DNA of 56,968 nt from a virus. The translations under genes and the position numbers were made by a program. Below the pieces are notes generated by a model, which worked only from the letters and a program-made list of their open reading frames with translations, searched no databases and had not been told where the DNA came from. The first letter of the stretch is position 1. Each line of letters starts with the position of its first letter. Below are positions 1-56,968 of this stretch, piece by piece. The DNA lies in the IMG/VR virus record IMGVR_UViG_3300043786_001191, positions 1 to 56,968 of that record; one strand, written 5' to 3'.

Positions 1-64
1 TGTTGACATGAATCTGCAGGCTGCGGACGATGCGGAGCAGGCGTTCGGCGGTGTTCTTGTCCAT
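1..64 (-). CDS. Partial small early protein, N-terminus only
   Basis: The first 21 codons of a minus-strand gene that leaves the window. The peptide begins MDKNTAERLLRIVRSLQ, a basic amphipathic helix. The ATG at 62-64 lies exactly 6 nt after the -10 box of a strong sigma70 promoter (71-99), so the start codon should coincide with the transcription start and the mRNA would be leaderless. Function is unknown. It is the first of the GC-rich one-gene cassettes. Confidence 0.55.
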   Translation of the reverse strand, partial: MDKNTAERLLRIVRSLQIHVN

Positions 65-70
65 GGCGGG

Positions 71-99
71 ATTCTACCTCAAAGTTTGGGATGCGTCAA
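71..99 (-). promoter_or_regulatory. Sigma70 early promoter, 17-bp spacer
   Basis: Minus strand: -35 TTGACG (94-99), 17-bp spacer, -10 TAGAAT (71-76). It points at the partial gene starting at 64, with 6 nt between the -10 box and the ATG. Confidence 0.85.
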
Positions 100-149
100 C
101 CCACTTGCACGATATTTCTAATTTCTTTCTGCCGGCCCCTGAAACAACC

Positions 150-267
150 TAGCCCCGAACGAATCGGGGCAGGGATCGAAATCCTCTTCGGTTGCTGACT
201 GGGCTATGCGGATTTCAGTCCACACGGACTAGGGCACATTGTACCCCATCCCGCACAGGCCAGCCAA
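150..267 (-). ncRNA. Candidate structured small RNA with its own weak promoter
   Basis: The gap between two minus-strand genes (65-271) has no ORF but much structure on the minus strand. A possible promoter has -10 TACAAT (238-243) and -35 TTGGCT (262-267), 18 bp apart. Just downstream lies a 5-bp hairpin (226-230 with 217-221) followed by GAAAT, which resembles a CRISPR repeat hairpin plus tail. Next is a 7-bp long-range pairing (210-216 with 178-184) and then a GC hairpin (152-158 with 164-170) that could end the transcript. A tRNA was considered but the arms do not fit. Transcription is inferred only. Confidence 0.35.
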
Positions 268-271
268 TCGT

Positions 272-484
272 TTAGCTCATGGGAGTTTCGTAGTTCTCGC
301 GGATGTAGTTGTCCTCGGTCATCTCAAGGTCGCGGATCCAGTCCTCGCGGTCAGCGGCCTCGCGTTCCGCGTAGTAGCCGTCCATATCGGCCTCGCAGTC
401 CGGGCAGAGGTCAGCGACCTCGGAGAGGATCAGAGCGCCGCAGGCGCGGCAGTTGCAGGGGTTGTCGGCGGGGGTGATGGTCAT
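272..484 (-). CDS. Small zinc-ribbon protein, early cassette
   Basis: A 70-residue acidic protein of unknown function. Near the N-terminus it has a CxCxxC motif (NPCNCRACG) and 15 or so residues later a CPDC pair, which together look like a small zinc ribbon. The rest is Asp/Glu-rich helix. The gene has its own promoter at 491-519. The ATG (482-484) lies exactly 6 nt after the -10 box, so no ribosome binding site can be present and the mRNA is probably leaderless. Base composition is GC-rich like its neighbours and unlike the bulk of the window. Such small acidic zinc proteins are typical of phage early host-takeover genes, but no specific role can be assigned. Confidence 0.7.
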   Translation of the reverse strand: MTITPADNPCNCRACGALILSEVADLCPDCEADMDGYYAEREAADREDWIRDLEMTEDNYIRENYETPMS

Positions 485-490
485 GGGTGT

Positions 491-519
491 AGTATACCGT
501 TAGAGGCGGGATGTGTCAA
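491..519 (-). promoter_or_regulatory. Sigma70 early promoter, near-perfect consensus
   Basis: Minus strand: -35 TTGACA (514-519), 17-bp spacer, -10 TATACT (491-496). It serves the zinc-ribbon gene whose ATG is 6 nt downstream of the -10 box. Confidence 0.9.
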
Positions 520-529
520 GCGACTTGGA

Positions 530-563
530 GGGATGGGGGCCCGGATCTGCCGGCCCCCATCCC
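530..563 (-). terminator. GC hairpin terminator
   Basis: A 12-bp perfect stem (530-541 with 552-563) around a 10-nt loop, between the stop of the 576-1025 gene and the next promoter. There is no clear U-tract, so termination is inferred from position and strength. Confidence 0.6.
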
Positions 564-575
564 GTCCGCCGGGGG

Positions 576-1025
576 TCAGGTCGCTAGCGCAGCTCCCTTC
601 TCAATGCAGGCCACGATGCCCTGCCCGATCATGTCGTTCAGCATCCCGATCACGCTCTCGGGCAGTTGTCTCTCGGAACGCTTCACCGTCACATCTCCGT
701 TACAGAAGTTGTCCACGCTGAACTCAATCGGGTAGAGGATGCGGAACTCGCTCCAACCGATCAGCTCCCCGGACTCGCTTTCCTCCCAGTCGATGCTCAC
801 CTCTCCGGTCAGCGTGCCGGGAACCCCGGTCAGCGATTCGACACCCAATTCAGGCGAATCGCTCGCCACCGCGTACTGCGCGTCGAAAGTGAACCCGATA
901 TCGGAGCGGCGCACTCCCGTCTTCAAGTCGCGCTCGGCGTAGAGGTCCACGGTTAGCTCATCCTCCGGGATGCGGCGCTCGGCGTAGTATACATTCAGGT
1001 TGAAGAGGTGCGTCAGGGTCTTCAT
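576..1025 (-). CDS. Unknown 149-residue early protein
   Basis: A 149-residue acidic protein starting MKTLTHLFNLNVYYAE. It appears to be a compact alpha/beta protein with several beta-strand-like stretches and no motif I recognise. The ATG at 1023-1025 is chosen over an upstream in-frame start at 1097 because the upstream start lies inside the promoter (1069-1097). The inferred transcript has a leader of about 37 nt carrying a GCCCC/GGGGC hairpin just before an AAAGG sequence. That hairpin recurs before two other genes here. A hairpin terminator follows the gene at 530-563. It is a single-gene cassette of unknown role. Confidence 0.7.
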   Translation of the reverse strand: MKTLTHLFNLNVYYAERRIPEDELTVDLYAERDLKTGVRRSDIGFTFDAQYAVASDSPELGVESLTGVPGTLTGEVSIDWEESESGELIGWSEFRILYPIEFSVDNFCNGDVTVKRSERQLPESVIGMLNDMIGQGIVACIEKGAALAT

Positions 1026-1038
1026 GGCTGTTGCCTTT

Positions 1039-1051
1039 GCCCCATCGGGGC
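1039..1051 (-). promoter_or_regulatory. Leader hairpin GCCCC/GGGGC
   Basis: A 5-bp GC stem with a 3-nt loop in the leader of the 576-1025 gene, directly before AAAGGCA. The same arrangement occurs at 1401-1413 (minus strand) and 1816-1829 (plus strand), each in a leader of about 37 nt. Confidence 0.55.
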
Positions 1052-1068
1052 GGTTGGGTGTTACGGGG

Positions 1069-1097
1069 AGTGTATCAGATCGGGAAGGATGAGTCAA
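1069..1097 (-). promoter_or_regulatory. Sigma70 early promoter, 17-bp spacer
   Basis: Minus strand: -35 TTGACT (1092-1097), 17-bp spacer, -10 TACACT (1069-1074), about 37 nt before the ATG at 1025. Confidence 0.85.
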
Positions 1098-1105
1098 GGG
1101 ACTTG

Positions 1106-1130
1106 GGGGGCCGGGATTGTCCCGGCCCCC
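1106..1130 (-). terminator. Strong GC hairpin terminator
   Basis: A perfect 11-bp stem (1106-1116 with 1120-1130) with a 3-nt loop, immediately after the stop of the 1142-1387 gene and before the next promoter. There is no U-tract. Confidence 0.65.
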
Positions 1131-1141
1131 GTCACCCTGCG

Positions 1142-1387
1142 TCAGTCATCGATGCTGATGACCTCCGCGCTGCGGCAGGAGCGCCACGCCATCCGCTCCA
1201 AGTCGTAGTAGGTCACGATTTCCTCGGTGCGGGGCTTGGCGACCCCCTTCGGGCGGTGATCCGCCGGGATCAGGTCAAGGACGGTGGTGCCCGTCGCGGG
1301 GCGCGTCGTGCCGTCGATCTTGCGGAAGGTGAACTGGACGGTGCCACCCGCGAGGCGGGTACGGAGGGTGCGGTGCAGGTCGCTCAT
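1142..1387 (-). CDS. WYL_2 (DUF2693)-like Sm/SH3-barrel protein, copy 1
   Basis: An 81-residue protein that I assign to the small phage beta-barrel family annotated as WYL_2 or DUF2693. The signs are an N-terminal beta-hairpin (TVQFTFRKIDGTTRP, about 16-30) and a C-terminal stretch YYDLERMAWRSCRSAEVISI with the family's W-R-S near the end. The family is small, common in tailed phages and presumed regulatory; its exact role is unknown. A second, longer and AT-rich copy lies at 4950-5501. The start at 1387 is chosen because it follows a 37-nt leader with the shared GCCCC/GGGGC hairpin. It has its own promoter and its own terminator. Confidence 0.7.
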   Translation of the reverse strand: MSDLHRTLRTRLAGGTVQFTFRKIDGTTRPATGTTVLDLIPADHRPKGVAKPRTEEIVTYYDLERMAWRSCRSAEVISIDD

Positions 1388-1400
1388 TACTAGTGCCTTT

Positions 1401-1413
1401 GCCCCGTTGGGGC
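1401..1413 (-). promoter_or_regulatory. Leader hairpin GCCCC/GGGGC
   Basis: A 5-bp stem with loop GTT in forward reading, in the leader of the WYL_2-like gene and just before AAAGGCA. It matches the hairpin at 1039-1051. Confidence 0.55.
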
Positions 1414-1430
1414 GGTAAGAGGATGCGTGC

Positions 1431-1459
1431 ATCTTACAGCATCGTCGGAGATGCTGCAA
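1431..1459 (-). promoter_or_regulatory. Sigma70 early promoter, 17-bp spacer
   Basis: Minus strand: -35 TTGCAG (1454-1459), 17-bp spacer, -10 TAAGAT (1431-1436), about 37 nt from the ATG at 1387. Confidence 0.8.
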
Positions 1460-1535
1460 CCCACTTGGGCGAAAGTTTGCAAAGTTTCTGCGACCGGCCA
1501 GCACCAGGCCCAGGCACCGGACGCATGGGCATGAG

Positions 1536-1564
1536 TTGACGCATCGGCGGGGATCGGTTAGAAT
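1536..1564 (+). promoter_or_regulatory. Sigma70 early promoter, 17-bp spacer
   Basis: -35 TTGACG (1536-1541), 17-bp spacer, -10 TAGAAT (1559-1564). The ATG of the next gene (1571) follows after exactly 6 nt. Confidence 0.88.
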
Positions 1565-1570
1565 GCCCGT

Positions 1571-1759
1571 ATGTGCAACACCCACACAAACGCTCTCTCC
1601 CCCACGCCTTTCTGCGCGCGTTGCGAGCGCAGGAAGGGCGAAGTCATCAACGGCGAAGCCGTAGTACTCAGGAACGGCCTCTGCCAAGATTGCGAGGCTG
1701 AGGAGGCAAACTGGCTCGCCTACGAGCGCGCCATGGAAGCCCCCGGTGAGGACTGGTGA
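1571..1759 (+). CDS. Small double-CxxC zinc protein, leaderless early gene
   Basis: A 62-residue protein with two CxxC pairs (FCARCERR near residue 14 and LCQDCEAEE near residue 38), consistent with one zinc ribbon, followed by an acidic helix. Function is unknown. The ATG begins 6 nt after the -10 box TAGAAT, so the predicted mRNA has no leader and no ribosome binding site. The gene is GC-rich and followed within 10 nt by another promoter (1769-1797). It resembles the minus-strand zinc protein at 272-484 in size and design, though the sequences are not clearly related. Confidence 0.7.
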   Translation: MCNTHTNALSPTPFCARCERRKGEVINGEAVVLRNGLCQDCEAEEANWLAYERAMEAPGEDW

Positions 1760-1768
1760 CCGCATGGA

Positions 1769-1797
1769 TTGACGCATCTGCCCGGAAGTGGTAAGAT
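1769..1797 (+). promoter_or_regulatory. Sigma70 early promoter, 17-bp spacer
   Basis: -35 TTGACG (1769-1774), 17-bp spacer, -10 TAAGAT (1792-1797). The expected start near 1804 gives a 37-nt leader to the GTG at 1841. Confidence 0.87.
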
Positions 1798-1815
1798 GCC
1801 CCCATCACCCTAACA

Positions 1816-1829
1816 GCCCCAGACGGGGC
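1816..1829 (+). promoter_or_regulatory. Leader hairpin GCCCC/GGGGC before the RBS
   Basis: A 5-bp GC stem (1816-1820 with 1825-1829) with a 4-nt loop, directly followed by the ribosome binding site GGAG at 1831-1834. It is the plus-strand counterpart of the hairpins at 1039-1051 and 1401-1413. Confidence 0.55.
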
Positions 1830-1840
1830 AGGAGACACCC

Positions 1841-2056
1841 GTGGCCTACACCACCACCAACTTCAAGACCAAGAAGGCGCTCAAGGAGGCCGTTGCATCG
1901 GGCGCGACCGTGACGGTCTTCCAGCCGAACGATATGTTCGGGGACGGCAGCGTGAGGGATGGCTCGGCGTGCGTCGAAGGCCCCCACTACCCGCAGCCGC
2001 ACCGCTGGTACGCGCAGGTTGAGGTGCGGGACGGGAGGATCGTAAAGGTCAAGTAG
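1841..2056 (+). CDS. Conserved small phage protein, GTG start
   Basis: A 71-residue protein with basic N-terminus MAYTTTNFKTKKALKEAV and a C-terminal half rich in short beta strands ending in VRDGRIVKVK. Proteins of this type are widespread in tailed phages as short conserved unknowns. The GTG start at 1841 is supported by the GGAG six nt upstream and by the inferred 37-nt leader. It is followed by a hairpin terminator (2080-2103), so it is another single-gene cassette. It is the last GC-rich gene before composition drops to AT-rich. No function can be assigned. Confidence 0.75.
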   Translation: MAYTTTNFKTKKALKEAVASGATVTVFQPNDMFGDGSVRDGSACVEGPHYPQPHRWYAQVEVRDGRIVKVK

Positions 2057-2079
2057 CCCCCACCAACTCAACCCTCCAG

Positions 2080-2103
2080 GCCCCTGCTGCAACCGGCAGG
2101 GGC
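2080..2103 (+). terminator. Hairpin terminator
   Basis: An 8-bp stem (2080-2087 with 2096-2103) followed by a weak T-containing tail, 24 nt after the stop of the 1841-2056 gene. Confidence 0.65.
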
Positions 2104-2172
2104 TTGTGCATTTGTCAAGAGCTGCCAGGTCATTCTCACAAACTTAATATTCATAAATTTCTGGTATTCGAC

Positions 2173-2201
2173 TTGACAAGCTACGAAGTTTGTGGTAGAA
2201 T
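2173..2201 (+). promoter_or_regulatory. Sigma70 promoter, 17-bp spacer
   Basis: -35 TTGACA (2173-2178), 17-bp spacer ending AAGTTTGTGG, -10 TAGAAT (2196-2201). An ATG follows after exactly 6 nt (2208). Its spacer 3' half is repeated in the promoter at 2240-2268. Confidence 0.85.
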
Positions 2202-2207
2202 TGAAGA

Positions 2208-2243
2208 ATGCCACCACCACCAAGGCGCTGGCACTCAAGTTGA
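2208..2243 (+). CDS. Possible 11-residue leaderless peptide
   Basis: ATG at 2208 sits 6 nt after the -10 box of the promoter at 2173-2201 and opens an 11-codon frame (MPPPPRRWHSS). The position fits the leaderless rule seen elsewhere in the window, but the peptide is tiny and proline-rich and could be chance. Its stop overlaps the -35 box of the next promoter. Confidence 0.25.
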   Translation: MPPPPRRWHSS

Positions 2244-2268
2244 CAGAGCTCAAAGTTTGTGGTAGAAT
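2240..2268 (+). promoter_or_regulatory. Sigma70 promoter, 17-bp spacer
   Basis: -35 TTGACA (2240-2245), 17-bp spacer ending AAGTTTGTGG, -10 TAGAAT (2263-2268). It is nearly a duplicate of the promoter 67 bp upstream. Confidence 0.85.
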
Positions 2269-2299
2269 ACAGGTAGCTGAACAGCCAGGGAGAGGGGGA

Positions 2300-2359
2300 A
2301 TGCAGCTAGCCGTAGTATACCACACCGACATCGATGTGTCAACTTTAGTACCGGAGTAG
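2300..2359 (+). CDS. Possible 19-residue peptide
   Basis: A 19-codon frame (MQLAVVYHTDIDVSTLVPE) starting 5-10 nt after a purine run, GGGAGAGGGGGA, that could be a strong ribosome binding site, and 31 nt downstream of the -10 box at 2263-2268. It overlaps a minus-strand promoter (2314-2342). Coding is uncertain. Confidence 0.3.
   Translation: MQLAVVYHTDIDVSTLVPE
2314..2342 (-). promoter_or_regulatory. Sigma70 promoter, 17-bp spacer, facing left
   Basis: Minus strand: -35 TTGACA (2337-2342), 17-bp spacer, -10 TATACT (2314-2319). It faces the two plus-strand promoters at 2173 and 2240. No minus-strand gene is evident downstream. Confidence 0.8.
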
Positions 2360-2378
2360 AGCTAGGCACGCTACCCTC

Positions 2379-2407
2379 ATTATACCATGGGGGAGGGGGT
2401 GTGTCAA
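2379..2407 (-). promoter_or_regulatory. Sigma70 promoter, perfect boxes, facing left
   Basis: Minus strand: -35 TTGACA (2402-2407), 17-bp spacer, -10 TATAAT (2379-2384). Both hexamers are perfect. It lies in tandem with the promoter at 2314-2342. Confidence 0.85.
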
Positions 2408-2409
2408 GA

Positions 2410-2680
2410 TGAGTGGGAGAAATTTTTGAGAAAATAGTAGAAATATTTTTGTCAAGGTCCATAACAGTGAAAATGGGTCCCCTTTGAAAACTTAAAGAAT
2501 CGTTGGGCTAGCTCCCACCCTCTCCAATTCTCTCAAATATTCTCAAATAATTTTGAACACCCTGTCCCACATTATAGGAAATTCTTAAAAATTTTTGAAT
2601 ACACAATGGCCTTAAAAAATTTTTGGGCCCCAAACAGAGTAAAAAGGTTCACTTAAAATTTCTTAAAATACTGGGTTCCC
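2410..2680. other. AT-rich gene-free stretch
   Basis: No convincing coding frame in 2410-2680. It contains two similar runs built on CTTAAAAA/TTTTTG (around 2583 and 2610) and a copy of the TGGGTCCC word near 2474 that recurs at 3406-3436. I see no terminator with certainty. Confidence 0.5.
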
Positions 2681-3325
2681 TTATTGTATTCTGATTTTGT
2701 TCTTTCGTAGATTATCTTCAGCCCACAACGGTTGAAGATTGGTATAGTGAAAACATTTCTTTATTTCTTCCTCATTTGTAAGATCAAATTGACAACAGGG
2801 AATTATATGATCTATATGCCATCCAGTAAATCCATGATTGTCCCAAGACATTCCTTCTTGAAATTTTGATTCCATATATTCCTTGTATTCTTTCAAAGAA
2901 CAACCAAGATAGTCAAGTGTCTTTCCCTTTTTGTAATTTTGTTTCAGAGCTTTTTTGAATCTTTTTCTGTATCGATTGGCTAGTTTGTACTGTACATCTG
3001 TTTGGTATTTGTTCTTTGAATATTCACTTCGGTATTGTCTTTGTTGTGCTTGGTATGTTGGATCTTCTAGTTTCTTTTTTCTATACTTTTTATGATATTC
3101 ACGCCGTTTTTCTTTATTCTTTAAATAAGATTTTTTGGTGCTTTCACGATGTGTTTTTTTATAATCTTCATCATTTTTAATTTTATCATAAAAAATTTGA
3201 TGATGAATTTTTCTGCAATTTTTGCAATAGTGGTGAAAACCAGTTAAGTGGTTTTTGTTTTTGTGAAAACAATCTGAAGGCAAAATTTGTTTGCATTTTG
3301 TGCATTGGAAGTAAAGTGTTTCCAT
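2681..3325 (-). CDS. HNH endonuclease, likely homing type
   Basis: A 214-residue very basic protein. The N-terminus carries a zinc-binding CTKCK...CKNC pair (about 8-37), the middle is a Lys/Tyr-rich helical DNA-binding arm, and the C-terminus holds the HNH core: WHIDHIIPCCQF, then NLQPLWAEDNLRKN. The H-D-H and the later N match the group I-intron-type HNH nucleases that spread in phage genomes as free-standing homing endonucleases. ATG 3325 is preferred over the in-frame TTG at 3346 because a promoter (TTGCTT-16-TACACT, 3334-3361) ends 8 nt before it and the TTG lies in its spacer. It is surrounded by non-coding AT-rich DNA, as is common for such mobile genes. Confidence 0.88.
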   Translation of the reverse strand: METLYFQCTKCKQILPSDCFHKNKNHLTGFHHYCKNCRKIHHQIFYDKIKNDEDYKKTHRESTKKSYLKNKEKRREYHKKYRKKKLEDPTYQAQQRQYRSEYSKNKYQTDVQYKLANRYRKRFKKALKQNYKKGKTLDYLGCSLKEYKEYMESKFQEGMSWDNHGFTGWHIDHIIPCCQFDLTNEEEIKKCFHYTNLQPLWAEDNLRKNKIRIQ

Positions 3326-3333
3326 TCTATTGA

Positions 3334-3361
3334 AGTGTACCTTCAAATTTTAAAAAAGCAA
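3334..3361 (-). promoter_or_regulatory. Sigma70 promoter for the HNH gene, 16-bp spacer
   Basis: Minus strand: TTGCTT (3356-3361), 16-bp spacer, TACACT (3334-3339); ATG 8 nt downstream at 3325. Confidence 0.55.
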
Positions 3362-3405
3362 AAAATGGGCCCCCCTCGGAGTCCTGTCCGGAGTCCCAGA
3401 AAATC

Positions 3406-3436
3406 TGGGTCCCATATGGGTCCCTTTTTGGGTCCC
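3406..3436 (+). repeat. Three short direct repeats TGGGTCCC
   Basis: Copies at 3406-3413, 3417-3424 and 3429-3436, spaced 11 and 12 bp, roughly one helical turn apart. They lie upstream of a late promoter and a small membrane-protein gene. Related words occur near 2474, 3366 and 3664. They could be an operator or simple-sequence drift. Confidence 0.5.
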
Positions 3437-3452
3437 CTCTCACATCCCTATC

Positions 3453-3460
3453 CCTAAATA
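3453..3460 (+). promoter_or_regulatory. T4-type late promoter CCTAAATA
   Basis: A late box 15 nt upstream of the 34-codon gene at 3476. An AAAGGA ribosome binding site lies between them. Confidence 0.6.
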
Positions 3461-3475
3461 CTCAAAAGGAAACTT

Positions 3476-3580
3476 ATGCTACAAAAAATTCAAAATTTTA
3501 AGAAGAAGTATCTCACACTCCCTTGGATCACTCTCGGCCTCTGCGTCGTGATTTTGGTCGTCAATCTGATCAAGGGTTGA
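3476..3580 (+). CDS. 34-residue single-pass membrane peptide
   Basis: A short gene with a good ribosome binding site (AAAGGA, 7-12 nt upstream) and a late promoter. The product starts with a basic amphipathic stretch, MLQKIQNFKKKYLTL, and then a hydrophobic segment, PWITLGLCVVILVVNLI, ending KG. This looks like an inner-membrane peptide with the N-terminus inside. Late expression plus one membrane span could fit a holin-like, lysis-related or envelope role, but nothing in the sequence proves it. The codons are read in one clean frame ending TGA. Confidence 0.6.
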   Translation: MLQKIQNFKKKYLTLPWITLGLCVVILVVNLIKG

Positions 3581-3588
3581 TATTTAAA

Positions 3589-3642
3589 ACCCTTTCTATC
3601 GTTCTAGGATCGCTTATGAGGCGTTCTTAGGAGAGAAAGGGT
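3589..3642 (+). ncRNA. Long bulged RNA hairpin
   Basis: A 54-nt stretch folds end to end on itself: a 9-bp outer stem (3589-3597 with 3634-3642), a middle stem of 8 pairs including two G-U (3602-3609 with 3625-3632), and a 3-bp top stem (3611-3613 with 3621-3623) around a 7-nt loop. It follows the 34-residue gene by 8 nt and precedes a terminator. It could be a 3' UTR stabiliser, RNase substrate or small RNA. Confidence 0.45.
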
Positions 3643-3658
3643 CTCGGAGCCCAACGAA

Positions 3659-3686
3659 AAACGGGTCCCTTCTGGGGAACCCGTTT
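3659..3686. terminator. Bidirectional hairpin terminator
   Basis: An 8-bp stem (3659-3666 with 3679-3686) extended by an inner CCC/GGG pair, with an A-run before and T-rich run after. It ends the rightward transcript and the convergent minus-strand gene at 3709. Confidence 0.75.
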
Positions 3687-3708
3687 CTTCTTTGAGAAAT
3701 TCAATTTT

Positions 3709-4242
3709 TCAGTATTGTTGTGACCCAGTTGTGGTTCTTGAAGAAGTCAAAGACAATGCATCTTGGAATCCTTTATGGAAGTGTGGATTCTTGAACATGT
3801 CTGGATGAGGTGTTACCGATTGAACTCTGGCCATGTCTTTGCCATGACGGTAGGCTTCCTCGTCAGTCATCTGGGCCAAAGGCTTTTTGTTGCTCCAAAC
3901 TCTTTCAGCTGCCGAAGATGGCTCTTCCATTTTTCTTTCTATGTCTGTGAGATTTGCAATTACTTGTAATCTTGATGTGTCTGCTCTATTTTGTTGGTCG
4001 TATGCTAGAGCAGCCTCATTGCTTGATGCGCCATAAGTTTGCACTGCTTCGGAAGTTCTTCTTCCCGCTGCTTCTACGGCTTCCAAACCTCGTTCTTCTC
4101 TGGCTTGTGCTTTTAGTTGTTCTTTTCGAAGAAGGGCTTGATCTTTTGTTCGTAAGGCTGTTTTAAGACCAGCCTCAAGAAGATCAATTCTTTCTTGTAG
4201 TTGTTCGCAAAGATTCTTGTAATAGTTTGTTAGGTAGTTCAT
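3709..4242 (-). CDS. Coiled-coil protein, paralogue of next gene
   Basis: A 177-residue mostly helical, charged protein starting MNYLTNYYKNLCEQLQERID. Residues about 10-120 look like a long coiled coil rich in Glu, Lys, Arg and Ala; the C-terminus is less ordered. Its first 26 residues closely match the start of the upstream gene (MDYLSQFYKNQAEALQERIS), so the two are paralogues. The genes overlap by 4 bp (ATGA type) and share a late promoter at 4484-4491. Function is unknown; late timing suggests a virion or assembly role. Confidence 0.65.
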   Translation of the reverse strand: MNYLTNYYKNLCEQLQERIDLLEAGLKTALRTKDQALLRKEQLKAQAREERGLEAVEAAGRRTSEAVQTYGASSNEAALAYDQQNRADTSRLQVIANLTDIERKMEEPSSAAERVWSNKKPLAQMTDEEAYRHGKDMARVQSVTPHPDMFKNPHFHKGFQDALSLTSSRTTTGSQQY

Positions 4243-4478
4243 ACTGTTTTAATATCCTGTTCTAAAGTTTCTTCTGCCTTCTTTTCAATCTTTTCAGTTG
4301 GCTTTTCAATTCTTTGTTCTGTTTGACGATCCTTGCGTTGTTTCTTTTCAAGAAAATCTGGGTCCAAGGTTGTTTCACCGGAAGCAATTTTCTGTTCTGC
4401 AATAAGTTTTTCTAGGTGAGAGATTCTTTCTTGCAATGCTTCTGCTTGATTTTTGTAGAATTGTGACAGATAATCCAT
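4239..4478 (-). CDS. Short coiled-coil protein, paralogue
   Basis: A 79-residue helical charged protein. The ATG at 4478 (MDYLSQFYKNQ) is chosen over an upstream start at 4526 because it aligns with the N-terminus of its paralogue at 4242 and because a late box TATAAATA (minus strand, 4484-4491) ends exactly 5 nt before it. The upstream start would sit inside the divergent gene. The C-terminus is dominated by Lys, Glu and Gln. Function is unknown. Confidence 0.65.
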   Translation of the reverse strand: MDYLSQFYKNQAEALQERISHLEKLIAEQKIASGETTLDPDFLEKKQRKDRQTEQRIEKPTEKIEKKAEETLEQDIKTV

Positions 4479-4483
4479 GAAAT

Positions 4484-4495
4484 TATTTATAAATA
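4484..4495. promoter_or_regulatory. Overlapping divergent late promoters
   Basis: TATAAATA on the plus strand at 4488-4495 and on the minus strand at 4484-4491, sharing 4 bp. Each is exactly 5 nt from a start codon (ATG 4501 plus, ATG 4478 minus). The whole gap between the two genes is only 22 bp. Confidence 0.75.
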
Positions 4496-4500
4496 TTTTC

Positions 4501-4689
4501 ATGAATGGTAAATCTTTAGAAGACACAATTCGTGCAGTTCATCAAAAACACAAGAACCGTCCATCTCCCCTACAGTTCTTGGATCCAGAGAAACAAGTGC
4601 CCATGGCACCACAGCAAGTGACCCCCAAGACAGATGCAAGGGGTGCCCTGCTTCAGGATTTCAAGCCACAAGAACACAGATTTCACTGA
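4501..4689 (+). CDS. Small unknown late protein
   Basis: A 62-residue basic, proline-rich protein starting MNGKSLEDTIRAVHQKHKN. No motif recognised. The ATG at 4501 lies 5 nt after a perfect late box, so a leaderless late transcript is likely; the upstream in-frame start at 4477 would lie in the promoter. The gene is followed immediately by another late box. Its N-terminal half may be a helix and the rest extended. Confidence 0.55.
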   Translation: MNGKSLEDTIRAVHQKHKNRPSPLQFLDPEKQVPMAPQQVTPKTDARGALLQDFKPQEHRFH

Positions 4690-4697
4690 AATAAATA
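4690..4697 (+). promoter_or_regulatory. Late promoter AATAAATA
   Basis: Late-type box overlapping the end of the previous gene, 7 nt before the ATG at 4705. Confidence 0.55.
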
Positions 4698-4704
4698 ATG
4701 TAGA

Positions 4705-4950
4705 ATGGTTCATCGTTTTCAAAATATTTACGGAATCAGTTACGTAGTCACGGGAACCTCAAAAGACGTTAAATCACAGATGCAAGAACTTGTTCTTTCA
4801 GTCATGGAAGACAAAAAATTTCCTTTTGCTACGGTCTATGTGAGGATTCCGGCTTTTCTTTTTCAAAAGTTCATGGAAGAAGCCAGAAGTGCTGAACTTA
4901 AATATGTTGAGATGGAAACAAAAAAAGACATGTTTCTCATTAAGTTCTAA
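4705..4950 (+). CDS. Unknown 81-residue protein
   Basis: A small alpha/beta protein starting MVHRFQNIYGISYVVTG, with a hydrophobic core (FATVYVRIPAFLFQKF) and Lys-rich C-terminus. It overlaps the next gene by one base (TAATG), so the two are probably translated together. No family recognised. Confidence 0.55.
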   Translation: MVHRFQNIYGISYVVTGTSKDVKSQMQELVLSVMEDKKFPFATVYVRIPAFLFQKFMEEARSAELKYVEMETKKDMFLIKF

Positions 4951-5501
4951 TGGCTGAAGAAAATAAAAATTTAGATCAACAATTTCAGTCAGAAGGGTTC
5001 GCAAAGTCCTTCGGTGGTGACTATACTGGATCAAGCATACAGCAGCAGAATTATGACAGGTTGAATACTCAGGATAAAATTTATTCCCAGTTCATTCTTC
5101 AAAATTATGGTTCTTATGACAATTACATGCAGATGCACAGAATTGGTCAATCTTCTGCAGTTTATGACCCATCAATAGATTACGTAATGGACGTAACGGT
5201 AGTGACAGAAAACCAATCTTATAAAAGCGACCACATTTCTACACAAGAAGTGATCATGGAAGCACTGTCTGGTATATGTACCGTCATATTCATGAAAGTG
5301 AACGGATCTGTTGGAAGAATAACGGGGACATTGGAACGGTCCTATATTCCTACCAGCGAGTATCAAACACGCTTGAATTTTTTCAGCCCTCTGAAAGGTG
5401 ATCGTATTGTTGTGTGGGACATCAACAAGCAGGGGTGGAGATCGTTCTACATGGATCGTGTTATAAAGTTTGTCAGAGATGACACAATCGGTTTGGAATA
5501 A
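4950..5501 (+). CDS. WYL_2 (DUF2693)-like protein, copy 2
   Basis: A 183-residue protein whose C-terminal 105 residues fit the small phage WYL_2/DUF2693 beta-barrel family: a strand pair (VIFMKVNGSVGRITGTLE, about 112-129) and, near the end, VVWDINKQGWRSFYMDRVIKF. The latter parallels YYDLERMAWRSCRSAEVISI in the early GC-rich gene at 1142-1387. The N-terminal 70 residues are polar, Gln/Asn/Tyr-rich and probably disordered. The ATG overlaps the stop of the upstream gene. Its role is unknown. The contrast in base composition between the two copies suggests separate acquisition rather than recent duplication. Confidence 0.65.
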   Translation: MAEENKNLDQQFQSEGFAKSFGGDYTGSSIQQQNYDRLNTQDKIYSQFILQNYGSYDNYMQMHRIGQSSAVYDPSIDYVMDVTVVTENQSYKSDHISTQEVIMEALSGICTVIFMKVNGSVGRITGTLERSYIPTSEYQTRLNFFSPLKGDRIVVWDINKQGWRSFYMDRVIKFVRDDTIGLE

Positions 5502-5504
5502 ATA
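5497..5504 (+). promoter_or_regulatory. Late promoter AATAAATA
   Basis: Late box across the stop codon of the preceding gene. The GTG start of the next gene (5510) follows after exactly 5 nt. Confidence 0.65.
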
Positions 5505-5509
5505 GTTTT

Positions 5510-5689
5510 GTGCCAACCGATGATTCCCAAAGCATTACTCACCTTCATGCTGTTCTCTTCAGAGAATCGAAGATCATTCTTTCGAAATATGAAGATTATC
5601 TTCGGGGCAAGATTACGTCCAAAGAACTAGCACAGAAGATGTTGAATCTTCGGGACGCAATAATGAGAATCGAAAACCACGACAAATAA
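5510..5689 (+). CDS. 59-residue helical protein, GTG start
   Basis: A small helical, charged protein read from GTG at 5510 to TAA at 5687-5689 (MPTDDSQSITHLHAVLFRES ... RIENHDK). It fills the gap between two genes in one clean frame. No ribosome binding site is visible; instead a late box lies 5 nt upstream, the arrangement seen at several other genes here. The stop codon touches the -35 box of the guaC promoter. Function unknown. Confidence 0.6.
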   Translation: MPTDDSQSITHLHAVLFRESKIILSKYEDYLRGKITSKELAQKMLNLRDAIMRIENHDK

Positions 5690-5717
5690 TTGACATATGT
5701 GTTTTGAGTGATATATT
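5690..5717 (+). promoter_or_regulatory. Sigma70 promoter of guaC, 16-bp spacer
   Basis: TTGACA (5690-5695), 16-bp spacer, TATATT (5712-5717). The guaC ATG follows 7 nt after the -10 box. Confidence 0.75.
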
Positions 5718-5724
5718 TTGAAAA

Positions 5725-6759
5725 ATGATTGTCAACTACGAACCCAAATTGGATTACTCCGATGTGCTTATCATGCCATCGCTTTCGGATGTTAAGTCTC
5801 GCAAAGAAGTGAATCTTGAAGTGGAGACCACATTCAAGTGTGGATCTTCTTGGAAAGGCATTCCAATCATGGCAGCAAACATGTCAACGGTTGGAACTCA
5901 CAAGATGGCAGAGGTTCTTTCCGAATACAAGATTGTGACATGTCTTCGCAAAGGTGGAAATTATTATTCTGCTTTTGTGAATATGCATCCTGAAAAAGAA
6001 CCATATGTTTCTTTGACTCTTGGATTGGATTCCGACAGCAAACTGTTCGTTGATACTTCCGAGATTCATGACCCGACTTTCATTTGCCTTGATGTGGCAA
6101 ATGGTTACATGACGGAGTTTCATAACTTTACAAGAAAGGTTAGAGAAAAATGGCCCAAGTCAATATTGATTGCAGGGAATGTTGTGACCCCAGAGGGGGT
6201 AGAGGCGTTGTCAACGGCTGGCGCAGACCTCGTAAAAGTGGGAATCGGCTCGGGGTCGATGTGTCTGACCCGGCGAGTGGCAGGGGTGGGATATCCCCAA
6301 CTCTCCGCAGTGCTAGAGTGTGTGGAAACAGCCGATCAATTAGGTATTGGGATCGTTGCTGACGGTGGAATAAATTATCCCGGTGACTTTGCAAAGGCAT
6401 TTGTCGCTGGTTCGGCTTTCGTCATGGCTGGTGGCATGTTTACTGGCCATGACGAGTGTGGTGGAGAGATTCGACACAAGGAGCATGGAGAGCTCACAAT
6501 GTTGCATTATGGAATGAGCAGTCGAACTGCGAATGAAAAATACAGCGGTGGGCTTTCCTATTATCGTGCATCCGAAGGACGCACAGTGGAGGTCCCATAT
6601 CGTGGATCTGTACGCAATACGGTACAAGAAATTTTTGGTGGTATTCGCTCGGCTTGTTCTTATGTTGGCGCTTTTGACTTGCCTTCTCTGTATTCCAATG
6701 GTAAACTAATCAAAGTTAATCGCACCACAAACAATATTTTTGAAACTAACGAAATATGA
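5725..6759 (+). CDS. guaC: GMP reductase
   Basis: A 344-residue TIM-barrel enzyme of the IMP dehydrogenase/GMP reductase family. GMP reductase converts GMP to IMP with NADPH and releases ammonia, salvaging guanine nucleotides toward adenine nucleotides. Full length matches bacterial GuaC (about 347). The start KLDYSDVLIMPSLSDVKSR, the loop VKVGIGSGSMCLTRRVAG with the catalytic Cys at about 180, the GYPQLSAV and VADGGI motifs and the C-terminal YGMSS, YRASEGRTV and GIRSACSYVGA segments are GuaC-like. There is no CBS domain, which argues against IMP dehydrogenase. The ATG is 7 nt after its -10 box, so the mRNA is probably leaderless. Codons around the catalytic loop (about 6185-6330) are noticeably GC-richer than the rest of the gene. 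Confidence 0.9.
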   Translation: MIVNYEPKLDYSDVLIMPSLSDVKSRKEVNLEVETTFKCGSSWKGIPIMAANMSTVGTHKMAEVLSEYKIVTCLRKGGNYYSAFVNMHPEKEPYVSLTLGLDSDSKLFVDTSEIHDPTFICLDVANGYMTEFHNFTRKVREKWPKSILIAGNVVTPEGVEALSTAGADLVKVGIGSGSMCLTRRVAGVGYPQLSAVLECVETADQLGIGIVADGGINYPGDFAKAFVAGSAFVMAGGMFTGHDECGGEIRHKEHGELTMLHYGMSSRTANEKYSGGLSYYRASEGRTVEVPYRGSVRNTVQEIFGGIRSACSYVGAFDLPSLYSNGKLIKVNRTTNNIFETNEI

Positions 6760-7319
6760 ATATTTTTATAGTCGATAATGATGCCGTGACTGCTGCAAAA
6801 ATGTTATGTAATGCTCATGTCGTTAAAATGGTTTTAGAATCTTGTCAGTTGCTCTCAACTGCTCACCATGTTCTTGACGGTGAGCCAGTTATGAGCAAAG
6901 GCAAGAAGAAGGAATATAAAACATTCAGCAACGGCAACACAAATATTTGTCGTTGTACGATGATTAATCATCCTTGCACAATTTGGACTAGAGAAACCCG
7001 TGCCAATTATCTTTGGCTTTGGAAACATGCATATAGTCTTTGCAAAGAGTACACTCGTCGTTATGGCAAAGTGCATGTCATGGAAAAGATGTTGATGGAT
7101 GAACTTTATGATCCTCCTACCAACATCACCAAGGGCAAACTTACTCCGTTTGCCCAAGCAATGCCAGATCAGTATCGAAATTTAGATGCCGTGATTGCTT
7201 ATCGCAATTATTACATCAACGAGAAGGCGCGGTTTGCGAAGTGGAAGAACTGCGAGGTGCCTGAGTGGTTTGCTTTGAAGCAGCCTGACTTTTTGCTCTA
7301 CGCTGACCTTCCATTCTAA
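6756..7319 (+). CDS. Conserved phage protein of unknown function
   Basis: A 187-residue protein of a type I remember from T4-like and cyanophage genomes. Recognisable blocks are HVVKMVLESCQLLSTAHH (about 22-39), NHPCTIWTRETRANYLWLWK (about 71-90), LTPFAQAMPDQYR and a C-terminal YRNYYINEK. The conserved His, Cys, Trp and Arg suggest an enzyme, but I cannot name the reaction. It overlaps guaC by 4 bp (ATGA), so it is co-translated and may act in nucleotide or DNA metabolism. Its last 104 bp overlap the C-terminal part of the convergent lysozyme gene. Confidence 0.75.
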   Translation: MNIFIVDNDAVTAAKMLCNAHVVKMVLESCQLLSTAHHVLDGEPVMSKGKKKEYKTFSNGNTNICRCTMINHPCTIWTRETRANYLWLWKHAYSLCKEYTRRYGKVHVMEKMLMDELYDPPTNITKGKLTPFAQAMPDQYRNLDAVIAYRNYYINEKARFAKWKNCEVPEWFALKQPDFLLYADLPF

Positions 7320-7857
7320 TTGCATCAGATAGATTTTTCATTCTTTTTGCAATTCCAGTTTCATCACGAACAGATTCTCTGTAATCTTTAGCATTCAAAT
7401 ATTCTTGTGCAGCCTCTTCAAATTTTCCTGCACGAAGATGTTGCATTGCTTTTGGAGATTTGCCTGTCATTCCTCTGAATGTTTCGGAAGCAAGTTCTGC
7501 TTGCAGTTCTTGTGAATAATTTTCAAAATCAGGTGCTAATTTTTTAACAGTTGGCAATCTTGATTCGACATCTATTCTCAGCAAACTTTCTGCTTCTTCT
7601 GGAGTCATTCTGTCTTGGCTTGCCAAAATTCTACTAACACGATTGGGGTCTTTGATTGCTTTGCCAATAATTGCTGGAGAATTTTTTGTAATTAAATGAC
7701 CATGTCCTATGGTATCCAAACCTTTGCTGTCTTTATAGACACCCAATATTTTTTCTTCATTGCCTGCAGATTCATATTCTCTGATAATTTTGCAGATACC
7801 GTTTACATCGCATTTTATTTGTTGATTTTCTATTAGGTATTCTTTGAAAGATTTCAT
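7216..7857 (-). CDS. T4-type lysozyme (GH24 family)
   Basis: A 213-residue muramidase that cuts the glycan strands of peptidoglycan. The GH24 core is clear: YES (Glu about 30), then YKDSKGLDTIGHGHLI with Asp about 43 and Thr about 49, matching the Glu-Asp-Thr triad of T4 lysozyme, followed by the helical lobe (LRIDVESRLPTVKKL onward). It lacks the OB and beta-helix domains of T4 gp5, so it is an endolysin or a stand-alone hub lysozyme. ATG 7857 (MKSFKEYLIE) is chosen; an upstream start at 7902 would add a hydrophobic leader but falls on a plus-strand promoter. The C-terminal tail is Ser/Gln/Thr-rich and is encoded antisense to the neighbouring gene. Confidence 0.88.
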   Translation of the reverse strand: MKSFKEYLIENQQIKCDVNGICKIIREYESAGNEEKILGVYKDSKGLDTIGHGHLITKNSPAIIGKAIKDPNRVSRILASQDRMTPEEAESLLRIDVESRLPTVKKLAPDFENYSQELQAELASETFRGMTGKSPKAMQHLRAGKFEEAAQEYLNAKDYRESVRDETGIAKRMKNLSDAIRMEGQRRAKSQAASKQTTQAPRSSSTSQTAPSR

Positions 7858-7868
7858 AGTATTAATGC

Positions 7869-7896
7869 TTGCTAAAAGTAGAATAAGTAGTATAGT
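7869..7896 (+). promoter_or_regulatory. Sigma70 promoter, 16-bp spacer
   Basis: TTGCTA (7869-7874), 16-bp spacer, TATAGT (7891-7896), followed by a 22-nt leader with AAAGGA before the ATG at 7919. Confidence 0.65.
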
Positions 7897-7918
7897 TCTC
7901 ATTAACAAAAGGATTCAC

Positions 7919-8224
7919 ATGAACGTAAAAGTATTTAGACTTGTATCAGGCGAAGAGATCTTAGCACGCTACGAAATGACTGACAGCCATGTCACCCTCA
8001 AGGATCCAGCAATTTTGGTTCCAGTTGGTCAGGGACAAATTGGTCTTATGCCATGGATGATGTACACCAAGGCAAAGAATGGCGTACAAGTTCCACTGTC
8101 ATTCATTGCTTTCAGCATTGAGCCTCTTGACGAACTCAAGACGCAGTATGACAATTCCTTGAACAAGGGAATCGCCACGCCCAGCGGGAGCCTGAAGGGT
8201 CCTGAGCTGAAGCTGACGAAGTGA
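7919..8224 (+). CDS. Small Sm-like barrel protein, paralogue of the 40235-40894 product
   Basis: A 101-residue protein starting MNVKVFRLVSGEEILARYEM. The opening V-R-L-x-SGEE-I-L pattern, followed by strands around VTLKDPAIL and a central PWMMY, recalls an Sm-like beta barrel. The segment IEPLDELKTQYDNS resembles GTPTDELTSMYEAY in the larger minus-strand protein at 40235-40894, so I treat them as paralogues. Proteins like this are common conserved unknowns in marine T4-like phages. The ATG is preceded by AAAGGATTCAC and by a sigma70 promoter. RNA or protein binding is possible but unproven. Confidence 0.6.
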   Translation: MNVKVFRLVSGEEILARYEMTDSHVTLKDPAILVPVGQGQIGLMPWMMYTKAKNGVQVPLSFIAFSIEPLDELKTQYDNSLNKGIATPSGSLKGPELKLTK

Positions 8225-8227
8225 TGA

Positions 8228-8602
8228 ATGAACATTGATACTGTAATCCAAAATTACATGCCCATTGCCAAGCCGCTTTCGATGGCAATGGAAAGACAGA
8301 AGAAGCACATTTCACTAGTAATTTACAAGCGCAAAGTTATCGCGGTGGGTCAGAATGTTTTTAAGACCCACCCCGATACTTTGCGTTTGGGTTATAGGTG
8401 CTCCGATATGCATTCGGAATTGGATGCATACAGAAAAGTTCCCAAGAATCTCCGAGGTGAAAAGTTGATTCTTTTGAATTTTAGATTCAATAGATTTGGA
8501 AACTTTAGAAACTCAAAGCCATGTTGTGTCTGCACAAAGTGGTGTGAGGAAGTATTCCACAAAATTTATTACACCATGGATGATGGTATACATACGATAT
8601 AA
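8228..8602 (+). CDS. Cytidine/deoxycytidylate deaminase-fold protein
   Basis: A 124-residue protein of the zinc-dependent deaminase superfamily. The two zinc motifs are present: MHSELDA (His 62, Ser 63, Glu 64; the usual form is HAE) and PCCVC (98-102, the PCxxC motif). The preceding strand VIYKRKVIAVGQNVFKTHP fits the superfamily. Such enzymes deaminate cytidine, dCMP or bases in nucleic acid; the substrate here cannot be read from sequence. Ser in place of Ala in the HAE motif is unusual but tolerable. It follows the Sm-like gene by 3 bp and is probably in the same early/middle operon. Confidence 0.75.
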   Translation: MNIDTVIQNYMPIAKPLSMAMERQKKHISLVIYKRKVIAVGQNVFKTHPDTLRLGYRCSDMHSELDAYRKVPKNLRGEKLILLNFRFNRFGNFRNSKPCCVCTKWCEEVFHKIYYTMDDGIHTI

Positions 8603-8605
8603 ATA
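8598..8605 (+). promoter_or_regulatory. Late promoter TATAAATA
   Basis: Perfect late box over the stop codon of the deaminase gene, 24 nt before the ATG of the large Cys-rich protein. An AAGGA lies in the leader. Confidence 0.75.
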
Positions 8606-8629
8606 ATCTGTAAGTGTAAGGATTATTGT

Positions 8630-11600
8630 ATGCCAACAAAAGCTTGTTGTTGTGGTAAAGGACATTGGATAGCAATACCCTGTAGATATTGGGGTACTAA
8701 ATTTTTTGGTGGTTATAATGACGATGGCTTTACTGGTTTTGCTGGTAATGCCTCAATGTCCCAAATAGAACAACTTTTAAAAAACAATCCTGCTTTAGGG
8801 ATTTGTGGTCCTTTTGGTATATTGCATCCATATTTTCCCTTTCCAGATTTTGATTTTGGTTATACAAGTGTTCCAATTAAAATTAAAGGAATAAGTTGTG
8901 CTGATCAAAGTTCTGGAGGTGCATTTGGTAGTTACAATGGCGGATTTGGTGGCTGCATTCAGCAAAAATGTTATGATTTAATTTTAGATGAAGAAAGAGG
9001 ATTGCTTTACAAAGCTTGGGGTGCTGGTGGTGGTGGAAAAAGCATAAACCTTCCGGGAGGTAATGGTGCGTACACCCAAAAAAGAGGACCATACAATAAA
9101 AATTATGTTGCCTGTGTTGGCTTTGGTGGATTGGGTGCAAATACCACCAGAAGCGTAACTGGATGGACTGGAAATATTTCAACTGTTCCCGGTGGTGGTG
9201 GACAAGGATTTGGTTCGTGGGGTGGTGGTGCGGCTTTTGTTTCTGAAAATATGCTACAACCACAAAGTGCATTTTTAATTGCTGGTGGTGGTGGTGGTGC
9301 AGGAAACGACAGCAGTGGTGGAGGTCATGGTGGAGTTACTGCAGGGAAAAAAGCAAACGGACCAGAGGGGGGATTTGGTGGAAATCAAACACAGGGTGGT
9401 TGTGGTGGATGTGGTGCCCAAAGTGGAATAGTATCTAGTGGTGGACGTGGATCTAATGTTGGTGGTGGTGGCGGTGGTGGTGGATTTAGAGGTGGTGGAG
9501 GTGGAGGAAAAACGGGATTTGGTGGGGGCGGTGGAAGCAGTATTATAGATCCTTTGGCAAGGTCGGGAAATGATAATGGTCCACCAAATATGTGTGATCC
9601 TATGTATTGGACCACTGATGTTTCAAGCATTGGGGGGTTGGAGCAAATAAATGGAGTGGTGGGTTATGTTCCTAAAAATAATTCAGAAAATGGAATGCCC
9701 GGAAAAATTGCCATTCAATTTGCTGCATTACGGTGTCCCTGCAATGAATCACTTTCAGAGATTCCAGAGAAAACCTATATTTGTTTGACTGATGAGCAGG
9801 CTGGATATATCTGTGATAAAATAAACAATTGTTGCGGAACATGTGGTTCATGTGGTGCATCTGGTTATTATCCGTGTGGTGGATCGTCTTTAATTGGATT
9901 TGATACAGTTATAGATGGAAGGGGTACAACGGGAGCAGTAAATAGAGGTAGTTCGGGTCCTGCAAAAGACTTTCCAATCGGTGGAGGGTGTGGTGGTGCT
10001 TGGGTTGGGGCATTTGTTTGTACTGGTGTCTGTGGATCTTGTGGTCCTTCTGGTTTTACTTTACCAAACGAAACACCAACAGGAGAAGTTCAAGAAGTAA
10101 AATACAGAACATTTAAGTATGACGGAGAATTGTATTATCTTTCTTATCAGTGTGGTGTTTTGTGTGATCCCGACTACTTGGTTCCCGAGGATGCAGTATT
10201 TACAGATATTGGTTGCAGACCTTATGCGGATTGTTGCAAAGGTTTGTATGCTCTGCCTATATGCGAAATTACAAATGAAGATGACAAAATAATTAATTGC
10301 TTTAACGTAAACAATTGTCCTTGCCAACCTGTTCAAATTTGTCCCGAACCATTTATTTCTTGTCAAAATCCAGATGATTATCCAGACATATTCTATACAA
10401 AGAAAGACAATTGGTACTACTTAGTTTGGAAAACTTCTTTATGGGAACCCTTTGGTGATCAATTTTATAATAGAGGTTCAATAGGAGAAGTCATATTAGA
10501 AAATCCATGTGATGCTTGTTCTAATCCATTTGGTGATGGACCACAAAACAATGATTGTGAAAATCAAGAAGGTGGAACAAATCCGGGAAATAATACTGGT
10601 GGCCAAGGAAACCCTTCAAATTGTTGTGTGGAAGTTCGTGAATTTTGGAGTGGAACATCACCCTACAGAGCTAATGTGAATGTAAGCATTTCTTTTAATG
10701 GTAGATTACCATTTGACATTGGTTGCAACAAAATTGAAACATGTGAGTGTAATTTTGATGGATCATATAGTGATAGCGCTTCCTATAATGTAACTTATAT
10801 CGATCCTAATACTGGAACATATACAGAATCCAGAGATAGTGGAAATTGCGAATTACCACCAGTACCGGGATGTTTTAATCCACCATTTACACCAGGTTCT
10901 CCGACTTATTTTTTATATTCTGTATTCCCAATAGATAATTTTGGAACATATCCAAGATTTAACAATGAAATATTAAATACTTCTATTGCTGGCTCTGGGT
11001 GGGCAGAGGGTTGCTTTGACTATAACGCTTCATGTGGAATTGTACCCGATATAACAGGAATACCTGATGCTTCAGCAATAAATGAAAGAACATTTAAAGA
11101 TCCCGGTTATTCTATTGTCGCTGAATGTGTTGTAGTTGATTCAGATAATCCTGATTGTGTCCCATATAGTTCAGTTCCAGCAGCATATATACCAGTTTAC
11201 AGAGAATATGGAGACTTTGGACCTGGTTGTGAAAATGATACTGGTGAACCTTCAGTTGAAGGACCAAGAATTATTGCCGCAGGGTGTCGTTTAAGTACCT
11301 ATGTCCAAAAACTTAATCAATATTCTGGTGGTAAGTATGTTGCCACTCAATTAGGACCAGACAGTTATTGGATTGGTGGAAAACGAAGTTTAGATAATAA
11401 TATTCCCGGTGATGTTTTTAATTCTGTAGAATATAATACAACTTTTAGAACAGAAGGAAATAAAATTATTCAAAGAGATGAAATGATAGTGTACTTTAGT
11501 TCCATATTACATTCTATAACAGTATATTATCAAGGAAAACCTTTATCAAAATGTTGTGTAGAGCAACCATGTATGGCTTGGGGACAAAGTGGATGTGGTT

Positions 11601-11821
11601 TGGCTCGTCCACTAGAATATGCATGCGATCCTGTTCCAGGTCCATGTGAAGTTATTGAAAGAAATGTGGTTAGAACTTGGAGAACGTTACAACAATTTGA
11701 GGAAAATCCAAATGTAACTATGGTAAATCCAAGATGTTGGATCTGTACGGATGGATTTATTTGCCCAGAAATGTATGATGATTACGATGGTTCACAAACT
11801 TGCACAATAACATTAACGTGA
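8630..11821 (+). CDS. Large glycine- and cysteine-rich fibre/adhesin
   Basis: A 1063-residue late protein, probably a tail fibre or surface adhesin. It opens MPTKACCCGKGHW. Residues about 90-320 are a glycine-rich region with long Gly runs, like the polyglycine sandwich domains of phage adhesins. The remainder is a series of Cys-rich modules (for example CCGTCGSCGASG, CTGVCGSCGPSG, DCCKGLYALPIC) with about 60 cysteines in all. Many are in CxxC or CC pairs, so metal binding or disulfide stapling is expected. Similar CGxCG motifs occur in two baseplate proteins (21643-23553, 23581-24321). It has a perfect late promoter and is followed closely by a zinc-motif gene. Target receptor unknown. Confidence 0.7.
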   Translation: MPTKACCCGKGHWIAIPCRYWGTKFFGGYNDDGFTGFAGNASMSQIEQLLKNNPALGICGPFGILHPYFPFPDFDFGYTSVPIKIKGISCADQSSGGAFGSYNGGFGGCIQQKCYDLILDEERGLLYKAWGAGGGGKSINLPGGNGAYTQKRGPYNKNYVACVGFGGLGANTTRSVTGWTGNISTVPGGGGQGFGSWGGGAAFVSENMLQPQSAFLIAGGGGGAGNDSSGGGHGGVTAGKKANGPEGGFGGNQTQGGCGGCGAQSGIVSSGGRGSNVGGGGGGGGFRGGGGGGKTGFGGGGGSSIIDPLARSGNDNGPPNMCDPMYWTTDVSSIGGLEQINGVVGYVPKNNSENGMPGKIAIQFAALRCPCNESLSEIPEKTYICLTDEQAGYICDKINNCCGTCGSCGASGYYPCGGSSLIGFDTVIDGRGTTGAVNRGSSGPAKDFPIGGGCGGAWVGAFVCTGVCGSCGPSGFTLPNETPTGEVQEVKYRTFKYDGELYYLSYQCGVLCDPDYLVPEDAVFTDIGCRPYADCCKGLYALPICEITNEDDKIINCFNVNNCPCQPVQICPEPFISCQNPDDYPDIFYTKKDNWYYLVWKTSLWEPFGDQFYNRGSIGEVILENPCDACSNPFGDGPQNNDCENQEGGTNPGNNTGGQGNPSNCCVEVREFWSGTSPYRANVNVSISFNGRLPFDIGCNKIETCECNFDGSYSDSASYNVTYIDPNTGTYTESRDSGNCELPPVPGCFNPPFTPGSPTYFLYSVFPIDNFGTYPRFNNEILNTSIAGSGWAEGCFDYNASCGIVPDITGIPDASAINERTFKDPGYSIVAECVVVDSDNPDCVPYSSVPAAYIPVYREYGDFGPGCENDTGEPSVEGPRIIAAGCRLSTYVQKLNQYSGGKYVATQLGPDSYWIGGKRSLDNNIPGDVFNSVEYNTTFRTEGNKIIQRDEMIVYFSSILHSITVYYQGKPLSKCCVEQPCMAWGQSGCGLARPLEYACDPVPGPCEVIERNVVRTWRTLQQFEENPNVTMVNPRCWICTDGFICPEMYDDYDGSQTCTITLT

Positions 11822-11828
11822 GAATTAT

Positions 11829-12380
11829 ATGAAAGATGATTTATTTTTAAATGAGCGTTATGATTGCAACAACAATCGTATTTTTAAAAGAAAAATAAAC
11901 TGTATCCATTGGAGTCAAGAATCATCTGGTTGTTCGGTTTCTTGTTCTTTAAAAAATATGAATCCAAAGGAGTTGGATTGTTATCAATGCACCGAAAGAA
12001 GCAAAATACCAAATGCACAACTACCTCAACAAATAACAATAGAAAATACAAAAAAATACATAAAAGCTGAAACATCACAAATGTTTCAAGGAAAAGTTAG
12101 TGATGAGGTTTTTGAAAAAAGAAAACAAATATGCATGTCTTGTGACAAAAGACAAAATATAAATCCAGAAACAGAATCAATTGGTTGGTGCAATGCGTGT
12201 GGTTGTGGTTGGAAAACTCGGGCTACTTTATCGCAAAAACTATACATACCAACGATTTCATGTCCATTGAAAAAATTTGGTCCAGAATTGGGTTCAGGAT
12301 TTAACCTAAAATCTGCTGCTGAAAGCATTTCGGGAATAGTTACATCTCTTAAAGAAACATTAAATTCAAATGATAAATAA
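11829..12380 (+). CDS. Zinc-binding cysteine-motif protein
   Basis: A 183-residue protein with a central conserved region: ICMSCDKR, then WCNACGCGWKTR, then SCPLKKFG (about 98-151), a four-site Cys cluster seen in many T4-like phage proteins of unknown role. An N-terminal set of cysteines (INCIHW, GCSVSCSL, DCYQC) may bind a second zinc. The product at 26439-26885 carries a related YCGKCGCG...CPMK cluster. It directly follows the Cys-rich fibre gene, and may be a minor virion component or a chaperone for it; this is inference from position. Confidence 0.6.
   Translation: MKDDLFLNERYDCNNNRIFKRKINCIHWSQESSGCSVSCSLKNMNPKELDCYQCTERSKIPNAQLPQQITIENTKKYIKAETSQMFQGKVSDEVFEKRKQICMSCDKRQNINPETESIGWCNACGCGWKTRATLSQKLYIPTISCPLKKFGPELGSGFNLKSAAESISGIVTSLKETLNSNDK
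12372..12379 (+). promoter_or_regulatory. Possible late box GATAAATA
   Basis: Overlaps the stop codon of the previous gene, 18 nt before the ATG at 12398; an AAAGG sequence follows. Confidence 0.35.
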
Positions 12381-12397
12381 TTTTAAAGGTATATAAA

Positions 12398-12754
12398 ATG
12401 TCTTGTATTAAAGTACTAATGAACTTCCAAAACGAAATCAAACTCCATCATTGGGGTACGCCTTCTTATGCCGAGCATATGGCTCTCGGTCAACTATATG
12501 AAGCCTTGGATCCAATGATTGACAACTTTGCCGAGACTTATTTTGGTGTTCATGGAAAAGACGATATTAAGGAAGTCACGGATTTGCGTCTGAACGGACC
12601 GTCCAGAATCTCTACAAACTCCGTATTAAATTCGTTTGAAGATTATCTAAACCAAGAACTTCCCAAAGAAACCAACCATTCCTCGTTGTTAAATATTAAG
12701 GACGAGATGCTTGCGTTGGTACAAAAGACCAAGTATCTCCTCACACTGTCGTAA
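12398..12754 (+). CDS. DUF5856-family phage protein
   Basis: A 118-residue helical protein resembling the DUF5856 family found in large phages and some viruses. Family-like features are KVLMNFQNEIKLHHWGTPSYAEHMALG near the N-terminus, a middle LIDNF/VETY-like helix (MIDNFAETYFGVHGK) and the C-terminal LNIKDEMLALVQKTKYLLTL. The family resembles a ferritin-like helical bundle in pattern, but its function is unknown. It lies 11 nt before the next gene, with which it is probably co-transcribed. Confidence 0.7.
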   Translation: MSCIKVLMNFQNEIKLHHWGTPSYAEHMALGQLYEALDPMIDNFAETYFGVHGKDDIKEVTDLRLNGPSRISTNSVLNSFEDYLNQELPKETNHSSLLNIKDEMLALVQKTKYLLTLS

Positions 12755-12764
12755 GGAGACAATT

Positions 12765-13130
12765 ATGAAAATCCCTGAGCTAGTTTACGAAGTAAGAAAC
12801 TTGGCTCGCAAAGAAGAAGATCCTGTAAAGCGGGATCTTTTTTATCAATGCGCCAAGTCATTGGAGATTCTTGGGAACATCGCAAAGATTGCAGATCTTG
12901 CTGTAGCAGAACACAATGCTGCAGAAGCACCAGCACAAAATAGAGATGATGAAGTTAAGTGGTGTATTGACGATGTGACACTAAAAATGCTTGATGAACA
13001 TTTGGATGCCTTGGTTCACTACAAGTTTTTGGCTGAAGATGACAGATGGCCTTACGGTGATCAACCATTCAAAAAGTTTGTGTCAAAGTATTTGAAGTCT
13101 CAAATAGTGAATGATTCCAACATAGAATAA
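12765..13130 (+). CDS. Unknown helical protein
   Basis: A 121-residue charged helical protein starting MKIPELVYEVRNLARKEED. The ATG at 12765 is preferred over an upstream start at 12711 because it has AAGGAGA as a ribosome binding site and does not overlap the upstream gene. No family recognised. It ends 31 bp inside the C-terminal end of the convergent metallopeptidase gene. Confidence 0.6.
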   Translation: MKIPELVYEVRNLARKEEDPVKRDLFYQCAKSLEILGNIAKIADLAVAEHNAAEAPAQNRDDEVKWCIDDVTLKMLDEHLDALVHYKFLAEDDRWPYGDQPFKKFVSKYLKSQIVNDSNIE

Positions 13131-13699
13131 ATCTTTGGTGGAATGCTTCTGTGACTCAAGACTGCCATCGATGATGGCATTACTTTGAGCACCAAAGGAC
13201 TTCTATAAGGACTCTTCTTGTAGGCGTAGAACTTCCGAGTCTTTTCCATCAAGAAGTGGCTGTAGATATAGCAGTTGGCTCTCTTGGCATAGAGTTTGGT
13301 ATCTATTTCAAGATTGAACTTTTTGATCATTCGAATTGCTCGTTTTTCACAATCACGTTCCATAGAACGAACTATGAAAAATGCCTTGCGAAGTTTTTCT
13401 TGATCAAAGTTTTGACCAGAAAACCACGCATCCACCATCAAAATTGCTTTGTCGGATTTTATGTAAATTTTTGAATTGCTTATATATTGCAAAAAGTGGC
13501 AATATTCATGGACCAAAGTTTCCAAAAAATTTGTTCCATGTTTTGCAATTTTGATGACTTTTTCTTTATCTGAAAAATAACCTTCGCAACGGTAGCCACC
13601 ACAATTTAACAATTTTCCACGACCTATTACCAGCCGCATGCCGTACTGTGCCAGATGATCTTTCACATGACTGACAAACTGATGGTTCCTAGTGTTCAT
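13100..13699 (-). CDS. Putative zinc metallopeptidase (HExxH)
   Basis: A 199-residue protein with LVHEYCHFLQY at about 62-72, a clear HExxH zinc-protease motif in a hydrophobic helix. A downstream acidic helix (FIVRSMERDCEKRAIRMI) could supply the third ligand, giving a compact SprT-like or minimal gluzincin-type enzyme. Substrate unknown; phage proteases of this size can attack host proteins. The gene has its own promoter (-35 TTGACT 13741-13746, -10 AATAAT 13719-13724), a late-like CCTAAATA (13721-13728) and a GAGGAG ribosome binding site. Confidence 0.65.
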   Translation of the reverse strand: MNTRNHQFVSHVKDHLAQYGMRLVIGRGKLLNCGGYRCEGYFSDKEKVIKIAKHGTNFLETLVHEYCHFLQYISNSKIYIKSDKAILMVDAWFSGQNFDQEKLRKAFFIVRSMERDCEKRAIRMIKKFNLEIDTKLYAKRANCYIYSHFLMEKTRKFYAYKKSPYRSPLVLKVMPSSMAVLSHRSIPPKIYSMLESFTI

Positions 13700-13718
13700 A
13701 GGTGACTCCTCAGTCCAT

Positions 13719-13763
13719 ATTATTTAGGGAATTCCTTGACAGTCAAGGATTAGGGTGTATAGT
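13719..13763. promoter_or_regulatory. Divergent sigma70 promoters sharing a palindromic -35
   Basis: The palindrome TTGACAGTCAA (13736-13746) provides the plus-strand -35 TTGACA and the minus-strand -35 TTGACT. The plus strand has TATAGT (13758-13763) and the minus strand AATAAT (13719-13724), both after 16 bp. They serve the genes at 13793 (plus) and 13699 (minus) and should compete for polymerase. Confidence 0.7.
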
Positions 13764-13792
13764 TTAGCAACTTCTTAAGAAAGGAAAGTTTT

Positions 13793-14029
13793 ATGGAAAT
13801 TACTACAGTTGATCGTCCGACGAAGATTCAGAGAGTGTTTGATTTTATGCGTTCCGGTTCGCCTCTTACGGCTGGCGTGGCTCGTAAGCGCTTCCGTGTG
13901 CAGAACATGCGTGCAACGATGCATGATCTCCGTGAGGCATTTGACCGCTTCGACATGAACTACACCGTGATCCGAGAGGTCCGCAATGGCCGCTCCTATT
14001 ACCGTGTGATGCGAAACAGAACTCGCTAA
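13793..14029 (+). CDS. Small winged-helix DNA-binding protein
   Basis: A 78-residue basic protein starting MEITTVDRPTKIQRVFDFMR. The pattern helix (KIQRVFDFMRSG), helix-turn-helix (LTAGVARKRFRVQNMRATMHDLREAF) and beta wing (YTVIREVRNGRSYYRVM) fits a winged-helix domain making up the whole protein. It is a candidate phage transcription regulator. It has a strong ribosome binding site (AAAGGAAAG), its own sigma70 promoter and its own terminator, and its codons are GC-richer than the neighbours. This suggests strong early expression like that of gp32. Confidence 0.7.
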   Translation: MEITTVDRPTKIQRVFDFMRSGSPLTAGVARKRFRVQNMRATMHDLREAFDRFDMNYTVIREVRNGRSYYRVMRNRTR

Positions 14030-14053
14030 ATTTTTGATAGTAGTTGTTGGACT

Positions 14054-14081
14054 AAAAAACCCCGATTGCTCGGGGTTTTTT
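14054..14081. terminator. Bidirectional rho-independent terminator
   Basis: An A-run, CCCCGA, 4-nt loop, TCGGGG and a T-run. It sits between convergent genes and should stop both. Confidence 0.9.
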
Positions 14082-14084
14082 ATT

Positions 14085-15383
14085 TTAAATATTGAATACC
14101 ATGGTAAGAGTTGTAAATCCTACTAATTTACAATAAAGTGTTCTGGGAACATCTTGATTATTTTTGATCAATACATAAGATTGATCGTATCCAGGTTTAC
14201 CTGATATATACATGCTTGTAGTAAGAGGAATGGTATAGTTTGGATCGATATAAATTTGAAAATCCCACCCCTGCAATGATGCATGGCTCAAATCTATTTT
14301 GAGACCGACTGAAACAGAAAAAGAAAGTCTTGAGGCGCTTTGTGGAGTTCCAGTTAAGAGTCTTTGTGTAAAGACTCCGTAAGAAGTTGTTGGTATTATA
14401 CTTGTAGCGACATTTCTTGATATTTGATTGATAAACAAAAATACGTTATTATCAAATAATAAATTTGACTGAACTCCATCTGTAGAAATATTTTCTCCAT
14501 AAATGTCATTCGGACAAGTTTCACATTGTACCCAGTAACCAGAGTAAGTAGAACCTAAAATTTGTTTTCTTAAAAAAGTTTGATAATAATTTTGATTTTC
14601 ATAACATTCTATTAATTTATTTGATTCATCATGAATTCTGTAGATACCCAAAACATTTTCGGGTTGTTGTATTTCTTCTACACTTGATGAACCACGAATA
14701 TAATGTTTAATCAAAGTTGTATTATTAATCAATGATTGTGATGTAATACCACTTAAGATATACAATAATTCTTGTTCATCTTTTAATGTAACTGTTCCCG
14801 AAACCTGCAATCTTCCATAGTTAATTCCCGTAGCTCCAGAAAAATCTATGTATTCCTCAAAGCCCAAATCATTGCCCAAGATTCCCATGGTTTTAAAACT
14901 TGTATGAGTTACATTTGGTAGACTATTTAAAATATAATTTGCTGTGTATCCCGTTGTGTTGATAAATGTATATTGTGGTGATTTTAAAAAGTTTTCTTTG
15001 TCAAAAAAATTATAATTTGTTCCGGGTGTCATTCCAGAAACAATATTTGCAATTACAATTTTTCCATTGTTTAGTGTGCTTTGAAAAGTTAACGTTCCAC
15101 CTAGATTAAATTTATTATCTGTTTTTGGATCAAAATAATTTGTATCTTGAAAATAAAATGTATTTCCTACTGCAATTTTTCCAAAGGTTCTTTTTAAATA
15201 AACAACATCAGAAGTGTCATATGAATGTGAATAATCCAAATAACAGGTTTGACCATTGATTAAAATGTTTGGAGAAGACTGAATCCAACCTTTTGTAAAA
15301 ATTGGATCATAAGTGTTGCCTTCAACAATGAGGCCATAATTTTTATATGTTCTTACATTGTTAAGGGTATTATTAAAAGGCAT
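14085..15383 (-). CDS. Probable virion/tail structural protein
   Basis: A 432-residue protein rich in Asn, Thr, Ser, Tyr and Gly with alternating beta-strand patterns, as in phage fibre and baseplate proteins. It starts MPFNNTLNNVRTYKNYGLIV. The only cysteine pair of note is YWVQCETCPND near residue 288. It lies one base after the stop of the upstream structural gene, so the two are a late operon. No specific homologue recognised; tail fibre or fibre-connector is a guess from composition and context. Confidence 0.5.
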   Translation of the reverse strand: MPFNNTLNNVRTYKNYGLIVEGNTYDPIFTKGWIQSSPNILINGQTCYLDYSHSYDTSDVVYLKRTFGKIAVGNTFYFQDTNYFDPKTDNKFNLGGTLTFQSTLNNGKIVIANIVSGMTPGTNYNFFDKENFLKSPQYTFINTTGYTANYILNSLPNVTHTSFKTMGILGNDLGFEEYIDFSGATGINYGRLQVSGTVTLKDEQELLYILSGITSQSLINNTTLIKHYIRGSSSVEEIQQPENVLGIYRIHDESNKLIECYENQNYYQTFLRKQILGSTYSGYWVQCETCPNDIYGENISTDGVQSNLLFDNNVFLFINQISRNVATSIIPTTSYGVFTQRLLTGTPQSASRLSFSVSVGLKIDLSHASLQGWDFQIYIDPNYTIPLTTSMYISGKPGYDQSYVLIKNNQDVPRTLYCKLVGFTTLTMVFNI

Positions 15384-15384
15384 T

Positions 15385-16368
15385 TCACGAAGCCATGTAA
15401 GTTATTGTTTGTGTTCCGCTTGCAGCAACCATGTAGAAGTTATTTGTATTGGTTATTGACACGAATACTTGGTCGCCCGGATCCAAAGCAATTCCGTTAG
15501 CAATGAGTGCTGAAGATGTGGCGGTATTTCCAAGATAGACAAAATCTGTATTTGTTGAAAGTGCTTTGAAATTAATTCCACTTTGGCAAGTAAATCCAGA
15601 TGAATCAATTTGTTGAGGAGTTGAAAAAACTGAAGAAACTCTACCAGTCTTTATTGTTGTAGGTCTTGCTGCCCCAACAGTTGAAAGATTAGTATTCAAT
15701 GCCCCGATTGCGGCGCATATTCCTGAAAGACTAGAAAGAATATTTGTGTCGTTGACTGTAACAGTATTTTGAACTTGTACTCGGACATTATCACCACCGC
15801 TCATCCCTTGAACACGCAGACCATTATTTGGAGAGTCGTTTGTTACACCAACAGTTGGATTTACTGTTACATTAATTGTTGCACCAATTATATTGGTATA
15901 AAAAGGATTACTTACAGTTCCTTTTTCTGTTCCAGTTGAATCTACAAAATTAGCATAAACATAGGTTATGCCATTTGGACCCCAAACAGAAATAGAATCC
16001 TTGGTTCTTGATAGCGGTGTTCCGCCAGTAATTTCTACTTGATAACCACTAAAGGTTCTTACATAAACAGGGGCTGTGGTGATTCCTGTGGCATATACGG
16101 TACCACTTACAGCAACGGGAGTTCCACCGGGAATGCCCTGTACGGCCCCACAGAAGCCCACCAGATTGGCTGTGATGCCTCCTGCAATGACATTGACCGG
16201 AAGACCGTTGGAGTTGCTTACGATAGAAACAGAGCCTGTAGGCCCATATGCCAACTTCATGTATTGGAAGTGAGAGGTTGCCCCAGAGAACACAATTGCG
16301 TCTGTTGCTACATTGAAGGTGTTTCCACCTGATTCAATTAATACGTTTGGGTCTGAGTCAAATGCCAT
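15385..16368 (-). CDS. Probable virion structural protein
   Basis: A 327-residue protein with beta-rich, low-charge sequence (MAFDSDPNVLIESGGNTF onward), many V/T/G/N residues and a conserved-looking C-terminus: SSGFTCQSGINFKAL, NTDFVYLGN, LDPGDQVFVSI and a final ITYMAS. That C-terminal pattern is shared with structural proteins of large phages that I remember only as uncharacterised. It has a ribosome binding site AAGGA and a late box TCTAAATA on the minus strand (16404-16411). Likely a tail or head surface protein. Confidence 0.5.
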   Translation of the reverse strand: MAFDSDPNVLIESGGNTFNVATDAIVFSGATSHFQYMKLAYGPTGSVSIVSNSNGLPVNVIAGGITANLVGFCGAVQGIPGGTPVAVSGTVYATGITTAPVYVRTFSGYQVEITGGTPLSRTKDSISVWGPNGITYVYANFVDSTGTEKGTVSNPFYTNIIGATINVTVNPTVGVTNDSPNNGLRVQGMSGGDNVRVQVQNTVTVNDTNILSSLSGICAAIGALNTNLSTVGAARPTTIKTGRVSSVFSTPQQIDSSGFTCQSGINFKALSTNTDFVYLGNTATSSALIANGIALDPGDQVFVSITNTNNFYMVAASGTQTITYMAS

Positions 16369-16386
16369 TTTTATTCCTTAGAGTGG

Positions 16387-16411
16387 TATAAATAGTTCTA
16401 GAATATTTAGA
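16387..16411. promoter_or_regulatory. Divergent late boxes
   Basis: Plus-strand TATAAATA (16387-16394) points to gp33. Minus-strand TCTAAATA (16404-16411) points to the structural gene starting at 16368. Confidence 0.55.
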
Positions 16412-16423
16412 TGGATTCAATTA

Positions 16424-16451
16424 TTGCTTTTTTATTAATTCGACATATAGT
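16424..16451 (+). promoter_or_regulatory. Sigma70 promoter of gp33, 16-bp spacer
   Basis: TTGCTT (16424-16429), 16-bp spacer, TATAGT (16446-16451), then exactly 6 nt to the gp33 ATG. The layout is the same as at gp55. Confidence 0.7.
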
Positions 16452-16457
16452 ATAAAC

Positions 16458-16691
16458 ATGTATATAGACGACACAGCAAAGGAAAAATTTTCAAACAAGG
16501 TGATAGAGCGAACTTTAAGCACCAATCTGTCGTTTATGGATTGTGTACTTGAACTGGCAGATGAAATGAGTCTTGATCCTATTGCTGCTGGTAAACTTTT
16601 GACAAAGCCTCTTGTTGAGAAGATTGAACAGGAAGCCAAAAATTTACATCTATTGAAAAAGAACAAAAACAAGAAACTTCCAGTTGACTGA
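16458..16691 (+). CDS. 33: Late-transcription coactivator gp33
   Basis: A 77-residue helical protein matching the short gp33 proteins of cyanophage-like T4 relatives: LSFMDCVLELADEMSLDPIAAGKLLTKPLVEKI followed by a basic LHLLKKNKNKK tail. gp33 bridges the RNA polymerase beta flap and the sliding clamp so that gp55 can open late promoters. The ATG at 16458 lies 6 nt after a -10 TATAGT, so it is probably leaderless. The gene is directly followed by the gp32 promoter, whose -35 box overlaps the gp33 stop codon region. Confidence 0.75.
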   Translation: MYIDDTAKEKFSNKVIERTLSTNLSFMDCVLELADEMSLDPIAAGKLLTKPLVEKIEQEAKNLHLLKKNKNKKLPVD

Positions 16692-16711
16692 CCTGAAGTT
16701 GCTTGTATAAT
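16684..16711 (+). promoter_or_regulatory. Sigma70 promoter of gp32, 16-bp spacer
   Basis: TTGACT (16684-16689, inside the end of gp33), 16-bp spacer, perfect TATAAT (16706-16711). A 45-nt leader precedes the gp32 ATG. Confidence 0.85.
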
Positions 16712-16756
16712 CTGTCAGTCATTTAGGCCAAGGTAGATCCTTGGGGAAAGAACAGT

Positions 16757-17614
16757 ATGGGAAATTTTTCAGATTTTAAAAAGAAGAGTAAGAATTCGGT
16801 CGCACAACTTTCTGAGCGTTTGGAGAAGATGAACGCAAAGGAGAGTTACAAGGATGAACGGATTTGGAAGCCGGGAATCGACAAGGCTGGAAACGGATAC
16901 GCAGTTATCCGGTTTCTTCCGGAAGTCGAAGGAGAGGAAACTCCCTTTGTGGCTGTCTACAGTCATACCTTTAAGGGCAAGGGTGGGTGGTTCTACGAGA
17001 ACTGCCCTACTACGATTGGCGAGAAATGCCCAGTCTGTGCCGCAAACACAGAACTGTGGAACAGTGGCATCGAAGACGACAAGAACATTGCTCGTCAGAG
17101 AAAGCGCAAGTTGACCTATATTTCCAATATCTTGGTCGTTGAGGATCCTGCAAACCCTGAGAACAAGGGCAAGGTCTTCCTCTACCAGTATGGAACGAAG
17201 ATCTTCCAGAAGATTCAGAGCCTCGCTCATCCTGAGTTTCAGGACGAGGTTGCAGTTGATCCGTTTAACTTCTGGACAGGTGCGGATTTTAAGATCAAGA
17301 TCCGTAATGTCGGTGGGTATGTAAACTATGATCGCAGCGAGTTTGCAACCCCAGCACCACTTCTCGGTGGTGATGACAAAAAGCTTGAGGAGCTATGGAA
17401 GAAGCAATATCCCCTCAAGCCGTTTGTGGACAAGAGCCAGTTCAAGAGCTTTGACGAACTGAACGCTCGGTTCAAGAAGTCTGTCGGTGACGATATTCGC
17501 GCTCAGTTTACTGAGTCCAAGAGCATCGAAGACGATGTGGAGGAATCTTCAGTTGTGGAAAATATTGAAGAGAAAGATCCTCTGCAGTACTTCTCCGAAA
17601 TGGAGAACGATTGA
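16757..17614 (+). CDS. 32: Single-stranded DNA-binding protein gp32
   Basis: A 285-residue gp32: basic N-terminal cooperativity arm (MGNFSDFKKKSKNSVAQL), an OB-fold core with GYAVIRFLPE and the zinc site around HTFKGKGGWFYENCP...CPVC (about 76-95), and an acidic C-terminal tail ending in Glu/Asp-rich sequence. It coats ssDNA during replication and recombination and organises UvsY, polymerase and the gp59-type loader. It is slightly shorter than T4 gp32 (301). Codons are clearly GC-richer than in neighbouring genes, fitting very high expression. It has its own strong promoter and a strong terminator. Confidence 0.96.
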   Translation: MGNFSDFKKKSKNSVAQLSERLEKMNAKESYKDERIWKPGIDKAGNGYAVIRFLPEVEGEETPFVAVYSHTFKGKGGWFYENCPTTIGEKCPVCAANTELWNSGIEDDKNIARQRKRKLTYISNILVVEDPANPENKGKVFLYQYGTKIFQKIQSLAHPEFQDEVAVDPFNFWTGADFKIKIRNVGGYVNYDRSEFATPAPLLGGDDKKLEELWKKQYPLKPFVDKSQFKSFDELNARFKKSVGDDIRAQFTESKSIEDDVEESSVVENIEEKDPLQYFSEMEND

Positions 17615-17641
17615 AAAAGGCCCCCGAAAGGGGGCTTTTTT
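17615..17641. terminator. Rho-independent terminator after gp32
   Basis: GCCCCC (17620-17625), loop GAAA, GGGGGC (17630-17635), flanked by an A-run and a T-run. It also ends the convergent minus-strand operon. Confidence 0.92.
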
Positions 17642-17644
17642 TAT

Positions 17645-18079
17645 TTAAGCCCAGTGTGGGGGCATGCTCATTCTGTCTCTACGAGCATAAAAGATAAGAT
17701 TGGTTGGTTCCGTGGTTGGTCTTTCTTCAAACTCATCTTTTTGACGAGATGGAAGCCAATTATTTTTTACATTGTTGTAAAGATCCTGAAACCCACCACG
17801 CATTTCCGTCATCTGCTCTTCCAAGTATTCTGCTTTTTCATAAGCAGCCTCGGCATCCATCTTTACATTAAAATCCAAAGCAGCGGTTTCTGATCTCTGT
17901 GCTTTGACATTTTCCTCAACATCTATTTCTGTGGCCTGAAGAAGAATTCTTGGGGGGAGTTCCAGCGATGGTTGCAAATTTATAAATTCAGACGGATTCA
18001 GCAAGTCCTCCTGTATTGAAGGAGAAATTGCTTGAGTCTCTGCTTGGACATCTAATGAGAATTTATTTTCTTCGTTCAT
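17645..18079 (-). CDS. Unknown late protein at the end of the baseplate operon
   Basis: A 144-residue acidic protein, mostly helical (a coiled-coil stretch about 60-115), starting MNEENKFSLDVQAETQ. No family recognised. Its ATG overlaps the stop of gp51 by 4 bp, so it is translated with the baseplate-hub operon and may be a small baseplate or assembly factor. Confidence 0.55.
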   Translation of the reverse strand: MNEENKFSLDVQAETQAISPSIQEDLLNPSEFINLQPSLELPPRILLQATEIDVEENVKAQRSETAALDFNVKMDAEAAYEKAEYLEEQMTEMRGGFQDLYNNVKNNWLPSRQKDEFEERPTTEPTNLIFYARRDRMSMPPHWA

Positions 18080-18258
18080 AGGTTAAAGTAGTTTATTCCG
18101 TTGTGCGAATTCATGGAACTCTGTTTTTTCTTTTCTTGATATTCAGCGATTAATTGTAAGTAGATGTCCCTTTCCCAGCACTTCATGTTTTCTATGTCTT
18201 CCAACGACCAAGAAAAGTTGTTTATCATGGTAAAGTTTGTGTTGAAATAATCCCTCAA
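18076..18258 (-). CDS. 51: gp51-like baseplate hub assembly protein
   Basis: A 60-residue protein with RDYFNTNFTMINNFSWSLED followed by IENMKCWERDIYLQLI, the pattern of the short gp51 proteins in cyanophage-type T4 relatives. gp51 is required for assembly of the central baseplate hub. The TTG at 18258 is used so that the RDYFNTNF block is kept; an ATG at 18228 would remove it. It lies 12 nt after gp26 and overlaps the next gene. Confidence 0.7.
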   Translation of the reverse strand: MRDYFNTNFTMINNFSWSLEDIENMKCWERDIYLQLIAEYQEKKKQSSMNSHNGINYFNL

Positions 18259-18269
18259 ATCAAAAAACT

Positions 18270-18932
18270 TTACCGATAAGTAAAAAAATTCAGTAAACCA
18301 CTGACCTCCTTTTCTTCATTTGAAAGTTGAATTTTTACAAAAAGTTCTGGTTGTTTTTTCAAGAAAGAATTTATTTTGTTTAAAACAGACAAAGGCATGT
18401 TGTCAATTGCTTGCTGGATTTCCTCAGTGACAAATTTGTTTATTTTGTAGATTTCTTTTTCTACTATAATTTTTTCAATGCATGCCTTTTGAAGTTCTTC
18501 TTTGTCCAACGATGGGAGTCGAAGAATATCCTTGATCGTGGGTGTTTGAAGAATAAGAGTAAGTTTGCCAGACACTCGTACTTCTTCTTCGCCTATTTGA
18601 TTGCGTGGTTCTATGTTTGCGATGTTGACTTGAACTTTTTCATCGTTGTAAATCAAGTTTAAGATTTCATCAACGCTCTTGGCTCGTATTTGCAAAAACA
18701 AATATTCAGCATCCGCCAGACACAAACTTTCAATGTCGGCTCCTTTTGAATATTGTTTCAACAATTCCACCATGTTTTTTAATGCCAACTTTTTGTTGTC
18801 TTCTTGGAGAATGAGCGCTAATGACTTTGCATCCTTTACTTTAAAGGATGTAAAAGAAACATTTTGCTTTGAAAATGGCAATTGAGTTTCATACGAAGGC
18901 AATAAAGATTCAATCTGTTCAACAATATTCAT
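18270..18932 (-). CDS. 26: Baseplate hub protein gp26
   Basis: A 220-residue member of the T4 baseplate protein family (PF12322 type). The telling features are an N-terminal PSYETQLPFSKQNVSFTSFKVKD, a central LLKQYSKGADIESLCLADAEYLF region and LFLQIRAKSVDEI. gp26 helps build the hub that nucleates the baseplate. It has a ribosome binding site AAAGGA and lies 10 nt after the tube-like gene, in the same minus-strand operon as gp4 and gp51. Confidence 0.85.
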   Translation of the reverse strand: MNIVEQIESLLPSYETQLPFSKQNVSFTSFKVKDAKSLALILQEDNKKLALKNMVELLKQYSKGADIESLCLADAEYLFLQIRAKSVDEILNLIYNDEKVQVNIANIEPRNQIGEEEVRVSGKLTLILQTPTIKDILRLPSLDKEELQKACIEKIIVEKEIYKINKFVTEEIQQAIDNMPLSVLNKINSFLKKQPELFVKIQLSNEEKEVSGLLNFFTYR

Positions 18933-18941
18933 AAAATTCCT

Positions 18942-19499
18942 TTAACTAATTGTAAATTCTCTGTAGTTCATCAAAACTTGATAAAGCAAATATTCGTTTG
19001 GTCTTGCCATTTCCAAAGTAAAGGGCAGGTTTTCCAAAGGATATACTTCATAAAATTTAAAAGTTCGGTTTGTATTTCCGTTTGGATCCAAAAGTTTAAT
19101 ATGCATTTCCGTTCCATAGATTATGTCGTTGTAATATGAGACACCAAATGGTGCTTGGGCTGAACCAGCAACTCTGCCTCCACTGTAAATCTTATTAAAC
19201 CACTGATTGAAGAAATCAACAATAAAATTGTCGTTGGTTATGGGCATGCTCAACATGACACCCCCTACAAACTTTTGGTATCTGGGCACAAGTCTTCCGG
19301 GACCAAAGCCAGTTAGATTGTCTGCTAGCGTGTCGATGGCTCGGGAGCCCATTGCCACGGCAATGGTCTGAACATCGTCTGGAGCCAATTGTGGCAATCC
19401 AGAAGGCAGATTAACAAAGGACACCGAGTAGCGGTTGTTTCTTTGAAGTCCTTTGTGTCTATCAAAAAATGATTTGATGTCGTTGATTGAATTGCTCAT
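18942..19499 (-). CDS. Tail-tube-like baseplate protein (gp54 candidate)
   Basis: A 185-residue protein of the tail-tube fold: N-terminal NRYSVSFVNLPSGLP, a beta-hairpin LVPRYQKFVGGVMLSMPIT, and C-terminal EVYPLENLPFTLEMARPNEY. T4 has several tube-fold proteins (gp19, gp48, gp54, gp3). Position between gp4 and gp26 in the hub operon suggests the tube initiator gp54, although it is shorter than T4 gp54 (about 320). It overlaps gp4 by 4 bp. Confidence 0.6.
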   Translation of the reverse strand: MSNSINDIKSFFDRHKGLQRNNRYSVSFVNLPSGLPQLAPDDVQTIAVAMGSRAIDTLADNLTGFGPGRLVPRYQKFVGGVMLSMPITNDNFIVDFFNQWFNKIYSGGRVAGSAQAPFGVSYYNDIIYGTEMHIKLLDPNGNTNRTFKFYEVYPLENLPFTLEMARPNEYLLYQVLMNYREFTIS

Positions 19500-19912
19500 T
19501 TGGCAAATATCTCTTTTTCTGTAATAAGTTTAAATTCCATGTTGTTTTTATCACAGTATCTCTTGGCAGCTTCCCATTTTGCCGAATTGATAATCCAAGT
19601 TATCTTTTCTTTTTTTGATGCATTTTCTTTCAAATAAGTCTGCTTCTTTGGTTTGACTTCAACCATCCAAGTTTTCAATCCCTCAGGATTGTTGAATTGA
19701 ATGATGAAATCAGGAAAATAATTGTGTTGTTTTTTATCCAAAGGATTTATGTAAGGAACAATTATCTCTTCAAATGACCATTTTACAATATTTTCAGTTA
19801 AGTCGCAAAATTTGCAAACATTTCTTTCCCACAATGATCGACAAATAATTTTACTTGAATCACCGACATATTTGTCTTTGTTTGTGGGCGTAAATTTGGT
19901 CTTATAAGCCAT
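19496..19912 (-). CDS. 4: Head completion protein gp4 (nuclease-like)
   Basis: A 138-residue protein matching T4 gp4: IICRSLWERNVCKFCDL, then the PD-(D/E)xK-like core FEEIIVPYINPLDKKQHNYFPDFII and MVEVKPKKQT. gp4 joins the filled head before tail attachment and carries an endonuclease fold that may trim or protect DNA. The Asp (in YFPDF) and the Glu/Lys (in VEVKPK) of the nuclease site are kept. The ATG is exactly 5 nt after the late box CCTAAATA on the minus strand (19918-19925), so the transcript is probably leaderless. Confidence 0.9.
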   Translation of the reverse strand: MAYKTKFTPTNKDKYVGDSSKIICRSLWERNVCKFCDLTENIVKWSFEEIIVPYINPLDKKQHNYFPDFIIQFNNPEGLKTWMVEVKPKKQTYLKENASKKEKITWIINSAKWEAAKRYCDKNNMEFKLITEKEIFAK

Positions 19913-19917
19913 GCAAA

Positions 19918-19941
19918 TATTTAGGTAATTTTATCTAAATA
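19918..19941. promoter_or_regulatory. Divergent late promoters between gp4 and gp48
   Basis: Minus-strand CCTAAATA (19918-19925), 5 nt before the gp4 ATG; plus-strand TCTAAATA (19934-19941), 9 nt before the gp48 ATG. The whole gap is 38 bp. Confidence 0.75.
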
Positions 19942-19950
19942 ACAATAGAG

Positions 19951-20796
19951 ATGGCCTACTTCCAACAATACCCTTTGGGTGCTTATGCTGCAGAACAACC
20001 ACTTTGGTTGAATTTTTATGCTGCTGAATATTCTTTACGAAACATTGATCGTACCAGACCCGGTGTTGTCAACCGTTCGTTTCTTCATTTGAAGTTGCCG
20101 ATGCCAAAGGAACCGGGCTATCAGTTGCAACACAACTTCGGAGAAAGCAACAACAACCCTGTCGGACCAATTTTGTCAAGAGCAGGAATAGCCAATAGTG
20201 GTGGAAATCTTTTGGGTGCTGGTGGTGTCAACATGTTGGCTCGGGTTTTCCAACCAGCAACATTTTTTGCTGAAAGAATGTTTGCAACATCTACCTATAG
20301 ACGTTTCAGCAATATTGCAGAATACACAATGGTGTCTGAAGCCAGAAAGCAATATTTTTTCCAATATGTGTTTGCTCCAAAATCCGATGCTGAATCCCAA
20401 GCCGTAGAGAATATAGTTGGTTCGTTTAGAAAAGCCTCTTATCCAGCAGTAGCAGATGGCCTACCAGAAAGATCTTATCCTCAAAATTTATGGTCTTTAT
20501 ATATTTCAAGGGGAAACGTAGCTCCAACTGTATCTACTTCAGCAAGCGATTTTACACCCGGAAATTTAACAGCAAATTGGTTGGGTGAGCCTTTGGTTTG
20601 TGTTTTACAAAGCGTCGTCGTCAAAAAGAATGATGAGGCTGACAGCATTGTTAGATATCTTCCTAATGGAAATTCATCTGTAACACTATTGGGATTATTA
20701 TTCACAGAATTTGAAACTGGTACATATTTTCCACAATTCAATGCAACATGGTCAAAATCTGAAATATCAACCTTTAGTTTTGGAGCCAGTAGGTGA
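19951..20796 (+). CDS. 48: Baseplate tail-tube cap gp48
   Basis: A 281-residue gp48 homologue. Features include MAYFQQYPLGAYAAEQPLWL at the N-terminus, RRFSNIAEYTMVSEARKQYFF (about 113-133), APKSDAESQAVENIVGSFRK and PERSYPQNLWSL. gp48 forms the ring on the baseplate on which the tail tube begins. It opens the plus-strand baseplate operon gp48-gp53-hub, with only 3 bp to gp53. Confidence 0.85.
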   Translation: MAYFQQYPLGAYAAEQPLWLNFYAAEYSLRNIDRTRPGVVNRSFLHLKLPMPKEPGYQLQHNFGESNNNPVGPILSRAGIANSGGNLLGAGGVNMLARVFQPATFFAERMFATSTYRRFSNIAEYTMVSEARKQYFFQYVFAPKSDAESQAVENIVGSFRKASYPAVADGLPERSYPQNLWSLYISRGNVAPTVSTSASDFTPGNLTANWLGEPLVCVLQSVVVKKNDEADSIVRYLPNGNSSVTLLGLLFTEFETGTYFPQFNATWSKSEISTFSFGASR

Positions 20797-20799
20797 TAT

Positions 20800-21642
20800 A
20801 TGAAGTATTTTGAGAATCTACCCAAAAAGACATTTGAAAGTACGATAGGAAATTTTTTAATTTCTGATTTTTTTACTTTTTTAGATCCAAATCTTTTAAC
20901 CGTAACAAAATCAAATATCACAATTGATTCCAAAAAAACCTTATTGGAAGCAGCACATTTAACTTATAATGATCCAAATTCTTTTTGGATATTTGTTTCC
21001 TCTAATGAAACAATAAATCCGTTTACGTTGTTGTCAGAAAACTCTGTATTGTTCTTGACGGAAAATGAAGTTAAAACAAGCCTGGAACTCACCAAAAATA
21101 TCGCTGGAACCACTGCTTATACATTCCCCAAAGGAAGTATTATTCTTCCTTTTAAAGCAAATACGGGTGGTTCTTATTCGTATTCATCTGTTGGTAATTT
21201 TGATTTAAATGGACCTCTCTCCATCATTGAGAGCGCTCACTATTATGAAGACCGCATGATTATCAAAGATCAGCGCGGAGCTACTTTTGAATTTATTTCT
21301 CAGGATGGAACCACAGGTTCTCAAATGGTTGTTGTGTATCCCACAGCAGGTGGCACATATGCAATAGAAAAACCACTTTTTCCAATTAAAACAACAAGTG
21401 CTACTAAAGAAGTTGTAAAAGTTCAATCAGTGGAAGAAGCGTCAATCGAAGTTTTTGCGCCTGTAAAGGGCAAAAGCAAACCAACAGTAAAAGCAGCACC
21501 AGAATCTACGCCAACTTCTACAACTGAAATCACAATCACAGCAATCGAAGAAGTTCAATTGCAATCAAAAACCATTTCTGCATATCTTCCAATTGAAACC
21601 GGAAAATTAAAAACCATGTTTGTGACCACTAAATATAAGTAA
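20800..21642 (+). CDS. 53: Baseplate wedge protein gp53
   Basis: A 280-residue gp53-like wedge subunit. The N-terminal LysM-like module is visible: DSKKTLLEAAHLTYNDPNSF, then WIFVSSNETINPFTLL (about 47-80). The C-terminal third is Ser/Thr/Pro-rich with repeated short strands. gp53 joins neighbouring wedges in the baseplate. The gene ends directly before the next ATG, so translation is likely coupled. Middle and C-terminal regions differ from T4 gp53 and the protein is longer (T4 about 196). Confidence 0.78.
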   Translation: MKYFENLPKKTFESTIGNFLISDFFTFLDPNLLTVTKSNITIDSKKTLLEAAHLTYNDPNSFWIFVSSNETINPFTLLSENSVLFLTENEVKTSLELTKNIAGTTAYTFPKGSIILPFKANTGGSYSYSSVGNFDLNGPLSIIESAHYYEDRMIIKDQRGATFEFISQDGTTGSQMVVVYPTAGGTYAIEKPLFPIKTTSATKEVVKVQSVEEASIEVFAPVKGKSKPTVKAAPESTPTSTTEITITAIEEVQLQSKTISAYLPIETGKLKTMFVTTKYK

Positions 21643-23553
21643 ATGTCTGATTTTAATTTTAATCCATCATATTCTGTAATAAAAAGTATCAATTTTGTGT
21701 CCGCAGATGGATCTGTGGACCTATTGAATATTATCAGACAAAATACCGAATGTGTATTTGAAAGAATTGAATTTGTAGAAAATGCAAATGATGTATTTCC
21801 AAATGGTGTTTTGATTGTCAAAGATACCAAAGACATCATAACTGCAATCAATGTAAATCAATTTACTTCTTTAATGATTGAGTTTTTTGATTCCTCTGCT
21901 CCTCTATGGGAAGTTGACATCACAAGCATAAGTTATCTGAACAATGCTGCCTCAGACACAGAAGAAAACTTCGTCGGAATTTATTTTACCAACAAATATT
22001 ACATCAAATCTCAAACAACGTCATTGAATGAATTGTTGGCAATCAAAAAACCGAATGTATACAGAGTTCAAGATTTTGTGAGTATTTTACGAACAAATAT
22101 ATTGGGAAGTCCCGGTTTGGGAGGAGAATATACAGATGACACCACCAACTATATTCTCTATAAACCATTAAACACACTTTCAAACAGAACAGAAGCCGTT
22201 TCTGACAATGCCGTTGAGTATTTGAATTACATAACAACCAGTGCTATCTCCAAAGATACAAATCTTCCAACATTTATGTTTTGGACAGAATTTAGTGGAG
22301 CAGTAAATTTTAAAGCGTTCAAATATGACATTTCATCAGAGCCCATCGATCATTACTTTGCCATTTACGACGGTGATGCTGTTGAACAAAGATTGACTGG
22401 TGATGACCAATTCTATAAAAAAATATATTTCTACAATACTGAGCCAGCAGCACAGTACATTTCCAAAAACTATTATTACATAAGAAAAACACCAAAGGTA
22501 TTGGATGAAATCCCTGCTGGACTTTGTGCTTCATCCAGTAGTTCTGGAAATTCGCTTACAAGTCAATTAGATGAATACATCAGCAAGACATTGATGTATC
22601 AGTTCCAAGATGAAGGGCAAAGATATAATCTTGAAATTGTTGGATCGTCCGGAACCAACTTTTCTCTTCCTGGTTCTGACCAACTTGTCTATCCCCACCA
22701 CTGGGGATATTATGACAATTTAGATTCTATTGATCATTTTACAAGCACTACATTGCTTGGACAAAATTTTGGTACATCCAAGTTTTTTGAAAATATGAAT
22801 TTCATGGGTGCATCGGGATACATGCCTTTTGTTGACAATACTCAAATGTGGAAAAACATGTTTGACATGACAACAATTCACCCCGATTTTCCAAATAGCA
22901 GTGGTTATCCGCTAGGAACTAGCACAAATCTCCAAAAAGTTCTTGACATTCGTTATAATAATTTCATTGATACTGCTGCTGGAGAGCAAAAGAATTTGGA
23001 GTTTTTGAGAAAACTTGAAATGCAAAACTTTGTTTTGTATTCTTTGTGTTGCATGGGTCAAAATCCCGATGATTGTTTCTTTGCCGTTCTTAAAAAATAT
23101 GAAGTCGATTGCACCAAAGGATATACAGGAGCAGATCAAAAATCATATCGCTACATGTGGAATAAAATAGACTTTGATGCAACGGGTCTTTGTGGTGGTA
23201 AAGGTTCTGATGGGTGCTTTAGTGGGGCCTGTGGTGCATGTGGTGGTACTTACTTCCATCAAGTTGAAAATTGGTCTCTTTCCACAATCAAATCGTCCAA
23301 TACACAGGATAATTCTTGGGCAATCAATCTAAATGAGCGCGGAATAACCAACTCCTATTTACCTCCGGGTTGGGTTCCGGATTGCATTCCAACAGGTTTT
23401 AATTACAGACCTATTGGAGCCAAAGGAATCAATGCGGGGTCTTGTGGAGACATTTTCCATATTGTGAAACTCTGCAAGCACACTGAAGGCAATAATTATT
23501 TTTACTACTTTACTGCCGAAAATGTCGTAGACGGCTGCTGTGATATACCTTGA
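21643..23553 (+). CDS. Probable baseplate hub protein (gp27-like), large subunit
   Basis: A 636-residue virion protein. The N-terminal half is beta-rich with FERIEFVENANDVFPNGVL and a TFMFWTEFSGAVNFKAF segment that recalls the hub (gp27-type) proteins in which a fluid alpha/beta domain is followed by a tube-like barrel. The C-terminal third has Cys-rich insertions such as LCGGKGSDGCFSGACGACGG. It sits between gp53 and a smaller protein with a hub-type C-terminal domain, so the two may together make the central hub. T4 gp27 is 391 residues; this is much larger. The assignment is from context and weak pattern. Confidence 0.5.
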   Translation: MSDFNFNPSYSVIKSINFVSADGSVDLLNIIRQNTECVFERIEFVENANDVFPNGVLIVKDTKDIITAINVNQFTSLMIEFFDSSAPLWEVDITSISYLNNAASDTEENFVGIYFTNKYYIKSQTTSLNELLAIKKPNVYRVQDFVSILRTNILGSPGLGGEYTDDTTNYILYKPLNTLSNRTEAVSDNAVEYLNYITTSAISKDTNLPTFMFWTEFSGAVNFKAFKYDISSEPIDHYFAIYDGDAVEQRLTGDDQFYKKIYFYNTEPAAQYISKNYYYIRKTPKVLDEIPAGLCASSSSSGNSLTSQLDEYISKTLMYQFQDEGQRYNLEIVGSSGTNFSLPGSDQLVYPHHWGYYDNLDSIDHFTSTTLLGQNFGTSKFFENMNFMGASGYMPFVDNTQMWKNMFDMTTIHPDFPNSSGYPLGTSTNLQKVLDIRYNNFIDTAAGEQKNLEFLRKLEMQNFVLYSLCCMGQNPDDCFFAVLKKYEVDCTKGYTGADQKSYRYMWNKIDFDATGLCGGKGSDGCFSGACGACGGTYFHQVENWSLSTIKSSNTQDNSWAINLNERGITNSYLPPGWVPDCIPTGFNYRPIGAKGINAGSCGDIFHIVKLCKHTEGNNYFYYFTAENVVDGCCDIP

Positions 23554-23580
23554 TGATTTAAATAAGGATAGAAGATAAAC

Positions 23581-24321
23581 ATGACCAAACAAATTATAAC
23601 CTTTGGATCAAATCTTTCTCAAAGTGCGTTATTTGTTGGCAATTCTAAACCAGCCTATAATTGTTCTAACAGCACAATTACTAGAGGTATTTGTGGATCG
23701 CCCGGAACATTAGACGAATGCTTCAATAATTTTCCCAGTGTAAAAAAAATTGCTGAAAGCGTAGGCTTCATAAAAGGCAGTTGTGCTGGATCTTGTGGAG
23801 CTCCTTCATATGTTTACGATTTGTTTACAGGATCTGCTGTGCCATCACAGACAGTAGACCAAACAACAAATCCAGTTGATATTTACTTTGATGATGCTTC
23901 GGGCGAATGTGCAAAAATAAATGCTGGATTGGGTCCGGACTGGCTTGGGTGTCTTTGGGGAACTCCGTCATCCTCATTCAGTTGCACCTGTCCCAAAATT
24001 GGTCCATTTTTTCATGCTTACCTGAAATTAAGATTGAATGTTGCCACATTTTGGAACACACCAAAAAACACCCCAGTCAAGCGTGCTGAATTTTTGGATT
24101 CTTTGAAATACAGTACCAAAGTGAACATTACTGTTCCGGGTGACTTTAATCTGAAAATAGGTCAGTTGGTTCAAATAAAAGTAGACAATTCAAGCGGGTT
24201 TCCTTACAACAGTCGGGCATCCATTTTATCGGGTGCTTACTACATAATTGGCGTTAAACATGTTGTCAACAATTCAGGGACACATGAAACGGCATTGGCG
24301 CTTACTGCTTTGATCCCCTGA
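23581..24321 (+). CDS. Probable baseplate hub protein, C-terminal-domain partner
   Basis: A 246-residue protein. The first 140 residues are Cys-rich (RGICGSPGTLDEC, GSCAGSCGAPS, FSCTCPKIG). The last 90 carry KVNITVPGDFNLKIGQLVQI, SGAYYIIGVKHVVNN and HETALALTALIP, a pattern typical of the second barrel of hub proteins (strand, PG-turn, sGxYxI, TxLxL). Together with the upstream large protein it may represent a split gp27-like hub. A TTTAAATA box and AAGGATAG lie upstream of the ATG. gp25 follows. Confidence 0.5.
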   Translation: MTKQIITFGSNLSQSALFVGNSKPAYNCSNSTITRGICGSPGTLDECFNNFPSVKKIAESVGFIKGSCAGSCGAPSYVYDLFTGSAVPSQTVDQTTNPVDIYFDDASGECAKINAGLGPDWLGCLWGTPSSSFSCTCPKIGPFFHAYLKLRLNVATFWNTPKNTPVKRAEFLDSLKYSTKVNITVPGDFNLKIGQLVQIKVDNSSGFPYNSRASILSGAYYIIGVKHVVNNSGTHETALALTALIP

Positions 24322-24340
24322 ATTCATGTAATTTGATCTG

Positions 24341-24348
24341 TCTAAATA
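24341..24348 (+). promoter_or_regulatory. Late promoter TCTAAATA
   Basis: Late box 6 nt before the gp25 ATG; no ribosome binding site in between. Confidence 0.65.
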
Positions 24349-24354
24349 TTTGGT

Positions 24355-24732
24355 ATGCTTGCAAAAGATTTTTCAATACTTTTAGAACCAGTTACCACAT
24401 CTGCCACCAAAAAGGATATAAGTTTGGTGAGTGGTTACAATGCATATGCACAATACATTGAAAATATAATGAAAACCCAAAAGGGCGAGTTGGTAACTGA
24501 CATGAATTTTGGTACGGATTACTTTACGTACATATTTGGAACAAACGATCCAGGTGTTTTAGAAACAAATCTTTCAGCATATATTGCTGCTGCAATTCCA
24601 AAAATTACGGAAGTTAAAGTAAACCTGATAAGACAATCAAATACCACAATGGATTTTCAAGTATTCTTTTCCTTCTATGATGGCATAAAAACACAAAGAA
24701 ACATATCTTGTTTCGTAGAGGTCCCACTTTAA
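24355..24732 (+). CDS. 25: Baseplate wedge protein gp25
   Basis: A 125-residue gp25 of the conserved lysozyme-related wedge family found in all contractile tails. IENIMKTQKGELVTDMNFG and YIFGTNDPGVLE are the family hallmarks (the EP-R core is represented by the GELV region). It fastens the sheath to the baseplate and is required for sheath initiation. Its stop overlaps the gp6 ATG (TAATG), as expected for wedge genes. Confidence 0.9.
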   Translation: MLAKDFSILLEPVTTSATKKDISLVSGYNAYAQYIENIMKTQKGELVTDMNFGTDYFTYIFGTNDPGVLETNLSAYIAAAIPKITEVKVNLIRQSNTTMDFQVFFSFYDGIKTQRNISCFVEVPL

Positions 24733-25805
24733 TGACTTATAACCTAAAAAATCTCAATGTCGCATCTTTGGATTTTGATGATATCAAAAATTCTTTGACC
24801 ACCTTTTTGGAAAAACAAAGCGATTTAAAAGACCTTGATTTTCGAAATGAAGCCAGTGCCGTCAACCTTTTGATCAATATTCTATCAACCGTCACCGCGT
24901 ACAATGGTGTCTATGCTCAATACGGATTTATCAATTCTTTTGCAACAACTGCAACCGTTCTGGAATCTTTGTTGGGACTTGCTTCCAATAACGGTGTATT
25001 GTTGGTTCCAACGGCTTCAGCAAAGACAAACAGAACTGTAACTACCACAACAGCGCTTCCCGAGTATAGCGCCTTTACCGGAAAAGGAACAAATGGATCT
25101 GATTTGTTTTTCTTTAACATAGAGGGAATCACTGCAAACACCTCTAAGTCAATTGATTTCTATTCCGGTTTCGATGTCGTTAGTTATACAAATTATGATT
25201 ACGATACACAGTCTTGTGAAATTCCATATAACATAAACCCAGAAACTGTAAATTTTTATGAAACAGATGTCATTACGAATGTAGAAACTAAATGGACAAG
25301 AGTTGAAAAGACATCTACCACAACAAACTCCAACAACACTCATTTTACACTTATAAACGGTCCCCGTGGTTACATTGTAACAACCAATTTTGCTTCTGCA
25401 CGCCAGTTGACCACGGCCAGTAAAATTGTTGTGCGAGGAATATTGAGCAATGGTTCGGCAGGAAACAATGGTGTTATCACTCCACGATCCAATACGGTAT
25501 TTGGCACATCTGGAGTTCCATCTGGGGGTTATGATGAAATTAGCGTAGCCCGTGCAAGATCTTCTCTGCTGTTTAAGGCCATAGGTCAAGAAAGATGTGT
25601 AACGATCCGTGACTATAAAAATGCAATTTTAAGTTCTGGAATTCCCGGAACTTCCGATGAATCTTTGATCAGCGTGTCAAATGGCTTGCTTGCAGGCCAA
25701 GTTAAAGTCTTCGTAACCAATCTTGGACTAACTGAACAGGGTCAATTGGTAAGTTATCTTTCAGCTTTGGCTCCAGTGGGTATCACAGTCGTTTATCAAC
25801 AATGA
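24732..25805 (+). CDS. 6: Baseplate wedge protein gp6 (J-like), short form
   Basis: A 357-residue wedge protein of the gp6/baseplate-J type. DFDDIKNSLTTFLEKQSDLKDLDF and NLLINILSTVTAYNGVYAQYG match the gp6 N-terminus; DEISVARARSSLLFKAIGQERCVTIRDYKNAIL is the J-family signature. gp6 forms the continuous ring that clamps the wedges. ATG 24732 is used because it overlaps the gp25 stop. It is much shorter than T4 gp6 (660), and closer to J proteins of simpler contractile phages. Confidence 0.85.
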   Translation: MTYNLKNLNVASLDFDDIKNSLTTFLEKQSDLKDLDFRNEASAVNLLINILSTVTAYNGVYAQYGFINSFATTATVLESLLGLASNNGVLLVPTASAKTNRTVTTTTALPEYSAFTGKGTNGSDLFFFNIEGITANTSKSIDFYSGFDVVSYTNYDYDTQSCEIPYNINPETVNFYETDVITNVETKWTRVEKTSTTTNSNNTHFTLINGPRGYIVTTNFASARQLTTASKIVVRGILSNGSAGNNGVITPRSNTVFGTSGVPSGGYDEISVARARSSLLFKAIGQERCVTIRDYKNAILSSGIPGTSDESLISVSNGLLAGQVKVFVTNLGLTEQGQLVSYLSALAPVGITVVYQQ

Positions 25806-26437
25806 TCTTATTTTTCAACAATCAACCAGTTACCGAGTCTGTAAAGATTCAAAAGTTGCTTCAAAGAGCACAAGAACTTTATGGATCTGATTATTTTGAT
25901 TTGCAAAATCAATATTGGTTTGGTGACAATCTTACTGTGCAAGCATTATTTCCAACATGGATAATGCGTGCATATGAAGAAAATCCATCTAATGTTTTGG
26001 TGATCCCGATTGTCAAAAACTACTTTAGATGGTTACTTTCCTTGGAATATGGTTATGGTGCACAATTAAACTGGGAAACTTTGCGGACTCCTTTGTTTGT
26101 AAATTCATTGTTTTTGGAAGCGTATGCTGATTTTTACTTTCCGGGTGCAGATTTCTCTCAAGAGCCATTAAAATCAATCCTTCCAAATTTGCGTAAGTTT
26201 TTAATCAATATAGACCCAGATTACAATAATCAAAAAGGAACTCCGCAAGGAATCAAATATTTGATTTGCAATTTGTTGGGTTTGGATTGGAAAGATGTCG
26301 AAGTCTATACTGCCAATTATTGTGTAATTCAAGTCAATGTGTCTTCAAACTACGAAACTACAATAAAAAATTATAAGGCATTTTTGGAAGAGCATGTATT
26401 GCCTGCTGGGATGAGCGTAATTTATGGAGTAAAGTGA
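25802..26437 (+). CDS. Baseplate wedge protein, gp7/tail-protein-I-like
   Basis: A 211-residue protein following gp6 with a 4-bp overlap. In contractile phages the gene after the J-like protein encodes the wedge partner (P2 gpI, T4 gp7). ILPNLRKFLINIDPDYNNQKGTPQGIKYLICNLLGL fits the gpI-like helical core, and the C-terminal strand-rich part ends EEHVLPAGMSVIYGVK, resembling the end of tail protein I. It is far shorter than T4 gp7 (1032). Confidence 0.65.
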   Translation: MILFFNNQPVTESVKIQKLLQRAQELYGSDYFDLQNQYWFGDNLTVQALFPTWIMRAYEENPSNVLVIPIVKNYFRWLLSLEYGYGAQLNWETLRTPLFVNSLFLEAYADFYFPGADFSQEPLKSILPNLRKFLINIDPDYNNQKGTPQGIKYLICNLLGLDWKDVEVYTANYCVIQVNVSSNYETTIKNYKAFLEEHVLPAGMSVIYGVK

Positions 26438-26438
26438 A

Positions 26439-26885
26439 ATGTTTAAAAAAATGGTGATGTTTGCTGCTGCGCTGGCTTCACGGGGAGTATCTTCTAAAAA
26501 AATTGATGAACAAACAAAACAGTTGAGGGTTTTGTCTTGTTTTGGTCATGGAGATATTCCACAGTGTCCTCATCTTTTTCTCAGCAAAAACAAAAAAAAT
26601 CATTACTGTGGTAAATGTGGTTGTGGTGACAGCAAAAGAACTTGGCTAATAAAGGATTCCAATGAATACTCTAAACTGGACTATCCGAGACTGGAATGCC
26701 CAATGAAGATGCCGGGATTCACGAATTACGATCCAAATTTTTATACAGATGAAATAAGAGATAGAAAAAAGAAAATAGAGGATTTTGATCCCCAAAGCCT
26801 TGCTTTGATTCAAATAACCATAGGCACACATCCACTTCAAGAAAAAATTGCTGAGGAAATAAACAATCTTATTGAAGATTCATAA
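26439..26885 (+). CDS. Zinc-cluster protein
   Basis: A 148-residue protein with LSCFGHGDIPQCPHLF, then HYCGKCGCG and LECPMKMPG (about 32-88): a Cys cluster of the type seen in the 11829-12380 product. The rest is charged helix. It lies between the wedge operon and gp13, one base after the wedge gene. Metal binding is likely; role unknown. Confidence 0.6.
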   Translation: MFKKMVMFAAALASRGVSSKKIDEQTKQLRVLSCFGHGDIPQCPHLFLSKNKKNHYCGKCGCGDSKRTWLIKDSNEYSKLDYPRLECPMKMPGFTNYDPNFYTDEIRDRKKKIEDFDPQSLALIQITIGTHPLQEKIAEEINNLIEDS

Positions 26886-26888
26886 ATA
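26881..26888 (+). promoter_or_regulatory. Late promoter CATAAATA
   Basis: Over the stop codon of the upstream gene and 8 nt before the gp13 ATG, with no ribosome binding site between. Confidence 0.65.
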
Positions 26889-26896
26889 TTTTTAAC

Positions 26897-27724
26897 ATGC
26901 CTATTACGTCTCGCCAAGAATTCATCGATTACACCTTAAGATCCTTGGGTGCCCCAGTAATCCAAATAAATGTCGATCCACAACAAGTTGAGGACCGCTT
27001 GGATGAGGCTCTGAAATACATGGAAGAAAGGCACTTTGATTTCAACCAAAGAGCCCTTTTTGCTTATCAGATGCAACCCCAAGACATTGCTCGTAACTAT
27101 TTTGACACCAGCACATTTGGTCCTGCCTTGGGTGCACAGATAAGAACCGATAGTAGTGGTGCTACCTCTTATTATCCAACTGGTCAAGACATAGTCTCTG
27201 TTACCAAAGTTTATGCTGCCGACAACCAAGTCGGTGACTATATGTTCGACCTCCGATATCAAATGACATTGTTCGACTTCTTTGGTCTTTACTTCAACCA
27301 GTCTGGCTACCCTTCTGCTCCCATGGCTTCATACATGGAAGCAATGTCTTATGTAAAGCTTATCAATGATGTCTTTAATTATCCAATGTCGTATACTTTC
27401 ACAAAGACAACGCAGAGACTATTCTTGGATACCGATTATGGTAATCTTGAAGGAAAAAATTATATTCTAATTGAGGCTTATGTAAAACTAGATTCTGACA
27501 AATTTGATAGAGTTTGGGAAGACAGAATTTTTAAAAAGTATTTTGCAGCATTGCTTAAAAAGCAGTGGGCACAAAACCTAATGAAGTTTGCTGGGGTTCC
27601 ACTTCCCGGTGGTGCTCAATTGAACGCCCCAGCAATAATGCAAGAAGCAATGAAAGAAATTGCAGAAGTCGAAGCAGAATTGCTGAAGGCATACGAACTA
27701 CCCGTAGATCCATTGATCGGTTAA
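26897..27724 (+). CDS. 13: Neck protein gp13
   Basis: A 275-residue gp13. SRQEFIDYTLRSLGAPVIQI, NVDPQQVEDRLDEALKYMEE and the C-terminal RIFKKYFAALLKKQWAQNLMKF with MQEAMKEIAEVEAELL are typical. gp13 and gp14 seal the portal of the packed head and make the neck to which the tail binds. It heads the long operon gp13-gp17. Confidence 0.93.
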   Translation: MPITSRQEFIDYTLRSLGAPVIQINVDPQQVEDRLDEALKYMEERHFDFNQRALFAYQMQPQDIARNYFDTSTFGPALGAQIRTDSSGATSYYPTGQDIVSVTKVYAADNQVGDYMFDLRYQMTLFDFFGLYFNQSGYPSAPMASYMEAMSYVKLINDVFNYPMSYTFTKTTQRLFLDTDYGNLEGKNYILIEAYVKLDSDKFDRVWEDRIFKKYFAALLKKQWAQNLMKFAGVPLPGGAQLNAPAIMQEAMKEIAEVEAELLKAYELPVDPLIG

Positions 27725-27727
27725 TAC

Positions 27728-28390
27728 ATGGCCATAAACCCCTATATCAATCTTACGTCATACACCTCAGAACAAAATCTTGTTGAGGATATCACTGTAG
27801 AATTGATTCAAGGAGTAGGACAAGATTGTCTATATGTCCCTAGAAAAGCATTGAACATAGATCGTTTGTTTGGTGAAGATCCCAGTTCTTTCTTTGATAA
27901 AGCATATACCCTTGAAATGTACATTCAATCCTACAAAGGCTTTGAAGGGACTGATGTAATCACTCAATTTGGAATTGAAATTAAGGATAAAATTTCCTTG
28001 CTCATGGCCAGAAGACGGTTTCGTGAACAGGTTACGAATGTGGATCCAACGATCACCCGTCCACGCGAAGGAGATTTGATCTACTTCCCCCTGTCAAAGT
28101 CTTTGTTTGAAATTAACTTCGTGGAACACGAAAATCCATTGTATCCATTGGGGCGCTTGTATTCATATCAGATAACAGCAGAACTCTTCACATACAGTTA
28201 CGAAAAAATTTCAACTCCAAGTCCTGCAGTAAATGCACCTTACACATCTACATTTGGATTCTCCGGCAGTACGATGATTCCATTGAACAACATTCTTGGA
28301 ACAACGGCTGGCATTAACGACATTTTGGATGAAGAAGCGGCCATTTACGAATTTGACGCGAATAACCCAGCGAGCAATTGCGACTCATAA
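27728..28390 (+). CDS. 14: Neck protein gp14
   Basis: A 220-residue gp14: MAINPYINLTSYTSEQNLVE, then VELIQGVGQDCLYVPRKAL near the start and LIYFPLSKSLFEINFVEHENP in the middle are the family blocks. It forms a ring below gp13 at the head-tail junction. It starts 3 bp after gp13. Confidence 0.93.
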   Translation: MAINPYINLTSYTSEQNLVEDITVELIQGVGQDCLYVPRKALNIDRLFGEDPSSFFDKAYTLEMYIQSYKGFEGTDVITQFGIEIKDKISLLMARRRFREQVTNVDPTITRPREGDLIYFPLSKSLFEINFVEHENPLYPLGRLYSYQITAELFTYSYEKISTPSPAVNAPYTSTFGFSGSTMIPLNNILGTTAGINDILDEEAAIYEFDANNPASNCDS

Positions 28391-28399
28391 AGGTAAACA

Positions 28400-29062
28400 A
28401 TGTTTGGATATTATTACAACAAAAGTCTTAGAAAACTGGTGGTTGGGTTCGGAACATTGTTCAACAACATTTACGTTTCGCATGAAAACGAAACTGATCC
28501 AAATACAACTTTAAGAGTTCCAATTACTTATGCCTCTCAAGAAAAGTTTATTCAGCGCCTTTTGAATCCATCATCGATCACAGATGGTACAAGAATAGAA
28601 AATCAATTACCAAGAATAAGTTATCATGTAAACAGCATTGTACCAGATCCATCAAGACGGCGTGCTCGTTTTTCTTCTGCCATTGCTTTGTCTCCCAGTG
28701 GTTCTAGTTGCAACAATACTGGAACACAAATAGCAAATGAACAACCAGTAAATGTCGGAATAAATCTTTTTGCTTATACAAGACACATCGATGATATGCT
28801 GCAGATCGTAGAGCAAATCATTCCTTTCTTTGTACCAGACCACATAATAAAAATTTCTTTGACTGATTCGGGTGATCCAATAAACATTCCGATTGTGATG
28901 GTATCCAATAACTTGACGGATAAATATGAGGGAGATTTTAACAGCAGAAGATTGCATATAGCATCTTTTAATTTTGTTGCAAAATCTTACATCTTTGGCG
29001 GTGTCTCAAATGTCACCACAATTAATCAGGTTGCCGAAAGCGTTGATTTTAGATTAGATTAA
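28400..29062 (+). CDS. 15: Tail sheath stabiliser/terminator gp15
   Basis: A 220-residue gp15: MFGYYYNKSLRKLVVGFGTLF at the N-terminus, VPITYASQEKFIQRLL, and DDMLQIVEQIIPFFVPDHII. gp15 caps the tail tube and sheath and joins the tail to the head neck. It is 48 residues shorter than T4 gp15 (272). Confidence 0.93.
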   Translation: MFGYYYNKSLRKLVVGFGTLFNNIYVSHENETDPNTTLRVPITYASQEKFIQRLLNPSSITDGTRIENQLPRISYHVNSIVPDPSRRRARFSSAIALSPSGSSCNNTGTQIANEQPVNVGINLFAYTRHIDDMLQIVEQIIPFFVPDHIIKISLTDSGDPINIPIVMVSNNLTDKYEGDFNSRRLHIASFNFVAKSYIFGGVSNVTTINQVAESVDFRLD

Positions 29063-29064
29063 AC

Positions 29065-29514
29065 ATGAATATTAATAAAAATTTGGCAAAACTTTTCAAT
29101 GTCCCCGAAGGACAAAATAGTTCTTTGGATAAACCACCCCAATCGGGTGGAACCTTTGATACTGCCAATTTTCAAAAAGATTATGCATTGGTACAAGATA
29201 ATTTGAAGTCACTTATCGGTAGTGGAAATGTTGCCTTGGAAAGTGCTTTGAAAGTAGCCACTGAATCAGATAGCCCAAGAGCATTTGAAGTTGTTGCAAT
29301 TCTTTTAAAGACAATGGCAGATTTAAACAACAATGTACTGGATGTCCATAAAAAAGCGAAGGACACAACTGGTACAAAGGTGGAAGTCAAACAGACAAAC
29401 AATTCTGTGTTTGTTGGGTCTACAAAAGATCTGCAAAATTTGATAAACAAGGAAAGAAGTACGGATAAAGATATAGTTGAGGCTGAGGTTGTGAATGAAC
29501 CGAAACAACAATAA
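29065..29514 (+). CDS. 16: Small terminase subunit gp16
   Basis: A 149-residue gp16 by position and pattern: flexible N-terminus, a central helical hairpin (ALVQDNLKSLIGSGN ... SPRAFEVVAILLKTMADLNNNVLDVHK) and a polar C-terminal tail. gp16 recognises viral DNA and regulates the gp17 motor. It overlaps gp17 by 20 bp, as terminase subunits often do. Confidence 0.85.
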   Translation: MNINKNLAKLFNVPEGQNSSLDKPPQSGGTFDTANFQKDYALVQDNLKSLIGSGNVALESALKVATESDSPRAFEVVAILLKTMADLNNNVLDVHKKAKDTTGTKVEVKQTNNSVFVGSTKDLQNLINKERSTDKDIVEAEVVNEPKQQ

Positions 29515-31153
29515 TCAGGGATATAGAAACAATTCAAAACTCAAACTCCCAGGTGTGGAAATGCAATACACCAAAGAGGAGTTTGAGGAATATGTGAAAT
29601 GTGCAAACGATCCTGTTTACTTTTGTGAAAAATACATAAAAGTAAAAACATTGGACAAGGGCGTTGTTCCGTTTAAACTTTATCCATACCAGAAAAAATT
29701 TATAAACGAATTACATAAAAATAGATTCGTGATCTCCAAGTGGCCTCGTCAGTGCGGTAAGTCTACCTGTGTGACAAGTTACATTTGCCATTATGTCACT
29801 TTTAATCAAAGTGTGAATGTAGCAATTCTTGCAAACCGCTTAAAGACCGCAAAAGAAGAATTGTTCTCCAAACTTCAACTTGCTTATGAAAATTTACCAC
29901 ATTTCCTTCAGCAAGGAGTTGTAGAATGGAATAAGACGAGTTTTAAATTGGAAAACGGCTCCAGAGTCATGTGTGACGCTACATCGTCTACAGCGATCCG
30001 TGGCGGCTCATATAACCTACTCCTGTTGGACGAGTACGCCTTCTTGCCAAGCCATGTAGCAGAAGAATTCTATACATCCACATACCCCACCATTTCGGCT
30101 GGTACTACGACCAAACTTATCATAGTTTCCACCCCCAATGGAATGAATCACTTCCATAAACTTTGGGTGGATGCCAATAGAACTACAGGGCATAAATTAA
30201 AGAACATGTTCGTTCCAGTTGAGGTGAGCTGGCGTGAAACACCGATTAGCCCCGGAAGTCCCAGATTAAGAGATGATGAATGGGCTACGGAGCAGATTGC
30301 AAATACCAGCCCCGAACAGTTTGAGCAGGAATACGGTTGCAGTTTCTTGGGGTCTTCAAATACTCTTATTTCAACTTCAAAATTAAATGTGCTTGCTCCG
30401 GAAGAATATTTGCAAGAAGATAAAGAAGGTTTGCGAGTATTTGCAAAACCAGAAAAAGATCAAATTTACTTCTTGCAGGCTGACGTTTCTCGGGGTCAGG
30501 GCTCTGACTTTTCGGCATTTACACTGATTGATGGAACATCAGCACCATATAAAGTTGTTGCTTCGTTCAGAAACAACACAATCAGTCCATTCAATTTTCC
30601 TACGATTATCAAAAAAATATGTGAGCAGTATAACAATGCCTATGCTTTGATTGAAACAAATGACATTGGTGGTCAGGTTTCTTCTATTCTTTACAACGAT
30701 CTGGGCTATGAAAATGTATTGATGACTCGTATGATGGGAAGAAAAGGCCAAATGCTTTCCCAAGGATTTGCTTCTGGAAAAAGCGAAATGGGTCTTAGAA
30801 CCACCACACAGACTAAAAAATTGGGATGTGCGATTCTAAAAAGACTAATAGAAGAAGACAAAATTTTATTGAACGATGAAAGAATAATTTCTGAATTATT
30901 CACATTTGTATCAAAAGCCAATACATACAAGGCCGAAGAAGGTCATAATGATGACTTGGTAATGTCTTTGGTGTTCTTCGCATGGCTTTCAAGGCAAGAA
31001 TATTATGCTGATTTGATCGAAAGTGCAAAATTTAATTACGAAGAAGCACAGAAACCTGAAGACGATAATGTGCTTTTTATGATGGACAACAAGGATGAAC
31101 TGGATGACAAAGAGCCATTTTCTCAGGGAGGAGTGGTTTGGTATCCCACATGA
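29495..31153 (+). CDS. 17: Large terminase gp17 (packaging ATPase/nuclease)
   Basis: A 552-residue large terminase. The ATPase domain has Walker A WPRQCGKST (about 83-91), Walker B LLLLDEYAF (about 175-183) and the coupling VSTPNGMNHF. The nuclease domain has LQADVSRGQGSDF (Asp about 330 and 338), ALIETNDIGG and GHNDDLVMSLVF, giving the acidic cluster of the RNase H-like headful nuclease. It pumps DNA into the prohead and cuts it. Length is close to T4 gp17 (610). Codon use is AT-rich like the other virion genes. Confidence 0.97.
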   Translation: MNRNNNNQGYRNNSKLKLPGVEMQYTKEEFEEYVKCANDPVYFCEKYIKVKTLDKGVVPFKLYPYQKKFINELHKNRFVISKWPRQCGKSTCVTSYICHYVTFNQSVNVAILANRLKTAKEELFSKLQLAYENLPHFLQQGVVEWNKTSFKLENGSRVMCDATSSTAIRGGSYNLLLLDEYAFLPSHVAEEFYTSTYPTISAGTTTKLIIVSTPNGMNHFHKLWVDANRTTGHKLKNMFVPVEVSWRETPISPGSPRLRDDEWATEQIANTSPEQFEQEYGCSFLGSSNTLISTSKLNVLAPEEYLQEDKEGLRVFAKPEKDQIYFLQADVSRGQGSDFSAFTLIDGTSAPYKVVASFRNNTISPFNFPTIIKKICEQYNNAYALIETNDIGGQVSSILYNDLGYENVLMTRMMGRKGQMLSQGFASGKSEMGLRTTTQTKKLGCAILKRLIEEDKILLNDERIISELFTFVSKANTYKAEEGHNDDLVMSLVFFAWLSRQEYYADLIESAKFNYEEAQKPEDDNVLFMMDNKDELDDKEPFSQGGVVWYPT

Positions 31154-31156
31154 AAT

Positions 31157-31164
31157 TCTAAATA
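31157..31164 (+). promoter_or_regulatory. Late promoter TCTAAATA
   Basis: 22-29 nt upstream of the gp18 ATG; an AAAAAGGGA ribosome binding site lies between. Confidence 0.7.
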
Positions 31165-31185
31165 TTTTAGATAAAAAGGGACATC

Positions 31186-32463
31186 ATGCCATCACTCAGT
31201 TCATTTATTAGCTCAAACCAATATAACAGAGAAATAATTTCAGTTCCATTTGTTGGGGCAATGCGTACTGGAACGGGCTACAGCGCACCTCAATTCGGCG
31301 CAGATGGTGTGTGTTTTGATCCGGGTGGTTTGTTTGGTTGGTTAATTTATGCAAGAACCGCCTTTACACCCACGAAGGGTCTCACAACCGATACCTTTGT
31401 TGCGTATACAAATCCTTCAGATTTGGTTCAAGATTTGAATCGATTGAGTGGTGTAACGAATGCCCTGATCTACCCAAATTTATCCGGTGGAACTTGGTCG
31501 TTTTTTAAAACATTCGATTCAACCACAGTCACACCAACAGAAATTGGAAATCAATTCTTGAATGCCATAAGTTATTTGGCATACGGTGGTACTTTGGTCC
31601 TAGCAGGACAGGTCGCTGGGTTGAACAAATATCTTCAAGATAATCCCACTTCTTCGTTTGATGTTGCAATCGACCCAATCATAGATTCTAACATGGTTTC
31701 TTGGGTTACAACTCAAGAATATATTACAGGCATCTTCCCATCTCGTCCTGATGCAACTGGTGTTAGTGGTGCTGGATACACAATGACAAATTTTGCTGCA
31801 ACCATTGGATCACTTGCAAATGGAATGACTCAAGGCATTAAATACTTTAGTGTTTTGGGTTTGACCACCAGAACCATAGACGTTCCTTTGTTGCAAGCCA
31901 ATTCAAACATTACTTATACCTTACCTTCAACATCCGATGTTGCAGGGTTTTTTGCTAGATCCAAAAACAGAAATGAATTGTATTTGACTGTTGCTGGCTT
32001 GGATCGTTCGACTGTATTGAACGGAGATGTCATCAATCCAATCAATTGGTCTAACCCTCTCAAGAACAACCTCAGATCAAACAAAGTCAATTTCTTTGTC
32101 AATGCAAATGAAAAATTTTTGGGCGCAGACTTGGTTGGTGCCACTGCTGCCGCCAATGGAATCATAACAGTTGATGATAGAATCGGTCCAGCAAAGTTGA
32201 AACTTGCAATAATGCAAGCAATCAACAATGTTGCCTTCAAGTATGTATTTAACATCAACAATGCAACTACAAGAGATCAAGTTACAAGTGAAATTCAAAC
32301 GGCGATCGATCCATTCAATCCCTATCTGGATACAACTAAGACTGAAATCGTGTGTAACGGAACTAATAACGAAGACAATTCCAGCACACTTAATATTGAT
32401 GTTGTTGCTAAACCGATTATCGGCACAGAATCCTTCTTGCTTGAATTCAGTTACACACAATAA
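31186..32463 (+). CDS. 18: Tail sheath protein gp18
   Basis: A 425-residue contractile sheath subunit. The C-terminal conserved block PSTSDVAGFFARSKNRNELY, VAGLDRSTVLNGDVINPINW and the terminal tube-binding strand SFLLEFSYTQ are typical of gp18. It is shorter than T4 gp18 (659), lacking outer protease-resistant domains. It overlaps gp19 by one base (TAATG). Own late promoter, as expected for a high-copy protein. Confidence 0.92.
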   Translation: MPSLSSFISSNQYNREIISVPFVGAMRTGTGYSAPQFGADGVCFDPGGLFGWLIYARTAFTPTKGLTTDTFVAYTNPSDLVQDLNRLSGVTNALIYPNLSGGTWSFFKTFDSTTVTPTEIGNQFLNAISYLAYGGTLVLAGQVAGLNKYLQDNPTSSFDVAIDPIIDSNMVSWVTTQEYITGIFPSRPDATGVSGAGYTMTNFAATIGSLANGMTQGIKYFSVLGLTTRTIDVPLLQANSNITYTLPSTSDVAGFFARSKNRNELYLTVAGLDRSTVLNGDVINPINWSNPLKNNLRSNKVNFFVNANEKFLGADLVGATAAANGIITVDDRIGPAKLKLAIMQAINNVAFKYVFNINNATTRDQVTSEIQTAIDPFNPYLDTTKTEIVCNGTNNEDNSSTLNIDVVAKPIIGTESFLLEFSYTQ

Positions 32464-32993
32464 TGGCAAATACGATTTCAGATTTCAAAACAAACTTTAA
32501 TGGTGGGACAAGACCCAACCGTTTCACTGTTTTACCTCAGTGGCCTGCTGGAATCGCACCACCACTAACAGATGCTCGTTTCAAGATTGTTTCGGCTTCG
32601 TTGCCTTCTGTCACGGTGAACACAATCAGTGTTCCATACCGAGGAAGAATTGTCAATTTTGCTGGTGATCGTCAATACAGTCCGTGGATCATCGGGGTCT
32701 ATGATGATGGAAATTCTCAAAACCTTTGGCGTGCCTTTCAAACTTGGAAAGAACGATTAGACGGACACTGGACCCACGAAGTTCATCAAAATGATTATTC
32801 TTACCGAAATCTACAAACCACTTGGCAGATAGACCATTTGGACGTAAACAACAATCAAGTTTTGAGAAGAATTTGGCTGTACAAATGTTGGCCAAGCGTT
32901 GTAGGTGAAATTAGTTTGGATATGGGTCAACAAGAATTCGTTTCCTTTTCCGTCACATTGACATATGACAACATCAAAATTCAAGGAATGTAA
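32463..32993 (+). CDS. 19: Tail tube protein gp19
   Basis: A 176-residue tube subunit: SDFKTNFNGGTRPNRFTVLP, then ASLPSVTVNTISVPYRGRIVNFAGDRQYSPW and IWLYKCWPSVVGEISLDMG. It forms the inner tube through which DNA passes. A second related gene follows 3 bp later. Confidence 0.93.
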   Translation: MANTISDFKTNFNGGTRPNRFTVLPQWPAGIAPPLTDARFKIVSASLPSVTVNTISVPYRGRIVNFAGDRQYSPWIIGVYDDGNSQNLWRAFQTWKERLDGHWTHEVHQNDYSYRNLQTTWQIDHLDVNNNQVLRRIWLYKCWPSVVGEISLDMGQQEFVSFSVTLTYDNIKIQGM

Positions 32994-32996
32994 CAT

Positions 32997-33533
32997 ATGT
33001 TAAATGAATTCAAGACAAACTTCTTTGGTGGAACCAGATCAAACAGATTTTTAATAACTGGTAATATTCCATTTGCAAACCGCACATTCACCCCATATCA
33101 CGTCAGAGCAACCATTCTTCCCCAAGTCATGTCAACTACGCTTACATATGACTTTTTTGGTAGAAAATTTCATTATCCCGGTGAAAAGCAATATGCCACT
33201 TGGGTTTTTACTGTTCTTGACGATACTGGTGACAAAAATCTTTGGCATGCATTTCAAACTTGGCAAAACAAAATAAACAACAATGAAACAAACGTATCTT
33301 CATTGATTAATCAATCATCAACCTACAAGGCCAATAACTGGACCGTAAATCATTTGGACATGAATGATGAAAATGTGCTGAAGACTTTTATTCTATATGG
33401 CTGTTGGCCAACACAGGTTGGCCAATTGAGCCTAAATATGAGTGCCCCCAATTCATTTGCATCATTCCAAGTAATGATTGTATTTGATCAGATGGAAATT
33501 CAGAGTTACGGCCAGAGAATAACAAATAGGTGA
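32997..33533 (+). CDS. Second gp19-type tail tube protein
   Basis: A 178-residue paralogue of gp19 directly downstream: EFKTNFFGGTRSNRFLITG, then FFGRKFHYPGEKQYATWVFT, WHAFQTWQNKINN and YGCWPTQVGQLSLNMS align with the gp19 blocks at the same positions. It may be a tube variant, a tube terminator or an initiator. Keeping both genes in tandem points to divided roles rather than recent duplication, since the two differ widely. Confidence 0.8.
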   Translation: MLNEFKTNFFGGTRSNRFLITGNIPFANRTFTPYHVRATILPQVMSTTLTYDFFGRKFHYPGEKQYATWVFTVLDDTGDKNLWHAFQTWQNKINNNETNVSSLINQSSTYKANNWTVNHLDMNDENVLKTFILYGCWPTQVGQLSLNMSAPNSFASFQVMIVFDQMEIQSYGQRITNR

Positions 33534-33539
33534 TAAATC

Positions 33540-35108
33540 ATGGAATTAGAATTATTTGGATTTGAATTCGGCAAAAAAAGAACCCCAAAGCAGGAGAGAG
33601 AAGAAAAAACTCTTCAATCTTTCACTGCTCCAGAAATTTATGATGGTACCGTAACCGTAGAGGCTGGTGGATTCTTTGGAACAGCGCTGGATTATGCAGC
33701 ATCGATGCGCGATGAAAGTGCATCTGTTGTTCAATACAGAAACATGTCGATCTATCCGGAAGTTGACAATGCAATCGATGAAATCATCAATGCATCAATT
33801 GTTTTGGGTACGGACAGAAGACCCGTCAAACTTGATTTGGCAAATCTTCCTGTATCGGATGTAATCAAGAATAAAATTTACAGAGAATTTGACAGAATTC
33901 TTCATTTATTGGACTTCAACAACAAATCATATGAAATCTTTCGTCGTTGGTACATCGACTCAAAGATTTATTACAACTTGGTAATCGACAAGGAAAGACC
34001 AACAGACGGAATCAAGGAAATTATTCCAGTTGATCCTTTGAAAATCAAGAAGATTCGCAAGGTAAAGAAAGAGATGGAACGAGTCGAAGGACAGTCCATT
34101 TCCTTGATCAAGGACATCGAAGAATATTATCTTTACACAAATACTGACAAAGAATCCTACATGTTGACTGGCCCCGGTGGTCTTCAACTTTCCTTGGACA
34201 GCATCGTCTATGTTCCTTCCGGTATCGTGGATCTCAACACAAAGCGTGTTCTTGGTTATCTTCACAAAGCCATTCGTCCCCTGAACATGTTGAGACAACT
34301 AGAAGATGCTCTTCTAGTTTACCGCATTGCCCGCGCACCAGAACGCAGAGTGTTCTACGTTGACGTAGGACAGTTGCCAAAGCAAAAGGCCGAGCAGTAC
34401 ATGCGCGACATGATGAGTCGCTTCCGCAATCGTGTCATCTACAATCAAGCAACCGGAGAAGTTCGTGATGAAAGAAACCATCTGTCCGTGCTTGAGGATT
34501 ACTGGCTTCCCCGCCGCGAAGGTTCAAGAGGGACCGAAATTTCGACTCTTCCCGGTGGTCAAGCCATGTCCCAGATCGAAGACGTTGATTACTTCAAGAA
34601 GAAACTATACAACTCCCTGAATGTTCCGATCAGCCGTTTGACCTCTGAATCCACAGGATTTAACATGGGCAGATCCGTTGAGATCACCAGAGAAGAAGTA
34701 AAGTTTTATAAATTCATCGACAGAATTCGTCATCACTTTACAAAATTATTCTCTGACATGCTTCGTGTTCAATTGCTCCTAAAGGGTGTCATTACCGATG
34801 ACGATTGGCGTGAACTGAAGGGGGATGTCAATTATGTCTTCAACACAGACAACTACTTCTGGGATCTCAAGGAAGCCGAAATTTTGGCCGAAAGACTGAA
34901 GATGATTTCGTTTGTCGATCCATATGTCGGAAAGTATTTCTCGTCCGAATACATTCGCAAGAACATTCTTCGTCAAACAGAAGAAGAAATTAGAGTCATG
35001 GACAAAGCCATGGAAATTGATCGTCAACGAATGCAACAAGAACAATTGGCAATGATGGCTCAACAACAAGCACAGATGGCGCAAGAAGAACCGCCAGCAG
35101 AAGGATAA
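33540..35108 (+). CDS. 20: Portal vertex protein gp20
   Basis: A 522-residue portal. ALDYAASMRDESASVVQYRN, SIYPEVDNAIDEIINASI and the central VYVPSGIVDLNTKRVLGYLHKAIRPLNML with the stretch RAPERRVFYVDVGQLPKQKA are highly typical. It forms the dodecameric ring at one vertex where assembly begins and DNA enters. Length equals that of T4 gp20 (524). The C-terminal 30 residues are Gln/Met-rich. Confidence 0.97.
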   Translation: MELELFGFEFGKKRTPKQEREEKTLQSFTAPEIYDGTVTVEAGGFFGTALDYAASMRDESASVVQYRNMSIYPEVDNAIDEIINASIVLGTDRRPVKLDLANLPVSDVIKNKIYREFDRILHLLDFNNKSYEIFRRWYIDSKIYYNLVIDKERPTDGIKEIIPVDPLKIKKIRKVKKEMERVEGQSISLIKDIEEYYLYTNTDKESYMLTGPGGLQLSLDSIVYVPSGIVDLNTKRVLGYLHKAIRPLNMLRQLEDALLVYRIARAPERRVFYVDVGQLPKQKAEQYMRDMMSRFRNRVIYNQATGEVRDERNHLSVLEDYWLPRREGSRGTEISTLPGGQAMSQIEDVDYFKKKLYNSLNVPISRLTSESTGFNMGRSVEITREEVKFYKFIDRIRHHFTKLFSDMLRVQLLLKGVITDDDWRELKGDVNYVFNTDNYFWDLKEAEILAERLKMISFVDPYVGKYFSSEYIRKNILRQTEEEIRVMDKAMEIDRQRMQQEQLAMMAQQQAQMAQEEPPAEG

Positions 35109-35110
35109 AC

Positions 35111-35521
35111 ATGAATATCGCAAGAACGCTTCTCAAAAATGGCATCAAGGAAATGATTTCTGAGAATGAAGAGTATTTCAAGCAAAACATCGAACAGGCT
35201 TTGGCAGTCAAGTTGAATGATTCTATTGCTTCGGTGCGTGAAGAGGTATCCAATCGTCTTTTTGAAAAAACAGAAACAACAGATTCAACACCGGAGTTAA
35301 ATGGTTTTTTGCATTTTATGGAAAATTTTGAACCCGGAAAAATAATTTTAAAAGATCAATCTCTTATAAATATTACTGAAAATGAAAAGGAATTGATCAA
35401 AAGTTTGTTTGAGTCATTGAATCCAGAAAATAGAAAGCGAATGACCAAGGAAATTTTTGAAAACACTGCGTCTGTAAGACAACACATTGAATTCGCCAAA
35501 CAAACCAGGAACTTACTATGA
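35111..35521 (+). CDS. Prohead core protein (gp67/gp68-like)
   Basis: A 136-residue helical protein between portal and protease, the position of gp67 and gp68 in T4. N-terminus: MNIARTLLKNGIKEMISENE, with helix EEYFKQNIEQALAVKLNDSI. It likely forms part of the inner core on which the capsid assembles and is later cleaved by gp21. Its stop overlaps the next small gene, whose product resembles its N-terminal 50 residues. Confidence 0.65.
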   Translation: MNIARTLLKNGIKEMISENEEYFKQNIEQALAVKLNDSIASVREEVSNRLFEKTETTDSTPELNGFLHFMENFEPGKIILKDQSLINITENEKELIKSLFESLNPENRKRMTKEIFENTASVRQHIEFAKQTRNLL

Positions 35522-35697
35522 AAAATGAAATCAGAGAGTTAGTAAAAAACGCCATTCAAGAAAATGCGGTATCTTTCAAGGAGAATACGTCAAAGGTTCT
35601 CTATGCAAAGATCGGCAGCAAACTTGAAGAGCAATACAAGACCGTTGCCAAAAACATCCTAGGAACAAACAATGAAACTGATAACGGAACTAACTGA
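35518..35697 (+). CDS. Small prohead core protein, second copy
   Basis: A 59-residue helical protein, MKNEIRELVKNAIQENAVSF onward, read from ATG 35518 to TGA 35695-35697. It is similar in pattern to the start of the preceding gene's product (helix, NAIQEN/ISENEE, SKLEEQYKTVAKNIL). It overlaps the upstream gene by 4 bp and gp21 by 26 bp, so it is tightly coupled in translation. It corresponds in position to the gp67/gp68 pair of T4 core proteins. Confidence 0.65.
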   Translation: MKNEIRELVKNAIQENAVSFKENTSKVLYAKIGSKLEEQYKTVAKNILGTNNETDNGTN

Positions 35698-36319
35698 AGA
35701 TATCAAGTACATCAAGGAGAACATCGGAAACGGTGAAAAGACATATTTCATCGAAGGTGTTTTCATGCAATCTGATGTAAAGAATCGCAACGGCAGAGTC
35801 TATCCAAGCGGCATACTCAAAAAGGAATGTGGTCGTTATATTACCGAGTATGTTGAAAAGGGCCGTGCAATGGGAGAATTAAATCACCCCACAGGCCCAA
35901 CAGTCAATCTTGATAGGGTTTCACACATGATCAAGACCCTCCACGAAGACGGCAAGAATGTCTACGGAAAGGCAAAAGTCCTTGACACTCCAATGGGAAG
36001 AATCGTCAAAAACTTGATTGATGAAGGTGCTCAACTCGGTGTTTCCACCCGTGGAATGGGTTCGCTTCGTCCCAAGAATGGCTACCAAGAAGTTCAAGAA
36101 GACTTCATGCTTGCCGCAATCGACATTGTTGCAGATCCTTCGGCTCCAAATGCTTTCGTCAATGGAATCATGGAAGGCAAGGAATGGGTCTTTGAAAACG
36201 GAATGTGGACTGAAAGAGATCGTGAGCAATCCGTCAAACTCATCAAAAATTCTTCCAAAAGAGATCTACAAGAAAACATTGTAAAGGTCTTCAATAACTA
36301 TTTCAAGAAATTGTCATGA
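35672..36319 (+). CDS. 21: Prohead protease gp21
   Basis: A 215-residue S77-type serine protease of the herpesvirus-assemblin fold. GELNHPTGPTVNLDRVSH gives the catalytic His (about 72), QLGVSTRGMGSL the nucleophile Ser (about 125), and AAIDIVADPSAPNAF the Asp region. It cleaves scaffold, core and capsid proteins during head maturation. It lies in the T4 order, after the core genes and before the scaffold. Confidence 0.96.
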   Translation: MKLITELTEDIKYIKENIGNGEKTYFIEGVFMQSDVKNRNGRVYPSGILKKECGRYITEYVEKGRAMGELNHPTGPTVNLDRVSHMIKTLHEDGKNVYGKAKVLDTPMGRIVKNLIDEGAQLGVSTRGMGSLRPKNGYQEVQEDFMLAAIDIVADPSAPNAFVNGIMEGKEWVFENGMWTERDREQSVKLIKNSSKRDLQENIVKVFNNYFKKLS

Positions 36320-37023
36320 TCATCCGAGTTCCCGACGATACCAAAAATTACATGACTGAGTTGCTTGAATCAAAAATTCAAAGCAACAAAGATGAATGTC
36401 TTTTTGAGAACATTCGGGAATACCGCCAAAAATATATTCATGAAAAAACTATTCCTTATCCAGAAAAATTTAAGGAAGATGATGAATATATTGATCAAAT
36501 GACTAGTTTTGGAAATTTAAAAACTGATGGAATCAGTTCTAAAAATCCAACTTCTAATTTTGGAATTGGTGGTGGAACCGGATATAGAAAAGTTAAACAA
36601 AACCAATATAATCAAGAAAAAGGATTATCACCAAAAAATATGTCTAAAATACTATTTGGTGATAGTGAAGACGCGATTCTTTATGGTCCTTTGGCATATG
36701 GTGGTGGTGTGTTGGCAAGTTGGCTTGGAAAAATGGCTGGTGGAAAAATGGGTGGAAAATTAGGTTCTATGGCCCAACAATTAGGTGGTCAAATTGAAGA
36801 TTTGACAGGAAAATCTTGGTTTGATGCTCAAGTAGCAAATATTGGTCATAGTCAAATGAAATTGGCTGCACAGGGGGCAGGATCTCCTTGGACTCCATTT
36901 GTAATACCTGGAAAGAAAAAAATCGATAGAAGAAGTAAAGAAGACATCGAAACTGAAGAATTAGGTAAAAAAATTAGAACTACCGAACTTCAACAAAGAG
37001 CAAAAAAATTGAATATCACATAA
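36316..37023 (+). CDS. Unknown protein inserted between gp21 and gp22
   Basis: A 235-residue protein not present at this place in T4. Its N-terminal 60 residues are charged and helical. The middle (about 117-165) is Gly/Ala-rich with a weakly hydrophobic run, ILYGPLAYGGGVLASWLG, followed by KMAGGKMGGKLG, which could be an amphipathic or membrane-active helix. The C-terminus is basic. It overlaps gp21 by 4 bp and so is made with the head proteins. It could be an internal head protein ejected with DNA or an extra core protein; this is inference. Confidence 0.55.
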   Translation: MIIRVPDDTKNYMTELLESKIQSNKDECLFENIREYRQKYIHEKTIPYPEKFKEDDEYIDQMTSFGNLKTDGISSKNPTSNFGIGGGTGYRKVKQNQYNQEKGLSPKNMSKILFGDSEDAILYGPLAYGGGVLASWLGKMAGGKMGGKLGSMAQQLGGQIEDLTGKSWFDAQVANIGHSQMKLAAQGAGSPWTPFVIPGKKKIDRRSKEDIETEELGKKIRTTELQQRAKKLNIT

Positions 37024-37041
37024 CATTGAATATTTTTAGAG

Positions 37042-37049
37042 TATAAATA
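37042..37049 (+). promoter_or_regulatory. Late promoter TATAAATA
   Basis: Perfect late box, followed by AAGGA and the gp22 ATG at 37076. Confidence 0.8.
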
Positions 37050-37075
37050 ATTTTACACTTAAGGATCCTTTTAAT

Positions 37076-38128
37076 ATGACAAATAAGAAACAAACTATCT
37101 CAGAAGCCGCCATGCAAGCCATGGGTCTAGGCGATTACGATGCAACCGGCAGAGGTTCCGTCGATGGAACAGGAAAGGGCTCAATGACCGCTCCTCCAGT
37201 TGCAACTGGTGCCGTTGCTGTTCCCGGCGTTCCTGCTCCAATCGTACCCAACTCAATGGGCATGATGGGTAAGGCTGCTCCAGCAATGGCTGCTCCTGCT
37301 CAATCTTCCGGAGAGGAAGAGGAGACCGAGGAAACCGAAGAAGAAGAACCAACCGAAGTCGAAGAAAGCGTCGAAGATCAAGAAATGATTGCAGAAGCCC
37401 GCGCACAATTCCGCGCTGCTCTTTCTTCATTGCTCGGTGAAGAAGTCGCTTCAGAAGAACTCGTCAGCAAACTAGAGGCAATCTTCGAAGCGGCAGTCAA
37501 CGACCGCGTTGAGAAGTCAGTTGCCCACATCGTTCAAGGTGTTGACGGCAACGTCAAGGAGTACCTTGAAAACGTCACCGAATCACTCGTAGAGAAGGTA
37601 GATGACTATCTTGACTACGTAGTCGAAGAATGGATGACAGAGAACGCTGTCGCCGTTGAGCAAGGCATCAAGACTCAAATTGCCGAGAACTTCATCAGTG
37701 GTCTAAAGAATCTCTTTGAGAACCACTACATCGACGTTCCCAATGAGAAGTACAATGTTCTTGATGAACTTTACGGACAAAACCGTGAGTTGGAAGAAAA
37801 ACTCAACGAGGCCGTAAATATCAGCATCGAACTAAAGAAGCAAGTCGAATTGACTGAATGTGCTGGAATCTTTGTCGCTGAGACAAGAGACCTTGCAGAC
37901 ACTCAAATCGCCAAACTTCAAAACCTAATGGAAAATGTTTCTTTCGGTTCAGTTGATGAATACCGCGACAAACTCACAGCCATCAAGGACAATTATCTAA
38001 ACACCGCAAGTCGCTCTCCAGTTCAATCCATTGAACCTGAGCAAACATTTGCACCAGTAAAAAATGCCCCGACTACCCTTGTAGAAGGATACGTCGGTGC
38101 GTTGGGTAGACTCAATAAAAAGGTCTAA
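37076..38128 (+). CDS. 22: Prohead scaffold gp22
   Basis: A 350-residue acidic helical scaffold. After a Gly/Pro/Ala-rich N-terminus (about 1-80) comes a Glu-rich stretch and long coiled coils (for example VEKSVAHIVQGVDGNVKEYL and LYGQNRELEEKLNEAVN), as in gp22. It fills the prohead and is degraded by gp21. The C-terminal LVEGYVGALGRLNKK is typical of T4-like scaffolds. It has its own late promoter. Codons are GC-richer than those of the neighbouring 36316 gene. Confidence 0.9.
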   Translation: MTNKKQTISEAAMQAMGLGDYDATGRGSVDGTGKGSMTAPPVATGAVAVPGVPAPIVPNSMGMMGKAAPAMAAPAQSSGEEEETEETEEEEPTEVEESVEDQEMIAEARAQFRAALSSLLGEEVASEELVSKLEAIFEAAVNDRVEKSVAHIVQGVDGNVKEYLENVTESLVEKVDDYLDYVVEEWMTENAVAVEQGIKTQIAENFISGLKNLFENHYIDVPNEKYNVLDELYGQNRELEEKLNEAVNISIELKKQVELTECAGIFVAETRDLADTQIAKLQNLMENVSFGSVDEYRDKLTAIKDNYLNTASRSPVQSIEPEQTFAPVKNAPTTLVEGYVGALGRLNKKV

Positions 38129-38139
38129 ATTTCACTAAT

Positions 38140-38147
38140 ACTAAATA
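38140..38147 (+). promoter_or_regulatory. Late promoter ACTAAATA
   Basis: Late box followed by CACAGGAG and the gp23 ATG at 38175. Confidence 0.75.
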
Positions 38148-38174
38148 TTTACACTCACAGGAGAAAACACTAAA

Positions 38175-39626
38175 ATGCAATTCGCAGAAAATACACCATA
38201 TGACGTTTTAACAGAAAAATGGGATCCCGTGCTCGGCCACGATGCACTCCCCAAGATTCAAGATGACTATCGCAAGAAAGTCACTGCCGTCCTTCTAGAA
38301 AACCAAGAGCAGGCTCTTCGTTCACAACACTTGACCGAAGACATGAGCTCCAACAACTTGGGTATGCCTCAATCATTTACCAACACACCAAATGTTGCTG
38401 GTTATGATCCCGTACTCATTTCGTTGGTTCGTCGTGCCATGCCAAACTTGATGGCCTATGACATCTGCGGCGTTCAACCAATGACCGCCCCAACTGGCCT
38501 CATCTTTGCAATGCGTGCTCAATATCAACTTAGTGGCAACAAAGCTTCTCAATACTCTTCAGCAGTTGAAGCCATGTTCCAAGAACCAGCCGCACAATTC
38601 GGTGGTTGTGGCTGGACATTACCCGCTGGATATAATGGTCTATCCGCTGGTTGGAATTTTAACGGCAACTGTGCAACTGGATTTTCAGCTGCATATCGTG
38701 GCTTAAATACCTTAAACAATCTTCGTGGTATTTTGACAGATAAAGGTGAAGCAATTGGCAGCAATCAAGTTGTTGGTGCATCTGGTTTCTATCAACCCAA
38801 TAGCAGCAATGCATATGCTAACTGGAACCAAATGGCCTTCTCAATTGACCGTGTTGCTGTACAAGCCAAGACCCGCGCTCTTGCTAGCAACTACACAGTC
38901 GAATTGGCACAAGACCTTAAGGCTGTTCACGGTCTTGACGCTGAAGCTGAACTCGCCAATCTTCTCAGCACCGAAATTCTTGCTGAGATCAACCGCGAAG
39001 TCATTCGCAGCATCTACTACGTTGCAAAAGACGGTTCTCAACAATCTGATTTGCAGGTTCCCGGTATCTATGACCTTGATGTTGACTCAGACGGTCGTTG
39101 GTCTGCTGAACGCTTCCGTGGCCTCAGCTTCCAAATCGAACGTGAATGCAACACCATCGCCAAGGAAACCCGTCGTGGCAAAGGTAACTTCATCATCTGT
39201 GACAGCGATACCGCTGCTGCTCTAGCCATGTCTGGCTTCATGAGCCTCAGCCCAGCAATCGCTCCTCAGATCAATGCTGATGATACCCAAAACACTTTTG
39301 CTGGTCTCCTCTCTGGCAAGATCCGTGTATACATCGACCCCTATAGCCCAGTTGGATTGAACTTCTTCGTTGCTGGTTATAAGGGCGAGTCTCCCTATGA
39401 TGCTGGTCTCTTCTACTGCCCATACGTACCGCTACAAATGGTCCGTGCAGTAGATCCCAACACTTTCCAACCACGCATTGCATTCAAGACCCGTTACGGA
39501 GTTGTTGCTAACCCATTCGTTCTTAATAGCAGCAATGTACCAGACGGTGAAAACTTGACCAGAGGCTTGAACCAATACTACCGTATTACTCAAGTCAAGA
39601 ATCTACACGGCAACGCCATCAACTGA
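38175..39626 (+). CDS. 23: Major capsid protein gp23
   Basis: A 483-residue major capsid protein. MPQSFTNTPNVAGYDPVLIS, LVRRAMPNLMAYDICGVQPM, TGLIFAMRAQYQ, AKTRALASNYTVELAQDLKA and VAGYKGESPYDAGLFYCPYV are the classic gp23 markers. The N-terminal 60 residues should be removed by gp21. Codon use is richer in C and G than that of minor structural genes, fitting high expression. It is closed by a strong terminator. Confidence 0.98.
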   Translation: MQFAENTPYDVLTEKWDPVLGHDALPKIQDDYRKKVTAVLLENQEQALRSQHLTEDMSSNNLGMPQSFTNTPNVAGYDPVLISLVRRAMPNLMAYDICGVQPMTAPTGLIFAMRAQYQLSGNKASQYSSAVEAMFQEPAAQFGGCGWTLPAGYNGLSAGWNFNGNCATGFSAAYRGLNTLNNLRGILTDKGEAIGSNQVVGASGFYQPNSSNAYANWNQMAFSIDRVAVQAKTRALASNYTVELAQDLKAVHGLDAEAELANLLSTEILAEINREVIRSIYYVAKDGSQQSDLQVPGIYDLDVDSDGRWSAERFRGLSFQIERECNTIAKETRRGKGNFIICDSDTAAALAMSGFMSLSPAIAPQINADDTQNTFAGLLSGKIRVYIDPYSPVGLNFFVAGYKGESPYDAGLFYCPYVPLQMVRAVDPNTFQPRIAFKTRYGVVANPFVLNSSNVPDGENLTRGLNQYYRITQVKNLHGNAIN

Positions 39627-39650
39627 TTATTCAGTTAACCAAACCTTCGA

Positions 39651-39678
39651 AAACCTCCCGAGAAATCGGGAGGTTTTT
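39651..39678 (+). terminator. Rho-independent terminator after gp23
   Basis: AAACCTCCCGA (39651-39661), loop GAAA, TCGGGAGGTTTTT (39666-39678), then TGTTTT. Confidence 0.93.
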
Positions 39679-39685
39679 GTTTTAC

Positions 39686-39693
39686 CATAAATA
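39686..39693 (+). promoter_or_regulatory. Late promoter CATAAATA
   Basis: Exactly 5 nt before the ATG at 39699, directly after the gp23 terminator; there is no room for a ribosome binding site. Confidence 0.75.
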
Positions 39694-39698
39694 TTTCT

Positions 39699-40238
39699 AT
39701 GAGCATTTGTTCATCAAACATCAATCCACTCTACAACAGTTACTTTCGTCTGATCTTTGGTCGTGGAACCAAACAGATGGAACTCATGTGTCAGCGTGCA
39801 AATTTGCCTGGAATCGCCGTCCCAGATCAAAATCAACCCACAGTTCTTGGTGTGACCATCCCTGTTCCAACAATGAGTGCAAATTTTGAATTATTGAATG
39901 TTGAATTCATCGTAGATTCTGATCTGACAAACTGGAAAAATTTGTATTCTTGGATTCGAAATATCACAAATATTCAAAATGATATCGATCACAATTTGAT
40001 GTATCAAGATTGGCATCACTCAGCAAACTTGTATCTTTTTGATCCATCCAATAATTGCTCAATTTTGCAAACAACCTTTCACTACATCATACCAGTAAAA
40101 TTGAATGGATTGGTATTCCAAGCCGATAGTAGTGATGCCGTAATTCAAAAAGCCACATGCAGTTTCAAATATTCATATTATGACATGTGGGTTGATGGGG
40201 AAGATGCCGTCCCATCAAACTTGAAACAAGACCGTTAA
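39699..40238 (+). CDS. Tail-tube-fold protein (tube terminator or baseplate)
   Basis: A 179-residue protein with tube-family features: NPLYNSYFRLIFGRGTKQME, then CQRANLPGIAVPD and VPTMSANFELLNVEFIVDSD. It is probably a tail completion or baseplate tube-fold protein; T4 gp3 has a similar size (176) and caps the tube, but I cannot prove that assignment. It is monocistronic behind the gp23 terminator with its own late promoter and a likely leaderless mRNA, and overlaps the convergent gene by 4 bp. Confidence 0.6.
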   Translation: MSICSSNINPLYNSYFRLIFGRGTKQMELMCQRANLPGIAVPDQNQPTVLGVTIPVPTMSANFELLNVEFIVDSDLTNWKNLYSWIRNITNIQNDIDHNLMYQDWHHSANLYLFDPSNNCSILQTTFHYIIPVKLNGLVFQADSSDAVIQKATCSFKYSYYDMWVDGEDAVPSNLKQDR

Positions 40239-40894
40239 AGATAGTCATTAGGGTTATCTGACCAACTTTCCGGATCCTCTGGTGGGCTCTCCGGTTTATA
40301 AGGCAGTTTATTGGTCTCTGGTTTCGTTTTACGGCGTTTCTTTCGCTTGGGTGGCTTCGGGGGCGTTTCTTCCTCCTCGGGGCTTATAAACGATTCTACG
40401 TCAGCTTCCTCTTCTGCATCATCATCTCCAAGATCCACTCCAGCAGCCTCAAAATTTTCCATCAAATCATTGATGAAACCAACAAAATCATCATTGTTGA
40501 AAAGCTCGTTTAAAAGTTCTAAACCTTGTTGGTTTCCTGTACTATAAACATTATTGGGTGCAATGGCTGATTTTGGGTTGTCTTGAATCAAAATCAAGTA
40601 TGCCTCATACATTGATGTCAGTTCATCTGTTGGTGTTCCCATATAGACAATTGAATTACGAGGAACCAAAATTTCAAACCCTTTAATGTTGTAAAGATAA
40701 TTGACAAGTTTGACGAATTCCATGATATCGCCTTCAGGAGTCTTAGTTGCATAGTTCTCCATCAAGGCAGGCATTCTCAAACTAATTTCGTGTTGGGACA
40801 CATCCTTGACCAGACCAATTAATTCCTCTCCCGTAAGCAACCTAACAACTCTAAGTGTGCCTGAAAGAGGATTTTCAGGAAGTGAATCGGACAT
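40235..40894 (-). CDS. Sm-like barrel protein with charged tail
   Basis: A 219-residue protein. The N-terminal 100 residues (LRVVRLLTGEELIGLVKDVS, a strand-rich middle, and GTPTDELTSMYEAYLILI) resemble the small protein at 7919-8224, so the two are paralogues; both suggest an Sm-like barrel. The remainder is acidic (LGDDDAEEEADVESF) followed by a basic proline-rich KPPKRKKRRKTKP and a polar end, probably disordered. It has a strong ribosome binding site (AGGAGGA) and a late-like box at 40913-40920. RNA binding is conceivable; function unknown. Confidence 0.6.
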   Translation of the reverse strand: MSDSLPENPLSGTLRVVRLLTGEELIGLVKDVSQHEISLRMPALMENYATKTPEGDIMEFVKLVNYLYNIKGFEILVPRNSIVYMGTPTDELTSMYEAYLILIQDNPKSAIAPNNVYSTGNQQGLELLNELFNNDDFVGFINDLMENFEAAGVDLGDDDAEEEADVESFISPEEEETPPKPPKRKKRRKTKPETNKLPYKPESPPEDPESWSDNPNDYL

Positions 40895-40911
40895 AGGATG
40901 TCCTCCTACTC

Positions 40912-42420
40912 TTATTTATTTTTTCCAAGGTCTGTGAAGGTCATTGAATGGACGCTGTAATCAAACTTTTCTTTCTTGTAAATCTTTACACGCTCTTCAA
41001 AGTGTCTGTAGATATGGTTCTTGTGTGACTTCCAGCAAAGATCGTCAACAATGTCATATACTTTGAGTGTTTTCTTCTTCTCTGACACTCTAAGACCACG
41101 GCCAATGCTTTGAAGCAATCTTATAATCGATTTAGTAGGTGAAGCAAAAATAATATTGTCAAGATTGACAATGTTGATGCCAGTGCTAGTCGTACCAAAA
41201 CTGGCCACCAGAATGGCGTTTGATTCTTTGTCGATGACTTTACGGATGTATTCTCTTGAATCTGCTTCTGTTTTTCCGTGTATGAGATATATTTTGCGAT
41301 CCGTTCCCGCTGCTTCCAAGAGAGCTGCGAGTGGTTTACCGTGGTCTTCGACGTAATTAAAGAGGACAAGGGTATTCCCCTTGGTGCGGAGGGCGAGTTC
41401 TTTGATGAATTCGTTTCGCTTTTCATTCGTTACGATCCATTTCAATTCATCAATGTATTTTTGTTTCTTGATGAATTGCTTCTCCTCATCATTATATTTA
41501 AGAATTATGCAATCTATCCCGAGTTTTGCAAGCAAACCCTTATTCATCAATCCTTTAGTTTGAATAAACTGAATTGCAGGACCAAGAATACCTTCAATGC
41601 TTAGTCTATGGGCTTGAGCTTGATCTAGTGTTCCAGTTGTACCAATTCGAAACCAAGCTTTTGAAAGTTTTTGACCGATGAAGTTTATTGATTCGGCTTT
41701 TGCTTGATGACACTCATCGAAGAATACAGCATCGAATTGATCGAACCAAGACTTAGGTAGTTTGTAAATTGATTGCCAAGTAGATATTACAAGTTGTTTA
41801 TGTAATTCTTTTTCTTCACCAGCCATTATTTTTTGAATATATTTTTTACAAGACCAAGATTTATCGTTCTTTGAATAGTCAAAGAAGTCTGATTCCATTT
41901 GATTCACCAGACCAACCGTGGGAACCAATATGAGTATTTTCCGATCTGACTTTAATACGGATTGAAGAAACCGGACCAAGACGTATATGATCAAACTTTT
42001 GCCCGAACCAGTAGGAGAAATCAGCACGCATCTGTGTTGATTCAAAGCATGCAGTATGGCCTGCTGTTGATGAGAATGCATTTTCACTGCCTGCTTCTTT
42101 ACTGAAACCTGCAATGAATCGTAGAACTGTAAAAGTTTGTCCTCCGTTATGCATAGAGGATTCTTTGTCTCTTTTATATTTAGTTGGTATTGTCTATCTT
42201 GGCAAAACTTTTCTAGATATGTTTTTAATCCACGTGGAAGGGTGGAAGAAAGAATGTCGAATAATCTTATTTTGCCATCCCATATTCTTTTTTTGTATAA
42301 AGGCATATATTGAGCACCTGGGACCATGAATGAAAAATAGTCCCGCAACTCTTGTTTTATGCCTTTGTCGGTTTTTACATAATACCGAACTTCATCAATA
42401 GATTCAACTTCAATATCCAC
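40912..42420 (-). CDS. uvsW: DNA/RNA helicase UvsW
   Basis: A 502-residue superfamily 2 helicase. Walker A is SPTGSGKS (about 135-142), motif II DECHQAK (about 235), motif III GTTGTLDQ, and motif VI QSIGRGLR. UvsW unwinds R-loops and branched DNA and drives the switch from origin- to recombination-dependent replication late in infection. The N-terminal ~100 residues match the UvsW DNA-binding domain. The GTG start lies 4 nt after the minus-strand late box TCTAAATA (42425-42432), consistent with its late expression in T4. Confidence 0.93.
   Translation of the reverse strand: MDIEVESIDEVRYYVKTDKGIKQELRDYFSFMVPGAQYMPLYKKRIWDGKIRLFDILSSTLPRGLKTYLEKFCQDRQYQLNIKETKNPLCITEDKLLQFYDSLQVSVKKQAVKMHSHQQQAILHALNQHRCVLISPTGSGKSLIIYVLVRFLQSVLKSDRKILILVPTVGLVNQMESDFFDYSKNDKSWSCKKYIQKIMAGEEKELHKQLVISTWQSIYKLPKSWFDQFDAVFFDECHQAKAESINFIGQKLSKAWFRIGTTGTLDQAQAHRLSIEGILGPAIQFIQTKGLMNKGLLAKLGIDCIILKYNDEEKQFIKKQKYIDELKWIVTNEKRNEFIKELALRTKGNTLVLFNYVEDHGKPLAALLEAAGTDRKIYLIHGKTEADSREYIRKVIDKESNAILVASFGTTSTGINIVNLDNIIFASPTKSIIRLLQSIGRGLRVSEKKKTLKVYDIVDDLCWKSHKNHIYRHFEERVKIYKKEKFDYSVHSMTFTDLGKNK
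40913..40920 (-). promoter_or_regulatory. Late-like box AATAAATA
   Basis: Minus strand, within the end of uvsW, about 19 nt before the Sm-like gene's ATG and followed by AGGAGGA. Confidence 0.45.
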
Positions 42421-42424
42421 ATAA

Positions 42425-42432
42425 TATTTAGA
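42425..42432 (-). promoter_or_regulatory. Late promoter TCTAAATA for uvsW
   Basis: Minus strand, over the uvsY stop codon and 4 nt before the GTG of uvsW. Confidence 0.6.
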
Positions 42433-42865
42433 CTATGCCATTCATCATTTTGTTCCACTCAATGGCAGATTTGATGGCAAAATTTCTATTGTTGAGTGCT
42501 TTCAAAAATTCTTCAACCATTTTAATTTTGATCTCTGTGACAGAAATTTTAGACTTTAGTTCAATAAGTTTTGGATCTGCATCCATGAACTTATCAACAT
42601 CTGTCTTCAGAATATCAAGTTCAAACGGATCTTCTTTCCAATCTGCAAGTTCTTCTTCAGAAGCCTTGCCAGTATAAATTTTCCATTTACGCAAACGCAA
42701 AATAGCAAAGTCATGCTGGTACTTTGTCAAAAGTAATTTAAGATCCGTAAGTTGATTAAGATACTTGGAGTGTATTTGAGGTATCTTAAGAGACTCTATA
42801 CCTAGTTCTGTAGAGTCTATTTGAGAGTCTTTAGTTATAGAGTTCTTTAGTTCTTCTAGATTCAT
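42428..42865 (-). CDS. uvsY: Recombination mediator UvsY
   Basis: A 145-residue helical protein matching UvsY: IPQIHSKYLNQLTDLKLLLTKY, then LRKWKIYTGKASEEELADW and a C-terminal FLKALNNRNFAIKSAIEWNK. UvsY displaces gp32 and loads the UvsX recombinase. The N-terminal region is encoded by repetitive DNA with AGAGTCT words and an 8-bp inverted repeat (42791-42798 with 42811-42818). The leader contains a 13-bp tandem repeat (42867-42892). A sigma70 promoter with a 16-bp spacer lies upstream. Confidence 0.9.
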   Translation of the reverse strand: MNLEELKNSITKDSQIDSTELGIESLKIPQIHSKYLNQLTDLKLLLTKYQHDFAILRLRKWKIYTGKASEEELADWKEDPFELDILKTDVDKFMDADPKLIELKSKISVTEIKIKMVEEFLKALNNRNFAIKSAIEWNKMMNGIV

Positions 42866-42866
42866 C

Positions 42867-42892
42867 TTTAGTATTCTTCTTTAGTATTCTTC
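42867..42892 (-). repeat. Tandem 13-bp repeat in the uvsY leader
   Basis: Two perfect copies of TTTAGTATTCTTC (forward strand) at 42867-42879 and 42880-42892, ending 2 nt before the uvsY ATG. Confidence 0.8.
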
Positions 42893-42913
42893 TTTAAAGT
42901 TCTTTTTAAGAGA

Positions 42914-42941
42914 ACTATAGAGTATCTTTAGATAAAGTCAA
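42914..42941 (-). promoter_or_regulatory. Sigma70 promoter of uvsY, 16-bp spacer
   Basis: Minus strand: TTGACT (42936-42941), 16-bp spacer, TATAGT (42914-42919). Confidence 0.75.
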
Positions 42942-42951
42942 ATAAATATAT

Positions 42952-42979
42952 TTGACATTTCTTTAGTATGTTTTATATT
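42952..42979 (+). promoter_or_regulatory. Sigma70 promoter of the glycan island, 16-bp spacer
   Basis: TTGACA (42952-42957), 16-bp spacer, TATATT (42974-42979); 13 nt to the ATG of the first glycosyltransferase gene. It is the only clear promoter found for the following 12 genes. Confidence 0.7.
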
Positions 42980-42992
42980 ATTGTGAGTACTT

Positions 42993-43655
42993 ATGGCAAA
43001 ACTATTAATCAAATTTCCAACCCGTAATAGACCTGAAAAATTTAAAAAAGTGTTACAAAGATACATCGATGGGCTTTCTGGCAAACATGATGTAAAATTT
43101 GTAATAACAATGGATCATGATGATTCCACAATGAATACGCCAGAAATTAAAGAATGGTTGAATTCATTGCCTGTAAAAATTAAATACAACTATGGTTATT
43201 CTAAATCTAAAATTGAAGCAGTCAATGCTGATTTAGAAAATGAGGAGGCCGATGTGTTGCTTTTGGCATCTGATGACATGATACCACAGTTAAAAAACTA
43301 TGATGACATAATTTTTGATTGTTTTAGACAAGTGTTTCCAACATTTGATGGTGCAATAAAGTTCCATGATGGATTGAGAAATGATGATCTGATGACATTG
43401 TGTGTAATGGGCTGGCCCCTATACAAAGAATTTGGATACATTTATCATCCAGAATACACTTCTGTGTATGCCGACAATGAACAAACAATTGTTTTGAAAA
43501 AAATGAATAAGTTTGCAACATCCGATACTTGTATCATCAAACATGATTGGTCTCCAGAACCATGGGATGATCTTCATGCAAGAAATGAAAATTCTGAAAT
43601 GTATCAAAAAGACAAGTCAATTTTTGACAAACACATGAAAGAATTGTTTGCATGA
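42993..43655 (+). CDS. GT2-like glycosyltransferase, first gene of the glycan island
   Basis: A 220-residue GT-A fold protein. LLIKFPTRNRPEKFKKVL, FVITMDHDDST and VLLLASDDMIP (the D-x-D-like metal site, about 89-99) are typical of family 2-like transferases. The donor cannot be read from the sequence. It is less AT-rich than later genes in the cluster. It overlaps the next gene by 4 bp (ATGA). Confidence 0.75.
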   Translation: MAKLLIKFPTRNRPEKFKKVLQRYIDGLSGKHDVKFVITMDHDDSTMNTPEIKEWLNSLPVKIKYNYGYSKSKIEAVNADLENEEADVLLLASDDMIPQLKNYDDIIFDCFRQVFPTFDGAIKFHDGLRNDDLMTLCVMGWPLYKEFGYIYHPEYTSVYADNEQTIVLKKMNKFATSDTCIIKHDWSPEPWDDLHARNENSEMYQKDKSIFDKHMKELFA

Positions 43656-44332
43656 TAAAATATTTGACATACTTGAATAGTGGATGTAAAGACATATGTG
43701 ACAACATGTTGTTGTCTGCATCTAATGTTGGTATATCAAAAGGTGAATTTAAAATTATTGCGTTTGACAAACCAATTTATGATTATTATTCCAATAAAGG
43801 AATTGATATTGATTTGTATTTAGATTCACCTGAAGAAAAATATCATGAATGGAGTTGGGATATTAATTCTAAATTTAGACATTTAGTAAAAAATAAATGG
43901 TCTATTATAAAAAATCAATATACAAAATATAAAAACCTAGTTTGGTTAGATACTGATGTTGTATTTTTTAAAAATCCTCTAGATGAATTAAAAAATTGTT
44001 TGGTACCAACTTTTCAAGTTGATTATCCAGTTGCATGTGCATGTACTGGATTTATGTATTTTCCAAACAATAATTTGAGTGAAAAAATTGTAAACGATCT
44101 AGGATCGCAAAATACAGAAGATGATCAACTAATTTGCAACAGTTATTTAAGATCCAATTCTATACAAAATCAAATCAAGTTTTTTGATTTAAATTTGTTT
44201 CCGAATGGAAGTTATTTTTACGATCACAAAGGATCTGATAAAAATACGGCAATTATTTTGCATTGTAATTACATCTTGGGTTTAGAAAACAAGATAAATA
44301 GATTGAAAGACATTGGAGCTTGGTATCTGTGA
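43652..44332 (+). CDS. Glycosyltransferase with DxD motif (GT77-like)
   Basis: A 226-residue nucleotide-diphospho-sugar transferase. YKNLVWLDTDVVFFKNPLDE (about 92-111) is the DxD metal-binding strand; ACTGFMYFPNN and NTEDDQLICNSY downstream fit the GT77/nucleotide-diphospho-sugar transferase pattern. It overlaps both neighbours, so it is in a coupled operon. Donor and acceptor unknown. Confidence 0.75.
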   Translation: MIKYLTYLNSGCKDICDNMLLSASNVGISKGEFKIIAFDKPIYDYYSNKGIDIDLYLDSPEEKYHEWSWDINSKFRHLVKNKWSIIKNQYTKYKNLVWLDTDVVFFKNPLDELKNCLVPTFQVDYPVACACTGFMYFPNNNLSEKIVNDLGSQNTEDDQLICNSYLRSNSIQNQIKFFDLNLFPNGSYFYDHKGSDKNTAIILHCNYILGLENKINRLKDIGAWYL

Positions 44333-45168
44333 TTTATTCTAGAGAAGATTTAAGACCAATTCCAACATATCCAACTTATCCTCCGTATCATGTGGGGGAT
44401 TATTTGGAAGACTATTTTTACAATAAATTTGTTGAAAAAAAATTAACGTTAACTAGAGACTACATTGGTATCAGTTGGACAACTCTATACTGTCAAAACC
44501 AAGATCAACAAATCCAATCATTTTTAAATAGTTTGGATCCAAGTAAGAAGTATTTCACTGTCTGCCAGCACGATGATGCTCCACGGCATATTCTTCCACC
44601 AGACACCATTTGTTTTTCTGCGGGTGGAAATGTAAACGGACCAAATATAAAACCAATCCCACTTATTTGCTCTCCTATACCAATAAAACCTATTGAAAAC
44701 AAAAAACAATACTTGGCCTCTTTTGTTGGTTCATTTACTCACCCAATAAGAGCAAGAATGGCTCACAAATTACAATATTTGTCAGATTACAAAATACTGA
44801 TAAAAATGTGGAACCCCACCGTTGAAAAATCAGAAATGGATGTTTTTTTTAATTTGGCAAGTCAAAGCAAATATTTACTCTGCCCAAGAGGATATGGTCT
44901 AAATTCATTTAGATTGTACGAAGCATTTCAATTAGGGTGTGTTCCCGTAATTATAACAGATAAATTCTTCTTACCTTGGACTGATGAATTAAATTGGAAT
45001 GATTTTTCTGTATTGATTGATGAATCAAAAATTGATCACATTGATGATGTATTAAAAAATATAAATGAAGATCAATACCATAAAATGGTTACAATTGGAA
45101 AAAATTTGTATCCAAAGTATTTTACTTTAGATGCTTTAGTTGAAAATATTACAAAAAGATTATTATGA
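44329..45168 (+). CDS. Exostosin-like glycosyltransferase (GT47 type)
   Basis: A 279-residue GT-B fold transferase. The exostosin signature is visible: YLASFVGSFTHPIRARM, then SKYLLCPRGYGLNSFRLYEA and LGCVPVIITDKFFLPW. The GTG at 44329 overlaps the upstream stop (GTGA), which fits the coupled operon better than the TTG at 44320. GT47 enzymes in eukaryotes and giant viruses transfer GlcA, Xyl, Gal or Ara; specificity here is unknown. Confidence 0.82.
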   Translation: MIYSREDLRPIPTYPTYPPYHVGDYLEDYFYNKFVEKKLTLTRDYIGISWTTLYCQNQDQQIQSFLNSLDPSKKYFTVCQHDDAPRHILPPDTICFSAGGNVNGPNIKPIPLICSPIPIKPIENKKQYLASFVGSFTHPIRARMAHKLQYLSDYKILIKMWNPTVEKSEMDVFFNLASQSKYLLCPRGYGLNSFRLYEAFQLGCVPVIITDKFFLPWTDELNWNDFSVLIDESKIDHIDDVLKNINEDQYHKMVTIGKNLYPKYFTLDALVENITKRLL

Positions 45169-45890
45169 AAAAAATATTATTTGTCATAGCCAATTATTCA
45201 GACTGGAAGCAAAGGTTTTTTGAAAACAATTTTTCTCCCAGAAATAAAAAATTTGCTGATATGCATGGTTATGAGTATATCGTAAGTTTTGGTGGACTTT
45301 TGTTCCGAAATAATCCAACTTGGTGGAAATTTACACTTGTCAAAGAAATGATTGACAATGGTACTCTTCAAGATGGAGATGAGTTACTGCATTTAGATGC
45401 GGATATGAGAATAGACAAGTTTGATAAAGACTATCCATGCAATAAATCATTTACGGTATGCATAGACAACGGAAATACATTTTGTATGGGTTCATATAAA
45501 TTAAAAATCAATGATTGGTCTAAACAATTAATCTATAATATTCTTGATGAAAAATTATGGTTAAAGAAACAACACGATCCTCATTGGATGTCGTTTCGTG
45601 AGCAAGCTGCTTTTTACACTTTGTGTGGTGTAGTCCCTCATAGTTGGGTTTCATTTCTAGAATTGCCAAATTACGGCTGGCACCAAAATAAAACTGAGGA
45701 TACGGTGTATTCTCTAGAAGAATTGCACAAAAATGTTGAAGTTTTGGGACCAGAGTGGAATACTACGTTATTGTCCGAAGAAGAAAATAAAATTGGTCCA
45801 GCTCTAATGAAATACAATATTACAAAATCTAAAAAGGAAGACACAATTATTAGACACTTTGCTGGAGGACAAGTGTGGAAAATAATATAA
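45165..45890 (+). CDS. Glycosyltransferase, GT34-like
   Basis: A 241-residue protein. MKKILFVIANYSDWKQRFF opens a Rossmann-like strand; NPTWWKFTLVKEMIDNG and ELLHLDADMRIDKFD (about 74-88) carry the DxD site as in GT34 galactosyl/xylosyltransferases. FREQAAFYTLCG and RHFAGGQVWK fit the C-terminal part. Overlaps both neighbours in the operon. Confidence 0.72.
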   Translation: MKKILFVIANYSDWKQRFFENNFSPRNKKFADMHGYEYIVSFGGLLFRNNPTWWKFTLVKEMIDNGTLQDGDELLHLDADMRIDKFDKDYPCNKSFTVCIDNGNTFCMGSYKLKINDWSKQLIYNILDEKLWLKKQHDPHWMSFREQAAFYTLCGVVPHSWVSFLELPNYGWHQNKTEDTVYSLEELHKNVEVLGPEWNTTLLSEEENKIGPALMKYNITKSKKEDTIIRHFAGGQVWKII

Positions 45891-47002
45891 TGTTTTATGA
45901 TTATTTAATCGTGGGAGCAGGATTTTTTGGTTCAGTTTTTGCTAGATTAGCAACAGATGATGGAAAAAAATGTTTGGTAATAGATAAAAGAAACCATATT
46001 GCTGGGAATTGTTACACCGAATCTATTGAAAATATAAATGTTCATGTTTATGGACCTCATATTTTTCATACAAATGACAAAAATATTTGGAATTTTGTAA
46101 ATCGTTTTGCAGAATTTAATAATTTTATTCTTTCCCCAAAATCTAAAAGTAAAGATAAATTGTATTCACTACCATTTAATATGAATACTTTTTATGAAAT
46201 ATGGAATACAAAAACTCCAGAAGAAGCTAAACAAAAAATAGAAGAACAAAAATTTAAAGGAATTCCTTCGAATTTAGAAGAACAAGCATTGTCTTTAGTA
46301 GGCAAAGATGTATATGAAATTTTAATTAAAGACTATACTACCAAGCAATGGGGAAAATTACCAAAAGAATTACCACCTTTTATAATTAAAAGATTACCAG
46401 TACGATTTACTTACGACAATAATTATTTTAATGATCGTTATCAAGGCATTCCGGTAGGAGGATATACAAAATTATTTGAAAATATATTAAAGGATATTGA
46501 AGTAGTTTTAAATGTTGACTATTTAAAAAATAAAAACTATTACAATAATATTGCCAAATACGTAGTATATACTGGCTGCATCGATGAATTTTTTAATTAT
46601 GAATTTGGGAAGTTAGATTATCGTTCTTTAGAATTTAAAACAGAAATACTTGAAACAAAAAATTATCAGGGATGTGCAATTATGAATTATAATGATGTCA
46701 ACATTCCTTGGACACGTATTGTAGAACATAAACATTTTGAAAAATGTGATTCAGAAAAAACAGTAATCACAAAAGAATATCCAAAAAAATATGAAATAGG
46801 GTCTACTCCTTATTATCCAATCAATGATGAAAAAAATAATAGTATTTACAAAAAATATAAAGAAAAAACAAAAACATATTCAAATATTATATTTGGTGGT
46901 AGACTAGCCGAGTATAAATATTATGACATGCACATGGTCATTGCTTCAGCAATGACAAAATATAAAAATCATATTAGTGGTAATATAGAGAAAGAATTAT
47001 GA
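45890..47002 (+). CDS. glf: UDP-galactopyranose mutase
   Basis: A 370-residue flavoenzyme that converts UDP-galactopyranose to UDP-galactofuranose. The FAD Rossmann motif is YLIVGAGFFGSVFA (about 5-18) with VIDKRNHIAGNCYTE; YGPHIFHTNDKNIWNF, VGKDVYEILIKDYTTKQWG and VYTGCIDEFFNYEFGKLDYRSLEF are characteristic of Glf. ATG 45890 overlaps the upstream stop (TAATG) and is preferred to 45875. It is the only sugar-nucleotide enzyme in the island, so a galactofuranose-containing glycan is likely. Confidence 0.93.
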   Translation: MFYDYLIVGAGFFGSVFARLATDDGKKCLVIDKRNHIAGNCYTESIENINVHVYGPHIFHTNDKNIWNFVNRFAEFNNFILSPKSKSKDKLYSLPFNMNTFYEIWNTKTPEEAKQKIEEQKFKGIPSNLEEQALSLVGKDVYEILIKDYTTKQWGKLPKELPPFIIKRLPVRFTYDNNYFNDRYQGIPVGGYTKLFENILKDIEVVLNVDYLKNKNYYNNIAKYVVYTGCIDEFFNYEFGKLDYRSLEFKTEILETKNYQGCAIMNYNDVNIPWTRIVEHKHFEKCDSEKTVITKEYPKKYEIGSTPYYPINDEKNNSIYKKYKEKTKTYSNIIFGGRLAEYKYYDMHMVIASAMTKYKNHISGNIEKEL

Positions 47003-47934
47003 TAAAAAAACAAACCATAACTGTCGATTTTGTAGATTTTTGGCCAAATTTTGTTAAAAATGATAATTATTTTTATCATCTATTGAGTCAAGAATATGAT
47101 GTAATAATAACCGAAAATAAACCCGATCTTTTGTTTCATAGTGTAGACTATTTTAGACAACAGGGACATAAAAAATATAATAACAACCACACTAAAAAAA
47201 TTTACTATACGGCAGAGCCACCACATATCCATAGACCAGATTATAACGAAAGTCATTTCTCTTTTACATATGAAGATACTGGGGATAGTAGAAATTATAG
47301 ATTACCACTGTGGGTATTGCATTTAAATTGGTTTAATGTACCACATTCAGATGATAGAGATCAGTCTTATCTCCATTCGATTGAAGAGTTTTTAAAACCA
47401 AAAGATGCAGAATATTTGTGGGATACCAAAAAAGAATTTTGCTCTTTTATTAACACTCAACCATTTGGTAGGAGAGTAGAATTTGTTCCCAAGTTAAATC
47501 AAACTCAATTTGTTCATTGTGCTGGGCGTTTATATAATAATGTAAATGGGAATATAATTGGAAGAGGTGATCAAAGGTGGAAAATAGAATATCTAAAACA
47601 TTTTAAATTTAATGTAAGTATGGAAAACTGTGATGATTATGGATATGTAAGTGAAAAAATTATTCATGGAATGTTTGCAAACTGTATTCCAATTTATTGG
47701 GGATCGAATGCCGTAATCAAAGATTTTAATTCAAAATCTTACATTAATTGGCATAATTTTAATAATGATGAAGAAACTATTGAAAAAGTTATGGAACTAA
47801 ACACAAATAAAGTAAAATATTGTGAAATGATGTCTCAACCATGGTTTTATAATAATGAAATACCTATTAATGTTCAACCAAAAACAATTTTAAATTTTAT
47901 AAATGAAAGAATATTAAACAATGCCACTAGATAA
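46999..47934 (+). CDS. Fucosyltransferase-like GT10 protein
   Basis: A 311-residue protein. The C-terminal domain has the GT10 alpha-1,3-fucosyltransferase motif: FKFNVSMENCDDYGYVSEKI followed by MFANCIPIYWGSNAV (about 210-245). The N-terminal acceptor domain is divergent (KIYYTAEPPHIHRPDYNESH). Fucose or a related 6-deoxyhexose donor is suggested, but no GDP-fucose genes are in the window, so the host would have to supply it. Confidence 0.82.
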   Translation: MIKKQTITVDFVDFWPNFVKNDNYFYHLLSQEYDVIITENKPDLLFHSVDYFRQQGHKKYNNNHTKKIYYTAEPPHIHRPDYNESHFSFTYEDTGDSRNYRLPLWVLHLNWFNVPHSDDRDQSYLHSIEEFLKPKDAEYLWDTKKEFCSFINTQPFGRRVEFVPKLNQTQFVHCAGRLYNNVNGNIIGRGDQRWKIEYLKHFKFNVSMENCDDYGYVSEKIIHGMFANCIPIYWGSNAVIKDFNSKSYINWHNFNNDEETIEKVMELNTNKVKYCEMMSQPWFYNNEIPINVQPKTILNFINERILNNATR

Positions 47935-48454
47935 AAATGGAAAAGATTTATTACTTTATAAAAATAATTGTAAAATTTTTATAGAAACCGGATCTGCCGA
48001 TGGTGGGGGAATAGAATCAGCACTTAAAGCAGGATTTGAAAAAATTTTTAGTATTGAATTAAATCCCGATTTATATAATAAATGCAAAGAAAAATTTAAA
48101 AATCAGAGTAATGTTTATCTATACTGTGGAAGTTCTGAGATATTCTTAAAACAAATAATAGAAATTGTGGATCAGCCATTTTTATTGTGGTTAGATGCTC
48201 ATTACTCAGGTGGTCCATACATTGGCGATTTGATGCATAATTATTTACCAAAAGAATTAAGTTCTATAACACATCTTGTTCATAAATTTAAAAATTCACC
48301 AATATTAATTGATGATATGAATTTTTATATTAATGATAAAACTTTTTGCAGTAATGTAGAAAATTTGTTAAAACAAATAAAACCTGATGGAAATATCAAA
48401 TATGAGCAATCTTGTGATCAAGAAGCCAAAAGTTTGTTTTTAACAGTGTTATAA
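47921..48454 (+). CDS. SAM-dependent methyltransferase (Methyltransf_24-like)
   Basis: A 177-residue class I methyltransferase-like protein. KIFIETGSADGGGIESAL (about 18-35) is the SAM-binding loop; FSIELNPDLYNKCKEKF is the acidic second strand; LLWLDAHYSGGPYIGD the catalytic region. In a sugar cluster it probably methylates a sugar hydroxyl. It overlaps the fucosyltransferase gene by 14 bp. Confidence 0.72.
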   Translation: MPLDKNGKDLLLYKNNCKIFIETGSADGGGIESALKAGFEKIFSIELNPDLYNKCKEKFKNQSNVYLYCGSSEIFLKQIIEIVDQPFLLWLDAHYSGGPYIGDLMHNYLPKELSSITHLVHKFKNSPILIDDMNFYINDKTFCSNVENLLKQIKPDGNIKYEQSCDQEAKSLFLTVL

Positions 48455-48465
48455 AAATTATATAA

Positions 48466-49101
48466 ATGAACAATCAATTAATTATAGCTCGTTATAATGA
48501 AGATTTATTTTGGCTAAATGAATGGCAAAGTCAATTTGATATTGTCGTTTATAATAAAGGAAAAGATGATTTAAAACAAGATTATAAAATTATCAATCTT
48601 CCTAATATCGGACGAGAAGCCCACACGTATCTTTATCATATTGTAAATAATTATGATACTTTAGCTGAAAATAATATTTTTTTACAAGGAAACATCAAAG
48701 ATCTCGGTCCCAATGTTTATCAAGATTTAAATTGTTATCTAAATGAAATAAAAGAAAAAGGATATTCTGCCAATGGTGTGTACTATACCTGTGGTAATTA
48801 TTATAAAAATATAGATTTTTTAGCAGATCCTTTATACAAGGATCAAGTTTTATCTAAACATTTTAGACTTTCTGATATTACTTTTAAAGATTATATTTTA
48901 AAACATTTTAAAGTTCTTCCAGTATGTATGATATATTCAATGAAAGGTTGTTTTGGTGTTAGTAAAAAAAATATACAAAGTAGACCAAAAGAATTTTATT
49001 TAAATTTGTTAGACTCTATACCGGACTATCATACAGTCGAAGAAGCACATTTTTTAGAAAGACTTTGGGCATTTATATTCACTGAAAAGGTAAATTTATA
49101 A
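48466..49101 (+). CDS. DUF3431-family protein, glycosyltransferase-like
   Basis: A 211-residue protein of the DUF3431 type seen in fungi, algae and giant viruses. QLIIARYNEDLFWLNEWQSQ, VVYNKGKDDL, IINLPNIGREAHTYLYHIVN and NIFLQGNIKDLG (with a His in the motif) are the family signature. The family is thought to be a GT-A type transferase. It starts 11 nt after the methyltransferase gene. Confidence 0.75.
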   Translation: MNNQLIIARYNEDLFWLNEWQSQFDIVVYNKGKDDLKQDYKIINLPNIGREAHTYLYHIVNNYDTLAENNIFLQGNIKDLGPNVYQDLNCYLNEIKEKGYSANGVYYTCGNYYKNIDFLADPLYKDQVLSKHFRLSDITFKDYILKHFKVLPVCMIYSMKGCFGVSKKNIQSRPKEFYLNLLDSIPDYHTVEEAHFLERLWAFIFTEKVNL

Positions 49102-49748
49102 TGACATATTCTTTACACGAATTAGATGATAAATTGTTAAAATATTTATTTTATGAAAATGGATTTTTTATTGAAGCTGGTGCAAATGATGGTGTAGCAC
49201 AATCTAATACCTTATTATTTGAACAAAAATTAAATTGGAAAGGTATTTTAATAGAACCAAACCCACACAAAGCAAACTTATGTAAAATAAATCGACCAAA
49301 TTCCATTGTTGAACATTGTGCTTTGGTTAGCAAAAATTATAATCACCCTTTTATTGAAGGTGATTTTAATCATAATGATTATGCCAATAGTTTAATGAGT
49401 ATGGTTTTAGACGAGGGTGATGAGTGTGATTTAAATTACAAAAATCATAAAAATTATAAAAAAAACCATGAAAATATTATATCAGTACCAGCCAAAACCT
49501 TAACATCAATTTTAGAATTTTATAAAGTAAAAAAAATAGATTTACTTTCTTTAGATGTAGAGGGATATGAAATTTCTGCATTAAATGGATTAAATTTTAT
49601 TCAATTTTCTCCACTCTATTGTTTAATAGAAACAACAACAGATGAAAATAGAATTACCATGATAACCGCATATATGAATGACAATAATTATAATGTGATT
49701 GAAAGATTGTCTGGAAATGATTTTTTGTTTAAGTTAAAAAATGATTGA
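49101..49748 (+). CDS. FkbM-family methyltransferase
   Basis: A 215-residue SAM enzyme. GFFIEAGANDGVAQSNTLLF (about 16-35) is the glycine-rich SAM motif, ILIEPNPHKANLCKINRPNS the second strand, and IDLLSLDVEGYEISALNGL the FkbM signature near 150. Such enzymes O-methylate sugars in polysaccharide clusters. It overlaps its upstream neighbour by one base and the next gene by 8 bp. Confidence 0.88.
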   Translation: MTYSLHELDDKLLKYLFYENGFFIEAGANDGVAQSNTLLFEQKLNWKGILIEPNPHKANLCKINRPNSIVEHCALVSKNYNHPFIEGDFNHNDYANSLMSMVLDEGDECDLNYKNHKNYKKNHENIISVPAKTLTSILEFYKVKKIDLLSLDVEGYEISALNGLNFIQFSPLYCLIETTTDENRITMITAYMNDNNYNVIERLSGNDFLFKLKND

Positions 49749-50424
49749 CATTAAAACATATATTTTACATTGTAAAAAATTTAAAGAAAGAAAATTATTT
49801 ATTACAAATCAAATAAATAATTTATTTTCTAATTATGAATTTTATGAAAATTATGATGGTGACGAACTTACTACAGAAATTATAAACAAATATTATGATC
49901 CATCTCCAGAAAAACAATTATTCAAATTTAAATTATGGTTTGAACAAAATAGGGGCCACGCAGTGGCAAGACTTTTAAATACATCAGAAATTTCTTTAAC
50001 TATAAAACATTATGAAGTTTTGCAAAAAATTGCATACTCTTCTGATCCATATGCAATTGTTTTGGAAGATGATGTAATATTTGATTCAAATTTTTTACAA
50101 TTATTTCAAAAATATTTAAGTGAAACACCAAAAAATTTTGATGTTGTTTTTATGGGTTCTGGTGCAAATTTAAAACCAACAAATATTATACCAGATAAAA
50201 TCTGGTATTTAAAAACACATCCGGCTTCTAAATGTGCAGACTCATATTTAATAACAAAAAAAGCGGCTAATGAAATAGTTCAAACATATACTCCATTTAA
50301 TATCTGCTCTGATTATGAATTAGCATATCAAATGTATCTACACAATCATAAAGTATATTGGTGGGAACCATCTTTAGTAAAACAAGGTTCGGAAATGGGA
50401 TTATTTAAATCATCTTTAAGGTAA
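49741..50424 (+). CDS. GT25 (LPS-type) glycosyltransferase
   Basis: A 227-residue protein. IKTYILHCKKFKERKLFI, SEISLTIKHYEVLQKIAYSS, AIVLEDDVIFDSNFLQLF (D-x-D/E-D-D motif, about 104-121) and SYLITKKAANEIV are the GT25 pattern, as in LPS galactosyltransferases and giant-virus collagen glycosyltransferases. Strongly AT-rich. Partner in the same operon. Confidence 0.88.
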   Translation: MIDIKTYILHCKKFKERKLFITNQINNLFSNYEFYENYDGDELTTEIINKYYDPSPEKQLFKFKLWFEQNRGHAVARLLNTSEISLTIKHYEVLQKIAYSSDPYAIVLEDDVIFDSNFLQLFQKYLSETPKNFDVVFMGSGANLKPTNIIPDKIWYLKTHPASKCADSYLITKKAANEIVQTYTPFNICSDYELAYQMYLHNHKVYWWEPSLVKQGSEMGLFKSSLR

Positions 50425-50430
50425 ATATAA

Positions 50431-51525
50431 ATGAAAAAAATTGCTTGTATTAAATTTGCAGGATTCGCAACTGGCGGTACAGAAAAAGCTTTGCAAAATA
50501 TTGCAGTTACTTTAGCAGAATCAAAAAAATATCATGTAGATTACTATTACACCAACGCAGCACCATTTTTAAATTGTAATTTTGTGCATCCAGATAATTC
50601 TTTAGAACAAAAAAAATGGGTTGAATCTTATGGTGTTAAATCTATTCCCGTTTTTGTAGAATCAAAAATTGGAAACAAATCACCCTTTGAATGGAATAAT
50701 ACAAATTTTTGGAATTTGTTTAAAGAATCTGATTATGATGTAATACAAACAGCAAGAGGGGGATACACGGAGTATCCGTTTAATTTAATAAATCATACTC
50801 CTATTATTGATGGAATACACAGCGATGCTGGTGAGGATAAACCAAACATCAAAAAAGCAATATTGATTTCCAAATGGCAAGCCGACAAATGGGCTTCAAA
50901 TGGTGGGAATATAAAAAAAGCTGTTATTATACCAAATTTAGTATTTGTCCCAGAAAAAAAACCAAGTACGTTAAGAAGCAGATTAAACATACCAGAAGAT
51001 GCATTTGTTTTTGGTTTTCATCAAAGAAATGACCCAGCTCTGTTTTCGCCTGTTGCATTACAGGCATATCAACACATTCAAAAAGAAAATGTTTATTTTG
51101 TTTTACTTGGTGGGAGTGACAGACATCGCCAGTATGCTAAAGAAAATAATTTAAAAAATGTGTATTTTTTAAATTTTACTCCAGATTTAAATGAAATACA
51201 TGATTTTTTAGAGGGTATTGATGTTTATTCACATTCTAGACTTGATGGCGAAGTTTGCTCAGTTGCTATTATAGAAGCCATGTCACATGGTAAACCAATC
51301 GTCACTCATCCAGGAACAGTTTCTATGGGTCATTTAGAACAAATAGAAGGGTGTGGTTATATGGCTTACAACGTTGAAGAATATGCTAACAAACTTAAAC
51401 TAATTAAAGACAATAAAGAAATTTATTCTGCAATGAGTGAAAATACATTAAATAAGTATTTTGAAAAATATTCTTACCACAAAGTAAAACAACAAATTAT
51501 TGATCTTTATTCCGAAGTATTATAA
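50431..51525 (+). CDS. GT4-family glycosyltransferase
   Basis: A 364-residue GT-B transferase. IKFAGFATGGTEKALQNIAVTL forms the acceptor-side N-terminus (TGGTEK), and DVYSHSRLDGEVCSVAIIEAMSHGKPIVTHPGTV (given as two motifs: EVCSVAIIEAMSHG and GKPIVTHPG) the EX7E-type donor site of GT4. It is a retaining transferase by family. Seven bases separate it from GT25. Confidence 0.88.
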   Translation: MKKIACIKFAGFATGGTEKALQNIAVTLAESKKYHVDYYYTNAAPFLNCNFVHPDNSLEQKKWVESYGVKSIPVFVESKIGNKSPFEWNNTNFWNLFKESDYDVIQTARGGYTEYPFNLINHTPIIDGIHSDAGEDKPNIKKAILISKWQADKWASNGGNIKKAVIIPNLVFVPEKKPSTLRSRLNIPEDAFVFGFHQRNDPALFSPVALQAYQHIQKENVYFVLLGGSDRHRQYAKENNLKNVYFLNFTPDLNEIHDFLEGIDVYSHSRLDGEVCSVAIIEAMSHGKPIVTHPGTVSMGHLEQIEGCGYMAYNVEEYANKLKLIKDNKEIYSAMSENTLNKYFEKYSYHKVKQQIIDLYSEVL

Positions 51526-51543
51526 AAAATTATTAAAATAAAA

Positions 51544-52434
51544 ATGAATATTTTATTAGCATATCATTCTGTTCCTGAAAAGGATATTTGGAATACCCCA
51601 GTTGGAATTGGTAAATCTTTTCAAAAAAAGGGACATAATGTATTTTATGTCCCTAATTTAAATCCAAATAATTTAACTTTTGATAATATTTACACAAATA
51701 TAAATGACGCTGATTTTATTTTGTTTTGTTGGTGTGGTCCATCGGAATCTTTTGATTATGAAATAAAAAAATTAAAAAACAATACAAATAAAAAGATTTA
51801 TCTGGAATTAGGTGACGAACCACAAACTTTTTTATATAATCAAAAAAGAATATTTTTTGCGGATGGTCTATTAACACCTGATTTGAGATGTCATAAACAC
51901 TATCAAAGCAAAGGATTTCCTTCTTATTGGTTAACGCATTGGTGTGATGATAAAATTTTTTATAAAAAAGAAAATTCAAACAAAAAAAATATTTGTGTTA
52001 CAACATGCGGCAACAGGCCATTTGTAGACAAATTATCTGAAAAATTTAAAGACCAATTTATTAATCAAAAAGTTTGGAATTATGATAATACAGATTTTTT
52101 TAATTCAGGAACTGTTTGTTATCAATATGCTAGATATGATGAAATTACAAGAAGATTATTTGAAGCGGGTGGTTGTGGAAACGCTATATTGACAAATAGA
52201 ATCTCTCCTGAAAGTGGTATTTACGAATTGTTTACAGAAGATGAAGATATGGCTTTTTTTTCAACCGAAGAAGAATGTCTTGCAAAAATGGACAAACTCT
52301 TAAATGACAGTGTTTATAGAAATAAACTTTCAACTAATTTGTATAAAAAAATAACAAGTAAACATATGGTTGGTAATAGAGTGGATGAAATTATACGAAT
52401 TTATAATAACGATTCTTGTTTGCAAAAGGTATAA
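51544..52434 (+). CDS. CgeB-like glycosyltransferase
   Basis: A 296-residue GT-B protein with a C-terminal domain YDEITRRLFEAGGCGNAIL followed by DEDMAFFSTEEECLAKMDKLL, the pattern of CgeB-type spore-coat/glycosyltransferases. N-terminal MNILLAYHSVPEKDIWNTP is a Rossmann strand with a possible acceptor region. It is the last gene of the island, 71 bp before gp55. Confidence 0.75.
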   Translation: MNILLAYHSVPEKDIWNTPVGIGKSFQKKGHNVFYVPNLNPNNLTFDNIYTNINDADFILFCWCGPSESFDYEIKKLKNNTNKKIYLELGDEPQTFLYNQKRIFFADGLLTPDLRCHKHYQSKGFPSYWLTHWCDDKIFYKKENSNKKNICVTTCGNRPFVDKLSEKFKDQFINQKVWNYDNTDFFNSGTVCYQYARYDEITRRLFEAGGCGNAILTNRISPESGIYELFTEDEDMAFFSTEEECLAKMDKLLNDSVYRNKLSTNLYKKITSKHMVGNRVDEIIRIYNNDSCLQKV

Positions 52435-52470
52435 AAAACTTCACTCGTATTTGTTATTGGTAATATATAT

Positions 52471-52498
52471 TTGATTATTTTCCATACCATGCTATAGT
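52471..52498 (+). promoter_or_regulatory. Sigma70 promoter of gp55, 16-bp spacer
   Basis: TTGATT (52471-52476), 16-bp spacer, TATAGT (52493-52498), then exactly 6 nt to the GTG of gp55. This is the gp33 promoter design. Confidence 0.75.
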
Positions 52499-52504
52499 AT
52501 ACAT

Positions 52505-53074
52505 GTGAAAAAAGCCAAAAAGAAAAAAGCCAAGCCATCGGATGCTGATTATGTAGATAATCAGCAACTCTACGATGCCTTGGTTGAATACAAAAAGAAG
52601 TGCAAGGACGCAGACAACTCTGGACGAAAGAAGCCAAAGTTACCAGATTACATCGGTGAGTGTGTATTGAAGATAGCAAGCCGATTGTCATATAGACCAA
52701 ATTTTGCAAACTATCCATATAGAGACGAGATGGTATCAGATGCGGTGTTAAACTGCATAACATACATCGACAACTTTGATCCCAAACTTTCAACCAGCCC
52801 ATTTGGTTATCTGACCCAAATATGCTGGTTTTCTTTTGTTCGTATAATCAACAAGGAAAAAAAGGAAAAGTATGTGCAATACAAGTTTGCTGAACAACAG
52901 AACAACAAAGACTTCCAAAACTGGTTCAATGAAACCTATGCAGGCATGGACATCGGTAGACGAGACTTTTTTGGTCTAACTGATTCCGACATGGAACGCT
53001 TTGACGAGATGTGTCAGCCCAAGAAGACAAAGAGAAAAAAGCGAAAGCCAAAGCCAGATCCCTTCGACATCTAA
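52505..53074 (+). CDS. 55: Late-transcription sigma factor gp55
   Basis: A 189-residue gp55. PDYIGECVLKIASRLSYRPN and EMVSDAVLNCITYIDNFDPK followed by FGYLTQICWFSFVRIINKEK are the sigma-region-2-like core that recognises TATAAATA. N- and C-termini are Lys-rich (MKKAKKKKAKPS; KKTKRKKRKPKPDPF), longer than usual. It replaces the host sigma on the polymerase to transcribe the virion genes of this window, together with gp33. Translation from GTG at the expected transcription start is likely. Confidence 0.93.
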   Translation: MKKAKKKKAKPSDADYVDNQQLYDALVEYKKKCKDADNSGRKKPKLPDYIGECVLKIASRLSYRPNFANYPYRDEMVSDAVLNCITYIDNFDPKLSTSPFGYLTQICWFSFVRIINKEKKEKYVQYKFAEQQNNKDFQNWFNETYAGMDIGRRDFFGLTDSDMERFDEMCQPKKTKRKKRKPKPDPFDI

Positions 53075-53084
53075 GGAATACATA

Positions 53085-54131
53085 ATGCGTGCTGTTATTT
53101 TAAACGACACCCACTTTGGGTTCAAGAATGATTCGTGCATAGTTCTTGATTACTTTCTTGAGTTTTTCACAGAACAATTGTTTTCATATATGAAGGAACA
53201 CAATATCAAGACTATCTTCCATCTGGGAGATCTTTTTGACAGGAGAAAATATGTCAATTTTAAGACGCTTCACAGAGTTCAAAAAGAATTTTTTGACCCA
53301 CTACTTGAGATGGGCATCAAAGTCCACATCATATGTGGAAACCACGATACCTATTATCGTAATACAAATTCCATCAACTCCTTGCAGGAACTCGCTGGAC
53401 ATTATTCGAATTGGTCAGTATATTCAGAGCCGACCAATGTTCATCTTTCCTGCGGTTGTGTCGCACTACTCCCGTGGATAAACCCGGAAAATGAAGATCA
53501 GGCAGCAAAGTTTCTTGCAGACAACACCTGTTCGGTTTTGCTGGGCCATCTTGAACTTTTTGGCTTTCAAAGCATTCGTGGAGTATTCATAGAGCAAGGT
53601 TATGACCCCAAACATTTCGATAAGTTTGAGTACGTTCTTACTGGGCATTATCACATTAAGTCTAGCCGTGACAATATTCATTATCTCGGAACGCAATACC
53701 AAATGGGCTTTTCTGACGTTTGGGAAGAAAAGGGCTTCCATGTCTTCGACTTTCAGGATCGTACTCTTACATTTGTCAAGAATACCAGAAAGTTATTCCA
53801 TACGATTGATTATGATGAAGACAACAAAGAAAAACTAGATCATTCCCAGTTCAAGGATTGTTATGTCAAGATCTTCGTGAAGAACAAGACCAAGCCAGCG
53901 TTGTTTGAGAAATACCTAGACAAGTTCTATGAGGCTGGCGTTGCAGAGTTGGTGGTTGCCGAAGAAGTTTCTGCAAACCCGGAATTGGTGGCTGTGGACA
54001 TTCACAAAGACACACTCCAACTCCTGCACGAAGAAATAGAAACAATCAACGAGAAGTCAATTCAAAAACCTTTGCTTGCCGAGATCATAAATGCAGCTTA
54101 CAATAATGCATTGTCCAAGGAAGAAGAATGA
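53085..54131 (+). CDS. 47: Recombination nuclease subunit gp47 (Mre11/SbcD-like)
   Basis: A 348-residue metallophosphoesterase. The four motifs are present: NDTHFG (7-12), HLGDLFDRRK (46-55), CGNHDTYY (84-91) and LTGHYHI. It works with gp46 to resect DNA ends, making the 3' tails that UvsX and UvsY use. ATG 53085 has an AAGGA ribosome binding site; the longer frame would overlap gp55. It overlaps gp46 by 4 bp. Confidence 0.95.
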   Translation: MRAVILNDTHFGFKNDSCIVLDYFLEFFTEQLFSYMKEHNIKTIFHLGDLFDRRKYVNFKTLHRVQKEFFDPLLEMGIKVHIICGNHDTYYRNTNSINSLQELAGHYSNWSVYSEPTNVHLSCGCVALLPWINPENEDQAAKFLADNTCSVLLGHLELFGFQSIRGVFIEQGYDPKHFDKFEYVLTGHYHIKSSRDNIHYLGTQYQMGFSDVWEEKGFHVFDFQDRTLTFVKNTRKLFHTIDYDEDNKEKLDHSQFKDCYVKIFVKNKTKPALFEKYLDKFYEAGVAELVVAEEVSANPELVAVDIHKDTLQLLHEEIETINEKSIQKPLLAEIINAAYNNALSKEEE

Positions 54132-55849
54132 TTGAATTTGTATCAGTAAAGTTTAAAAACTTTGGATCATTCGGAAACAATTACTCCGAGATCAAACTAA
54201 ACAACAACAAGACAACCTTGGTGACGGGGACAAACGGAAACGGAAAATCGTTTGCTCTTCTGGATTCCTTGTGCTTTGGGTTGTTCGGAAAGCCATTCCG
54301 CCCAATCAATATCCCTCAGTTGGTGAATTCGGTCAACAATCGCCATTGCATGGTGGAGATTGAATTCAAGCGATCAGGATCGACATACATCGTCAAAAGA
54401 GGTCTAAGTCCAAAAATATTTGAGATCTACAAAGATGGTGAGATGCTTGATCAACATGCCAAGTCAAAGGATTACCAAGAACACTTTGAGGAACAGATTC
54501 TGGGCTTTGATTACGCAGCATTTAAGCAAGTCGTAATTCTAGGCAAGTCAAACTTCATTCCTTTCATGCAGTTGACACCCAACGAAAGACGAAAGATCAT
54601 CGAAGGTCTTTTGGATCTTGACATTTTGGCTGACATGAATGTCTATGTTCGTGGTGAACTCTCCAAACTGAAGACTGAAATATCCGAAGAAGAGAGTTTT
54701 GTAAAGATTGCCCATGAAAAGGTAAAGTCTTTAAATGAGCTAAAAACTCAGATCGACAACACCAAAAATTTGGAGATGGCCGAGTATGAAGATAAAATTG
54801 TAGAACTGAAAGCATCCGTAAAGTCAGAGGAAACTTTTATTCAAAATAAGGTAACTGAACTTACAGAACTTGAAAATTTAAAGAAAGAACACAGTTCTAG
54901 GATCGCTTCTATGGCCGGGGTTCCCACAATGCACTCCAAGGCATTGGAACTCCAAGAATCGCTTATAGGGCAAATAAACACTCTAGAAACAGATCCAAAG
55001 TGCACTTGCTGTGGTCAAACTTTGCCAGAAGAGGCCAGACAAAAGCATTTGGAGGAGAAAAGAGAAAAATTGGCTTCTTGTAAGAAATCCTTACAGGTTG
55101 GTGACAAAAAACTCAAAGAACTTGAAAATTTGAAGGCTGAAGTAGAAACTTTAAATCAAAAGATCTTGGAATTAAATATTTTGCAGGCACAGGGTGTTAC
55201 CCGTAAGAATGGCTTCAACAATGAAATTTTGTCTTTGAATCAAAAAATTGCTAAGATAAAGAAGACCTCAAGTGAATCTGAGATCAATACAAAAATCGAA
55301 GAGGCAATTGCAGAAAAGGACAAACATGCCAAGGCTTTGGAGAGCGCCATCAGCAAGCAAATTCACCATGATGTTGTGTACGACATTCTCAAGGATGGGG
55401 GGCTTAAGAGTCGTATTATCAAACATTATGTTCCCATCATCAATGGACTCGTCAACAAGTTCCTCGGAAAACTTAATCTCTATGTTGACTTCAACATCGA
55501 TGAGGAATTCAAGGAAACAATCAAGTCACGATACCGAGATGCATTCTCATATTCCTCTTTCTCTGAGGGTGAAAAACAGCGTATCGATTTGGCCATTCTC
55601 TTGACTTGGAGAGAGATTGCAAAGATGAAGAACAGCCTAAATTGCAATCTGTTGATATTTGACGAGATTCTTGATTCTTCCTTGGATTCAACTGGAACTG
55701 AATCGTTCTTGAAGTTATTGAACAAGATGAAAAGCAAATGTTCTATATTCATCATCAGTCACAAGGCAGACGCACTTACTGATAAGTTTGACCAACAGAT
55801 GCAATTTGAGAAGAAGAATAACTTCTCAAGAATTAAGGCTCAAGTATAA
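54128..55849 (+). CDS. 46: Recombination ATPase gp46 (Rad50/SbcC-like)
   Basis: A 573-residue SMC-like ATPase. Walker A is GTNGNGKS (34-41), then a coiled coil interrupted by the zinc hook CTCCG (292-296), then FSEGEKQRIDLAIL (signature) and LLIFDEILDSSLDSTG (Walker B and D-loop). It powers and positions the gp47 nuclease. The two genes form the conserved end-processing pair. Size is close to T4 gp46 (560). Confidence 0.96.
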   Translation: MIEFVSVKFKNFGSFGNNYSEIKLNNNKTTLVTGTNGNGKSFALLDSLCFGLFGKPFRPINIPQLVNSVNNRHCMVEIEFKRSGSTYIVKRGLSPKIFEIYKDGEMLDQHAKSKDYQEHFEEQILGFDYAAFKQVVILGKSNFIPFMQLTPNERRKIIEGLLDLDILADMNVYVRGELSKLKTEISEEESFVKIAHEKVKSLNELKTQIDNTKNLEMAEYEDKIVELKASVKSEETFIQNKVTELTELENLKKEHSSRIASMAGVPTMHSKALELQESLIGQINTLETDPKCTCCGQTLPEEARQKHLEEKREKLASCKKSLQVGDKKLKELENLKAEVETLNQKILELNILQAQGVTRKNGFNNEILSLNQKIAKIKKTSSESEINTKIEEAIAEKDKHAKALESAISKQIHHDVVYDILKDGGLKSRIIKHYVPIINGLVNKFLGKLNLYVDFNIDEEFKETIKSRYRDAFSYSSFSEGEKQRIDLAILLTWREIAKMKNSLNCNLLIFDEILDSSLDSTGTESFLKLLNKMKSKCSIFIISHKADALTDKFDQQMQFEKKNNFSRIKAQV

Positions 55850-55852
55850 ATA
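55845..55852 (+). promoter_or_regulatory. Late promoter TATAAATA
   Basis: Perfect late box over the gp46 stop codon and 7 nt before the ATG of the fibre gene. Confidence 0.8.
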
Positions 55853-55859
55853 TTACTGA

Positions 55860-56333
55860 ATGTTTAGAGGATATTTTCAACTAAAAAATTCTTCTGGAAA
55901 GCCAATTACATATGGTATTGGTGATGTAGTGATATATCAGGGAAAGATGTATCAATGCACAGCTGAAACACAAAAAACTCCGTTTCAAGCTCCTTTAAAT
56001 TGGAAATTTACTGGTTCTACAGAGATGGTTCAATCTGTCGATCCACCTTTAAATGCAGAAATTGGACAAATTTGGGGTTCAAGTGATGAAAATTTTTATG
56101 TTTGGTATGGAGATGTAGATGGATTTCGGTGGGTATCACTTGGTTCTGGAGGAAGTGGTGGTGGAGGAGGTGGTGGTGCGGTATCTTCTGTATCGGGTTC
56201 TGGAAACGGAATATTAGTTTCTCCTACAACTGGTGCAGTGGTTATACAAAACACAGGTGTTCAAAGTATTAACGGACTCACAGGAGCAGTTCAATACATC
56301 ACGGACTTCAAGAGAGGATGGTTCATGTTATGA
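55860..56333 (+). CDS. Tail fibre-type protein with carbohydrate-binding repeat
   Basis: A 157-residue late protein. The first 45 residues (DVVIYQGKMYQCTAETQKTP followed by a W-K-F) look like a small carbohydrate-binding module of the CBM5/12 type found in phage fibres; next comes VDPPLNAEIGQIWGSSDENF, a glycine-rich linker with 7 consecutive Gly, and GIVVIQ/GLTGAVQ-like fibre-shaft triplets. It ends in an ATGA overlap with the next gene. Together they probably encode consecutive parts of a host-recognition fibre. Confidence 0.65.
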   Translation: MFRGYFQLKNSSGKPITYGIGDVVIYQGKMYQCTAETQKTPFQAPLNWKFTGSTEMVQSVDPPLNAEIGQIWGSSDENFYVWYGDVDGFRWVSLGSGGSGGGGGGGAVSSVSGSGNGILVSPTTGAVVIQNTGVQSINGLTGAVQYITDFKRGWFML

Positions 56334-56968
56334 GGCGATGGAGACTCAATTCAGGATACTGTGGCAACACAGACCAACGCCGCACCAAAGCAGGAACCAT
56401 TCCTGCTCTGAAGCACTACATTGAGCGGGATTTAGGGCTGTTCGCCGCCTCAAGTGATGATTATTACGATTTTGTTACTCTTTTGCTGCATTGCGATGGA
56501 GCCAACAACAGCACCACAATTACCGATAGTAGTTTATCACAAGTAACCGTAACTGCTCAAGATAATGCAAAAATCAGCACCGCACAAAGTAAGTTTGGCG
56601 GATCGTCTTTGCTGCTAGATGGCACAGGAGATTTTGGTCTAATCAATACTCAAATGACCAACTTTGAATATTCTGGTGATTTTACAATTGAGGGTTGGTG
56701 GCGGTTTAATGCGAACAATGTGGGCTATCAGGGTCTTATTGGTTCAGCAGTAGGTGGAGATCAAACAGGTTGGGCTTTGATTATCGAAACCAATAACACA
56801 TTGAATTTTTATGGATCTAGCACAACTACTTGGAATACTGTTGTAACTTCTACTCAGGTTCCCACAATAAACACTTGGCATCATATTGCTGTTTGTCGTT
56901 CAGGAAGCACAGTTCGTTTATTTTACAACGGCACACAAATTGGGTCAGCAACATCTTACAATTTCATT
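56330..56968 (+). CDS. Tail fibre protein with LamG/concanavalin-like domain, partial
   Basis: The frame starts ATG 56330, overlapping the upstream stop by 4 bp, and stays open for 213 codons to the window end. Residues about 1-45 (RRWRLNSGYCGNTDQRRTK ... LKHYIERDLGLFAAS) resemble leaders of small phage fibre genes. From about 50 on there is a laminin-G/concanavalin-A-like lectin domain: VTLLLHCDGANNS, SKFGGSSLLLDGTGDF, FTIEGWWRFN and TWHHIAVCRSGSTVRLFYNG. Such domains bind glycans. The gene is truncated by the window edge. Confidence 0.75.
   Translation, partial: MRRWRLNSGYCGNTDQRRTKAGTIPALKHYIERDLGLFAASSDDYYDFVTLLLHCDGANNSTTITDSSLSQVTVTAQDNAKISTAQSKFGGSSLLLDGTGDFGLINTQMTNFEYSGDFTIEGWWRFNANNVGYQGLIGSAVGGDQTGWALIIETNNTLNFYGSSTTTWNTVVTSTQVPTINTWHHIAVCRSGSTVRLFYNGTQIGSATSYNFI

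Follow-up and report, generated by a model that had tools for sequence, protein, structure and literature searches.

Early promoters of the sigma70 type are numerous in T4-like phages such as T4, RB69 and RB49, where they lie ahead of small, often novel ORFs and of tRNA genes (PMC1524935). Repeated SigA-like promoters with 17-18 bp spacing also precede small genes in the ESAS/SAS system of cluster K mycobacteriophages, and one gene of the cluster K phage Adephagia is predicted to be leaderless (PMC11373665). In Actinobacteria and Deinococcus-Thermus, leaderless genes are frequent, and Caulobacter has many of them; in the TA-led type, a TANNNT hexamer is located about 12 bp ahead of the start codon, from which the RNA is expected to begin (PMC3160421, PMC4117421). 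Xanthomonas phage XacN1 (AP018399) has 27 TTGAC-17-TANNNT sites over 45 kb of small genes in its early region and encodes homologues of two proteins of the clade described below. Caulobacter phage Cr30 is T4-like, has about 38% GC and encodes a homologue (39.8% identity) of the IMPDH/GMP-reductase-like protein of this clade. A full-text search, whose range most subscription papers fall outside, returned no account of a T4-like phage in which leaderless one-gene cassettes form an array.

We analysed the whole 56,968-nt stretch of IMGVR_UViG_3300043786_001191 (the window), a linear IMG/VR metagenomic record that is a fragment of a T4-like phage. As a whole, its left end is best explained, with a probability of roughly 0.8, as part of a conserved, putatively early island that a T4-like clade has built from leaderless one-gene cassettes. 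The gp23-like major capsid protein showed 53% identity over 96% to that of cyanophage S-RSM4, indicating a T4-type capsid, and the T4-type late sigma factor gp55 is also encoded (profile phrog_234, E 6.7e-52); judged by these two genes, the phage would belong to the T4 superfamily.

A preliminary description of positions 1-2407 had listed ten near-consensus sigma70 promoters with 17-bp spacers. All ten -35/-10 pairs were confirmed in position and strand, and each has a 17-bp spacer. Nine scored 9-12 of 12 against TTGACA/TATAAT; the tenth, at 1431-1459 (-; TTGCAG-17-TAAGAT), scored only 7/12, so that 'near-consensus' does not apply to it. It was missed by the promoter scans and was checked by hand; two more cases of its TTGCAG -35 variant lie ahead of leaderless ATGs in the related contig L071. 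In the region 1-2420, sites with a 17-bp spacer and a score of at least 9/12 numbered 10, whereas 300 dinucleotide shuffles gave 0.28 on average and never more than 3; the script used a looser -10 rule, so its 10 comprise the nine strong sites and one extra. Sites scoring at least 11/12 numbered five, against 0.003 expected from dinucleotide shuffles. In the rest of the contig, 2.4-kb stretches contained 0-8 sites with 17-bp spacers, among many with other spacings; AT-rich DNA holds many promoter-like sites of mixed spacing. The extended motif TTGACRCATC was present in five copies in 1-2407 and nowhere else in the 57 kb. The promoter cluster is thus confirmed as real.

Two leftward promoters open predicted leaderless units at the contig end. 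The one at 71-99 (-; TTGACG-17-TAGAAT, 10/12) has an ATG at 64, 6 nt past its -10, which by ORF reading starts a frame (MDKNTAERLLRIVRSLQIHVN..., 1-64, -) cut by the contig end. The one at 491-519 (-; TTGACA-17-TATACT, 11/12) has its ATG at the same distance and precedes a 70-aa ORF at 272-484 (-) with a weak zinc-ribbon match in a profile search; the orthologue in G001, the nearest relative, is 80% identical over 65 aa (dN 0.12, dS 0.40). The promoter at 1069-1097 (-; TTGACT-17-TACACT, 9/12) lies ahead of a 149-aa orphan ORF at 576-1025 (-), whose product had no relatives in an IMG/VR search; the predicted leader of about 37 nt (1027-1063, -) contains the hairpin GCCCC-GAU-GGGGC. A predicted leader of about 37 nt with a GCCCC-loop-GGGGC hairpin also follows the weak promoter at 1431-1459, which precedes the gene for an 81-aa WYL_2 protein (PF10902, phrog_1086 by profile; 1142-1387, -). 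On the plus strand, the promoter at 1536-1564 (TTGACG-17-TAGAAT, 10/12) has an ATG 6 nt past its -10 that opens a 62-aa predicted leaderless ORF at 1571-1759. The promoter at 1769-1797 (+; TTGACG-17-TAAGAT, 9/12) lies ahead of a 71-aa orphan ORF with a GTG start (1841-2056, +), and its predicted leader of about 37 nt (1804-1840, +) carries the hairpin GCCCC-AGAC-GGGGC followed by AGGAG. A similar leader hairpin was found in L071.

Six of the ten promoters (99-, 519-, 1097-, 1459-, 1536+ and 1769+) therefore each precede one tiny gene, and the one-promoter-per-gene design that the preliminary description had proposed is supported and kept in the islands of relatives. It does not extend to the four promoters at 2173-2407, which are not ordinary gene promoters, a point that description had missed. 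The hairpin terminators it mentioned were borne out in part: GC-rich hairpins lie 3' of several genes, including a terminator-like site at 2071-2118 (+) behind the 1841-2056 gene, but those behind the 576-1025 gene (530-566, -; hairpin at 535-561) and the WYL_2 gene (1101-1140, -; hairpin at 1107-1133) have no U-run.

The promoters within 2173-2407 converge, two of them pointing rightward and two leftward, and the sequence between them is partly symmetric. The promoter at 2173-2201 (+; TTGACA-17-TAGAAT, 11/12) has an ATG 6 nt past its -10, opening a predicted leaderless ORF of 11 codons (2208-2243, +) whose TGA stop falls within the -35 of the next promoter, at 2240-2268 (+; 11/12), which has no ATG at +1. 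Facing the latter is the promoter at 2314-2342 (-; 11/12), in tandem with a perfect 12/12 promoter at 2379-2407 (-). None of the four drives an ORF of normal size. Facing promoter pairs with CTACTTGGT...ACCAAGTAG were also found in L076 and L033. This nest possibly yields small RNAs or serves as a control site.

A conserved structured RNA element is located at 142-194 (-), with an outer stem and two inner hairpins followed by a U-rich stretch. It recurs in nearly all relatives at about 79-96% identity, at or near gene 3' ends and often directly past the stop codon. In a four-helix model, 96.9% of cells were paired and 7 pairs had changes on both sides; none of 500 shuffles attained this covariation, and the signal was lost when the partners were slid. 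Rfam covariance models gave no match to the element at E<=5 in the window, and in five relatives they matched nothing but tRNAs. The element is probably a terminator or other 3'-end element.

Using the IMPDH/GMP-reductase-like protein of the window (5725-6756) as a query, we collected 52 related loci, and several of them have a GC-rich island with like promoters adjoining the same genes; related islands and contigs are not independent samples, and several are fragments. More leaderless-rich islands were located in further contigs by pattern search. Island products are mostly orphan proteins, typically of 45-190 aa, and profiles named only WYL_2, the weak zinc-ribbon protein, DUF7178 and an AAA ATPase. 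A host-takeover role for these genes, as had been suggested, is plausible but a guess, since most of the products are orphans. The DUF7178 protein had 73 of 74 matches in Mycobacterium, Gordonia and Rhodococcus phages, and another island protein matched proteobacterial phages only; because these protein kin are mixed, we name no host. The absence of the actinobacterial marker WhiB from 17 records was uninformative, and a host search via binned contigs gave no match in GTDB genomes to either the exact RNA-element pattern or the IMPDH protein. A cyanophage (Kyanoviridae-like) reading was rejected, as a psbA-type gene (Photo_RC) was absent from all 21 clade records, most of them fragments. Cr30 and the single-cell marine virus AG-345-F15 were considered as carriers of the same island, and both were negative.

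In composition and codon usage the island stands apart, which the preliminary description had overlooked. Positions 1-2000 of the window have a GC content of 60-64%, most of the remainder has about 38%, and the change at about 2.1-2.4 kb is abrupt. GC3 is 0.81 in the island ORFs and 0.31 in the rest of the window; AAA makes up 0.03 vs 0.71 of the Lys codons, and the corresponding fractions are 0.02 vs 0.49 for AGA, 0.00 vs 0.26 for ATA, 0.00 vs 0.24 for TTA and 0.04 vs 0.50 for CCA. The islands of relatives contain genes for tRNA-Lys(TTT), tRNA-Leu (CAA; TAA in one), tRNA-Arg(TCT) and tRNA-Ile(TAT), which correspond to several of the codons that island ORFs avoid; a tRNA search found none in the 2.4-kb island fragment of the window itself. 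Island proteins, encoded in GC-rich and presumably host-like codons, could be made using host tRNAs, and the tRNAs of the relatives' islands would prepare translation of the AT-rich phage genes, whose A/T-rich codons they serve. That the island codons match those of the host is a guess. The split might instead record a recent acquisition from a GC-rich source and have no role in timing or tRNA use, as the shuffling of gene content between relatives and the DUF7178 kin, almost confined to actinobacterial phages, could suggest. We consider this unlikely, though deserving of attention: islands carry tRNAs matching the codons they avoid, and many relatives (IMPDH identity 76-97%) have the island, with orthologous genes, in the corresponding position, which argues that it is maintained. 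The related contig L111 has a leaderless-rich region at about 46% GC, indicating that the leaderless layout is independent of high GC.

The central evidence is the position of the start codon, which the preliminary description had also missed. In ten related islands (84.5 kb), the pattern TTGAC-N17-TANNNT occurred at 124 sites. An ATG was located exactly 6 nt past the -10 hexamer in 75 of them and 7 nt past it in 8, against a chance expectation of about 2.2 per offset; of the nine TTGAC sites of the window, just four had the ATG at +6. In these 75 sites, exactly 12 bp separate the start codon from the first T of the -10, as in TA-led genes. When the last T of the -10 is taken as -7, an ATG at the 6-nt offset has its A at +1, and the mRNAs of these units should therefore be leaderless. 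The full promoter-ATG pattern matched once in 120.5 kb outside the islands, and a pattern scan of Cr30, S-RSM4 and T4, covering 241 kb, gave no match. ORFs of at least 39 codons were opened by 85 of 91 promoter-ATG units. In 34 cases, L071 being among the sequences, a frame open for at least 35 codons terminates at a TGA inside the TTGA of the next -35, so that the intergenic space is all promoter. All 10 orthologue pairs of small island ORFs had dN<dS. Of the 60 larger genes that the window has outside the island, 24 carry a Shine-Dalgarno-like motif, so leaderless initiation is not the sole mode.

The array could also consist of ordinary T4-like early promoters, tightly packed ahead of small Shine-Dalgarno-led early genes as in T4 and RB69. 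Three window genes do have leaders, and many early promoters precede small ORFs in T4-like phages, with 57 predicted in RB69 (PMC1524935). An ATG at the predicted +1, however, leaves no room for a Shine-Dalgarno site, and a 50-kb stretch of T4 contained no promoter-ATG unit; we regard this account as improbable. The early promoters of T4 have GTTTAC as the -35 and are not set in a GC-rich island; this clade has TTGACA in all lineages. XacN1 has an ATG at +6/+7 in only 2 of its 27 sites and a uniform GC content of about 53% across the 45 kb, and Cr30 has neither a leaderless unit nor a GC-rich promoter island in 150 kb. The ESAS/SAS system differs in that it comprises seven copies, includes a 17-bp inverted repeat and, as a distinct part, a 13-bp start-associated sequence, and belongs to siphophages with no T4-like genes (PMC11373665). 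TA-led genes are bacterial and chromosomal, whereas here a phage array combines a near-fixed -35, a 17-bp spacer and one promoter per tiny gene.

In the window and G001, the -35 is followed by CATC, with 0.75/1.69/0.75/1.49 bits at positions 7-10 from the -35 start; the 28 promoters of these two sequences showed no conserved sequence beyond the -35, CATC, -10 and ATG. This information exceeds the needs of core sigma70 recognition, and the extension may be a further binding site. The -35/-10 pairs could then be primarily operators for a phage regulator, their promoter likeness being secondary, but other lineages have lost CATC and kept the -35, -10, 17-bp spacing and ATG position, which marks the promoter as the conserved part and makes this reading very unlikely. 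Operator and promoter functions could coexist. An abrupt GC change right at the end of a linear metagenomic contig might point to a chimeric join in the assembly or to host DNA as a contaminant. This was rejected as extremely improbable, because the alignment of G001 (97% identity on the IMPDH/GMP-reductase-like protein) with the window runs as far as the island edge, the two have the same junction, island sequence and an orthologous gene in common, and equivalent islands are internal to longer contigs such as the 137-kb G005.

We thus favour the island of leaderless cassettes, with positions 1-2.4 kb as the cut edge of a conserved gene island of the T4-like clade. Its expression is probably early, given sigma70-type promoters in a phage with a T4-type late sigma gene. 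Each cassette would have a sigma70 promoter (TTGACA-17-TANNNT) read by host RNA polymerase. In most cassettes, with the ATG exactly 6 nt downstream, the start codon would open the RNA, whose translation would be leaderless; in a minority, a leader of about 37 nt with a hairpin is predicted. A leaderless ORF would be read from a 5'-terminal AUG and would not be usable in mid-message, and we infer that each small gene needs its own promoter because it is unreachable from an upstream message.

TAAATA is the core of the T4-type late promoter. It was found 4-8 nt ahead of the ATG in 7 of the 67 genes of the window and in 9 of the 50 of G005, and in 0 of 63 T4, 0 of 50 S-RSM4 and 0 of 186 Cr30 genes. 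This placement is compatible with leaderless late mRNAs for some genes. More tentatively, and at somewhat less than even odds, leaderless mRNAs may be a major initiation mode across the whole T4-superfamily clade, both early (host sigma70) and late (gp55-type), with the early island written in host codons and supplying tRNAs for AT-rich late genes. Start-codon position and codon usage would then fix a two-stage programme of transcription and translation.

For a phage, one promoter per gene would thereby gain a concrete, testable reason, namely that leaderless ORFs need their own 5' ends. Dozens of small proteins that have yet to be studied are encoded in the islands, along with a new structured RNA element, and the islands offer a route to short early phage genes that gene callers reliant on Shine-Dalgarno sites may miss. 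The leaderless layout may also provide clues to the host, and the clade would be a natural system for studying ribosome competition by leaderless mRNAs.

A structured RNA element with covarying base pairs lies on the minus strand of the window at 142–194. This element is ~50 nt long, or 75 nt in relatives when a 5' hairpin is included, and copies of it were found in the related loci L071, L072, L075–L079, L081, L082 and L084–L087. The element often lies between a stop codon and a U-run. No match to it was found in Rfam.

A second recurrent element, which is probably structured, was located at 12690–12790 and 15905–16020 in L071 and at 13230–13130 and 12360–12280 (minus strand) in L077. It contains a GC-rich hairpin flanked by the arms CTACTATCA ... 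TGATAGTAG, followed by a GGAC...TTAT-GGACG-like sequence. A permuted tmRNA called by ARAGORN in the 137-kb relative G005 (L073, 6244–6643, minus strand) may be a false positive.

Face-to-face promoters, comparable to the window pair at 2240/2342, were present in L076 (8971/9036) and L033 (77/142), with inverted repeats CTACTTGGT...ACCAAGTAG directly 3' of the −10. The CTACTTGGT promoters also occurred in tandem in L072 and L076, ~75 bp upstream of leaderless promoters.

Adjoining the structural genes, an AT-rich block (25–34% GC; window 42993–52434) carries glycosyltransferase-like and methyltransferase-like ORFs, as judged from reading of the ORFs. Inside the islands of tiny genes, leaderless promoters (TTGCAG or TTGAC) precede large AAA and VWA/CobT-like genes (L071, 16061–16400 and 17966 onward; L111, 8086–11519), the CobT-like label being assigned by eye; AAA genes of this type are CobS-like in cyanophages.
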